In this document: positions 1 through 42,190 of the stretch, in pieces
Layout of the letters: the number at the start of each line of letters is the position of its first letter
Position numbering within the stretch: the stretch's first letter is position 1
Assembly: GCA_017615635.1 (NCBI GenBank)
Contig: JAFZZR010000186.1
Coordinates: 1-42,190 of the forward strand
From: Lentisphaeria bacterium
GTDB lineage: Bacteria > Verrucomicrobiota > Lentisphaeria > Victivallales > UBA1829
Length of the DNA stretch: 42,190 bases
Reading direction: 5' to 3'
The notes under the pieces: generated by a model
Database searches by the model: none
What the model saw: only the letters and a program-made list of their open reading frames with translations
What the model was told of the DNA's origin: nothing
Translations under genes and position numbers: made by a program

Positions 1-295
1 AATTCTTTTTATCTCTCCTATCCAGTTCCCGGCGAAGAGCAGAATCATCCTCGAAAACCCGCTGACCAGGGACGGAATTGAAACGGTAGTTTATCGAGAG
101 CTCCGTACATGCCCGATTTAAATATTGATGTGGCGACCAAAGCAATTTCACAATTCCATAGTAATTGTTTTTCGTTTTTACATATAACGAGAAAGATGGA
201 TCCTGATCAGGGATCCACTTGTTTTCATCAGATAATATGTAATCCTTGTACTCCAACATCGTTTTTCCTAATTCCCCAATTGACTCTCCAATTCT
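1..295 (-). pseudogene. C-terminal fragment of a paralogue of the lipoprotein at 1750-2979, cut by the window edge
   Basis: This frame is open on the minus strand from a stop at 296-298 to the window edge. Its translation aligns along its length with the C-terminal part of the lipoprotein encoded at 1750-2979. Shared blocks include a L-S-D-(D/E) stretch, a K-T-x-N-N-(F/Y)-Y-G stretch and a run YRFNSVPxQRVFEDDSAL identical but for one residue. No convincing start codon or ribosome site lies in this frame, and the upstream small ORF at 228-575 overlaps it in another frame. The simplest reading is a tandem duplicate broken by a frameshift near 245-295, or a duplicate that lost its 5' part. Because the gene runs off the window its true 3' end is unseen. 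Homology is clear; the pseudogene status is inferred. Confidence 0.6.
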
Positions 296-575
296 CTATT
301 TTTTTTTCAATAGGAATATCCCCTCGATGTATTCCCTGAAGGAGAATATTCCTAAAACTCTTAAAGGCATTCGTTCGCTTGAATGATTCAAACTCCACAA
401 TTTCTAAATTCTTGTCCTGGTCTGTTGGAGTTAACCTAACGACAGGCGTATCTTTCCAAAGGATGTCTGTTACTAATCCAATTTTAACAGCATCATCAGG
501 CGATATCATTTGTCTGTTAGCAAAAAGAGTAATGGAGGTTGTAAAAATACAAGCCATAGTAAGAAACTCTTTCAT
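228..575 (-). CDS. small secreted protein of unknown function (possibly the 5' part of the broken paralogue)
   Basis: This 115-residue ORF starts at an ATG preceded by AAGGA at good spacing. Its N-terminus (MKEFLTMACIFTTSITLFA) looks like a short signal peptide. The region is AT-rich compared with the genes after 3 kb. Its last 20-25 codons overlap a different frame that is plainly homologous to the 1750-2979 lipoprotein, so the present stop at 228-230 may result from a frameshift, and the natural protein could have continued to the window edge. I recognise no family. It could equally be an intact short exported protein that happens to abut a gene remnant. Confidence that it is translated is moderate. 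Confidence 0.4.
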   Translation of the reverse strand: MKEFLTMACIFTTSITLFANRQMISPDDAVKIGLVTDILWKDTPVVRLTPTDQDKNLEIVEFESFKRTNAFKSFRNILLQGIHRGDIPIEKKIENWRVNWGIRKNDVGVQGLHII

Positions 576-922
576 ATCTTTTGTCCTTCATATTTAAGGC
601 CGGGCACAGCAGCAATTAGAAATAATAACCCGGCAATATGTCTCTTCATCTGATGTCCCCTGTTTTGCTTTTCGGAATCTGAAGCCTGTCTATTTCAAAA
701 TATACCCGGCTTTACGATGAAATCAAGTTGCATTTTTATAATATTCAAACATTTTTCCCAGGTTTAGGCTGCGCATCACAAACCGAACTGCTCCTTCCAC
801 CTTCGTTAAAACTTCGGCGAGACAAGCCGGTGCGGTCGGACGGTTTGCTCGGCTCCGCCAAAAATACACGCGAAGCTCTGATTAGTCAGAATCAAATGTG
901 CGCAAAACTTCGGACACTACCT
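576..922. other. gene-free interval of about 350 bp
   Basis: No credible gene is visible here. The first ORF met on the plus strand, beginning at 728, has no ribosome site and reads through a dispersed palindromic repeat (791-828). The interval lies upstream of the small secreted ORF at 228-575, so it should contain that gene's promoter, but I could not single out a convincing -35/-10 pair. Confidence 0.5.
791..828 (+). repeat. dispersed palindromic intergenic repeat, copy 1
   Basis: The core CACCTTCGTTAAAACTTCGG followed by CGAGACAAG closely matches a second copy at 41336-41366. The element is a partial inverted repeat: a CTTCG half and a CTTCGG half surround a central TTAAA. Read in one plus-strand frame both copies spell Ser-Leu-Lys-Leu-Arg-Arg. 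It is intergenic here. Similar short elements are, in my experience, scattered in PVC-group genomes, but I cannot confirm the family from sequence alone. Confidence 0.55.
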
Positions 923-1432
923 TTACTCCACGGAGAAATTAAGATTTTCAATGGTAAAAAATGTCTGTTGTTTTATATCTGAATTAAGTATCCCTGTTAT
1001 TGTCAATAAGTATTGCTGTCCTCTTTTTATAATAAAACGATCCAGAAGATTAATTGTTAAGGAATAAGTTGTTCCAGGCTTAATATAAATGAACTCAAGT
1101 TTACCGATCAGTGGAATTTCCATATTTTTCCATTCTTCATTTTGTTCCACACCTGACTTGGAAGGGAGGTAAAATAATTTAATATTCATCGCGGTTTCCG
1201 GCTTGAAAACTTTTATGTAATGGAAGCTGTATAATTCATCCGAAGTATTGTTCTTAATAGTGATATACAAATTCAGACCACAGGAAATATCTTTGTTTAC
1301 TGAAGTAATTTGAGCCTGAACTGAAATTTGATCATCTTCCCATTTTCCTATGCTTTTCTGGGGCGTAGCATCAGCATAAACATCAGCGAGAAAAAACAAA
1401 AAGAATGCATAGCATAAAAAAATTTTTCTCAT
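923..1432 (-). CDS. secreted protein of unknown function, 169 residues
   Basis: The start ATG at 1430-1432 follows a good AAGGAG ribosome site. Residues 1-20 (MRKIFLCYAFFLFFLADVYA) form a typical signal peptide with an Ala-x-Ala-like end. The mature part of about 150 residues alternates hydrophobic and polar residues as in a beta-sandwich, with phrases such as LNLYITIKNNTSDELYSF that recall immunoglobulin-like or intracellular-proteinase-inhibitor-type folds. I see no catalytic motif and no lipobox. The gene is AT-rich, as are the neighbouring small genes and the lipoprotein at 1750-2979, and differs from the GC-rich bulk of the window. It may have arrived with them. Function unknown. Confidence 0.65.
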   Translation of the reverse strand: MRKIFLCYAFFLFFLADVYADATPQKSIGKWEDDQISVQAQITSVNKDISCGLNLYITIKNNTSDELYSFHYIKVFKPETAMNIKLFYLPSKSGVEQNEEWKNMEIPLIGKLEFIYIKPGTTYSLTINLLDRFIIKRGQQYLLTITGILNSDIKQQTFFTIENLNFSVE

Positions 1433-1492
1433 GTCTCTTTCTCCTTGTTTTGATTCAGTTATACCAAGACGGGAAATCTGTAGTGTTTTGAT

Positions 1493-1738
1493 TTATTCGC
1501 AATCCTTGATCACCAGAGGTGAGAGTCCATTTCCCATTTTGTTTCTCTGCAGTTCCATTAAATACCATTGTGTCGAAAGGAGAGGAACCCAAATCGCATC
1601 ATCTTGTGTTTCTTCTGAAAACATTTTCATGTACCAAGCAAAAACTTGTCCAACATTTTTTTCTTCTGACGGCTGGTATGGTCCCTCATGGTCTGTCTCC
1701 GGGTATCTGACAGAGACTATGCACCGGATTCCCTTAAG
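1493..1738 (-). pseudogene. 81-codon gene remnant without an N-terminal start
   Basis: Between the secreted gene (923-1432) and the lipoprotein (1750-2979) one minus-strand frame is open from just after a stop at 1739-1741 to a stop at 1493-1495. It encodes a protein-like sequence rich in aromatic and acidic residues (for example GQVFAWYMKMFSEETQDDA and STQWYLMELQRNK). The only in-frame ATGs are internal (first at about 1630) and none has a clear ribosome site, so it looks like the 3' end of a lost gene. No family is recognised. It accounts for most of the otherwise gene-free 1433-1749 interval. Confidence 0.35.
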
Positions 1739-1749
1739 TCAGCGTCCCT

Positions 1750-2979
1750 CTATTTCCCGTTTTTGTCGTTCTCTGAATTCTCATTTTCCAAGATCTCGGA
1801 CAGGCTTTTGGCTCCGCTGAAAAACTCGTCCTGTGTTTTTTTCTCCAGCTTCTTCCATTTTTTTAATTCCAGCTCCCGATGAAGCGCTGAATCATCCTCG
1901 AATACACGCTGATCCGGAACGGAATTGAAACGATACTTGATGGCAAGTTCAAATCCGGATTCAGCCAAATACCTGCGAGGACGCCAATGCAAGGAAATAT
2001 AGCCATAAAAATTGTTATCCGTCTTCGCATACAATGGAAGGATGCATCCCTCGCAAGGCTGCCATTCTTTGCCATCGTCGGATAACAGAAATTCCTTGTG
2101 ATTACGTGGCGGAGTAGGATCCAGAATGATTTTATATGTTGCCGAGAATTTCTTTCCGGCATATCCGTCCTCCGGAACAACAAGAGGATCCCGTTCTCCC
2201 TTTTGGATCTGAAAATTTTCGAGAAATTCTACGTCCAGGGAAAATATATGTGTATTCTCGCTTTCTTTTCGGTAGGTCTGATGAACCTTCACTTGCGGAT
2301 AATAATGTTCGGGATCGACATTCGGCAGTTCACTTAACTCCATTGATCGCATGTATGATTTATGATAAAACATATCGCCGTAGTAAACCTTGTCTGGATC
2401 CATCCCAAGCAATTCCTGCATGAAGCTGAAAGACAACACAGCAGGCGCTTTCTTGCGGAGTCTGAAAATTACGGGGTTATTCTTGTCCGGTTTATGAATC
2501 TGGTGCCTGGGACCAAAATATTCCTGTCCAAAGTAGAAGTGCCTGCTTGAAGAATACTCCGTATGTTCATAGCCCTCCGGAGGCCAGATATAGACAGCAA
2601 ACTCACGTCCCATGCCCCAATAGAAAAACTCACCGTTGGAGTCGGTATGAGTTTCACTTTCTCTCTTCATCGTATTTAAAACCAGCGGGTTCATCAAATA
2701 AAACGCCAACGGGTTCATCGGGGTATATGTTTCAACCGTCAGCGAAACTCTCATATTCGGGACCGGATCGCCGTTCTGATCGATGACTTTGCCGTAGAAT
2801 AAAACGGGGGAGAAAAGACCTGCATCCGGGACCCCGACGGCCCACAGAAAAAGAGGAAGTCTGATAAACAGGGGATAATCGTTCAGATCTTTCGGACAGG
2901 AAGTCGAACAGGAAGAGGAGAGGATCGCGAAAATGAGGCAGAGCCCGCACCGGATAAAGCGAAACGCATGTCTCGTCAT
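1750..2979 (-). CDS. putative lipoprotein with a carboxypeptidase-regulatory-like domain
   Basis: The protein has 409 residues. I take the ATG at 2977-2979 because a GGAGG site stands just upstream and the following residues form a signal peptide. Residues 1-28 end in a Ser-rich lipobox-like stretch (LSSSCSTSC), suggesting lipid attachment and an outer-envelope location. Residues of about 60-120 fit a carboxypeptidase-regulatory or SdrD-B-like beta-sandwich (GKVIDQNGDPVPNMRVSL, then a T-D-S-N-G-E-F turn). The remainder is a large beta-rich region without a recognised catalytic motif, ending in a charged Lys/Glu-rich tail. A partial paralogue lies at the window edge (1-295). Base composition is more AT-rich than downstream genes. 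It lies 91 bp after uxaC on the same strand, across a hairpin. Function unknown. Confidence 0.75.
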   Translation of the reverse strand: MTRHAFRFIRCGLCLIFAILSSSCSTSCPKDLNDYPLFIRLPLFLWAVGVPDAGLFSPVLFYGKVIDQNGDPVPNMRVSLTVETYTPMNPLAFYLMNPLVLNTMKRESETHTDSNGEFFYWGMGREFAVYIWPPEGYEHTEYSSSRHFYFGQEYFGPRHQIHKPDKNNPVIFRLRKKAPAVLSFSFMQELLGMDPDKVYYGDMFYHKSYMRSMELSELPNVDPEHYYPQVKVHQTYRKESENTHIFSLDVEFLENFQIQKGERDPLVVPEDGYAGKKFSATYKIILDPTPPRNHKEFLLSDDGKEWQPCEGCILPLYAKTDNNFYGYISLHWRPRRYLAESGFELAIKYRFNSVPDQRVFEDDSALHRELELKKWKKLEKKTQDEFFSGAKSLSEILENENSENDKNGK

Positions 2980-3028
2980 TTTTGCCTGCCTCCAGAGGGT
3001 GTTCCGACCGTATTGCGGAGGAGCTGCA

Positions 3029-3055
3029 GCGGGACCGGAGGTTGTCCGGTCCCGC
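3029..3055 (-). terminator. strong hairpin after uxaC
   Basis: A perfect 10-bp stem, GCGGGACCGG pairing with CCGGTCCCGC around a 7-base loop, lies 16 bp past the uxaC stop. There is no good U-run on the minus strand, so it may be a weak or Rho-assisted terminator, or an mRNA-stabilising stem between uxaC and the lipoprotein gene. Confidence 0.5.
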
Positions 3056-3070
3056 GGGGGAGGGGCGTCT

Positions 3071-4432
3071 TCAGAAACCGAAGAACTCCTTCGGGCCGTC
3101 GTAGGCCATCCGGACGGCAAGCTTGACGCCGGACTTGAGCTGGAACTGTTCGCGTTCGACCATGGAGCCGATGACATCGGCGAGGACGCGGCGGAACATT
3201 TCGAAGCGGGAACCGTAGGAGAGGAGCTTGCGGCTGTCGGAGACCATGCCGGCGAAGGCGCTGAGCAGATCGACGCTGCCGATGTACTCCAGCTGACGCT
3301 TCATGCCAACGGGGGTATCCAGGAGCCACCAGGCGGAGCCGAGGCGGACCTTGCTGCCGAAGGCGCGGGCCAGGGTGGCCAGTGTGGGATACTGGGCGGG
3401 ATCGAGAGAGTACAGGACGACTTTCAGGCGGTCGTCGAAACGGTTGAGGAAGGAGATGAGGTTGGGCGTGTAGTCCTGGACCAGGGAGGAGATGTCTCCG
3501 CCGGCATCGGGCCCGAGGGAGCGGAAGATGCTGGCGCGGACGTCGCGGACGGCACCCATGTGGAGCTGGGTGACCCATCCTTTCTGCGCGTTCATTTCGC
3601 CGAATTCGCCCATCATGAAGTTCATGTAGTTGGCGGTCTCTTCCGCGGAGATCTTTTCGCCGGAGAGGGCTTTTTTCAGGGCGGCGTCGGCCATTTTGCG
3701 GTCTCCGACGCCGGAGGGCGCCAGTTCCAGACCGTGGTCGGTGGCGACGCATCCGAGTTCCGCGAAGAAGTCATGGGATTTCGCGAGGACGGAAAGCAGG
3801 GCATCCAGATCGCGGATCTCCGTGTTGTAGCGAGCGCCGAGTTTCCCGATGTAGGCGGCGAAGCCGTCGGCCTGGATCTTCATGGCCTTGTCGGGGCGCC
3901 AGGTGGGCCGGATCTTCACGGCGCCGTCCAGCTTCCGGTTGACGGAGACATGGGCCTTCAGGTCGTCCGCGGGGTCGTCGGTGGAGCACATGGCCTCGAC
4001 GTTGAGGCGCTTGAGGATGGAAAGGGGACTGTATTCGGGGAGGGCGAGGAGGCGCTTGCCTTCCGCCCAGATTTCCTCGCCGGTCCCGGCGTTGAGTTCG
4101 GTAAAGATGCCCAGGGCGCGGAGATCCAGGTGGATCCACTCGTACACAGGGTTGCCGATCATCTCTTCGAAGTGGTCGGCCAGCTTGATGAATTTATCGT
4201 GATCGGACGCGGATCCGGTGATAAACTCTTCGGGAATGCCGCACTTGCGCATGATCTCCCAGACGTAGTGGTCCGTTGCCGCGAACAGGGACCAGAGGTT
4301 GGGGAAGGGCTCGTTTCTGTCCAGCGCCGCCACGTCCGCGTGGTTGTGAGCATCCAGCACCGGGAGCGAGCGGATCGCCTGAAAGATTTCCTTGCCTGCC
4401 TGATTTCCGATCAGATAATTCTCTCCGAACAT
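3071..4432 (-). CDS. uxaC: uronate isomerase
   Basis: This 453-residue protein belongs to the amidohydrolase-superfamily uronate isomerases, which convert glucuronate or galacturonate to fructuronate or tagaturonate in the cytosol. The N-terminal metal-binding D-A-H-N-H motif sits near residue 27. The family signatures STDDPADDLKAH and KIRPTWRPDKA follow mid-protein, and the length matches the family. The ATG at 4430-4432 is chosen because an AGGAG site lies 8 bases upstream; an upstream in-frame ATG would add about 24 residues without support. The gene is divergent from the nitrogenase-like operon, sharing a 210-bp intergenic region. No other uronate-pathway genes are adjacent; the DUF4838 protein and glycosidase further on are possible partners. 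Confidence 0.93.
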   Translation of the reverse strand: MFGENYLIGNQAGKEIFQAIRSLPVLDAHNHADVAALDRNEPFPNLWSLFAATDHYVWEIMRKCGIPEEFITGSASDHDKFIKLADHFEEMIGNPVYEWIHLDLRALGIFTELNAGTGEEIWAEGKRLLALPEYSPLSILKRLNVEAMCSTDDPADDLKAHVSVNRKLDGAVKIRPTWRPDKAMKIQADGFAAYIGKLGARYNTEIRDLDALLSVLAKSHDFFAELGCVATDHGLELAPSGVGDRKMADAALKKALSGEKISAEETANYMNFMMGEFGEMNAQKGWVTQLHMGAVRDVRASIFRSLGPDAGGDISSLVQDYTPNLISFLNRFDDRLKVVLYSLDPAQYPTLATLARAFGSKVRLGSAWWLLDTPVGMKRQLEYIGSVDLLSAFAGMVSDSRKLLSYGSRFEMFRRVLADVIGSMVEREQFQLKSGVKLAVRMAYDGPKEFFGF

Positions 4433-4585
4433 GATTTTGTCTCCTGATTCCGAAAAATGAATGTTGTACAATCCCGACGGGGGATTTCCGGTACAGTAGC
4501 ACAAACCGGACCGGATTTCCAGCCCGGAAGCGAAGATTTTTCGGAAAAAGCGTCATGAAAAACCGGGAAAAGGATCGGCGTCCGG

Positions 4586-4613
4586 TTGAAATTCCCCGGA
4601 AACGATGTACAGT
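4586..4613 (+). promoter_or_regulatory. predicted promoter of the nitrogenase-like/hyp operon
   Basis: TTGAAA (4586-4591) and TACAGT (4608-4613) are separated by 16 bp, giving a sigma-70-like promoter that would start transcription about 20-25 bases before the first gene at 4643. No other comparable promoter was noticed before the operon's genes, which are almost all overlapping. Prediction from sequence only. Confidence 0.45.
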
Positions 4614-4642
4614 ACAGGACCAACGCAGATGAGGTTTGACGT

Positions 4643-4942
4643 ATGGAAAGTACGGATCGGAACGGGAAGGAAACACGGGTGGCGCTGCTGGCGATCCTGT
4701 CGCAGAAGATGTCCGCCGCGGAAAAGATCAATGAGATCCTTCACGAATTCGCGCCGTACATCATCGGACGGATGGGACTGCCCTACCGCGAGAAGAACGT
4801 CAATATCATCAGCATCGTTCTGGACGCGCCGGGCGACAAGATCAATGCGCTCGCGGGGCGGCTGGGACGAGTGGACGGCGTCACGGCGAAGGCTGTGTAC
4901 GCCGGAGTGAAAAACAGTGATTCGGGACAGCGGACGATCTGA
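4643..4942 (+). CDS. TM1266-family small regulator, of the kind linked to iron-only hydrogenase
   Basis: This 99-residue protein matches in pattern the TM1266/'iron-only hydrogenase system regulator' family. That is a small ferredoxin-fold (NikR C-terminal or ACT-like) protein usually encoded beside [FeFe] hydrogenase and its HydEFG maturases. Recognisable parts are the helix RVALLAILSQKMSAAEKINE, the central GRMGLPYREKNVNIISIVL and the closing GRLGRVDGVTAKAVYA. It lacks a DNA-binding ribbon at the N-terminus, so direct DNA binding is doubtful. It is the first gene of the Nif-like/hyp operon, with a GATGAGG ribosome-site candidate. No hydrogenase genes are near, which makes its company unusual. 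The role is likely sensing or modulation of a metallocluster system; the ligand is unknown. Confidence 0.75.
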   Translation: MESTDRNGKETRVALLAILSQKMSAAEKINEILHEFAPYIIGRMGLPYREKNVNIISIVLDAPGDKINALAGRLGRVDGVTAKAVYAGVKNSDSGQRTI

Positions 4943-5097
4943 CGTCGAAAACAGGTTTTGAGACGGAAGCCGCCGGGAAACGCATCCGAATGGCCGGTTC
5001 TCCTTTCCGGGAGCCGGACCATCCCTCGGAGCCGGGCTTGCTTTCGCGGAAAGACCGGCTATTCCGGAAACGGGAACAGGGAAAGGATGCACCGGAA

Positions 5098-5865
5098 ATG
5101 CTGAAGCTGGCGTTCTACGGAAAAGGGGGAATCGGGAAGTCCACGATCGTTTCATCGCTTGCGTGCGCCTTTGCCCGGTCCGGGCGGACGGTCATGCAGA
5201 TCGGCTGCGATCCCAAAGCCGATTCCACCGTGTCCCACTGTCAGGGCGAAAGGATCCCCACCGTGCTGGATCTCGTGCGTACCCGGGGCGACAGTTTCTC
5301 TCTGGACGAGATGGTCCGGAAGGGAACGGACGGCGTTATCTGCGCGGAGGCCGGAGGACCTGTCCCCGGAATGGGGTGCGCGGGGCGCGGCATCATAGCG
5401 GCGCTGGAGGCGCTGGAGCGGAAGGGGGCCTACCGGGAATACAGGCCGGACATCGTGCTCTACGATGTGCTTGGGGATGTGGTATGCGGCGGATTCGCCA
5501 TGCCCATGCGGAAAGGATATGCGGACGCCGTCTGCATCGTCACCTCGGGGGAAAACATGTCCATTCACGCGGCGGGCGGGATCGCGCTGGCCGTGAAGAA
5601 TTTTCAGGGGCGCGGCTACGCTTCGCTGGGCGGCTTCGTGCTGAACCGTCGGAACGTGGCGGATGAAGAGGAAAAGGTCCGGGCTCTGGCGGCGGACTTC
5701 GAATCGGAAATTCTGGGGGATCTGCCGTGGAGTCCGGAAATTCAGGAGGCGGAAAGACGGAACACCACTGCGGTGTCGGCGTTTCCCGAGTCCGGGATCT
5801 CGCATCGGATCCGGGAACTGGCGGACCGTCTTCTGCAGAAGGAAGGGGAGTGGCTGAAATGCTGA
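5098..5865 (+). CDS. NifH-like ATPase, Fe protein 1 (H1)
   Basis: This 255-residue protein has all Fe-protein hallmarks. They are a P-loop GKGGIGKST at residues 8-16, the GCDPKADST switch region at 36-44, and the two cysteines that in NifH bridge a [4Fe-4S] cluster between monomers (C94 in GMGCAGRG, C130 in [10 protein letters not shown]). Arg97 corresponds to the ADP-ribosylation Arg of NifH. It is shorter than NifH (about 270-295), lacking the C-terminal tail. The ATG at 5098 is preferred over 4990, which has no ribosome site and adds a charged, non-conserved stretch. It is expected to dimerise, hydrolyse ATP and pass electrons to component-1 partners, most likely the A-B pair just downstream; it overlaps A by 7 bp (ATGCTGA). 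Not a nitrogenase by context. Confidence 0.9.
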   Translation: MLKLAFYGKGGIGKSTIVSSLACAFARSGRTVMQIGCDPKADSTVSHCQGERIPTVLDLVRTRGDSFSLDEMVRKGTDGVICAEAGGPVPGMGCAGRGIIAALEALERKGAYREYRPDIVLYDVLGDVVCGGFAMPMRKGYADAVCIVTSGENMSIHAAGGIALAVKNFQGRGYASLGGFVLNRRNVADEEEKVRALAADFESEILGDLPWSPEIQEAERRNTTAVSAFPESGISHRIRELADRLLQKEGEWLKC

Positions 5866-7199
5866 AACGGGCATATGGACCCGGCGATATGAGCGGGGCG
5901 GAAGTCCGGATCGGACAGGCCGCCTTTCCCGCACCGTTCGCCTCCGGCCTGGAGTTCAGTTCTCCGGCCCGGGGCGTATGGAACATCGTGCACACGGGAA
6001 TGCTGATCCCGGGCGCACATCAGATTTATATCTGTGCCCGCGGATGTCTCCGGGGCGTGATCCTCACGGCGGCGGAGATGAATGCCATGGAGAGGATGTC
6101 CTGGGTGGCGCTGGAGGAAACGGATCTTTTCGACGGGCGTCTGGAAACGGGAATCGAAGAAGGCGTTGCGCACATCCTGCGAGGCATGAAACGGCGTCCG
6201 CCCTGCGTGCTTGTCTTCATCTCCTGCGTGCAGCAGTTCTCGGGGCTGGACTTCCCGCATGTGCTGGGCCGTCTGCGCGCGCAGTTTCCGGAGACCGACT
6301 TTGTGGATTGCTACATGAATCCGACCATGCGGAAGAGCGGACCCACGCCCGACCAGATCATGCGGCGTCAGCTGTACGCGCCGTTGAAGCGGCCGGAAAA
6401 GCGGGATCCGCGTGCCGTGTCCATGATCGGGAACGATCTGGGCCTCGATCCCGAATGCGAGCTTGTCCGGATGATCCGGGAGAACGGATACGACTACCGG
6501 GACATCACGCTCTGCCGTACATACGAGGAGTACAAAAGTCTGGCGGAGAGCGCGCTTTTGCTCACCACCATTCCTGCCGCGGTGCACGGCGCTTCCATTC
6601 TTGCGGAGCGCCTGGGCGTGCGGCATCTGGATATGACCATGAGCTGTTCTCCGGAGTCCATCGAATCTTCCCTGAAGCTCCTGGCGGAGGCGCTGGCCTT
6701 GCCGGAACCGGACTTCCGGAAGGGCAGGGAGCAGGCGGAGGAAGCGCTCCGCGCCGCGAAGGAGGAAATCGGAGATACGCCCATCGCTCTGGATTACACC
6801 GCGGTCCCCCGGCCCGTGTCCCTGGCAAGACTTCTGCTGGATCGCGGTTTCCGCGTGACCCGGATCCATGCGGACGTTTTTCTTCCGGAGGAACGGAATG
6901 ATTTCGAATATCTTCGGAAGACACATCCGGAGCTGACGGTTTCGGCCGCGGTCCATGCGAAAATGCGGTTTGCACCGCGTTTTGCCGAGACGGGGAACGG
7001 CGTCCTGGCCATCGGGCAGAAAGCCGCATGGTTTTGCGGGACGCGCCATTTCGTAAACATCGTTTCCGGAGGCGGGTTGTACGGATACAGCGGACTTGTC
7101 CGGCTGGCCGGACTGATGCGGGATGCGTTCCGGAATGAAAAGAACACGGAGGAGGTCATCCGACGCAAAGGCTTCGGATGCGAAAGCTGTCTGACATGA
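5859..7199 (+). CDS. nitrogenase component-1-like protein A (NifD-like)
   Basis: The protein has 446 residues and belongs to the nitrogenase component-1 oxidoreductase superfamily (Rossmann-like three-domain fold). Candidate cluster cysteines are C59 and C63 (in YICARGCLRG, the position of the NifD Cys88 loop) and C123 (VFISCVQQF, NifD Cys154 position). The C-terminal HFVNIVSGGGLYGYSGLVRL aligns with the NifD segment carrying the FeMo-cofactor histidine, but that His is not in place. The protein ends in an unusual Cys-x-x-Cys tail (GFGCESCLT). The start overlaps H1 by 7 bp with GGAAGGGGAG upstream, and its stop overlaps B by 4 bp. It probably forms a heteromer with B and accepts electrons from H1. 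The substrate is unknown. It also resembles a family I associate loosely with gut Clostridia. Confidence 0.85.
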   Translation: MLKRAYGPGDMSGAEVRIGQAAFPAPFASGLEFSSPARGVWNIVHTGMLIPGAHQIYICARGCLRGVILTAAEMNAMERMSWVALEETDLFDGRLETGIEEGVAHILRGMKRRPPCVLVFISCVQQFSGLDFPHVLGRLRAQFPETDFVDCYMNPTMRKSGPTPDQIMRRQLYAPLKRPEKRDPRAVSMIGNDLGLDPECELVRMIRENGYDYRDITLCRTYEEYKSLAESALLLTTIPAAVHGASILAERLGVRHLDMTMSCSPESIESSLKLLAEALALPEPDFRKGREQAEEALRAAKEEIGDTPIALDYTAVPRPVSLARLLLDRGFRVTRIHADVFLPEERNDFEYLRKTHPELTVSAAVHAKMRFAPRFAETGNGVLAIGQKAAWFCGTRHFVNIVSGGGLYGYSGLVRLAGLMRDAFRNEKNTEEVIRRKGFGCESCLT

Positions 7200-8359
7200 A
7201 GAACACGGCGAGAATCCTTTCCATTTATGCTTCGGATACGTCCGGGGTCTGCTCCATGCTCTACGAGCTGGGCGGTCTGGTGGTCGTGCATGACGCCTCC
7301 GGCTGCAACTCCACCTACAGCACCCACGACGAACCCCGGTGGTACGGGCAGGACAGCATGATCTACATTTCCGCGCTGACCGAAACGGATATGATCTTCG
7401 GCGGAGACGGGAAGCTGATCGGGGATACGCTGGAGGCGATCCGGACTCTCTCCCCGAGGTTCGCCGTTCTGTGCGGTTCGCCCATGCCCATGCTGACCGG
7501 GACGGATTTCGATGCGGTGGCGGCCGAAGTGGAAGCGAAGGCGGGCATCCCGGTTCTGCCGCTCCATACCAACGGCATGCGCTCGTATCTTTCCGGCGCT
7601 TCGGAGGCGCTGACGGCGCTTCTCGGGCGCTTCTGTTCGCCGGAGACCGAGGCGGGCCGTTCGGGCCGGATCCCGGTCAACATCCTGGGGGCGACTCCGC
7701 TGGATTTTTCCCGGTCGGAGCAAATCGGGTCCATCCGGTCGATTTTGACGTCCGCCGGATTCGAGATCGTTTCCGTCATGGCCATGGGCTCGAACCTGGA
7801 GGAGATCGCCGGAGCGGGCCGGGCGCGGGTCAACCTGGTGATATCGTCCTCGGGTCTGGCGGCGGCGGAATATCTGCGGAGAAAGTTCGGGACTCCGTGG
7901 GTGGCGGGCGTTCCGTACGGAGAGAAGACATCGCAGGCCCTGACCCGGAAACTGAAAGAGAGTGCGGAATCGGGAGAGAATTTTCCGTTTTGTTCGGATA
8001 GGATAGAACTTGATGAAGGACAAAGTGTTCTGATCGTCGGCGAGAGCGTGAACGCCGGATCGCTGGCCAAGGCGGCGCGGGAGGATCTCGGGATCCCCGC
8101 CCGGGCCGGGATCCCGGATGCGCTTCAACCGGTGCTGGCCGCGCCGCATGACCGGATCCTGACGGATGAAGACGATGCGGCTCTCGCCTTTGCTGAAAGT
8201 TCCGGCGTGGCGGCGGATCCTCTTTTTGCTCCCGTCTGTCCCGAATCGATTCCTTTTTACCGGCTGCCCCATGAGGCGTTTTCCGGACGCTGTTTCCGGG
8301 AACGGATCCCGAACCTCATGGGAGGCGGCCTGACCAGGAGGCTATTTGAATCATGCTGA
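7196..8359 (+). CDS. nitrogenase component-1-like protein B (NifK-like)
   Basis: The protein has 387 residues. The N-terminal layout [15 protein letters not shown], then [18 protein letters not shown], then [15 protein letters not shown] supplies C19, C37 and C93. Their order and spacing resemble the three NifK P-cluster cysteines (70, 95, 153). With A this gives six potential ligands, as in NifDK. The rest carries the GTPW and HTNG turns of the component-1 fold but no recognisable cofactor ligand. I use the ATG at 7196, which overlaps the stop of A (ATGA); an alternative start lies six codons upstream (7178). The 3' end overlaps H2 by 7 bp. Predicted partner of A. It is shorter than NifK, closer in size to reductases that lack a large cofactor. 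Reaction unknown. Confidence 0.82.
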
Positions 8360-9117
8360 AGATCGCCGTTTATGGAAAAGGCGGGATCGGGAAGTCCACG
8401 GTGACCGCCCATCTCTCCGCCGCCTTCGCCCGTCTGGGGAAAAAAGTCATTCAGATCGGATGTGATCCGAAGGCCGACTCCACGATCAATCTGCTGAACG
8501 GGGAGACGCCTGTTCCTGTCATGAACTATCTGCGGGAACACGACCGCGATCCGGAACACCTGGAGGAGATTTCCCGGGTGGGATTCGGCGGAGTCCTGTG
8601 CATCGAAACGGGCGGACCTACGCCGGGTCTCGGCTGTGCGGGCCGGGGGATCGTGACCACGTTCAGTCTGCTGGAGGACCTGAAACTCTTCGAGACGCGG
8701 AAGCCGGACGTGGTGCTGTACGACGTGCTGGGAGACGTGGTGTGCGGCGGTTTTGCGGCGCCGATCCGGGAGAACTACGCATCGCAGATCCTCATCGTCA
8801 CGTCCGGGGAAAAGATGGCACTCTACGCTGCTGGGAATATCCATTCCGCCGTAAAGAACTTTGCCGACCGGGCTTATGCAAAAGTCCGCGGGATCGTGTT
8901 CAACCGGCGCAACGTGGAAAACGAGGAGGCGAAGGTCCGCTCCTTCGCCGAGTCCGCGGGACTGCCCGTCATTGCCGATATTCCCCGGAGCAATGAGATC
9001 ATCCGCTGGGAGGATCAGGGAAAGACCGTGGTGGAGGGGGATCCGGATTCGGACATCAGCCGCCGTTTTCTGGAGCTGGCCCGAAGTCTGCTCCAGGATT
9101 CCGGAGAGGAGGCGTAA
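8353..9117 (+). CDS. NifH-like ATPase, Fe protein 2 (H2)
   Basis: A second Fe protein of 254 residues. It has P-loop GKGGIGKST at 8-16, GCDPKADST at 36-44, and cluster cysteines C95 (GLGCAGRG) and C131 ([10 protein letters not shown]), with Arg98 at the NifH Arg100 position. It is clearly paralogous to H1 (same motif order, same C-terminal truncation) but diverges in the helices that would face component 1, consistent with serving its own partners C and D. An AGGAGG ribosome site lies upstream and the start overlaps B by 7 bp, the same ATGCTGA junction as H1/A. That points to duplication of a whole H-D-K unit. Two Fe proteins in one operon outside nitrogenase, bacteriochlorophyll or coenzyme F430 loci is notable. 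Confidence 0.9.
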
Positions 9118-9120
9118 AAG

Positions 9121-10440
9121 ATGGCCGGACGGAATCAGGCGTTTTTCATTACGGCCGGAGATCTGGCGGCCCGCGGACGTGACAACGTGCCGGGCGAGCT
9201 GAAGTCTTCGGAAAATCTCGTATACAGTTCGCCTGCCACGCTCGCCTTCAATTCGCCGGGTGCTCAGGGATTCGGCGTCAAACGTGCCGGACTGGCCGTG
9301 CCCGGATCGGTAATGCTTCTGGTGGCGCCCCGGTGCTGCGGACGCAACACGTCTGCGCTGGGAACCGGCGGCGTACTGGCGGACCGGTTCTATTATCTGA
9401 TTCTGGATGAAACGGATATCGTGACCGGACGGCACCTGCGGAAAATTCCGGATGCTGTGAAGGAAGTCTGCGCCTCCCGGCCTGTGCGGCCTGACGCCGT
9501 CATGATCTGCATCACCTGCGTGGACGCGCTTCTGGGAACCGATATGGAACGGGTATGTCGGGCTTCCTCCGAGGCTGCGGGCGTTCCGGTCGTTCCCTGT
9601 TACATGTATGCGCTGACCCGTGAGGGCCGTGTGCCGCCCATGGTGTCCGTCCGGAAAAGCGTGTATTCCCTGCTGAAGCCGCGGCGGAAGGATCCGGCCT
9701 CGGTGAATCTTCTCGGATTCTTTTCCCCGCTGGCGGAGGATTGCGAACTGTACGAACTTCTGCGTCAGGCGGGAGTTCGCCATATCCGGGAGATATCCCG
9801 GTGCCGCGATTTCGCGGAGTATGAGGCCATGTCCGGGGCGAATTTCAATCTGGTGCTGAATCCCGAAGCGCGATACGCTGCGCTGGATCTGGAAAAACGG
9901 CTGGGCATTCCGTTCATCGAGCTCACAAGAATGTATCAGCTGGATAAGGTGCGCAATCAGTATGCTCTGTTTGCCCAAGCCGCCGGACTCCGGTTCGACG
10001 ATGCTCCGTTCTGCGAGGCGGCGGAACAGGCCGTGTCCGGATTCCGCGCCCGGTTCGGCGCTCTTTCCTTCTCCGTGGGCGAGTGGTTCAACGGCAATCC
10101 ATTCGAGACGGCGCTGGCTCTTGTCCGGTACGGATTCCGTGTTCCGGAAATCTTCGGTACGCCCGGGGACGTCTCTTTCCCGTACATCCGGCGACTTGCG
10201 CAGCTGAGCCCGGGAACGAAAATCTACTCCAATCTTTCGCCGACCATGCTCGCCTACGACGGACGGTCCGCCGGGTCCGGATTCGCCCTGGGGCAGGATG
10301 CCATGTACTATCATCCGGAGCTGCCGGGTCTCCGCTGGAACGGGGAGGATCAGCCGTTCGGATACGCCGGGATCCGGGGCCTGTTCCGCGGCATGACCGA
10401 GGTGCTGGCGTCCCGGGACGAGGGGAGGGCGGTCCGATGA
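9121..10440 (+). CDS. nitrogenase component-1-like protein C (NifD-like, second set)
   Basis: The protein has 439 residues and is a homologue of A by position and motifs. APRCCGRNTS gives C72/C73, where C73 aligns with A-C63, and ICITCVDALLGTDM gives C133, aligning with A-C123. The residue corresponding to A-C59 is alanine. The C-terminal GEDQPFGYAGIRGLFRGM matches the glycine-rich component-1 end, but there is no C-x-x-C tail. It starts 3 bp after H2 with a strong GGAGAGGAGG site. Fewer cluster ligands than A suggests a different or simpler cluster when paired with D. The H2-C-D set could act on a different substrate, or as a scaffold the way NifEN relates to NifDK; that is speculation. Confidence 0.82.
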   Translation: MAGRNQAFFITAGDLAARGRDNVPGELKSSENLVYSSPATLAFNSPGAQGFGVKRAGLAVPGSVMLLVAPRCCGRNTSALGTGGVLADRFYYLILDETDIVTGRHLRKIPDAVKEVCASRPVRPDAVMICITCVDALLGTDMERVCRASSEAAGVPVVPCYMYALTREGRVPPMVSVRKSVYSLLKPRRKDPASVNLLGFFSPLAEDCELYELLRQAGVRHIREISRCRDFAEYEAMSGANFNLVLNPEARYAALDLEKRLGIPFIELTRMYQLDKVRNQYALFAQAAGLRFDDAPFCEAAEQAVSGFRARFGALSFSVGEWFNGNPFETALALVRYGFRVPEIFGTPGDVSFPYIRRLAQLSPGTKIYSNLSPTMLAYDGRSAGSGFALGQDAMYYHPELPGLRWNGEDQPFGYAGIRGLFRGMTEVLASRDEGRAVR

Positions 10441-11480
10441 AGAATCTTCTGCGGTATCTTTCCCCGTTTGCCCCGGATCAGTCCGGCGCGGTCTCCGTGC
10501 TCTTCCCGCAGGGCGGACTGATCGTGATCTGCGATGCGGGCGGCTGCGCGGGCAATATCTGCGGGTTCGACGAGCCCCGGTGGTTCACCGGACGCTGTGC
10601 GCTTTTCAGCGCCGCGCTGCGGGATATGGATGCCATTCTCGGGCGGGACGACAAACTGATCGCCAAGCTGGCATCCGCCATGGAAGACGTGGGAACGGAT
10701 TTTTCCGCGCTGATCGGGACGCCGGTGCCCGCGGTCATCGGGACGGATTTCCGTGCTTTGAAACGTGCAGCGGAGCGCCGTACGGGCAAGCCGTGTCTTG
10801 TGATTCCGGCCACGGGTACGAAATTCTACGATGTCGGCGCGCAGGAGGCGTATCTGGAACTGGTCCGGACTTTTTCGCTGGAACGTCTTTCCATTGAAGA
10901 AGGAACGATCGGAGTCCTGGGTGCCATCCCGCCGGATCTGAGTTTGATCCATCCGGGAGAAGCCGTGCGGGCCGCGCTGGATCCCGGAAGGGAAAGGCGG
11001 ATCCTCTGCTTCGAATCGCCGGACGACTTCCGGAATGCCTCCGCAGCGGAGAAAAATCTGGTGGTGTCCCCGTGCGGAGTCGCCGCCGCCGAGCTCCTGA
11101 AGGAACGGTTCGGCACCCCGTGGGAGATCGCCGTCCCCTGGCTCCCCGAATCCTTGAAACAGCGTCTCGCCGCTCTTCACGGAGGCCGGATCCTGGTGAT
11201 CCATCAGCAGTTTGCGGCCTGCCGGGTGCGGGAGCTGCTGCCGGACTGCGAGGTGACGACGGGGACTTTCTTCCGGACCTGTCCCGAATGGATGAAGCCG
11301 GGGGACATGGCGTTTTCCGGTGAAGGGGATTTTGCGGACGCCGTGGAGTCCGGCGGATTCGATGCGGTGATCGGCGATCCCGTTTTGAAGCGGGCGGTCC
11401 CGCATTTCCGGGGAGAATGGATCCCGTTCATTCACTTTGCCGTTTCCGGCGTTCTGGAACAGAAGGAAGAGGAATCATGA
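10437..11480 (+). CDS. nitrogenase component-1-like protein D (NifK-like, second set)
   Basis: The protein has 347 residues and is a paralogue of B. The shared motif (D-A-x-G-C-...-DEPRW, then GTPVPAVIGTDF) aligns well, but of B's three cysteines only C37 remains: B-C19 is Val and B-C93 is Ile in D. Extra cysteines at 32, 42 and 53 might compensate. The start overlaps C (ATGA) and the stop overlaps hypF (ATGA), so translation of the Nif-like and Hyp parts is probably coupled. It is the shortest component-1 subunit here and may be a structural partner for C. Function unknown. Confidence 0.8.
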   Translation: MKNLLRYLSPFAPDQSGAVSVLFPQGGLIVICDAGGCAGNICGFDEPRWFTGRCALFSAALRDMDAILGRDDKLIAKLASAMEDVGTDFSALIGTPVPAVIGTDFRALKRAAERRTGKPCLVIPATGTKFYDVGAQEAYLELVRTFSLERLSIEEGTIGVLGAIPPDLSLIHPGEAVRAALDPGRERRILCFESPDDFRNASAAEKNLVVSPCGVAAAELLKERFGTPWEIAVPWLPESLKQRLAALHGGRILVIHQQFAACRVRELLPDCEVTTGTFFRTCPEWMKPGDMAFSGEGDFADAVESGGFDAVIGDPVLKRAVPHFRGEWIPFIHFAVSGVLEQKEEES

Positions 11481-13795
11481 CGGTGCACCTCGTTCCCGCC
11501 AAACGGATCCGCATATACGGCATCGTTCAGGGCGTCGGATTCCGCCCCTTCGTCAGCCGGGCCGCCTCGCGTCTCGGATTGAAGGGGAGCGTGGCGAACC
11601 GGGGATCGTATGTGGAAGTGCATGTGCAGGGGCCGGAGGCGGCGGAACAGGCGTTTCTCTCCGTGCTGGAGCATGAGGCTCCGGAACGGTCCGCGATTCT
11701 GCGGATCGAGGTGAAGGAGACGAACGAACCGGAGGTAAAATCCTTTGAAATCGCGGAAAGCGAATACGAGAGGGGAAATATATTCGTTTCGCCGGACATA
11801 GCCGCCTGTCCCGCCTGCGAGCGGGAACTGTACGATCCGGCGAATCCCCGGTATCTTCACCCGTTCATCAACTGCACGGCCTGCGGTCCGCGCCTGACGA
11901 TTTTGGACGCCATGCCGTATGACCGGGAACGGACCAGCATGAATGATTTTCCCATGTGCGGATTCTGTCGCGGAGAGTATACGGATCCGGCGACCCGGCG
12001 GTACGATGCCCAGCCGGTGTGCTGTCCGTCCTGCGGACCGGAGGTGTATCTGGTCGGGCGTCCGGAACGGGGCGCGGAGGCGATCCGCGTCGTTCGTGAG
12101 GCTCTGACGGAGGGCCGGATCGCGGCGGTGAAGGGGATCGGCGGATTCCATCTCTGCTGCGATGCGCACCGGGCGGACGCCGTTACGCTGTTGCGGACTC
12201 GGAAACACCGGCCCATGAAGCCGTTTGCCCTGATGATGCGGGATCTGGAGACCGTCCGCCGTCACTGCATTGTTTCGCCGGAGGAGGAAGAGATCCTATC
12301 CGGACACCAGAAGCCGATCCTGCTGCTGAAGCGGAAAGCTGGTTCGGATTTGCCGGATGTCCTTGCTCCGAACTGCGGAACGCTGGGCGTCATGCTGCCT
12401 TATGCGCCGCTTCACATGCTGCTTTTCCGCTCGGATGATACGCTGGACGCACGCATGACCGATTCGCTCGTCATGACCAGCGGGAACGTCTCCGGCGCAC
12501 CCATCTGCCGCTCGAATGAGGATGCGCTTTCCGAAATCGCTCCATTCTGCGATCTGATCCTTTCCCACAACCGGAGGATCCGGCTCCGGGCGGACGATTC
12601 CGTCATGGAGTTTTTCCATTGTGCGCCGTATATGGTTCGGCGTTCCCGGGGATACGCGCCTCTTCCGGTTTCCGTTTCCGGCAATTTTCACGGATCGGTG
12701 CTGGGGATCGGCGGAGAGCTGAAGAATACCTTCTGCCTGGGGCACGAGGATTTGTTCTATCTGTCTCCCTACATTGGAGATATGGCGGATCTCCGTACCG
12801 TGAAGGCACTGCGGGAATCGGTGGACCGCCTGAGCTCGCTTCTGGAAATACGGCCGGAGATCGCAGTCTGCGATCCGCATCCGCTGTACAACTCCTCCCG
12901 GACGGCGGAAGAACTCGGATTGCCCGTCCTGAAGGTGCAGCACCATTACGCACATATTCTTTCCTGTATGGCGGAAAACGATTATATGCAGGAGGTTATC
13001 GGAGTCTCTTTTGACGGCACGGGCTTCGGGACCGACGGGACCATCTGGGGCGGCGAGTTCCTCCTGTGCCGGCTGGACGGTTTTCAGCGGCTCGGACATA
13101 TCCGGTCCTTCGTTCAGGCGGGCGGCGACGCCTCGGCACGGGACGCCTGGCGGTCGGCTTTCTCCCTGATCCGGAACGTGTATCGCGACCGGACGTCGGA
13201 GATTGCGGAAAGCCTTTCGCTTTGCTCTGCACAGGAACGGCGGACTTTGGAATTCATGATGGATCGCGGAATCAACTGCGCCGTATCCACCAGCGCGGGC
13301 CGTCTCTTCGATGCCGTGAGCGCGATCCTGGGGATCTGCCGATGCTCCACGTTCGAGGGCGAAGCGGCCATGGCGCTCCAGCACGCGGCGGAACAGGCCG
13401 CCGGATCGGAAGAGCCGAATCCCGCTGCCTGCGAATGGACTCCGGAGATCTGCGGCGACCTGTTCATCCTTCCCTCGGAACGTCTGGCGGAACAGGCGGC
13501 GGAAGCCCGGCTGACCGGGACCGGTATCGCGAAGGCGGCCCGGGCATTCCACGAGGGGCTGGCGGATATGGTGTGCGCCGGATGCCGTCTCGCCCGGGAC
13601 CGTACGGGCCGGGACGTGTGCGCGCTGAGCGGGGGCGTCTTCCAGAACACGCTGCTTCTGGAGCTTTGTCTGACCCGGCTGGAGAAAGAGGGATTCCGCG
13701 TGCTCCGGCACAGTCTGATCCCGCCCAACGACGGCGGGATCGCGCTGGGACAGGCGCTGTACGGCATGAATTATCTGAACACAAACGGAAAATAA
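11477..13795 (+). CDS. hypF: carbamoyltransferase HypF
   Basis: This 772-residue protein has the full HypF architecture. An acylphosphatase domain occupies about 9-95 (IYGIVQGVGFRPFV). Two zinc-finger-like four-Cys blocks follow (C111/C114/C133/C136 and C161/C164/C182-183/C186), then a YrdC-like nucleotidyl-transfer domain (about 200-380, with KHRPMKPFALM) and a Kae1-like domain with LKVQHHYAHI and GVSFDGTGFGTDGTIWGGEF. HypF uses ATP and carbamoyl phosphate to carbamoylate the C-terminal Cys of HypE, the first step in making the CN ligands of [NiFe] hydrogenase. It overlaps nif-like D by 4 bp and has an AGGAAGAGGA site. Length and motifs suggest a working enzyme. Confidence 0.96.
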   Translation: MTVHLVPAKRIRIYGIVQGVGFRPFVSRAASRLGLKGSVANRGSYVEVHVQGPEAAEQAFLSVLEHEAPERSAILRIEVKETNEPEVKSFEIAESEYERGNIFVSPDIAACPACERELYDPANPRYLHPFINCTACGPRLTILDAMPYDRERTSMNDFPMCGFCRGEYTDPATRRYDAQPVCCPSCGPEVYLVGRPERGAEAIRVVREALTEGRIAAVKGIGGFHLCCDAHRADAVTLLRTRKHRPMKPFALMMRDLETVRRHCIVSPEEEEILSGHQKPILLLKRKAGSDLPDVLAPNCGTLGVMLPYAPLHMLLFRSDDTLDARMTDSLVMTSGNVSGAPICRSNEDALSEIAPFCDLILSHNRRIRLRADDSVMEFFHCAPYMVRRSRGYAPLPVSVSGNFHGSVLGIGGELKNTFCLGHEDLFYLSPYIGDMADLRTVKALRESVDRLSSLLEIRPEIAVCDPHPLYNSSRTAEELGLPVLKVQHHYAHILSCMAENDYMQEVIGVSFDGTGFGTDGTIWGGEFLLCRLDGFQRLGHIRSFVQAGGDASARDAWRSAFSLIRNVYRDRTSEIAESLSLCSAQERRTLEFMMDRGINCAVSTSAGRLFDAVSAILGICRCSTFEGEAAMALQHAAEQAAGSEEPNPAACEWTPEICGDLFILPSERLAEQAAEARLTGTGIAKAARAFHEGLADMVCAGCRLARDRTGRDVCALSGGVFQNTLLLELCLTRLEKEGFRVLRHSLIPPNDGGIALGQALYGMNYLNTNGK

Positions 13796-13812
13796 CATAA
13801 GGAGCTGCCGCT

Positions 13813-14046
13813 ATGTGTGTTGGAATATCCGCAAGAGTGGTGAGGATCGACGACGGGACCGCCCTGATCGATGCCTCGGGCGCGGAACGGAAGGTATCCG
13901 CCGAACTGCTGGAGGATCTGGAACCCGGCGACTACGTCATGGTCCATGCGGGCGTGGCGATCGCGAAGATCGAAGGTCCTTCCGGCGAGGAAACGGCAAA
14001 ACTCATGGAGGAGCTGAACAATGAAGAGCGCACGGGAGATCATTGA
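13813..14046 (+). CDS. hypC: hydrogenase maturation chaperone HypC
   Basis: This 77-residue OB-fold chaperone keeps the essential N-terminal Met-Cys that holds the Fe(CN)2(CO) unit with HypD. The next residues read MCVGISARV where HypC proteins usually have M-C-x-x-(I/V)-P-G, so the conserved Pro is replaced by Ser. The body (VMVHAGVAIAKI) matches the family. An AAGGAG site precedes the ATG and the 3' end overlaps hypD by 26 bp. HypC normally carries the iron unit to the hydrogenase large subunit; no such subunit is encoded in this window. The altered neck may affect partner choice. Confidence 0.92.
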   Translation: MCVGISARVVRIDDGTALIDASGAERKVSAELLEDLEPGDYVMVHAGVAIAKIEGPSGEETAKLMEELNNEERTGDH

Positions 14047-15064
14047 CTCCTATGACGGCAGACCTCTGCGGATCATGGAGGTCTGCGGAACTCATACGCA
14101 TGAGATCTTCCGGCTGGGGATCCGCCGGATCCTGCCGCCGGGATTGAAGCTGATCTCGGGACCCGGCTGTCCCGTCTGCGTGACTCCCTGCGGATATATC
14201 GACGAGGCCGTGTCTCTGGCGCTGGAGAAGAACGCCGTGATCTGCACCTTCGGCGACCTGATCCGCGTGCCCGGTTCGAATATGAGCCTGGCCTCCGCCC
14301 GTTCCCGGGGCGCGGAGATCCGGACTGTCTACTCGCCGCTGGATGCGCTGGAACTCGCGCAGTCGGATCCGGACCGTCAGGTGGTGTTTCTTTCGGTCGG
14401 GTTCGAGACGACGACGCCGGGGAGCTGTCTGGCTGTCCGGAAGGCGGCGGAACGGGGCGTGAAGAATTTTTCGATTCTGAGCGCGAACAAGACAATGCCC
14501 CGGGCCTACGAGGCTCTGAAAGGAAGCGCGGACGCCTTCCTGTATCCGGGCCATGTGAGCGTAATGACGGGCACGGCTCTGTACGAACGGCTCTGCGCGG
14601 AGGGCGTGTCGGGCATCGTCACGGGGTTTACTGCCGACGAGATCCTCACGGCCCTGGCCGCCGTCGTGGAGCTGTCCCGAAGCGGAAAACCCTTCTTCCG
14701 CAATTGCTATCCGCGCGTGGTGCGTCCCGAAGGCAATCCGGCTGCGGTCCGCCTGATGGATCAGGTCATGGAGCCCTGCGATGCCGAATGGCGGGGGCTG
14801 GGCATGATTCCGGGCTCGGGCCTGAAATTCCGCGATCGCTTCGCCCCGTTCGACGCCCGTGTGAAGTTCGGCATATCCGAACTCCGCGGCCGGGACAATC
14901 CCGCGTGCAGCTGCGGACGGATCCTCCGGGGCGAATGCATGCCTCCGGATTGTCCGCTTTTCGGAAAAGTATGTACACCGGCTCATCCGGCGGGCGCCTG
15001 CATGGTGTCCGGGGAGGGAGCCTGTTCCGCATTTTACCAATATGGAGAGAAGATCGATGAATGA
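14021..15064 (+). CDS. hypD: hydrogenase maturation factor HypD
   Basis: The protein has 347 residues. It carries the HypD signatures EVCGTHTHE (C22, the iron-handling Cys), GPGCPVCVTPCGYID (C50, C53, C57) and VGFETTTPG, and a Cys-rich C-terminus (CSCGRILRGECMPPDCPLFG and beyond) that binds the [4Fe-4S] cluster. HypD is the redox scaffold on which HypC and HypE assemble Fe(CN)2(CO). The start overlaps hypC by 26 bp and its end overlaps hypE. All key cysteines are present, so the CN/CO-iron synthesis branch appears intact. Confidence 0.96.
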   Translation: MKSAREIIDSYDGRPLRIMEVCGTHTHEIFRLGIRRILPPGLKLISGPGCPVCVTPCGYIDEAVSLALEKNAVICTFGDLIRVPGSNMSLASARSRGAEIRTVYSPLDALELAQSDPDRQVVFLSVGFETTTPGSCLAVRKAAERGVKNFSILSANKTMPRAYEALKGSADAFLYPGHVSVMTGTALYERLCAEGVSGIVTGFTADEILTALAAVVELSRSGKPFFRNCYPRVVRPEGNPAAVRLMDQVMEPCDAEWRGLGMIPGSGLKFRDRFAPFDARVKFGISELRGRDNPACSCGRILRGECMPPDCPLFGKVCTPAHPAGACMVSGEGACSAFYQYGEKIDE

Positions 15065-16064
15065 ACGAGTGACCCTGGCGCACGGCGCGGGCGGACAGCA
15101 GACGACGGAGCTGATCGACCGCGTATTCAAGGCCCATTTTTCCAATCCCGATTTCACCGCCGACGATGCGGCCGTTCTTACCCTGGACGCGGGCCGGCTG
15201 GCTTTCACCACCGATGGATTCATCGTTTCCCCCTGTGAATTCCCCGGCGGCAATATCGGCAAACTGAGCATCTGCGGGACGGTCAACGATCTTTCCTGCA
15301 TGGGGGCCAAACCCCTGTATATGACCTGCGCCTTCGTGATCGAAGAAGGCTTTCCCATGGAGACGCTGGAACGGATCGCCGCCGCCATGGCTGCCACGGC
15401 GAAGGAGGCCGGAGTCCGCATCGTGGCGGGCGATACGAAAGTCGCGGGCAGGGGGCAGGTCGACGGCGTTTTCATCACGACCACGGGGATCGGGCGCGTC
15501 ATGGAGAAGGCAAATCTCTCCGGGTCCCGGGCGAAGGCCGGGGATGCCGTCATCGTCTCCGGCGACATCGGACGGCACGGCTGCACGATCCTTCTGGCTC
15601 GAAACGAGTTCGGGATCGAAGCCCCGGATGTGAAAAGTGACTGCGCTCCCCTGTGGAGCACGGTGGAACCGATTTTGCGCGCCGTTCCCGGGATCCATGT
15701 GATACGGGACGCCACGAGGGGCGGCGTGGGGACAGTCCTCTACGAGATCGCGGGCCAGAGCCGCGTGGGAATCTGTCTGGACGCCGCCTCGGTGCCGGTC
15801 GCGCCGGGCGTACGAGGGGTCTGTGGCATGCTGGGACTGGAGCCGCTGTATCTGGCCTGCGAGGGCCGGATCGTGATTTTTGCGCCCAAAGAGTCTGCCC
15901 CGGAAATCGTGAAGACGCTCCGTTCCTGTCCCGGATCCGAAGACGCGGCCGTGATCGGCGAAGTCACCGAAGAGGATCCCGGAAAAGTCGTCATGCTTAC
16001 GGAGATCGGCGCGAAGACTCTTCTGCCCCGTCCGGGCGGCGAACTTCTCCCCCGGATCTGCTGA
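15057..16064 (+). CDS. hypE: hydrogenase maturation factor HypE
   Basis: This 335-residue protein is in the PurM/AIR-synthetase superfamily. It begins VTLAHGAGGQQTTELI and ends in the diagnostic PRIC-COOH. That terminal Cys is carbamoylated by HypF and dehydrated to the thiocyanate that donates CN. The ATG at 15057 has GGAGAG 7-8 bases upstream; an upstream ATG at 15042 would place that site inside the gene. It is the last gene of the operon, and 16 bp separate it from the convergent phosphatase gene. hypA and hypB (nickel insertion), a maturation protease and hydrogenase subunits are not in this window. Confidence 0.96.
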   Translation: MNERVTLAHGAGGQQTTELIDRVFKAHFSNPDFTADDAAVLTLDAGRLAFTTDGFIVSPCEFPGGNIGKLSICGTVNDLSCMGAKPLYMTCAFVIEEGFPMETLERIAAAMAATAKEAGVRIVAGDTKVAGRGQVDGVFITTTGIGRVMEKANLSGSRAKAGDAVIVSGDIGRHGCTILLARNEFGIEAPDVKSDCAPLWSTVEPILRAVPGIHVIRDATRGGVGTVLYEIAGQSRVGICLDAASVPVAPGVRGVCGMLGLEPLYLACEGRIVIFAPKESAPEIVKTLRSCPGSEDAAVIGEVTEEDPGKVVMLTEIGAKTLLPRPGGELLPRIC

Positions 16065-16080
16065 GGTCCGCTGTCTCTTT

Positions 16081-18501
16081 TCAGGCTTCGGCTTTCCCGG
16101 GAAGCTTCATGCCGATGGTGAGGACGTTCTCTCCTGCATCGGTCCGTTCATAGGCCACCGAGGAGGAGTTTTTCCGCACCAGGAAGATCCCGAGTCCGCC
16201 GATGGGCCGCTCTTCCGCGTTCAGCGTGATATCCGGATCCGTGTGCTTCAGGGGATCGAATGCGGTTCCCGTATCCGTGAACCGGAGGCGGAATTCTCCG
16301 TCCTCCTCGAAAAGGTCGATCCGCAGGTCTTCTTCCCTTCCGGGCGGATAGGCGTAGGATGCCACATTGACGAAGATCTCTTCGAAGGAGACGGCAAGCC
16401 TTGTCCGATCGGCCGGAGAAAGCCTCTGGAAGAGGGAGGAAGAGTTCAGAAACTCATTTGCCTTTGCCAGTTGATCCGCCGTGGCTTTGAAGACCGCGCT
16501 CTGCACTTTCGACTGTTCCGGCTTGGAAAAATGGACCGCCAGCATGGTGATGTCGTCTGCCTGTTCCGCGCCTTCGGAGAAGCTCCGGACGGCGGAATAC
16601 ACCGAGGAGATCAGATCTTCGGGCGCATCGGAGGAGGCGGCCTTCACGGCGTCCAGCAGCCTCTCATCGCCGAACATGGTTTTGCCGTCGGCATGGAATG
16701 CTTCGGTTATGCCGTCGGTATAAAGGAGGATCGTGTCCCCGTCCTGAAGCGGATGGCTGTCGGAACGGTAGGACATGTTTTCCAGCGCGGCCAGAGGCGG
16801 CCCGTGCAGACGGCGCAGGAATTCGGCGGAGCCGTCCACGTGGCGGATGACGGGCGGATTGTGTCCGGCGCAGGTGAATCGGAGTTCGCCGGTCCCGGTG
16901 TCGAGGAATCCGGCCCAGCAGGTGATGAACATACCGGCTCCGTTCTTACGCGAAAGAGCATCGTTCAGATCGTTCATCAGCCGGTCCGGTGAATCGGAGG
17001 AAAGGGTCAGAGTCCGCTGGAGGGTTTGGGCTCCGGCCATAAAGATGGAGGCAGGGATGCCTTTTCCGGAAACGTCTCCGACGAGGAATGCGATGTGCTT
17101 TCCGTCGCCCAGGGGAAAGATGTCGTAAAGGTCGCCGCCGACACCACGGGCCGGGATCAGCAGAGCTGCGGCGGAGACTCCGGGGCAGAAGGGGTAGGGG
17201 GGCAGATCGTCCGGCAGGAGGTTCTGCTGAATGGTTTTTGCAGCATTGATCTCACCTTCCGCTCTCTCTCTGGCCACCACGCTTTCCCGGAATTTTTCGA
17301 TATATTCGGAGAGAGCCATCTGCATCCGGCGGAATGAACGTGCCAGGGAGGCCACTTCATCCCCGCTGGGGAAGGAGGGGACCGGAGCGGTGAAGTTTCC
17401 TTTTCCCACCTCGTAGGCCACGGCGGAAAGGGTTTCCAGCGGCTTGGTGAGACGTTTGCAGACGAAAAAGATGATGCCCGTTATCATGATCAGGAAGAGC
17501 AGGGTATAGAGTCCGAGCCGGATGACGGAGGGCAGAATGTTCCACAAGGTCCAGTTCCGGGGAACGGCGGTGGCCACGAGCCATCCGTTGACGCAGGTCG
17601 CGTAATAGAGCTCGCATCCTTCGGTATCCCTCCCCAGCAAAGGCGCCTTCGTAAACGTTGTCATGCCGGATCCGTTCCGGAGCATTTCCCGGGCTTTTTC
17701 CCGGTCGGCGGGATCGTGATCCTCCGGCGCATCGCACAGGGAGAACAGAGTCTGCTTGCCGTGCTCCGGATGGGAAGGACAGCAGGAGATGTGTCCGAAC
17801 TGATTGATCAGCAGGGTTTCCGTCTTTTCGGGAAGGGTGATCGAATCCGAACCGTAGAGCGGGTGAAGATAGCGGGTAAAGGAGTCCACGGGCAGATCCA
17901 GGTCGACGATTCCGGCGTAGATCCGCTCGCCGGTCTTTTTGTCGACGCGGTAGAACGGCACGACGTAGGAAAGGAACCGGAGACCGGGATTTGCATCGGA
18001 TTCGTAGGCGGACGTCCAGACGGGTTTCTGCCGGAGGGCAGGAAGAATGTACCAGTCCTTGAGAAAATAATCGAACGGATTTTTGTCGCTCCAGCGGATG
18101 AATCTGTACTGACCGGTGCCCATTGTTCCGATGAATCCGTTGTACGTCTCTCCGGGAATAAGACGGTCCTTGTCCCACAAAAGCGATAGTGCAACGATTT
18201 CCGGACACTGTTCATGGATCCCCACCGCCAGCGCCTGCAGAAACGGTTCGACGTCTTCCGGCGATTCGGGTGGGAACCGTTCCAGTTCGGTGGCGATCAG
18301 GTCGGCCGCCATATCCACCTGCACGAACAGCTTGTCGAGGTCGTTGGCCATTTCGCGGACGGAGGTTTTCGCATACTCCTGCATGGTGTCCTTCATGCTG
18401 CGGAGCCAGCGGATCGAAAGAAGAAGGCCGATGATGAGGATAAAAAGGAGCAGTGAGGCACTGATCCACAGACTGAGCCGAACGGGAATGCGAAGTCTCA
18501 T
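16081..18501 (-). CDS. membrane sensor with PP2C (RsbU/SpoIIE) phosphatase and C-terminal anti-sigma-type kinase domain
   Basis: The protein has 806 residues. A first membrane helix (about 10-30) is followed by a periplasmic dCache-like sensing domain (to about 325), a second helix, a HAMP segment (TKPLETLSAVAYEVGKGNF) and a linker helix (AAKTIQQNLLP, the classic start of RsbU-type PP2C). The PP2C domain follows (RGVGGDLYDIF, VGDVSGKGIPAS, YTDGITEA), and residues of about 680-806 are an HATPase_c_2/RsbW-like domain (FEEIFVNVASYAYP, GGLGIFLVRK). Such proteins switch sigma factors through a STAS-domain antagonist; both opposing activities are fused here. The gene overlaps the binding-protein gene upstream by 4 bp, so that protein may feed it a ligand signal. 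No STAS gene is seen nearby. Confidence 0.9.
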   Translation of the reverse strand: MRLRIPVRLSLWISASLLLFILIIGLLLSIRWLRSMKDTMQEYAKTSVREMANDLDKLFVQVDMAADLIATELERFPPESPEDVEPFLQALAVGIHEQCPEIVALSLLWDKDRLIPGETYNGFIGTMGTGQYRFIRWSDKNPFDYFLKDWYILPALRQKPVWTSAYESDANPGLRFLSYVVPFYRVDKKTGERIYAGIVDLDLPVDSFTRYLHPLYGSDSITLPEKTETLLINQFGHISCCPSHPEHGKQTLFSLCDAPEDHDPADREKAREMLRNGSGMTTFTKAPLLGRDTEGCELYYATCVNGWLVATAVPRNWTLWNILPSVIRLGLYTLLFLIMITGIIFFVCKRLTKPLETLSAVAYEVGKGNFTAPVPSFPSGDEVASLARSFRRMQMALSEYIEKFRESVVARERAEGEINAAKTIQQNLLPDDLPPYPFCPGVSAAALLIPARGVGGDLYDIFPLGDGKHIAFLVGDVSGKGIPASIFMAGAQTLQRTLTLSSDSPDRLMNDLNDALSRKNGAGMFITCWAGFLDTGTGELRFTCAGHNPPVIRHVDGSAEFLRRLHGPPLAALENMSYRSDSHPLQDGDTILLYTDGITEAFHADGKTMFGDERLLDAVKAASSDAPEDLISSVYSAVRSFSEGAEQADDITMLAVHFSKPEQSKVQSAVFKATADQLAKANEFLNSSSLFQRLSPADRTRLAVSFEEIFVNVASYAYPPGREEDLRIDLFEEDGEFRLRFTDTGTAFDPLKHTDPDITLNAEERPIGGLGIFLVRKNSSSVAYERTDAGENVLTIGMKLPGKAEA

Positions 18502-19475
18502 TTCAGGTCCTCCGGGGCAAATTCTTCAAAGCGGACCGAGTCTGCGGGCACGCCGGCGGCTTCCATTCCCTGCTCGAAGGAGGCCCGGCGAAGCTGTCCG
18601 TCATTGGTTTCCGCCTGAAAAAGCCTTTCCATGACGTTCAGCATATTTTTCTGGTAGATTTTATGAAAGAACACGCCGGATCTGTCGCAGTTCTTCTTCA
18701 CGATCCGCAGTGCGCGATCCTTGTCGGCAAAGGCGGAATGCCATCCGGCCATGACGGCCCGGCGGATCTTCCGGCATACGTCGGGTGAGGTCTGCCAGGT
18801 CTTTTTCAGACAGTACAGTCCGTCGTCGGCCAGATCGGGAATCGCATCGTTGAGACGGAAAACCGAAATTTCATCCCGGTTGATTCCGGAAAAATACAGC
18901 TTGCTGCATTCATCGTATTCCACACCGCCGATGACCGACGTGCACCGGAAAAGCAGCAGGTTGACGGGTGAGAGGACCGGCAGCAGCTCCGCATCATGTA
19001 TCTTTTCCTTGCGGAGGAAACAGAGGAAGGGATTCCGGAGATCCGGGGGGAACCAGAGCCCGATCCGTTTTCCGGAAAGATCGGCAGGCGTCCGTATGCC
19101 GTCGGCCTTCCGTGCGATAAGGACCAGCGCGCTGGCCTGGTGTATCTGCATGATATTGACGAATCTGCCGTTGCCGGTCGTTCTCTGCAGCGCCGAGCTC
19201 AGCCAGGTTACGACGAAATCGGCTTCTCCCCGGTCCAGCATGCTCAGAACGTCTTCTCCGCCTTTTTCCGGATGGTCGATCCGGACGCGCAGTCCTTCTT
19301 TTTCGAACAGTCCGTCTTCCTGCGCCAGGTAAAAACCGGCAAACTCGGCCTGAGGGAGCCAGAGCATCCGGATCCGTATCTCCTTTTCCCCGGAGGCGGA
19401 TTCCTCTCCCCGGGCCGCGCCGGGGAGAAGGAGCGCAAGGATCAGGAGACATGCTGCAAATCGTGCGGGGGACAT
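18498..19475 (-). CDS. NMT1/THI5-like periplasmic solute-binding protein
   Basis: The protein has 325 residues with a clear Sec signal peptide (residues 1-23, ending GAARG-E). The mature part starts with the NMT1/SsuA/THI5 pattern (RMLWLPQAEFAGFYLAQEDGLFEKEGL), then GEADFVVTWLSSAL and DLSGKRIGLWFP. This family binds pyrimidines, sulfonates, nitrate-like anions or related small molecules for ABC import. No permease or ATPase is adjacent. Instead the gene overlaps, by an ATGA, the sensor-phosphatase gene downstream and follows pyrC by 2 bp. I infer a sensing role, possibly for a pyrimidine-type compound, rather than uptake; the ligand is unproven. Confidence 0.82.
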   Translation of the reverse strand: MSPARFAACLLILALLLPGAARGEESASGEKEIRIRMLWLPQAEFAGFYLAQEDGLFEKEGLRVRIDHPEKGGEDVLSMLDRGEADFVVTWLSSALQRTTGNGRFVNIMQIHQASALVLIARKADGIRTPADLSGKRIGLWFPPDLRNPFLCFLRKEKIHDAELLPVLSPVNLLLFRCTSVIGGVEYDECSKLYFSGINRDEISVFRLNDAIPDLADDGLYCLKKTWQTSPDVCRKIRRAVMAGWHSAFADKDRALRIVKKNCDRSGVFFHKIYQKNMLNVMERLFQAETNDGQLRRASFEQGMEAAGVPADSVRFEEFAPEDLK

Positions 19476-19477
19476 GA

Positions 19478-20782
19478 TCAGTTCGCCGTGTTTTCAGGAA
19501 GGATGCTGAAGACGCATTTGCCGTCCACGAAGGTGGCGGCCGTTCTGCCTTTCGCATGATAGCCGTCGAAGGGCGTGTTCCTGGATTTCGAGTAGAAGTT
19601 GTTCTTGTCGATCACATGCTCCGTATCGGGATCCAGGACCGTGATATCGGCGGGACGTCCGGGCGTCAGGGTGCCGAGGGGCAGTCCCAGAACGTCCGCG
19701 GGTCCCTTTGTGAATTTGGAAACCAGTTCGGGCAGGGACAAGATCCCTTTGTGATAGAGTTCGGTGAGGGTGACGGGGACGGCGGTTTCCAGTCCGATGA
19801 TTCCGAAGGGGGCATCATCGAATTCCACCAGCTTCGCCGTGGCCGTATGAGGCGCATGGTCCGTGGCGATGACCGTGATGGTGCCGTCGCGGAGTCCTTC
19901 GATAACGGCCAGCCGGTCCTCTTCGGAACGGAGAGGCGGATTCATCTTGTAATTGGTGTCGAATCTCTTGATCTCCACGTCGGTCAGGGCGATATGATGG
20001 GGCGTGGCCTCGGCGGAGACGGGGATCCCCTTTTTCCGCGCGGCACGGACCAGCTCTACGGACTCGCGGCAGCTGAGGTGCTGCATGTGGACTTTCCAGT
20101 TGGCCATGCGGGCAAGGATGATGTTCCGCGCCACGATGATCTCTTCCGCCGCGGACGCCATCCCCTTCATGCCCAGAAGTACGGACCAGTAGCCTTCATG
20201 CATGACGCCGCCGCTGGCCAGAACGCTGTCTTCGCAGTGGTCCAGTACAGGCAGCTGGAACTGGCTGGCATATTCCACCAGATGCCGCATGAGTTCGTGA
20301 TTCTGAATGCACTTCCCGTCGTCGGAAAGAGCGGCTACGCCGGCGGCCTTGAGAGAGCCGACCGGGGCCATTTCCTTCCCTTCCAGTCCTTTGCTCAGGG
20401 CTCCGCAGGGAAGGACATGGACAACGCCTTCCCGGGCTGCGTAGTCTTTCAGATACTGGATGGCTCCGGCATTGTCGGCGGGCGGATTGGTGTTGGGCAT
20501 GGCCACGATGGAGGTGAATCCTCCGGCGGCCGCCGCCATGGTCCCGGTTCGGATCGTTTCGGCATCGGTCCGTCCGGGCTGACGGAGATGCACGTGCATG
20601 TCGATGAATCCCGGACACACCACGTATCCCTGAAGATTCAGCACATCGGCATCCTGTTCGGAAATGCTTCCGGGTTCCGCCAGGATCCCGTTTTTCCAGC
20701 AGACGTCCCGCACGTCGTCGGTCCCGGACACCGGGTCGATCACACGTGCGCCTTTCAGAATACAGCAGCGATCGTTTTTCAT
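19478..20782 (-). CDS. pyrC: dihydroorotase
   Basis: The protein has 434 residues, a class I dihydroorotase that cyclises carbamoyl-aspartate to dihydroorotate in de novo pyrimidine synthesis. Visible are the metal-binding DMHVHLRQPGR at about residue 59, the PNTNPPADN loop, EATPHHIALTD and the catalytic-Asp motif ATDHAPHT. The start overlaps the pyrB stop (ATGA), so the two are translated in series, as is common when PyrB and PyrC form a complex. All essential residues seem present. Confidence 0.96.
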   Translation of the reverse strand: MKNDRCCILKGARVIDPVSGTDDVRDVCWKNGILAEPGSISEQDADVLNLQGYVVCPGFIDMHVHLRQPGRTDAETIRTGTMAAAAGGFTSIVAMPNTNPPADNAGAIQYLKDYAAREGVVHVLPCGALSKGLEGKEMAPVGSLKAAGVAALSDDGKCIQNHELMRHLVEYASQFQLPVLDHCEDSVLASGGVMHEGYWSVLLGMKGMASAAEEIIVARNIILARMANWKVHMQHLSCRESVELVRAARKKGIPVSAEATPHHIALTDVEIKRFDTNYKMNPPLRSEEDRLAVIEGLRDGTITVIATDHAPHTATAKLVEFDDAPFGIIGLETAVPVTLTELYHKGILSLPELVSKFTKGPADVLGLPLGTLTPGRPADITVLDPDTEHVIDKNNFYSKSRNTPFDGYHAKGRTAATFVDGKCVFSILPENTAN

Positions 20783-21708
20783 TTAAGGCACCCCGCCACA
20801 AGAAAGAGGACGGCCATACGGACCGCGAGGCCGTTCGTCACCTGCTCGAGAATCACGGACTGCGGTCCGTCCGCGATGGCGGAATCAAGCTCGACTCCGC
20901 GGTTGACCGGTCCCGGATGCATGATCAGCGCGTCCGGTTTCACGTATTTCATGGTTTCGGAATTGATTCCGAAAACTTTTGCATATTCGCCCGTGCTGGG
21001 GAAGAATCCGGCCCGCTGACGTTCATGCTGGATCCGGAGAAGGTTGATGACGTCGGCATCCCGGAGCGCCTCCTTCAGATCCCGGCAGACACGGACTCCG
21101 ATCCCTTCGAACTCGCGGGGAACCAGGGTGGCGGGCCCGGCGATGGTCACATTTGCACCCAGCTTGAGGAGACCCCACATGTTGCTTCTGGCCACCCGGC
21201 TGTGAAGGATGTCACCCACAATGGCGACGTTGAGTCCGCTCACGCGGCCCTTTTTCTCGCGGATCGTGAAGATATCCAGCAGCGCCTGCGTGGGATGGCT
21301 GTGGGCTCCGTCGCCGGCGTTGACCACACCCACGTTCAGTTCGCGGGAGAGAAAATTGGGAGCGCCGGGCGCGGAGTGCCGGATCACCACGATGTCCGCC
21401 TGAAGCGCCTGGATGTTGCGGAGCGTGTCCAGCAGGGTCTCGCCTTTCCGGAAACTGCTGGTCTCGGCATTCATGTTGATGATGTCCGCGCTGAGCCTCT
21501 GCTCGGCCAGTTCGAAGGAGACTCGTGTCCGTGTGCTGGGTTCCACAAACAGGTTGACGATGGTCCGTCCGCGAAGGGCCGGGACCTTCTTGAGATTGCG
21601 CTGCGAAACCTTTTTGAACTCTTCCGCCGTGTTGAGGATACAGAGAATCTCCTCACGGGAAAGATCGTACAGGCTCAGCAGATCTTTTTTTGTCCAGGTG
21701 AAGTCCAT
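20779..21708 (-). CDS. pyrB: aspartate carbamoyltransferase catalytic chain
   Basis: The protein has 309 residues and catalyses carbamoyl phosphate + aspartate to carbamoyl-aspartate. It shows the carbamoyl-phosphate motif FVEPSTRTRVSFELA, the NAGDGAHSHPTQALLD motif and the MHPGPVNRG ending. No pyrI regulatory chain is nearby, which fits a PyrR-regulated system. It sits between pyrR and pyrC. Carbamoyl phosphate is also the substrate of HypF encoded in the convergent operon. Confidence 0.97.
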   Translation of the reverse strand: MDFTWTKKDLLSLYDLSREEILCILNTAEEFKKVSQRNLKKVPALRGRTIVNLFVEPSTRTRVSFELAEQRLSADIINMNAETSSFRKGETLLDTLRNIQALQADIVVIRHSAPGAPNFLSRELNVGVVNAGDGAHSHPTQALLDIFTIREKKGRVSGLNVAIVGDILHSRVARSNMWGLLKLGANVTIAGPATLVPREFEGIGVRVCRDLKEALRDADVINLLRIQHERQRAGFFPSTGEYAKVFGINSETMKYVKPDALIMHPGPVNRGVELDSAIADGPQSVILEQVTNGLAVRMAVLFLVAGCLK

Positions 21709-21720
21709 GACTTTTCCGCC

Positions 21721-22290
21721 TTATGCTTGTTTCGTGTATGCGGTCCGCGGCACCTGATACACCGCATCCGCCTCGTTGATTTCACACCATTCCGAATTTA
21801 CCCGGTATTCTCCGGGCACCTGCAGCTTCATCCCCGTGTAATCCGGCGCTATGGGATATTCACGCATCCCGCGGTCGATCAGCACCGCCAGGCGGATCTT
21901 ACCCGGCCGTCCGTAGCCCGTGATGGCATCCAGCGCCGCCCGGATGCTGCGACCGGACTGAATGACTCCGTCGGTCAGAATGATGACCCGGCCGTCGATG
22001 TTGAAGGGAATTTCCGTCTCCCGTATGACCGGAAGACTTTTTCTTGTCCCGATGTCGTCCCGGTACATGGAGATGTCCAGCGTGCCCACCTCGGGGGCCG
22101 CCCCGCATTTTTCCCGGATCGCCCGGACCAGACGGCGGGCCAGAGGAACGCCGGAGGACTGGATCCCGATGAGGGCGAGCTGCGCCGCCTGATCGGGCGG
22201 GAACTCCTCGAGGATCCGGTCCGCCAGCGAATCGATCAGCCCGGCGATTTTTCCTGCATCCAGAAGGAGCGTTTTTTCAGATTCGTTCAT
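21721..22290 (-). CDS. pyrR: PyrR, pyrimidine regulator/uracil phosphoribosyltransferase family
   Basis: This 189-residue protein is in the type-I phosphoribosyltransferase fold. The PRPP loop reads VIILTDGVIQSGRSIRAALDAI, whereas most PyrR have VDDVL(Y/F)TGRT; the first acidic residue is kept but the second is Gly. LALIGIQSSGVPLARRL and DISMYRDDIG match the family. PyrR binds pyr mRNA under UMP excess to promote attenuation. I see no obvious binding loop and antiterminator before pyrB, so regulation may use another site. It lies 12 bp before pyrB and 18 bp after the methyltransferase gene. Confidence 0.9.
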   Translation of the reverse strand: MNESEKTLLLDAGKIAGLIDSLADRILEEFPPDQAAQLALIGIQSSGVPLARRLVRAIREKCGAAPEVGTLDISMYRDDIGTRKSLPVIRETEIPFNIDGRVIILTDGVIQSGRSIRAALDAITGYGRPGKIRLAVLIDRGMREYPIAPDYTGMKLQVPGEYRVNSEWCEINEADAVYQVPRTAYTKQA

Positions 22291-22308
22291 ATTGATGATC
22301 CATTTCTG

Positions 22309-22893
22309 TTATTTTGTGCACCGGTAGAGGAACGCGGGCGGAAGATTCCGCCAGACCACCGATGAGAAATCCGTTTTGCGGAAGCGTGCCCGAAGTTTTT
22401 TGCGGAACCGGCGCGCGGGCGGGAGAAGGATCCCCTGCAGATACGCATAGGTCAGAAAGCGGCCGCCTTCGGGCAGGGCGGCGTAAATGGCGTCCAGAAG
22501 CCGGTCCTGGAGAGGATCGGGAAAGCAGGCCCAGGGCAGACTGGATATGACGACGTCGGCGCGATCCTGTCCCAGATCGGAAAGAATAGCCACCAGATTT
22601 TCCGCATTTCCGTGTACGATCCTGACGGCGGGATTTTCCCGGCGGAGCCGGTCAACCAGACCGTCGTTCAGTTCAACGGCAAAAAAAAACGCATCCGGCT
22701 TCAGGGATGCGACAATTCTCCGTGTTACGGCGCCTGTGCCCGGACCGAGCTCCGCCACGCACCGGGCCCGGTCAAGTCCGGCACTTTCCGTGATGGCGCG
22801 GCAAAGCCACCGGGAACTGGGAAAAGCAGTGCCCGTGGAGACGGGATGTCTCAGAAACTGCATGAACATGCTGTTGTTCAGGTCTGTTGTCAT
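22309..22893 (-). CDS. SAM-dependent methyltransferase, phospholipid N-methyltransferase-like
   Basis: The 194-residue product has motif I AELGPGTGAVTRRI, an acidic strand AVELNDGLVDRLRR, HGNAENL and SSLPWACFPD, which is closest to PmtA or rRNA-adenine-dimethylase-like class I methyltransferases. A Phe-Leu-rich N-terminal helix (MFMQFLRHPVSTG) also recalls PmtA, so a lipid substrate is a fair guess. I use the ATG at 22891-22893 because the upstream ATG at 22933-22935 lies across the predicted -10 box and has no ribosome site. It is the first gene of the pyrimidine operon. Substrate unproven. Confidence 0.75.
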   Translation of the reverse strand: MTTDLNNSMFMQFLRHPVSTGTAFPSSRWLCRAITESAGLDRARCVAELGPGTGAVTRRIVASLKPDAFFFAVELNDGLVDRLRRENPAVRIVHGNAENLVAILSDLGQDRADVVISSLPWACFPDPLQDRLLDAIYAALPEGGRFLTYAYLQGILLPPARRFRKKLRARFRKTDFSSVVWRNLPPAFLYRCTK

Positions 22894-22925
22894 GGCGTGC
22901 TTCCATCCGGTAACGGGTTGCGTGA

Positions 22926-22954
22926 AATGTATCATGCGGGGCGTGTTTTTTCAA
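22926..22954 (-). promoter_or_regulatory. predicted promoter of the methyltransferase-pyrRBC operon
   Basis: On the minus strand TTGAAA (22954-22949) and TACATT (22931-22926) are exactly 17 bp apart. The predicted start of transcription is near 22919, about 26 bases before the methyltransferase ATG. This arrangement also rules against the longer start at 22935. Confidence 0.55.
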
Positions 22955-22988
22955 CCCCCGGAACACAAATTTTTGCCGGAAAAGCGGA

Positions 22989-23020
22989 GGCCCCGGACCG
23001 GATCAGCGGGCTTCGGGGCC
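22989..23020 (-). terminator. hairpin terminator after the DUF4838 gene
   Basis: GGCCCCG (22989-22995) pairs with CGGGGCC (23014-23020) around an 18-base loop, 21 bp past the DUF4838 stop on the minus strand, followed by a short T-rich run (CTTTTCC). The loop and right arm contain one copy of the 20-bp repeat that also covers the stop codon of the glycosyltransferase gene at 27009. Confidence 0.5.
22998..23017. repeat. 20-bp direct repeat, left copy
   Basis: CCGGATCAGCGGGCTTCGGG occurs here and, identically and in the same orientation, at 27004-27023. The two copies bracket the DUF4838, HAD and pseudopilin genes. Read on the minus strand both copies encode ...Glu-Ala-Arg-stop, the end of the glycosyltransferase gene, so this copy may be a duplicate of that gene end. 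Confidence 0.7.
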
Positions 23021-23040
23021 GTTTCAAAACGCATGACCGA

Positions 23041-25482
23041 TCACTTGTCTCCCATATCGACAAGAGGCGAAGCATCCGGTTTGACAAGGACCACGAGGTC
23101 GCACCAGGTGGCGTTTTCCTTTTTGGATGATGGTACGTAGGCCGGTCCCGTGAACTTGGCGTGAAACCAGAGGTCCCATCGGTTGCCGTCGGAAACGCCG
23201 TCGTCGGGACGGAAGGCGGAGCCTAACGGCATGTGGAAGAACCAGAAATGTCCATAGAAGTTGCAATTGTCGTTGAGCTCGATTCCCGGCAGTTTGTACC
23301 AGTGATACTTTTCGTCCTTCGGGATGTCCTGGAGAATGACCTTCGGACTGCCGCCGAAGCCGAACTCCGTGGCGTAAAATTTCCATCGTCCGTTCGGATC
23401 GCTCCTGAATTTCCCCTCTCCATGGCAGGATTCGTCAGGATAGCTGCTGCAGATGGCTTCGCCCATGATCGCCTCCTCGTCTTTTACAAGAGCCGAGTAA
23501 TGCTGCGGTTTCTGAACAAAGAGTCCGGGCGGCATTACACGGAGCTTTTCTTCCGAAATTGCCCGGAACTCCTTCGGCGGCCGCAGGGAGCCACTCCCGA
23601 AGGCCTGCAGTTCCGCGTCGCAGTCGAGTCGCGTCTTGACCCAGCGGGAACGCACGTCGAGCTCCTTGCCGCCGAAGCGTTCCATGTGGGCATGGCTGTA
23701 GTCTCGGCACTCATCCTTGAGCCGTTTCATTGAGATCCCTGCCGCTTCGAAAGCCTTTTCATAGAGCCAGGGACGCTGAATGGCGATCCAGAGTATCGGC
23801 AGCAGTTCGTCATGCACGCGCCGTCTTTCCGGCGTGCCGTCCGGGACCATGGCGGCGGCATCCTGCAATAATCTGTAGGAAGAAACGACGAAATCCGCCG
23901 TCTGATACGCCCAGGGCGGGACGTTCATCCCGGGCTTCAGCGAAATGTCCGCCGCGACTGAGGCGCGAAGACGTTCCAGGTACTGTCTGAGGTTCGAAGC
24001 TGCCTTTCCGTAGTGTCCCTCCAGAAAAATGTCGATAAGCCGTTCGGTGTCTTCCTGCGGATCCATGAGCAACCGGTTTCCGATGAAATACTGCAAATCA
24101 ATGAAATTCTGCGGTTTGTAGGGATGTCTGCTCGCTTCGATGAAAACGGCCTTGACTCCTATGGAGGAGAAATATTGCAGGTCGGGCTGGATGGTGTCAA
24201 GAATTGTCTCCAGTCTGGGCGGCTCGAAGAACGAGCTCATGTTCCAGTAGTCCCATACGACAAGCTGTCCGCCCAACTCGCGGAACTGCTCGAATTTCTT
24301 TCGGGCGGGGGCGTTCAGGGGGTGCGCCAGAGGACGAAAATAGTCGCAGGTCACGAAGAGATCGGCAACCTGTATGGCGACATTGTGACGGGGACGCACG
24401 CGGATACCCTCGCAGGAGGAGGCCGCGCCGTACGCACAGGTCCGTATCTGAATATCGGGAAAGGACTTCTCCACCTCTTCGGCGAGGCTGTTCACAAAGC
24501 GCAGAAGCAGTCCGAAGTCCTTGCCTCCCTCCTCCCGGATAATGGCGGAACATTCCGGGCACTTGCAGATATAAGGAAAGAGATCGAGCAGCGAGACGTC
24601 ATAGCAAATGGGCCACTCCTCACGGGGAAGACGCTCCCGATCCTCCCTGATGATTTCCAGAAGACGTGCGGTGGCAATCCTCTGTACGTCCGGGTTGGAA
24701 AGACAGAGCGAGCCGCCTGCTTCATCCGTGCGGGGCCGTATCCGTTCGCCCTTCTCGTTCATGGAAAAGTATTCGGGATGGGCGTCGAAGTATTTGGACG
24801 GCTCCACGTAGAGGCAGAGGGTATGCCAGGACGGCTGCGTGGTGATGTAGGTGAGGCCGCCCTCGTAAAGCGGGAGGAGTCGCCGATGCTGGCGGCCGTT
24901 GGCGCCGCACCGCAGCAGCCACATCTGGTAGGCCGTACACCCTTCCTCCGGCATCCCCATGATGGTGGAGAGAACAGGGAACCGGTCGTAAATGACGCGT
25001 CCGTTGAAATGTGGCTTTCCCCGGCAGGTGAGCCCGTTTGCCTGATGGACGGGCAATGCAGGCATCCGCGTGCTCTCCATGGTAAGTGGATAACATCCCA
25101 GGCGGTTGAGAAGCTGCCAGACGGCGTAGAATGTCCCGATGGGGCGGCCACCCGTTACGATGAGGTTCTCACCAACCTGCAGGACAAGCCATTCCTCATT
25201 CTGAAAATCCTCCGGAAGGTATCCGTTCTTCTGCGCGAACTCCGTCTGTCCGACATAGATGGCAGGCCGTCCGTTCACTTCCCGCTCCTGAACAAGTTCA
25301 AAGCTGACGCCGGTTATCTTGCTCAGAAATTCGCTCAGGTCCTCCATGGCGAGCTTCTCGAAACGCGATGGAGAGGACGATGCTGCGATGACGCAGGCGG
25401 GATTTCCGTCGCGCACGAAGTCGAAGGCGGAGATTTCCGCCGCAAACAGAAGAATCATTGAGAGAATAATATGTTTTGTCAT
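23041..25482 (-). CDS. secreted DUF4838 protein, glycoside-hydrolase-like
   Basis: This large exported protein of 813 residues has a signal peptide at 1-19 (MTKHIILSMILLFAAEISA). Residues of about 30-130 resemble the N-terminal alpha/beta domain that precedes family 67/20-type catalytic barrels (EFLSKITGVSFELVQE, YVGQTEFAQKNG). Residues of about 200-500 fit DUF4838, a TIM-barrel-like family in polysaccharide utilisation (ICKCPECSAIIREEGG, RFVNSLAEEVEKSFPDIQIRTCAYG). The C-terminal 170 residues are beta-rich and could be a carbohydrate-binding module. With uxaC elsewhere in the window an alpha-glucuronidase-like role is conceivable but unproven. It is the last gene of a three-gene minus-strand cassette. 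Confidence 0.82.
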   Translation of the reverse strand: MTKHIILSMILLFAAEISAFDFVRDGNPACVIAASSSPSRFEKLAMEDLSEFLSKITGVSFELVQEREVNGRPAIYVGQTEFAQKNGYLPEDFQNEEWLVLQVGENLIVTGGRPIGTFYAVWQLLNRLGCYPLTMESTRMPALPVHQANGLTCRGKPHFNGRVIYDRFPVLSTIMGMPEEGCTAYQMWLLRCGANGRQHRRLLPLYEGGLTYITTQPSWHTLCLYVEPSKYFDAHPEYFSMNEKGERIRPRTDEAGGSLCLSNPDVQRIATARLLEIIREDRERLPREEWPICYDVSLLDLFPYICKCPECSAIIREEGGKDFGLLLRFVNSLAEEVEKSFPDIQIRTCAYGAASSCEGIRVRPRHNVAIQVADLFVTCDYFRPLAHPLNAPARKKFEQFRELGGQLVVWDYWNMSSFFEPPRLETILDTIQPDLQYFSSIGVKAVFIEASRHPYKPQNFIDLQYFIGNRLLMDPQEDTERLIDIFLEGHYGKAASNLRQYLERLRASVAADISLKPGMNVPPWAYQTADFVVSSYRLLQDAAAMVPDGTPERRRVHDELLPILWIAIQRPWLYEKAFEAAGISMKRLKDECRDYSHAHMERFGGKELDVRSRWVKTRLDCDAELQAFGSGSLRPPKEFRAISEEKLRVMPPGLFVQKPQHYSALVKDEEAIMGEAICSSYPDESCHGEGKFRSDPNGRWKFYATEFGFGGSPKVILQDIPKDEKYHWYKLPGIELNDNCNFYGHFWFFHMPLGSAFRPDDGVSDGNRWDLWFHAKFTGPAYVPSSKKENATWCDLVVLVKPDASPLVDMGDK

Positions 25483-25600
25483 GACTGCAGTTCCTCGGGG
25501 ACCTCCATCAGCATCTTGCTTGATGAAAATTCCGCTTGTTTTGGCTTGAAAATCGTCAACAAATATTTTGTATTCCGCATCAGGTTAATGTCAAAGTCCG

Positions 25601-26182
25601 TCAGCAGCCGAATCCCTTCAGTATGGAATCCACCTGCGCCGCGCTTTCAAAGACAACGGCGTTCCAGCCATGTGTCTGTGCCCCTGCAATGTTTTCCGGC
25701 AGGTCATCCACATACAGCAGCGGCTTTCCGAAACGCGTCTCGAATGCGTTCAGCATGGTTTCCGACGGTTTGAACGCACCGGCCTTGTAACTGAAAATCC
25801 CGTCGGTGATGATCTCCTTTGCGTCCAGAAGCGCCAAAGTCCGTTCCACGTGCGGACGGTTGATGTCCGAAAAAAAGACGGGACGGACTCCGCGTTCGGG
25901 GAGGGACGCCACCAGTTCCCGCATACCGGGATTCGCCTCAACAAGCAATGATCCAAAGAGTTCCCGGATGCGTTCCACGCCCGGCTGCGGCGCGGGAAGT
26001 CCATTCCGCACGGCGGCAAAAAACTCCTCCGGTGTGAGTTCGCCAAGGTTGAGGCTCAAAACAAGCTCCCGAAGCCAGGGCGGCGGCTCCGCAAAACCGA
26101 CTCCCCCATAAAACCGCTGCAGCTCGACGTGTATGCAGACTCCGCCGATGTCCAAAGCCAGAATGTTGCTTTTTCCCTTCAT
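25601..26182 (-). CDS. HAD-superfamily hydrolase
   Basis: The protein has 193 residues with the HAD fold. The first motif reads ILALDIGGVCIHV, where the usual D-x-D is D-I-G, so the second Asp is missing as in some non-phosphatase HADs. Motif II is PVFFSDIN, and motif IV is LLYVDDLPENIAGAQ. The ATG at 26180-26182 has GAGG/AGGA just upstream; an earlier ATG at 26203 overlaps the pseudopilin stop. Its closest look is to YihX/epoxide-hydrolase-N-terminal-like HADs with sugar-phosphate substrates. It sits between the pseudopilin and the DUF4838 gene, suggesting a role in sugar handling. Confidence 0.78.
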   Translation of the reverse strand: MKGKSNILALDIGGVCIHVELQRFYGGVGFAEPPPWLRELVLSLNLGELTPEEFFAAVRNGLPAPQPGVERIRELFGSLLVEANPGMRELVASLPERGVRPVFFSDINRPHVERTLALLDAKEIITDGIFSYKAGAFKPSETMLNAFETRFGKPLLYVDDLPENIAGAQTHGWNAVVFESAAQVDSILKGFGC

Positions 26183-26192
26183 GTCCTGTCCT

Positions 26193-26861
26193 CTATTTCT
26201 CATATTTCATGCCGACCCAACGTTGATCAGCGCCCTTCCAAAAGTAGAATGATTCCTCATCGGTGTATTTCTGAGCGCATTCCATTGCCGTGGTGTTTCC
26301 GACATGCCCGTCGAAATAGAGCATGTTCGCCTTCTTGAGATGCCATTCCTTGATGCTGCTCCAGAGGCCATACGCAATATTTTCATTCACTTCGGTCTTC
26401 ACTTGGATATACTGGTACCAGGATTGATGCGGCCAGTCGCGCTTGGAATCGGCAATCATGGACTGGAGGGAGGGGGATTTCTTCAGCGAGTTTGCCTTGC
26501 GTCCGGCGGACTGAAGATTCATGGCGTAGTTGCTGGGCGGAACATTGTTATAGCCGATGTCCGCTTTGTGCGTGGGACAAATATAGATTTCCGATTTTTG
26601 CGTTCCGCTCACTTCCGCCAGCTGGTTGACGAAATCACTTGCCGGAACGGTGCCTGTCTTGAACATCGTGAAGGAGTCACTTACATCCAGATATAGCTGA
26701 ACCTGATACCCCTGCTGCCTGAGGTTGTTGAGACACTGCGTACTGTGAGCCATGTCTTTCACTCTGCTCAGGGAAGGCAGAAGCATGCCCGCCAGCACGG
26801 CGATAATGGCGATGACGACCAGCAACTCGATGAGCGTAAAAAATCTCGTCAACATCATCAT
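26193..26861 (-). CDS. pseudopilin-type secreted protein with prepilin N-terminus and H-x9-DG motif
   Basis: About 220 residues long. It starts at one of three consecutive ATGs (26861, 26858, 26855), and AAAGGAG is best spaced for the second or third. Residue 8 onward gives [25 protein letters not shown], the type IV prepilin methylation/assembly helix. The residue before the Phe is Phe rather than the canonical Gly. The C-terminal [14 protein letters not shown] is the H-x9-DG element of the large PVC-group pseudopilin family. In these bacteria such proteins are often encoded beside glycosidase genes, as here. It is likely a minor pilin or exported substrate-binding fibre; function unproven. 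First gene of its operon. Confidence 0.85.
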
Positions 26862-26914
26862 GGAACTCCTTTCGTTGGTAAATTTGCTCAACAGATTTTC
26901 TTTTTCTGCATCGC

Positions 26915-26943
26915 AATATACTACAAAAGGATCTGAAGTACAA
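26915..26943 (-). promoter_or_regulatory. predicted promoter of the pseudopilin-HAD-DUF4838 cassette
   Basis: On the minus strand TTGTAC (26943-26938) and TATATT (26920-26915) are 17 bp apart. Transcription would begin near 26908, about 45-50 bases before the ATG cluster. An inverted repeat lies just upstream of the -35 box. Confidence 0.55.
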
Positions 26944-26963
26944 TCGCCGATCAGGGCAAAGAT

Positions 26964-26998
26964 ATACAATATCGTATCGATTATATTCGATATTGTAT
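26964..26998. promoter_or_regulatory. perfect 11-bp inverted repeat, regulator-site candidate
   Basis: ATACAATATCG (26964-26974) and CGATATTGTAT (26988-26998) are exact inverted repeats 13 bp apart. They sit about 20 bp upstream of the predicted -35 of the pseudopilin promoter and 11 bp before the glycosyltransferase stop codon. Position upstream of the promoter suits an activator. An intrinsic terminator is less likely because no U-run follows in either direction. Confidence 0.5.
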
Positions 26999-27003
26999 CA
27001 CAG

Positions 27004-27023
27004 CCGGATCAGCGGGCTTCGGG
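27004..27023. repeat. 20-bp direct repeat, right copy
   Basis: This is identical to 22998-23017 and in the same orientation. It covers the last codons and stop of the glycosyltransferase gene (Glu-Ala-Arg-stop on the minus strand). At this copy the matching arm that forms the hairpin at 22989-23020 is absent. Confidence 0.7.
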
Positions 27024-28988
27024 TACGTCCGGCACCGCATCGGGCGCGGGTACGACCAGAACCAGCATCTTCTTCCGGATGACTTTCCTGTATTTTTTCA
27101 CGGCCTTCGATTTTTCCGGATCCTCTCCCCGGGCCAGCGCCTCTTCCATCTCTTCGCGCGCCTTGCGGTCCGTCAGAGTTTCCGGTTCGCGGATGACGCC
27201 CGGAGCAAAGTCCCAGGGGCCGGAAATGAAGCGCTGCCGGATATGATCAGGCAGACGGGTGGATTCGAAAGCATCGAAACGGCCGATGACCGCGCCGCCT
27301 TCCGCATCGATCTTCTTCAGAAATTCGGCGAATTCCTTCGGCCCGCCGATCTCCGAGGTGTCGTCGGTGAAGCTCCGGGTATGCCGGTCCTGTTTTGCCG
27401 GCCCGTAAAGGGCGGCGTTCTTCGGCAGATCCAGATAAAAGACGCCGTAGGAGAGATCCGTGCCGAAAAAGGCCACATTCTCTTCGGGGATCCGGTTCTT
27501 TTCGAAGAACGTGGTCTTCAGACTCCGGTAAAAGCCGCGGCCGGACCGGAAGACCGGATTCCCGCTGACGTACGGAAAGATCATGGAGAAAAGAATGATG
27601 ATCGCCGCCGTCGCAAGCGGAATAAGACGGTCTCCGCAGGAGATCTCGGGGATCAGCCCGAAAACAGGTTTCCCCGTTGCCCGTTCCCGCCGGATCATGA
27701 TGAACCGGTAAACCAGGAGAACGGCTCCCAGGAACGGAGTCAGGAAATAGAAGAGTCCCAGAAACGCATCCGGCGTTCTCATGGTATGCGGCAGGAATTT
27801 CGAAGCAGTCAGCGAAAAGAGGATCGGGACGGACAGCAGGAAGATTCCGGCCGCGGGCAGAAGAAGATCCACGATCCGCAGGAGGATCTTCGTGATCCGG
27901 AATATCGGGCCGGAACAGCATTCCGAGAGAAAGTGTCCGCAGAAGATCATGCAGAACGGGACGATGGGCAGGATATAGTAGACGCGGCGGGAGCGTGAGG
28001 CGGAAAAGAGGAGAAAGATCAGGACTGTGACAACGAAAAGCCAGATCTCGTCTTTGGATGCCTCTTTTCGGATCAGTTTCCGGCAGGCGTCCGCAAAGGC
28101 CAGAGGGAATATCAGCGACCAGGGAATAAGAAGCCGGGGCAGGAAAACGAAGTAGCACCAGAAAGGTTCGTTTTTGTGGTCCCACGGATTGACCGCACGC
28201 AGGATGTTTTCCCGGAAAACCAAAACGATCCCGCTGGCGCCGTATTCGCCGCGAGAGAGAGTTTCCAGCAGGAAGGGGATAATGTAAATGACCATTCCGG
28301 TCAGGAATCCGCCCACAGCCCGGAGATTGAGATGGAAGCGGATCCTTTTGTTGATGATCATGTCGGCCGCCGCGGCGGCCGCCGGAATGACGAAGGCCGC
28401 CAGTCCTTTTGTCTGGGCGCCCACGGCGCAGATCGTCCAGAAGAGGGTGTATTGGAAATAGGATTTTTTCTCCCGGCACCGGAGATACCAGGCAACGGCC
28501 GCAATGATGAAGGCTGTGTTCTCCATGTCGGCTTCGGCGAGCCGGCCCCAGAACACGAAGCTGTACGTGGAAACACTGAGCCATCCCGCGATCAGGGCCG
28601 CCCGTTCCGAAAACAGCCGTTTGGCAATGTTCATGACGGACCCCAGGGCAAGCAGGGCGGCGAGGGCGCTGGGCAGCCGGGCCGAGAATTCGTTGACTTC
28701 TCCGCCCTGGAGCAGGGAAACGATGGCGATCAGCCAGTAGCTTATCAGCGGTTTGTCAAAATAGGGGACACCGTTGATGGTCGGATGAAGCCAGTCGCCG
28801 CTCCGGAGCATTTCGTTCGCCACGGCCAGCCAGCGTCCCTCGGATCCGGAAACGGCGCCCGTTCCCAGCCGCAGGAAAAGAAGCAGGATCGCCGTGCCCC
28901 AGAGAAACAGATATTCCTTGTTCTTTTTTATCTGACCCGGCAGCGCGCTGCTGCAGTCCTGAAAGCGGAGAAGTGTGAAGTCCGCCAT
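27009..28988 (-). CDS. ArnT/PMT-family membrane glycosyltransferase
   Basis: The protein has 659 residues and is polytopic, with about a dozen hydrophobic segments in the first 480 residues. The N-terminal GSEGRWLAVANEMLRSGDWLHP then PYFDKPLISYW is the hallmark of ArnT-like undecaprenyl-phosphate-sugar glycosyltransferases. Those move a lipid-linked sugar (4-amino-arabinose in the type enzyme) to lipid A or glycans on the periplasmic face. The C-terminal 150 residues form a soluble domain ending in a basic Lys/Arg-rich stretch. It follows, by 6 bp, the DegT/ArnB-type aminotransferase, which could make the amino sugar. arnA, arnC and arnD homologues are not seen here. Confidence 0.88.
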   Translation of the reverse strand: MADFTLLRFQDCSSALPGQIKKNKEYLFLWGTAILLLFLRLGTGAVSGSEGRWLAVANEMLRSGDWLHPTINGVPYFDKPLISYWLIAIVSLLQGGEVNEFSARLPSALAALLALGSVMNIAKRLFSERAALIAGWLSVSTYSFVFWGRLAEADMENTAFIIAAVAWYLRCREKKSYFQYTLFWTICAVGAQTKGLAAFVIPAAAAAADMIINKRIRFHLNLRAVGGFLTGMVIYIIPFLLETLSRGEYGASGIVLVFRENILRAVNPWDHKNEPFWCYFVFLPRLLIPWSLIFPLAFADACRKLIRKEASKDEIWLFVVTVLIFLLFSASRSRRVYYILPIVPFCMIFCGHFLSECCSGPIFRITKILLRIVDLLLPAAGIFLLSVPILFSLTASKFLPHTMRTPDAFLGLFYFLTPFLGAVLLVYRFIMIRRERATGKPVFGLIPEISCGDRLIPLATAAIIILFSMIFPYVSGNPVFRSGRGFYRSLKTTFFEKNRIPEENVAFFGTDLSYGVFYLDLPKNAALYGPAKQDRHTRSFTDDTSEIGGPKEFAEFLKKIDAEGGAVIGRFDAFESTRLPDHIRQRFISGPWDFAPGVIREPETLTDRKAREEMEEALARGEDPEKSKAVKKYRKVIRKKMLVLVVPAPDAVPDVPEAR

Positions 28989-28994
28989 GGTCCG

Positions 28995-30146
28995 TCACCG
29001 GTTGGACAGAATGTCTTTGCAGGAATTGACGACGTCCGCCACATCTTCCTCGGTCATATCCGGGAAGAAGGGCAGGGAGCATATCCGCTCGGAGTTCCAC
29101 TCGGTATCGGGGAGCATGCCGGGCTTGCATCCAAAGGTATCCCGGAAGAATTTCTGAAGATGGACGCAGCGGAAATGGAGGCCCGTTCCGATGTTGCGGT
29201 CCTTGAGCTCCGCGGTGAATTCATCGCGCGTGATTTTGTCCGATACGATTCGAACCACGTAAAGATGATGCGAATGCTTGAACCCGTATCCCTCGGGATT
29301 CCGCACCGGAAGGATTTCGGGCATGGCCGAAAACGCCTCGTCGTAGAGTCCGGCGATCCGGGCACGCCGCGCATTCATTTCGTCCACCCGGGCCAGCTGA
29401 CCGATTCCCAGCACGGCCTGCATGTCGGGCATGTTGAACTTGTATCCGGGTTCCAGTACCTGGGCCTGCGGGGCGCGTCCGTGCGTCTGACGGTCGTAAG
29501 CATCGGCGCCGAGTCCGTGGAACTTGAGGCTCCGCATCCGGGCCGCAAGATCGAGGTCGTCGGTGACGAACATTCCGCCTTCGCCTGTGGTGATGTTCTT
29601 GATGGGGTGGAAGGAGAACATCACATGTCCCTTCGCGCCGATCTTTTCGCCTTTGTACTCTGCACCCAGCGCATGAGCCGCGTCTTCCACCAGCGGGATG
29701 TTGTGTTTCTCCGCAATCTTCCTCAGCGGTTCGAGATCCAGTACGGCGCCTGCAAAGTGCACCGGGACGATAAGTTTCGTCCGGGGCGTGATAGCCGCCT
29801 CCACGGCTTCCGGACGGACCATGAGCGTGTCACGGTCGCAGTCCACGAAGACCGGTTTTGCTCCGCAGAGGCAGGTGATGTTGACCATGGAGACCCAGGT
29901 CATGGAGGGGGTGATGACTTCGTCCCCGGGGCCGAGCCCCAGCGCCCGCACGAGACACTGCATGACGGATGTTTCGGAGGTCATGGCCACGGCATCCGCG
30001 CAGCCGGTGTAGGCTTTGAAGTCCGCTTCGAACTGGGCCGCTTTGGGGCCTGTGGTGATCCAGCCGGACCTCAGAACGTCCGCCACGGACGCGATTTCAC
30101 TTTCCGTGATGCAGGGCTTGGAAAAAGGAAGAAAGGTGTTTCGCAT
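28995..30146 (-). CDS. DegT/DnrJ/EryC1 (ArnB-like) PLP sugar aminotransferase
   Basis: The protein has 383 residues. It has the class features FLPFSKPCITESE, GPGDEVITPSMTW, HFAGAVLDL, VEDAAHALGAEYKG and the PLP lysine in SFHPIKNITTGEGG (about K183). It transaminates a 4-keto nucleotide sugar, as ArnB does with UDP-4-keto-arabinose. Two start codons lie two codons apart; AGGAG is only one base from the first (30152) but 7 bases from the second (30146), so I use the second. Preceded by a strong promoter. It forms an operon with the glycosyltransferase, indicating amino-sugar decoration of an envelope glycan. The exact sugar is not determined. Confidence 0.9.
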   Translation of the reverse strand: MRNTFLPFSKPCITESEIASVADVLRSGWITTGPKAAQFEADFKAYTGCADAVAMTSETSVMQCLVRALGLGPGDEVITPSMTWVSMVNITCLCGAKPVFVDCDRDTLMVRPEAVEAAITPRTKLIVPVHFAGAVLDLEPLRKIAEKHNIPLVEDAAHALGAEYKGEKIGAKGHVMFSFHPIKNITTGEGGMFVTDDLDLAARMRSLKFHGLGADAYDRQTHGRAPQAQVLEPGYKFNMPDMQAVLGIGQLARVDEMNARRARIAGLYDEAFSAMPEILPVRNPEGYGFKHSHHLYVVRIVSDKITRDEFTAELKDRNIGTGLHFRCVHLQKFFRDTFGCKPGMLPDTEWNSERICSLPFFPDMTEEDVADVVNSCKDILSNR

Positions 30147-30193
30147 GGTCATGCTCCTGATATATTGTTTTTTTGAATTTTTCTCATTCCGTT

Positions 30194-30222
30194 AATATAG
30201 CACGGTCCTCCGGTTCCTGCAA
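30194..30222 (-). promoter_or_regulatory. predicted promoter of the aminotransferase-glycosyltransferase operon
   Basis: TTGCAG (30222-30217) and TATATT (30199-30194) on the minus strand are 17 bp apart, between the truA stop and the aminotransferase start. Confidence 0.55.
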
Positions 30223-30244
30223 GAAAAGGAGGAACGTATTTCCG

Positions 30245-31057
30245 TCAGAACATCCAGAAGGGCGGCCGTTCCGGCAGATCGCCTTCCATGGATTCGCCCT
30301 CATAGAAGACTTTCTTCAGAAAAAGTCCTTTCGCGGGGGCCGTGTCCTTGCAGCGCAGCCGGTTCCTCGCCTCCAGCATGGCCTTGATTTCAGAGGGCGG
30401 AATCCGGCCCCGGCCCACGAACATGAGCGCGCCGGCCATGCTGCGGACCATCTTGTAGAGGAATCCGGTCCCCAGAAAGTACATGCCCACCAGCGGGCCG
30501 AAGGTGACGATCCGCGTATCGAGAATATGCCGGACGGGATCTTCGTATTTGGCCGCCTCCACGGCGAAGGTGGTGAAATCGTGTTCGCCCTTCAGACAGT
30601 CGATGGCTTCGCGTAGAGCATCCAGTTCCGTCATGTCTTCCATGTGCCAGCAGTAGCGGTTTGTGAACGGATTGATGTCTCCCGTATTCACCATGTAGAC
30701 ATAGGACTTCGCACAGGCGGAAAACCGGGCATTGAAGTCGTCGGAAACGATCTGCGCCGAACGGATCCGGATATCGTCGGGCAGCAGACGGTTCAGCGCC
30801 TTCTTCACCTTCCAGTCCGGAATGTAAGGGGACTCCGGCGCCCGGAAACTGCCCACGAGACCCAGCGCGTGGACACCCGCATCGGTGCGGCTGCTGCCCT
30901 GGACGCGGATCGGGATCCCGCCGAAGAGGCGCGAGAGCTTGTCTTCCAGTACCTCCTGAACGGTGATCCCGTTGGGCTGTCTCTGCCAGCCGTGGTAGGC
31001 CGTTCCGTCGTAGGATATCTCCAGACGGAAGGTCCGGATTGTTTCGTTTTCCGCCAT
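30245..31057 (-). CDS. truA: tRNA pseudouridine(38-40) synthase
   Basis: The protein has 270 residues, of usual length. The N-terminal EISYDGTAYHGWQRQPNG and the catalytic-Asp motif QGSSRTDAGVHALG are diagnostic. ARFSACAKSYVY and GTGFLYKMVRSMAGALMFVG follow. It modifies uridines 38-40 of tRNA anticodon arms. It begins 15 bp after the terminator of the oad operon, so it either depends on read-through or has a promoter inside the terminator region that I could not find. A GGAAAG site precedes the ATG at looser than usual spacing. Confidence 0.96.
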   Translation of the reverse strand: MAENETIRTFRLEISYDGTAYHGWQRQPNGITVQEVLEDKLSRLFGGIPIRVQGSSRTDAGVHALGLVGSFRAPESPYIPDWKVKKALNRLLPDDIRIRSAQIVSDDFNARFSACAKSYVYMVNTGDINPFTNRYCWHMEDMTELDALREAIDCLKGEHDFTTFAVEAAKYEDPVRHILDTRIVTFGPLVGMYFLGTGFLYKMVRSMAGALMFVGRGRIPPSEIKAMLEARNRLRCKDTAPAKGLFLKKVFYEGESMEGDLPERPPFWMF

Positions 31058-31072
31058 AATGGTTTCTTTCCG

Positions 31073-31109
31073 AAAAAAAAGGCGGGAACCGGATGAAGCA
31101 GTTCCCGCC
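31073..31109 (-). terminator. Rho-independent terminator of the oad operon
   Basis: A perfect 9-bp stem, GGCGGGAAC (31081-31089) with GTTCCCGCC (31101-31109), is followed on the minus strand by eight T residues. It stands 28 bp after the oadB stop. Confidence 0.9.
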
Positions 31110-31137
31110 GGATGTCAAATGACCGATGCGTTCTCCG

Positions 31138-32907
31138 TCAGAGTCCGCCGCAGAGCTTCAGGAGCACACCGGCGGCCACGGCGGATCCGATCACGCCGGC
31201 CACGTTGGGGCCCATGGCCTGCATCAGCAGGAAGTTCTGATTGTCGAACTCAAGACCGACCTTGTTGACCACACGGGCGGCCATGGGGACGGCGGAAACG
31301 CCGGCCGCGCCGATCAGCGGGTTGATCTTGACCTTGGAGAAGCAGTTCATGATCTTGGCGAAGATGACGCCGGTGGCGGTGCCCACGCAGAAGGCCACAC
31401 AGCCCAGGAGCAGGATTCCCAGCGTCTGGGCGCTGAGGAACTGTTCGGCGGAGAGCTTGGAGCCAACCGCGATGCCAAGGAAGATCGTCACGATGTTGAT
31501 CAGGGCGTTCTGCGCCGTGTCGCTCAGACGGTCCACCACACCGCATTCCTTCATCAGGTTGCCGAACATCAGCATGCCCATGAGGGGCGCCGCATCCGGC
31601 AGAAGGAAGGCGCAGAGGAGGGTGATGAGGATCGGGAAGCAGATCTTCTCGATCTTGGAGACGGGCCGGAGCTGGGCCATGCGGATCTTCTTTTCTTCCG
31701 CCGTGGTGAGCGCCTTCATGATGGGCGGCTGGATGATCGGCACCAGCGCCATGTAGGAGTAGGCAGCCACGGCAATGGCGCCCAGCAGCGAGGGCGAAAG
31801 ACGGCTGGTCAGGAAGATGGACGTGGGGCCGTCCGCACCGCCGATGATCCCGATGGAGGCGGCGTCCTTGATATTGAAGTCGATGCCCGGCACGAAGTTC
31901 AGCGCCAGCGCTCCCAGCAGGGCCGTGAAGATTCCGAACTGCGCCGCGCCGCCCAGCAGAGCGGTCTTGGGATTGGCGATCATGGGACCGAAGTCCGTCA
32001 TGGCACCGACGCCCATGAAGATGAGCAGCGGGAAGACGCCGGAGTTGATTCCGACCTCGAAGATGAGGTACTGGATCCCGCCCGGAGCGGAGATGCCGGC
32101 CAGCGGAATGTTGGCCAGAAGAGCGCCGAAGCCGATGGGCAGGAGCAGAAGGGGTTCGAACTCCTTGACGATGGCCAGATACATGAGGACCAGCGCGATC
32201 AGCATCATGATGACGCGTCCGAGTCCCAGGATCCACGTGTTCGGGAAGTCCGCCCGGGTCTGGTCGATGATGTTGCAGATGCCCGTGCTCTGCCAGAGGC
32301 CGCGGAAGCAGTCCGCGAATCCGGGCAGGTTGCCCACGGAAGAGCCGCTGACGAGGGAGTCATGATACACCAGATGCGGTGAGAACTCGGCCACCACATC
32401 ACCGGGGAGGAGCGTCTGGGCGCTGTCGAATCCATCCCGAACCGCCACGACCTGCGCCGCCTGGGCCAGCTTGACCTTGCCTTTGCTGCGGCCTGTGGGC
32501 TTGATCGTGAAGATCTCGCTGCCGTCATGGAGCTTGTCGCCGACTTTCAGCGAGTTGGAGTACACGACGCCCGGCTTTTCCCAATTGTAGACCAGGTACA
32601 GATGGCCGGTTTCGAAGTTCACGTAGTAGTCGAAAACATCGTCTTCCGCCGAAAACGGCTTCTTGATCGGAAAAATCTTTTTCGGGTACTTCGCCTTGAG
32701 TTCGTTCAGCGTGAAAGGCAGGGCCCTTTTCTCCGGCGCTGCCGACTGCACTTCAATTACGCGGCAGTCGGTCTTCCCGCAGATCTTTCCGTCTTTCGCT
32801 TCGATCGTCGTCTTCTCGACGACAACGATGTTTTCCTCCGCCGACAGAGGCAGGGCAAAGCCCGCCGCCGCGGTCAGGAGAGCAATGAAACAGGAGAGCA
32901 TTCGCAT
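31138..32907 (-). CDS. oadB: Na+-transporting carboxylate decarboxylase beta subunit (OadB/GcdB type) with a secreted-type N-terminal extension
   Basis: The protein has 589 residues. Residues of about 215-589 are a normal OadB, with multiple membrane helices, [17 protein letters not shown] containing the Na+/proton-coupling Asp, and [19 protein letters not shown]. OadB uses the decarboxylation of carboxybiotin to pump Na+. The first 210 residues are unusual: a cleavable-looking signal peptide ([25 protein letters not shown]) then a soluble, Lys-rich domain ([18 protein letters not shown]), presumably outside the cytoplasm. It is the last gene before the terminator, 12 bp after oadA. The substrate of the complex (oxaloacetate, methylmalonyl-CoA or glutaconyl-CoA) is set by the alpha subunit. 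Confidence 0.92.
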
Positions 32908-32919
32908 GGGGAGTACTCC

Positions 32920-34743
32920 TTACTTGATAGTCATGATGGCCTGACCGGCGGTCACGACTTCCTTGGGGCCGACCAGAACTTCGGCCACCGTTCCGGCATT
33001 CGCCGCCTTGATCTCGGTTTCCATCTTCATGGCTTCGATCACGGCAACGACCTGACCGGCTTCCACCGCATCACCGGCGGAGACTTCCACGCGGATGATG
33101 GTTCCGGGCATGGGCGCGGCCACCGGAGTGCCTTCGCCGGATGCGGCCTTTGCGGCAGGAGCGGCGGCCTTTCCGCCTTCCACCACCTGACTGTTCAGAT
33201 CGGCGGTGATCACGCCGCCTTCCTTGACCTGGACATTGAAGGTCTTGCCTTCGACTGTGACGGTGTAGGCGGCGGGCACATCGGACTTCGCGGCCTTGCC
33301 GACTTCGGACGCATAACGGATCCCCATGGGCTTATCGCCCTTGAGAAAGTTGATTCCCTTGTCGCCGCAGGCGGCGGCAATGAAGATGTTTTCTTCGGTG
33401 ACTTCCAGCCCGTTCTGCTTGAGCAGTTCCGTGTTGTAGGCAATGCCCAGCTTCGGATTGGCATCGTTGATCTCCACCACGGACTTCGTGGTCGGCTCCA
33501 TTCCCAGCTGCTCGGAGGCCCATTTCACCAGAATCGGATCCGGCGCCACAGGGGTCTTTCCGAAGTAGCCCAGAACCATTTTGCCGTAGCCCTTGGGATC
33601 CATCTTCCAGGATCCGTCGGGATTCTTGCCCTGGACGGCGTTGCGGAAGGCCTGCTGGAAGTAGAACTGGGAAACCGGGGTGACGGAGGTCCCGAAACCG
33701 CCGCGCGCCACGACTTCGCGCATCTCTTCGATGGTCTTGTCGTATTTATCCAGACAGTTGTTGTCGCGCATCATCTGGGTGTTGGCGGTGAGGGCGCCGC
33801 CGGGCATGGGGCTGAAGATGATCTCGGGGGAGACCTGCATGGATTCCGGAGGCATGAAATACTTGCTCATGCACTTTTTGAATTCCTTTTCCACGGCCAG
33901 GATCTTTTCGGGATCCACATCCAGCATGTAGTCCGGATCGCCGTCCAGCACATGGAACATGGTCAGGATGTCCGCCTCGCAGGTGCCGCCGGAAAGGGGC
34001 GCCATGGCCAGGTCGATGATATCCGCGCCGCCCCGGATGGCCGCCAGGTTGCAGGCCACCGCGCCGCCGGCGGTGTCATGGGTGTGGAACTGGATCTCCT
34101 TGACACCCTTGCCGAAGGTCTTGTCCAGGATCTCGCGGGCCTGACGGACCGTCTCGTAGACGGTGGCGGGCTTGGAGGTGCCGGAGGCGTCCTTGAAGGC
34201 CAGAGAGTCGAAGGGAATGCCGCTGGCGATGATCTCGTTGAGGCGGTCGATGTAGAATTTCGGCGTATGCGCGTAGTCTTCGTGAAGCGTGGGCGCCAGG
34301 CCCATCATGGTGACAGTGACCTGATGCTTCAGACCGTACTTCGCGATGGCGCGTCCGGAGACGTCCAGATTCCGCACGTCGTTAAGCGCGTCAAAGTTGC
34401 GGATCTGCGTGATGCCGTGCTTCTTGAAGAGTTTCGCATGAAGATCGATGATATCGGAAGACTGGGAGGAGAGGCCCACCACGTTGACGCCGCGGGAAAG
34501 GGTCTGAAGGTTGACATCGGGACCCACGATCTGACGCCACCGGTCCATTTCCTCGAAGGCGTTCTCCTGCGTGTAGAAGAAGAGGCTCTGGAACCGGGCG
34601 CCGCCGCCGATCTCGATGTGGTTGATCCCCGCCTTGGCCGCCGCTTCCAGCGCAGGCGCGAAATCGTCGGTTTTTGCACGGGCTCCGATGCAGGACTGGA
34701 ATCCGTCGCGGAACGAGCAGTCCATGAATTTGATTTTTTTCAT
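32920..34743 (-). CDS. oadA: oxaloacetate decarboxylase alpha subunit (biotin-carrying)
   Basis: The protein has 607 residues. The carboxyltransferase barrel starts MDCSFRDGFQSCIGARAKT (family R-D-x-x-Q-S) and includes the metal site FHTHDTAGGAVA and the KDASG motif. A PYC_OADA domain follows, then an Ala/Pro linker and the biotinyl domain with the EAMKMETE acceptor, Lys573, near the C-terminus. It takes CO2 from oxaloacetate (or a relative) onto biotin, for release by OadB with Na+ export. Pyruvate-carboxylase 5S-type subunits look similar, but the flanking oadG and oadB settle the call. birA upstream in the same operon would load the biotin. Confidence 0.95.
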   Translation of the reverse strand: MKKIKFMDCSFRDGFQSCIGARAKTDDFAPALEAAAKAGINHIEIGGGARFQSLFFYTQENAFEEMDRWRQIVGPDVNLQTLSRGVNVVGLSSQSSDIIDLHAKLFKKHGITQIRNFDALNDVRNLDVSGRAIAKYGLKHQVTVTMMGLAPTLHEDYAHTPKFYIDRLNEIIASGIPFDSLAFKDASGTSKPATVYETVRQAREILDKTFGKGVKEIQFHTHDTAGGAVACNLAAIRGGADIIDLAMAPLSGGTCEADILTMFHVLDGDPDYMLDVDPEKILAVEKEFKKCMSKYFMPPESMQVSPEIIFSPMPGGALTANTQMMRDNNCLDKYDKTIEEMREVVARGGFGTSVTPVSQFYFQQAFRNAVQGKNPDGSWKMDPKGYGKMVLGYFGKTPVAPDPILVKWASEQLGMEPTTKSVVEINDANPKLGIAYNTELLKQNGLEVTEENIFIAAACGDKGINFLKGDKPMGIRYASEVGKAAKSDVPAAYTVTVEGKTFNVQVKEGGVITADLNSQVVEGGKAAAPAAKAASGEGTPVAAPMPGTIIRVEVSAGDAVEAGQVVAVIEAMKMETEIKAANAGTVAEVLVGPKEVVTAGQAIMTIK

Positions 34744-34794
34744 TTCTTCCTGAAAGATCCTATGTTGTTATGTTTCTTTTTTGACTGTTCCGTT

Positions 34795-35052
34795 TCATTC
34801 GCCCCGGTGCATCCGGACGGCGGCGATGGCAGCCTGAGCCAGGAGCCGGTCGGCGGCGGAAAGCGCGCTCTTGCCCGCGGCGGCGGCTTTTGGCGCTTTC
34901 TTCGGGGATTCCTTCACGAGGAATTTCGAATACGGCGCGAGAAGTTTCGACATGACCTTCATGAGAAGGATCATGACCACGAGGAAGACGTACACCATGC
35001 CCATCCCGAGGACCATGGCCTTCAGTCCGTCCAGCAGCAGTCTTGTATCCAT
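34795..35052 (-). CDS. oadG: oxaloacetate decarboxylase gamma subunit
   Basis: The protein has 85 residues. One N-terminal membrane helix (MVLGMGMVYVFLVVMILLMKVM) is followed by a short Ala/Lys/Pro-rich cytosolic tail, the usual OadG plan. It anchors the alpha subunit to the beta subunit. Sequence conservation in this family is low, so the call rests largely on size, helix and position between birA and oadA. Confidence 0.88.
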   Translation of the reverse strand: MDTRLLLDGLKAMVLGMGMVYVFLVVMILLMKVMSKLLAPYSKFLVKESPKKAPKAAAAGKSALSAADRLLAQAAIAAVRMHRGE

Positions 35053-35091
35053 ACTGTCTTTGTCCTTTCCTTAAATTTTATTTCATTGTTT

Positions 35092-35853
35092 TCAAGTTCC
35101 GAAATCCAGCGATCCCTTGGCGATCCGGACGTCCCCGCAGGAAAAGATCCTCTTTCTGCCGTCGTCCAGGATCACCGCGCCGCCGTCTTCCGCTATATCC
35201 AGAAACGGCGACCGGATCACCCGTCCGTCCGGCAGAACGAAATCCAGTTCCTGCCCGATGAGAAGGTTTTCCGCCTTCCAGCGGGCGAAGAGACCATCCG
35301 GGTCATTTAAATACATAATATAGCACGCACAAACGTGTTTTGCCAGCCGGAGAATCATCTTTTTCAGAGAAAAAACGCGTCCGTCCAGCGAATGAAGAGA
35401 AGCCGCCCGGATCCCCGTCCGCTTCAGCGTCGCTTCCGGGCTGTTTATATTGATCCCCATGCCCACGATCACGCCGCGCAGGGTTTCCCGGACCACGCCT
35501 TCGGACAGGATCCCGCTGATTTTATCGGGTCCGCTGTAGATGTCGTTGGGCCATTTCAGATAAAAGGAGAGATCGTTGCCTGCCGCTTCCCGGAGCGTTT
35601 CCAGAACGGCCAGAGAAGCCGCGGCCGCCGCCAGAAAGAGCGGTTCGCGGATCTGCTTGACCACCCAGGATACGTAGAGATTTTCGCCTTTCGGGGAGAG
35701 CCAGGACCGGCCGAGCCGGCCGCGTCCTGCCGTCTGCTCATCCGCCCAGACGAGCGTGCCGTCCGCCAGTTCGTCGAAATGTTCGGACGCGTACCGGTTC
35801 GTGGAGTCCACTGTGTTCAGAAAAAGAATGTTGTCCGCGGGCGGGTCGATCAT
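35092..35853 (-). CDS. birA: biotin-[carboxyl-carrier] ligase, without DNA-binding domain
   Basis: The protein has 253 residues. It carries NTVDSTNRYASEHF, the biotinyl-AMP loop TAGRGRLGRSWLSP, LYVSW and the catalytic-Lys motif LKWPNDIYSG, with a short C-terminal SH3-like domain. No N-terminal helix-turn-helix is present, so it is a ligase only, not a repressor. It overlaps acpS by an ATGA junction and lies 40 bp before oadG, fitting its task of biotinylating OadA. Confidence 0.94.
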   Translation of the reverse strand: MIDPPADNILFLNTVDSTNRYASEHFDELADGTLVWADEQTAGRGRLGRSWLSPKGENLYVSWVVKQIREPLFLAAAAASLAVLETLREAAGNDLSFYLKWPNDIYSGPDKISGILSEGVVRETLRGVIVGMGININSPEATLKRTGIRAASLHSLDGRVFSLKKMILRLAKHVCACYIMYLNDPDGLFARWKAENLLIGQELDFVLPDGRVIRSPFLDIAEDGGAVILDDGRKRIFSCGDVRIAKGSLDFGT

Positions 35854-36239
35854 TTTTCATCCGCGCATTCCAGCACGGCCATTCCGATCGCGTATGCCCG
35901 TTCGTGACTGATGGAGACATGGATCCCCGTGATGCCGAGTCTCCGGACGGTCTCCGCCGTGGCCGCGTGAAGGGTTACCTGCGGAACGTTGCGCGGACCG
36001 GGAAGGATCTCGATCTCCACGAAGGCGCAGTCGGCGCACATGCCTGTTTTGAGAGCCTTGGAAAAGGCCTCCTTGGCAGCCCACCGGCCCGCAATGAATT
36101 CCGCTTTCCCCGTCTGGGCGTCCAGCAGTTCCAGCTCCTTCTTCGTCAGAATGTTCTTGACGAAGTGATAGCCGTGTTTTTCGTAGATCCCGGCTACGCG
36201 GGCGCAGTCGGCGATATCCGTTCCGATTCCGTAGATCAC
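35850..36239 (-). CDS. acpS: holo-[acyl-carrier-protein] synthase
   Basis: The product is 129 residues if it starts at the GTG at 36237-36239, giving (M)IYGIGTDIADCARV, the conserved N-terminus with its metal Asp. That GTG overlaps the radC stop (GTGA), and GGAGGAG lies upstream. The second motif FIAGRWAAKEAFSKAL carries the metal Glu and catalytic Lys, and VSISHERAYAIGMAV closes the protein. It transfers 4'-phosphopantetheine from CoA to acyl carrier protein. A longer ATG start would sit inside radC. Confidence 0.93.
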   Translation of the reverse strand: MIYGIGTDIADCARVAGIYEKHGYHFVKNILTKKELELLDAQTGKAEFIAGRWAAKEAFSKALKTGMCADCAFVEIEILPGPRNVPQVTLHAATAETVRRLGITGIHVSISHERAYAIGMAVLECADEK

Positions 36240-36985
36240 AGCTCTTTCTCCTCCGCATCGTCCTCGCATGCCTCCGCAGGGTAGGGATCCAGTACACGGT
36301 CGCAGACGGAGCCGCCGCACCGGTCCGCATCGCGGAAGCTGAAGTAGTCATATTTGGAAACGATAAGATGATCCAGCAGCCGGATGTTGAGGATCCGGAG
36401 AGCCTTTTTCACCTCCATCGTCACACGCCGGTCTTCCTGGGACGGATGAGAGATCCCGCCGGGATGATTGTGGCAGAGGACCACGGAGCGGGCGCCCTTG
36501 AGAAGAGCCTTCTTCGCGATGGCGTCGGGATAGACGCTGACGGCATCCGTTGTTCCTTCGCCCAGCGTGGAGACATCCAGCAGCATGTTTTTCGCATTCA
36601 GATAGAAGACCATCATCACCTCGCTGGTCCGTCCGCCCAGGCGGAGACGCGCATAGGAGGCGAAATTCTCCGCATGCAGAATAAAATCCTCGTTGTCGAT
36701 GGTCTGCCGGAGATAGCGGACCGAAAGATCCCGGATCAGCTTGATGAGGATCGCGGAGTTTTTGCCCAGTCCGGACGTCTCCTCCAGCTGACAGAGCTCG
36801 GCGTCCACGACGCCCGCAAGAGAATGATACTCTTCGATCAGTTTTTTTGCCAGAGGCCGGACATCCTTTCGCGGGACGGCGTAGGTGAGAAGAAGTTCCA
36901 GAATTTCGTAATCCAGAAACCCGTCGGGTCCTCCTATGCGGTATTTTTCACGCAGCCTGGCGCGATGTCCGTTGTCCTCGTTCAT
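36236..36985 (-). CDS. radC: RadC-family JAB/JAMM protein
   Basis: The protein has 249 residues. An N-terminal helix-hairpin-helix part (LLTYAVPRKDVRPLAKKL, EETSGLGKNSAILIKL) is followed by an MPN domain with the JAMM zinc motif LCHNHPGGISHPSQED. Despite the name, a DNA-repair role is doubtful and the cellular function is unsettled. It overlaps the RNA methyltransferase (ATGA) upstream and acpS downstream. Confidence 0.93.
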   Translation of the reverse strand: MNEDNGHRARLREKYRIGGPDGFLDYEILELLLTYAVPRKDVRPLAKKLIEEYHSLAGVVDAELCQLEETSGLGKNSAILIKLIRDLSVRYLRQTIDNEDFILHAENFASYARLRLGGRTSEVMMVFYLNAKNMLLDVSTLGEGTTDAVSVYPDAIAKKALLKGARSVVLCHNHPGGISHPSQEDRRVTMEVKKALRILNIRLLDHLIVSKYDYFSFRDADRCGGSVCDRVLDPYPAEACEDDAEEKEL

Positions 36986-38178
36986 ATTTTCTCCAGGAGC
37001 GTTATGTTTTCAAAATGGGCCGTGCCGGGAAACATATCGAACAGGCGTCCTTCCCGTACTTCGAATCCGCTGCCAAGTCTCTCGATATCCCTCCGCAGCA
37101 TATCCGGCGCACAGGAGACGTATACGATACACGCCGGGCCCCAGTTCTTCAGCGCTTCCGCAAGACGTTCCGGGATCCCTGTCCGGGGCGGATCCAGCAG
37201 GACCAGCGTCTTATCCGGTTCGGCCGGGGTGCGGACAGGATCGAATTTCCCTGCATCGAGAGTCAGAAAGCGCGCATCGCATCCCGGAGCAAGACGGGAG
37301 ACGTTAAGCCTTGCCGCCCGCACGGCGTCCGGATCCAGCTCCACCCCTACGGTCCGGAGGGCGGGGAAGCGGCGAAGTGCCGCCGCGGAGAAGAATCCGG
37401 ATCCGCAGAACAGATCGAGCAGATATCGAGGCTGTTTTTGTTCCAGGTATGCCAGAACGGAATCGATGAGTGCCTTTGCCACGGGCATATTCACCTGAAA
37501 AAAGGAGCCCGTCGGCGTCAGAAAGGTCCCGTGCTCCCCCAGATCTTCCGTCAGAAATGATTTATCCGGATGACGTTCCTTCCGCCCGGGCCGTTCGAAA
37601 CGCACGATCGTGCCGTCTTTTTCCGTATACCGGATCAGAAGCCGTTTCGCGTCCTCCGGGATCTCCAGATCCGACAGCGTTTCGTTGATCTCTTTGCGGG
37701 CCAGCGGACAGTTCCTTACCGGAATGAGTGTCCGGTTGTCGTCCGCCCTGTACCCGGCCTGTCCGCCTTCACAGGAGAGGGAGAGCCGGCTCCGGTATCC
37801 TGTCCGGACCGGGGAAGGGAAGGGCGGCCCGAAACGGCAATGGGGAGCCCGTCCGCCACGGGTGAGGAAATCTTCATACTGTTTCTGCTTTGCCTGAAGC
37901 TCGAAATCCGCTTCGGTTTCGGCATAGACGCAGCCCGGACACGGCGGATCGTTTGCGCGAAGGGAACAGAAGGACTCCCGCCTGTGGTCCGATTTGACCG
38001 GAATGGAACGGACGGCGGCCCGGGCAAAATTCTTCTTGACGGAATAAACCTGCGCCTCCACCGTATCGCCGGGAATGCCGACCCGGACAAAACAGACACG
38101 CCCGTCCGGCAGCGAGGCGATGCCGTCTCCCATAAAGGAGAAGGAGGAGATCTTCAAGGTTCGTATATCGGAATCCAT
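36982..38178 (-). CDS. TrmA/RlmD-family RNA m5U methyltransferase
   Basis: The protein has 398 residues. Residues 1-55 resemble a TRAM domain. The following CSLRANDPPCPGCVYAETE matches the [4Fe-4S]-binding cysteines of RlmC/RlmD. The C-terminal half is a class I methyltransferase: FFQVNMPVA, LDLFCGSGFFSAAAL, LDPPRTGIPE and the catalytic-Cys motif YVSCAPDMLRRD. The product is m5U in rRNA or tRNA; which one is not decidable. No clear ribosome site precedes the ATG. First gene of the long operon that runs to oadB. Confidence 0.9.
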   Translation of the reverse strand: MDSDIRTLKISSFSFMGDGIASLPDGRVCFVRVGIPGDTVEAQVYSVKKNFARAAVRSIPVKSDHRRESFCSLRANDPPCPGCVYAETEADFELQAKQKQYEDFLTRGGRAPHCRFGPPFPSPVRTGYRSRLSLSCEGGQAGYRADDNRTLIPVRNCPLARKEINETLSDLEIPEDAKRLLIRYTEKDGTIVRFERPGRKERHPDKSFLTEDLGEHGTFLTPTGSFFQVNMPVAKALIDSVLAYLEQKQPRYLLDLFCGSGFFSAAALRRFPALRTVGVELDPDAVRAARLNVSRLAPGCDARFLTLDAGKFDPVRTPAEPDKTLVLLDPPRTGIPERLAEALKNWGPACIVYVSCAPDMLRRDIERLGSGFEVREGRLFDMFPGTAHFENITLLEKI

Positions 38179-38214
38179 GCGCAGCCGGTTTGAAAGATAT
38201 TTTTTTGAAGAAGT

Positions 38215-38243
38215 AAGATATCACGAAAAAAAGAATTCGTCAA
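38215..38243 (-). promoter_or_regulatory. predicted promoter of the RNA methyltransferase-radC-acpS-birA-oadGAB operon
   Basis: TTGACG (38243-38238) and TATCTT (38220-38215) on the minus strand are 17 bp apart. The predicted start is about 30 bases before the methyltransferase ATG. No other promoter was noticed before the oad genes, so all seven may be one transcript. Confidence 0.6.
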
Positions 38244-38317
38244 TCCGTTTTTCGGCGATTTTTGAAAAAAAGACGGCGGATGGATGAAAAAAATCGGAAA
38301 AAAATGACAACCACCCC

Positions 38318-38347
38318 TTGACACCGATATATAACGGTTTGTATAAT
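38318..38347 (+). promoter_or_regulatory. strong predicted promoter of the GntR regulator
   Basis: A consensus TTGACA (38318-38323) and a consensus TATAAT (38342-38347) are separated by 18 bp. Transcription would start near 38354, only about 13 bases before the ATG, so the AAGGAG ribosome site (from 38354) lies at the very 5' end of the mRNA. Confidence 0.7.
38323..38338. promoter_or_regulatory. operator-like palindrome in the promoter spacer
   Basis: ACCGATATATAACGGT is a 16-bp palindrome with 14 symmetric positions, lying between the -35 and -10 boxes. Binding here would block RNA polymerase, so autorepression by the GntR-family protein encoded next is likely. Confidence 0.55.
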
Positions 38348-38366
38348 TGGTGCAAGGAGTGAGAAA

Positions 38367-39419
38367 ATGGAATCTGTCTACAGAAAATTGAGCAGCCGGA
38401 TCGAGGATGAGATCCGCCGGGGTGCTTTCCGCGGGGGACGTCTGCCCGGCATTCATACTCTGGCGCGTCGGCTGGGCGCGAACCATATCACGGTCCGGAA
38501 GGCGCTGGAGCTTCTTGCGGAAAAAGGCATTCTTGTGGTGATCCCGTCCCGCGGCACGTTCCTGCGGGGAACATCGGAGCCTCGGAAACGATACGGCGTC
38601 ATCGGCTGTGTGGGCAGCTATTTTTCGGCGCCGGTGCGAGATCTGGCAATGGAACAGGCCGATATGCGGCTGAAGAAAGACGGATATTCCCTTTTGAACA
38701 TTACGTCGACTCCGGCTCTTTTCGATGAAAATCCGCGTCTGCTTCTGCAGTTCCCCGTGGACGGATACATCTTCTTCGGCAGCAGCATAAGCCGGAAGAT
38801 CTGCGACTGCCTGCTGGAAAACCATATCCCGGTCATCTGTTCCAACAACCGGAACTTTCCCGTCAACCATGTGGGATCGGATCATTTCGCCGCCTACGCC
38901 GAAGTCCTGAAGGCGCTGAAGTCGGCCGGATGCCGGAAAATCGGTTTCCTGGACTATCGGAGACCGCCCGACTTCGAAAACTACATCGAGGATGTCCGGT
39001 CCGTTTTTCAGCGGGAACTGGGCGAGGGCTTCGATCCGGATCTCTTCTGCGTCAGCGATTCCCGGAAACTCTATCTGCTGCACGGCGAGGGATATCACGA
39101 AGCCGCCGCGACGGACTTCGCCCGGGCTCACCGGGATAACGCACCCGACGGTATCGTGGCGGTCCCTCAGACCGTGCCGTTTCTGAAACGTTTTTTCCCG
39201 AACCTCAAAGCGGCCGCCTTTTCTCCGCGTTCGTCGTGTCCCGGATGCGATTTCGTCATGTATCAGGAGCTGCGCCCGCTGCTGGATGCGGCATTGGACC
39301 GGATGCTGGAGATTTTGTCCGGCGATACGTCCGTTACGGAGACCGTCCTGCCCATGGTCCTGCTTTCCGGGAATGATATCATCCCGCTTCACCCTGCTGC
39401 AACCGAGGAGAACGTCTGA
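38367..39419 (+). CDS. GntR-family regulator with a LacI-type sugar-binding domain
   Basis: The protein has 350 residues. Residues 1-70 form a GntR winged helix (YRKLSSRIEDEIRRGAF, LPGIHTLARRLGANHITVRKALELLAEKGILVVIPSRGTFL). The rest is a periplasmic-binding-protein-like effector domain (RKRYGVIGCVG, VPVICSNNRNFPVNHVGSDHFAAYAEVLKAL-like blocks), the AraR-type layout. It probably represses the glycosidase gene that follows with a 1-bp stop-start overlap (TGATG), and is released by a sugar. The ATG has AAGGAG at good spacing. A palindrome in its own promoter is the likely operator. Confidence 0.9.
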   Translation: MESVYRKLSSRIEDEIRRGAFRGGRLPGIHTLARRLGANHITVRKALELLAEKGILVVIPSRGTFLRGTSEPRKRYGVIGCVGSYFSAPVRDLAMEQADMRLKKDGYSLLNITSTPALFDENPRLLLQFPVDGYIFFGSSISRKICDCLLENHIPVICSNNRNFPVNHVGSDHFAAYAEVLKALKSAGCRKIGFLDYRRPPDFENYIEDVRSVFQRELGEGFDPDLFCVSDSRKLYLLHGEGYHEAAATDFARAHRDNAPDGIVAVPQTVPFLKRFFPNLKAAAFSPRSSCPGCDFVMYQELRPLLDAALDRMLEILSGDTSVTETVLPMVLLSGNDIIPLHPAATEENV

Positions 39420-41371
39420 TGAAACCGGCCGTAAATCAAAGATTCCGGGCTCTCACCTGGCGGATCGACTGGGACGATCTGGAGCTGGGAAATCCGGATG
39501 TGCACGACAAGATCCTGCGCCGTGCCGATTCCTTTGCCGATGCCTGCGCGGATACCGCGATCATTTTCGGCACGCACTTCCGCTGGGATTTCCTTCCCTA
39601 CTGGCCGATCCTGCATGATCTTCTTTCCGAGATTTCCAGCGTGCTGAAGGAGAGGGACATCCGTCTGTTCGATCATCATTCCGCCACACTGGTCCATCGT
39701 TTCCGCAGCCGGGAGGAGCGCCGCGAGGCCATGCGCTCGAAGGCGCATCATCTTCCCTGGGCGCCGTCCCCCGAAGCCGCCGAAGACTGGTCGTTCCACG
39801 GCGAAAAGCTGAACTCCTGGCGCATGATCGACGCGCGGACCGGCGGTCCAGTCTGGATACCGCAGTATTACGCCGAGCAGTTCTGCATCAATCATCCGGG
39901 ATTCCGGGCCGCGTATGCCGAGTATCTGAAGCGTCTGGTTTCGGAGACGGGCATCGACGGACTCATGTGCGACGATATGATCTTTTTCGGCGGATTCTAT
40001 CACTGCTCCTGCAAACACTGCCGGAAAAAGTTGCACTTCGAGCTGCCGGATGCTTCCGATCCCTCTTTCTGGGGAAACTGGGACGATCCCCGCTGGCATG
40101 AATACCTGGCTATGCGCCGAGATTCCATCGGGGAATTTCTGGAGACCGTGAAGGCGGCTCTGCCTCCCGGTTTTCCCCTGATGTCCTGCAACACCACCGG
40201 CGCGTACGGCGGCAACAGCAATCATTGCGGCCAGTCCATCCATGAATTTGTCCGGGGCGACAATATCATCAACCTGGAGCTCTGCGGGGAAAATCTGACC
40301 GGATCCTGCCGGACGGCCGAGATCAGTTATCAGGCGGGCGCCGCCGGGAAGTACGGACGGCCCGTCATCGTCATCGGATACGGATCCTCTTCCGATTCCG
40401 CCGGACACCTCTGGGCCATGAACCATCTGGCCGGACTCTCTACCTGGTTCAGTCCGGCCGACGGACGCAGTCTGCCCGGAAAGATCCGGTCGCTTCTGCC
40501 CGACGGCGCTTCGGCCATTGCCCGGGCCTTCCGCTTCGAAGCGGCGCACCCGGACCTTTTTTCAGAGTTTCCGGAATACGATTGTGCAGTCTATTTTTCC
40601 GAAACGACCAAGTATGAGACTTTCTTCGGTTCCTGCGAAACCGGAGCTTCCGCCGACTACCGCAGGCTGATCACGGAACTCTTCGCTGCCGGGATTCGTG
40701 CGGAAACCATCTTCGATTTTCCGGCGGATCCGGCTCTGTGTCCCTGCGTGGTGATGCCCTCGGTCCTCGTTCTGTCGGAGAAGGAACAGTCGGACATGGA
40801 CCGTTATCTGGCCTCCGGCGGCGTGATTCTCCGGTTCGGACCCGATGACCCCGCCGGATTCCCCGTCCGTCCGGAAAAGGACTTTGCTTCGCTGGATTGG
40901 CTTTGCAATCAGTCCTTCGATTTCTATGATCCGCCCGACGAATGGAAGGAGCTCCGTCCCGGACTGTGGTACGATCCCGCCCGGAACCCCCGGGAACTGT
41001 TCCTCCGGGTCCGGAACGCCATGCGGAAGGATCTGCCCCGGGTCCATGCGCCCGGCTTCGCCGTGAGTATCCGCGGAAATTCCATTCATCTCCTCGCCAT
41101 GGAGTACGATCTGGAGTATCTGAATACGGCTTCGCCTTCTCCCCGGATCGTCCGCGGCGCCAAACCGAAAGATTGCGCGGACCGGATCGCCTGCTCCGCT
41201 CCCGTTTCGGACGTGTTCTGTCCCCTGGGCGGCTCCGCTCAAATCGCCGACAACGGAACGGTCCTGCTGAAGGATGTACCCATGTACGTTATTCTGAAGG
41301 TGAGGAGAGAGGAAACAGAAGAGATGAAAGATGATCCTCCTTCGCTAAAGCTTCGGAGGACAAGGAGATGA
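39419..41371 (+). CDS. putative cytosolic TIM-barrel glycoside hydrolase, family uncertain
   Basis: The protein has 650 residues with no signal peptide. The N-terminal 350 residues look like a (beta/alpha)8 barrel: [59 protein letters not shown] with adjacent Asp185-Asp186, and [14 protein letters not shown]. The Cys-rich loop C196-x-C198-x2-C201 could bind metal. A following alpha/beta region ([25 protein letters not shown]) resembles the beta-galactosidase trimerisation (class I amidotransferase-like) domain of GH42-type enzymes. Substrate unknown. The last dozen residues ([11 protein letters not shown]) are encoded by a dispersed repeat, so the natural C-terminus may have been extended. 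Linked by overlap to the GntR gene. Confidence 0.75.
41336..41366 (+). repeat. dispersed palindromic repeat, copy 2, inside the 3' end of the glycosidase gene
   Basis: CCTCCTTCGCTAAAGCTTCG followed by GAGGACAAG pairs with itself: CCTCC-TTCG against CTTCG-GAGG around TAAAG. It matches copy 1 at 791-828 over its length with few differences. Here it is in frame and encodes the C-terminal residues of the glycosidase-like protein. Confidence 0.6.
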
Positions 41372-41404
41372 GAGAGGAAAGAAAACGGAATGAAACCGAG
41401 AGGC

Positions 41405-41452
41405 TTTGTCCTATTCGGCCTATCTATCCTATCCGGCCTATTTATAAAAACT
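41405..41452 (+). repeat. short imperfect CCTAT-CGGCCTAT repeats in the pseudopilin leader
   Basis: The units TCCTATTCGGCCTATCTA and TCCTATCCGGCCTATTTA stand directly side by side between the glycosidase stop and the pseudopilin start. In one frame they read Pro-Ile-Arg-Pro-Ile-Tyr twice. They may be a leader repeat or a slippage-generated tandem; no function is evident. Confidence 0.45.
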
Positions 41453-41472
41453 TTGAGGAAAGGAACCGAAAA

Positions 41473-42162
41473 ATGAGAAAGAAAGACTTCACCCTGATCG
41501 AGCTTCTGGTCGTGATCGCCATCATCGCCATTCTCGCGGGGATGCTTCTTCCTGCTCTGGGGCAGGTGAAGGAGACCGCCGCGAACACCCAGTGCCTGAA
41601 CAATCAGAAGCAGATGGTCATTGCGGCAACCATGTATTTCGACGACAACAACGGATTTTTTCCGAGTAAGTCTGTCTCTGCAAACAACTACATTTACCTG
41701 ATGAAATTCGTTTCGTATCTGGATCCGGGAAAAGCGAGAAACCTTTCGGTGGCGGAGCTGAAGGAGAAATCCGGATTCGAACAATATTACTTCACGTACG
41801 ATGTGCCGGAGACCATGGTGTGTCCGAAGGCCCGGGGCGTGCAGCAGCATGAGGAAATGTGGCGGAAACTGGGCATCAGTTATTTTGCCTGGAAAGGTCT
41901 GATGGGTACAAAAGTTGAAAAAACTGTGCAAACGACGTCTGCCAATCACCGGAAGCCGTGGCTTTTCATGGAAAGCTGCATGACCATACGGAACAATTAC
42001 ACTCCGAGCGACTGGAATCAGTGCTTCCACTATCACCCGAAATCCAGGAGCAATTTCTCCTTTTTCGATGGCTCCGTACTGACCCTTCCCATTACCTACA
42101 GTTCTTCGGGCCAGGCCAATAACTCCAATTTCTGGCCGCCGAGGGAGTACCGGTGGGAGTAA
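41473..42162 (+). CDS. pseudopilin-type secreted protein with prepilin N-terminus
   Basis: The protein has 229 residues. It starts at the ATG at 41473, with AGGAAAGGA upstream; a longer frame upstream reads through the short repeats and is rejected. It opens [29 protein letters not shown], a type IV prepilin helix, with Asp instead of Gly before the Phe. The body has [26 protein letters not shown], the first conserved block of PVC-group pseudopilins, and ends with a [12 protein letters not shown]-x-DG-type element and several Cys. Its position after a sugar regulator and a glycosidase matches the other pseudopilin in this window. Likely cell-surface or secretion-apparatus minor pilin; function unproven. 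Confidence 0.88.
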
Positions 42163-42168
42163 TAAAAA

Positions 42169-42189
42169 GGTATGAAGTATGAGGTATGA
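42169..42189 (+). repeat. degenerate TATGARG tandem at the window edge
   Basis: GGTATGAAGTATGAGGTATGA repeats TATGA three times just after the pseudopilin stop and runs to the edge, so the full array is not visible. Confidence 0.35.
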
Positions 42190-42190
42190 T

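Follow-up and report, generated by a model that had tools for sequence, protein, structure and literature searches.

In the maturation of [FeFe]-hydrogenases by HydE, HydF, and HydG, HydE uses the Fe(CO)2CN synthon of HydG, and, to our knowledge, HydG is regarded as indispensable for making these enzymes. HydG makes CO and CN as the Fe(CO)2CN synthon (PMC9431212 and references therein), and all five CO and CN ligands of the H-cluster are reported to be traced to tyrosine (PMC3105041). In the maturation of [NiFe]-hydrogenases, HypE and HypF make cyanide and HypC and HypD assemble Fe(CN)2CO, whereupon HypC-family chaperones carry the unit and set its target (PMC8692609, PMC11565642, PMC9002611, PMC12130793). 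It has been proposed that CO could come from CO2-related adducts found on a HypC-family protein (PMC8692609).

Two earlier studies touch on the genes described here. Dos Santos et al. 2012 (PMC3464626) included one sentence pointing out that, in Coprococcus catus and further Firmicutes, nitrogenase-like genes adjoin those for hydrogenase maturation; the main text of that paper offers only a possible role in active-site metallocluster assembly, with no test, no link to HydG or [FeFe]-hydrogenase, and no distribution. A 2022 survey of acetogens (PMC9431212) noted, as separate findings with no explanation, the presence of HydE and HydF in the absence of HydG and that of HypCDEF in the absence of HypAB. 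In open-licence papers, we found no earlier description joining these two anomalies; preprints were outside our scope, and an earlier report elsewhere is possible.

Hyp genes at the end of a ten-gene run

The window analyzed here is the whole 42,190-nt stretch of DNA from a Lentisphaeria bacterium, and the metagenome-assembled genome (MAG) holding it comprises 3.72 Mb in 204 contigs and is 88.7% complete. A preliminary description of the window, made from its letters alone, had reported a complete and seemingly intact hypCDEF set, and this was borne out: the four genes are present (Table 1), and the products of 4/4 scored above the cut-off of equivalog or subfamily models. The residues on which that description relied are also in place. 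HypE ends in LLPRIC, HypC begins with MC, HypD contains C22, C50/C53, and the C-terminal set of cluster cysteines, HypF contains the acylphosphatase, CxxC, and HHxAH motifs, and the named catalytic residues of all four proteins are invariant in alignments of 54–68 homologs. Formation of Fe(CN)2CO by these proteins is inferred from this gene content and from the residues kept.

The preliminary description had also found no HypA, HypB, or [NiFe]-hydrogenase large subunit to receive the iron unit in the window, and had proposed a genome-wide scan for them. In that scan, the absence extended to the whole MAG: neither HypA nor HypB was found, nor was a [NiFe] large subunit (PF00374 search), within the limits of a MAG that is 88.7% complete. 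One case would have refuted the description: hypAB together with a [NiFe]-hydrogenase that has no hypCDEF of its own, at another site in the genome. A search for this case found none. The MAG contains a single copy of HypD.

Two features had gone unreported. The hyp genes make up the 3′ portion of a run of ten co-directional genes (5098–16064), mostly with short overlaps, in the order nflH1-A-B-nflH2-C-D-hypF-C-D-E, so that they form the tail of a unit containing two nitrogenase-like modules; and the genome does encode a hydrogenase, of the [FeFe] type. Profile comparison identified nflA and nflC (E 1e−44), and likewise nflB and nflD (E 7e−73), as paralogs, indicating that the run contains two tandem copies of a module composed of an Fe protein and two subunits. 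Downstream of hypE, the opposite strand (window 16081–26969) encodes a SpoIIE/HAMP sensor, an NMT1-type binding protein, an amidohydrolase, an ornithine/aspartate carbamoyltransferase, a phosphoribosyltransferase, and a DUF4838 protein, with no sign of a link to the nfl-hyp unit.

Table 1. Genes of the nfl-hyp run and the features by which each was assigned
Gene	Product	Position	Strand	Features
nflH1	NifH-type Fe protein, 255 aa	5098-5865	+	PF00142 270 bits; below nifH and CfbC equivalog cut-offs; C94, C130 (cluster ligands) and P-loop Lys invariant
nflA	Nitrogenase component-1-like, 446 aa	5859-7199	+	C59/C63/C123; C-terminal CxxC tail (GCESCLT); nflC paralog; weak profile match to NifE
nflB	Nitrogenase component-1-like, 393 aa	7178-8359	+	PF00148 120 bits; single invariant Cys C43
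nflH2	Second NifH-type Fe protein, 254 aa	8353-9117	+	PF00142 284 bits; C95/C131 invariant
nflC	Nitrogenase-like subunit, most conserved, 439 aa	9121-10440	+	PF00148 96 bits; C72/C73/C130/C133 invariant
nflD	Nitrogenase-like subunit, 347 aa	10437-11480	+	PF00148 53 bits; C37/C42 invariant; nflB paralog
hypF	Carbamoyltransferase	11477-13795	+	TIGR00143 743 bits, cut-off 466; 4-bp overlap with nflD
hypC	Fe(CN)2CO chaperone	13813-14046	+	TIGR00074 64 bits, cut-off 48; PF01455; N-terminal Met-Cys; His45 conserved
hypD	Scaffold	14021-15064	+	TIGR00075 395 bits, cut-off 193; functional cysteines all kept; nfl-linked clade
hypE		15042-16064	+	TIGR02124 413 bits, cut-off 252; terminal PRIC

Comparison of Nfl proteins with known nitrogenase-like systems

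The Nfl proteins resemble NifDK and NifEN with their Fe protein in combining NifH-type ATPases with heteromeric component-1 folds, and the tandem paralogous modules recall NifDK and NifEN. However, the Nfl proteins that were scanned lie far below the NifH, NifD, NifK, NifE, and NifN equivalog cut-offs (for example, 77 bits vs 505 for nifE and 293 vs 394 for nifH), and the Cys that serves as ligand of the FeMo-cofactor or L-cluster (NifD Cys275) is absent, Ser, Asn, or Leu being aligned there in NflB, NflD, NflC, and NflA, with Asn in NflC. NflA is left out of the cut-off comparisons, having not been scanned in the correct frame against NCBIfam. A FeMo-cofactor-type enzyme was rejected on these missing equivalog scores and on the lack of a Cys275 equivalent. 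With CfbCD (F430), DPOR, and COR, the Nfl proteins would share ATP-driven electron delivery without a FeMo-cofactor, but the corresponding cut-offs are again unmet (CfbC, 289 vs 402; CfbD, 25 vs 268; BchB, 62 vs 490), and no tetrapyrrole genes recur at nfl loci. The chains of methylthio-alkane reductase (MarHDK) are only distant profile and fold matches, and the cofactor Cys is absent in Nfl. In AlphaFold2 models, the nearest folds are NifEN and DPOR, including DPOR-B, for NflB (pLDDT 82) and NifK, NifD, and NifEN for NflC (pLDDT 86).

The conserved cysteines of NflA–D are compatible with an Fe-S cluster at a subunit interface, which remains an inference. The C-terminal CxxC tail of NflA (KGxGCxSC; window 7158–7199), a candidate metal-transfer tail, occurs in 67/71 homologs and was not seen at the end of NflC. 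An in-frame TGA encoding selenocysteine was considered for the nflC homologs and rejected, as none was found inside the genes.

Conservation of the unit and its neighbors

About 30 of the 198 class genomes contain strong homologs of nflC or nflA. When 84,980 species genomes were scanned, 192 related stretches emerged, and the best 80 of these 192 loci were kept together with 20 loci from the class, the two sets overlapping for Lentisphaeria. Wherever the contig was long enough, the ten-gene unit was complete (20/20 class loci and 80/80 scan loci), and members were missing only at contig ends. The unit occurs in two permuted arrangements, H1-A-B-H2-C-D-hypFCDE and H2-C-D-hypFCDE-H1-A-B, the latter mostly in Lachnospiraceae/Eubacterium and in Clostridium ljungdahlii and C. 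ragsdalei. Its carriers belong to Lentisphaeria/Victivallales, Firmicutes (Lachnospiraceae, Ruminococcus, Clostridium), Spirochaetaceae, and Synergistaceae.

Two gene families recur beside the unit, at 26 loci each and with representatives above the equivalog cut-offs: HydE, in most cases immediately upstream of nflH1, and HydF. HydG was not seen there. On the complete chromosome of Ruminococcus bicirculans 80/3, the order is a TM1266-type hydrogenase regulator, hydF, hydE, nflH1-A-B-H2-C-D, a gene for a 133-aa protein without assigned function (L220:12389-12787), and hypF-C-D-E, and in another genome (G044), an [FeFe]-hydrogenase gene and hydF adjoin the unit. The carriers share HydE, HydF, and a group A [FeFe]-hydrogenase with HydEFG maturation, and in R. 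bicirculans also the TM1266 regulator. In a HydG-containing genome (G137), hydG lies between hydE and hydF (hydE-hydG-hydF), whereas several carriers have hydF-hydE followed by nfl-hyp, with ten other genes in place of the gene for the tyrosine lyase HydG, the maker of CO and CN.

Mutual exclusion with HydG

The distribution of HydG was examined in 80 genomes, comprising 50 carriers of the unit (27 of the class and 23 others, including 8 isolates) and, from the class, 30 non-carriers. HydG above cut-off was found in 0/50 carriers vs 26/30 non-carriers (Fisher p 4e−17) and, for Lentisphaeria only, in 0/27 carriers vs 26/30 non-carriers (p 3e−12). The p values are inflated by shared ancestry, most of the tested genomes are MAGs, and there was no control set of non-carrier Firmicutes. 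In the same genomes, an [FeFe]-hydrogenase (PF02906) was present in 49/50 carriers and 29/30 non-carriers, and HydF above cut-off in 49/50 and 27/30; the carrier exceptions are one genome without a detected [FeFe]-hydrogenase (G088) and another without HydF (G113). The strongest sub-threshold HydG matches in carriers are ThiH (2-iminoacetate synthase), and one of them (L217), 22 bits below the thiH cut-off, still matches thiH best. Although HydG may have been lost to assembly gaps in single MAGs, this could hardly have happened in 50/50 genomes that include 8 isolates. Among the four HydG-negative non-carriers, one (G017) also lacks [FeFe]-hydrogenase and HydF, one (G064) lacks HydF, and two (G101 and G116) have HydG-containing sister species, so that assembly gaps are the likely, if not demonstrated, cause of absence in these two. 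Outside the genomes that we tested, three species that contain HypCDEF (C. drakei, C. scatologenes, and C. autoethanogenum) were credited with a HydG in a published survey of motifs.

The exchange was also observed within genera. A genome of the window's genus (G090) and another of genus g9 (G103) contain HydG without nfl genes or HypD, whereas the window and 12 other g9 genomes carry nfl-hyp, HydG being absent in the window's genome and in 9/9 g9 carriers tested. The window's genome encodes HydE (315 bits, cut-off 255; G000:C114), HydF (503 bits, cut-off 326; G000:C165), and a group A6 [FeFe]-hydrogenase (group A6 model, 850 bits; G000:C161) with all three H-cluster motifs (TSCCPGW, MPCQAKKYE, and EIMACPGGCINGGG), and has no HydG above cut-off. 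The preliminary description had anticipated a recipient that either does not need nickel or is encoded elsewhere, and both hold for the best-supported client, the iron-only H-cluster of this [FeFe]-hydrogenase, which is encoded on another contig. The HydE proteins of carriers intermingle with those of HydG-containing genomes and are not separable by sequence, so that the substrate supplied to HydE is probably the same in both groups.

Proposed mechanism

We consider it highly probable, on the strength of comparative genomics only and without any experiment, that HypCDEF together with the Nfl complexes replaces HydG in supplying the H-cluster with its Fe-CO/CN synthon. What was observed directly is which genes are present, that the unit is conserved, and that it and HydG exclude each other in genomes that retain HydE, HydF, and [FeFe]-hydrogenase. 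In the proposed route, HypF and HypE would supply cyanide from carbamoyl phosphate, and HypC and HypD would build an iron center bearing CN and CO. NflH1-AB and NflH2-CD, as putative ATP-driven nitrogenase-like reductases, would convert or complete the HypCD iron unit, and the converted unit would then feed HydE and HydF in place of the Fe(CO)2(CN) synthon of HydG. The usual chemistry of HypCDEF, the passage of the iron unit to HydE, and the role of Nfl are inferred only.

One point against HydG replacement is that the CN:CO ratio of Fe(CN)2CO, the known product of HypCDEF, does not fit the H-cluster, so that a conversion not yet described is needed. Because the H-cluster requires two CN and three CO on two irons, whereas HypCD makes two CN and one CO on one, Nfl is inferred most likely to form CO reductively, with HypC-bound CO2 as a possible starting material, and to rebalance CN to CO; the presence of two ATP-driven low-potential reductases beside a dedicated HypC also suggests, by inference, that CO is formed by reduction and that the ligands on iron are rebalanced. 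A more specific version, which on present evidence could equally well prove right or wrong, is that the Nfl complexes are nitrogenase-fold builders of an organometallic cofactor, which would use two Fe proteins and ATP to turn CO2 or a HypC-bound precursor into iron-bound CO and to convert the Fe(CN)2CO of HypCD into Fe(CO)2(CN) for HydE.

Alternative clients and roles

The hyp genes of the window resemble [NiFe] maturation (HypA–F) in that HypC, HypD, HypE, and HypF match curated models and keep their catalytic cysteines, but the genome lacks HypA, HypB, and the large subunit, the hyp genes are joined to nitrogenase-like genes in one run, and the HypD belongs to a separate clade. Nfl-linked HypD from three phyla forms a single clade (99/99) apart from the hydrogenase-linked (Ech) HypD, even that of the same genomes. 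Across the 198 class genomes, HypD occurred only alongside a [NiFe] large subunit or the nfl unit: the 21 genomes with HypD and without a large subunit were nfl carriers in 21/21 cases (G087 by a weak partial match), and HypD was found in 0 of the remaining genomes lacking a large subunit. The carriers with [NiFe] large-subunit matches (20/78) comprise 18 with short, Ech-type proteins, in which both CxxC motifs were present in those inspected, and 2 with group-1-like proteins (C. ljungdahlii and C. ragsdalei).

The Ech loci of Lentisphaeria carriers (L131-L143) have their own hypC-D-E with hypA and hypB and no hypF nearby, and Ech may share HypF with the nfl unit. The Ech loci of three Firmicutes (L144, L145, and L146 in G241, G235, and G242, respectively) have only a hypC of their own, the single hypD of the genome lying in the nfl unit, which suggests one HypDEF machinery with two client-specific HypC chaperones. 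In C. ljungdahlii (L219) and C. ragsdalei (L111), the group-1-like [NiFe]-hydrogenase, whose activity is not established, occurs without HypA/HypB, and the only hypD is again in the nfl unit. Seven carriers (G207, G209, G210, G212, G225, G229, and G230) have HypA and HypB above cut-off and no detected [NiFe] large subunit.

These data bear on the possibility that the client of the hyp genes is a [NiFe]-hydrogenase, absent from the MAG or encoded elsewhere, with Nfl aiding assembly of its active site, which is one possible reading of the sentence of Dos Santos et al. The 20 carriers with a large subunit and the five genomes with only one hypD found (G235, G242, G241, C. ljungdahlii, and C. ragsdalei) would fit such a client. 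It cannot account for the 58/78 carriers without a large subunit (PF00374), which include 12/12 tested carriers of genus g9 and the complete genome of R. bicirculans, nor for the second hypCDE with hypA/hypB that lies beside Ech in most Ech-bearing carriers, 37–47% identical to that of the window and of a different HypD clade, and the window's own genome has neither HypA, HypB, nor a large subunit. Searches for PF00374, HypA, HypB, and HypD, covering 78 carriers and the 198 genomes of the class, led us to reject a [NiFe]-hydrogenase client as a general explanation; it is largely refuted, and we give it scarcely any credence. It is also improbable, if somewhat less so, that the Nfl complexes are themselves the client, forming a new nitrogenase-like enzyme with an Fe(CN)2CO-type cofactor for an unknown reduction, the loss of HydG being coincidental or a side effect. 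In favor of such an enzyme, nfl and hyp genes always occur together, the Nfl subunits contain many invariant polar residues, and the module duplication resembles a catalytic NifDK with a scaffold NifEN; left unexplained are HydG in 0/50 vs 26/30 genomes with HydE, HydF, and [FeFe]-hydrogenase kept, the hydF-hydE-nfl-hyp operons, the TM1266 regulator, and the within-genus swaps, and genes for substrate transport or metabolism do not recur widely next to the cluster.

A variant that does not exclude HydG replacement by the whole unit, and that we regard as possible and still unlikely, is that HypCDEF alone replaces HydG, with Nfl acting elsewhere in the pathway, for example, on the bridging dithiomethylamine, in iron priming, or by supplying HydE or HypD with low-potential electrons. 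CN and CO on iron are already within the reach of HypCDEF, and HypD is described as a redox-active scaffold in two reports (PMC9900092, PMC6886295). However, species with HydG make the bridge without Nfl, the new need created by the loss of HydG is for CO and CN on iron, and the H-cluster calls for a CN:CO ratio other than that of the Hyp product.

Implications for H-cluster assembly

The unit very probably builds the H-cluster by a route, with HypCDEF and the Nfl complexes jointly standing in for HydG, of which we found no earlier description. If the replacement is real, it would explain together both puzzles of C. ljungdahlii and its relatives, the lack of HydG and the presence of HypCDEF without HypAB (PMC9431212), assign a first function to a large nitrogenase-like family that has none so far, and add new tools for the production of iron cofactors with CO and CN ligands. 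If the Nfl complexes are indeed nitrogenase-fold cofactor builders, H-cluster assembly would have a second, tyrosine-independent origin from parts of [NiFe]-hydrogenase maturation and nitrogenase. HydG replacement would mean that a second maturation route for [FeFe]-hydrogenases operates in many hydrogen producers of the gut and rumen and in industrial acetogens.
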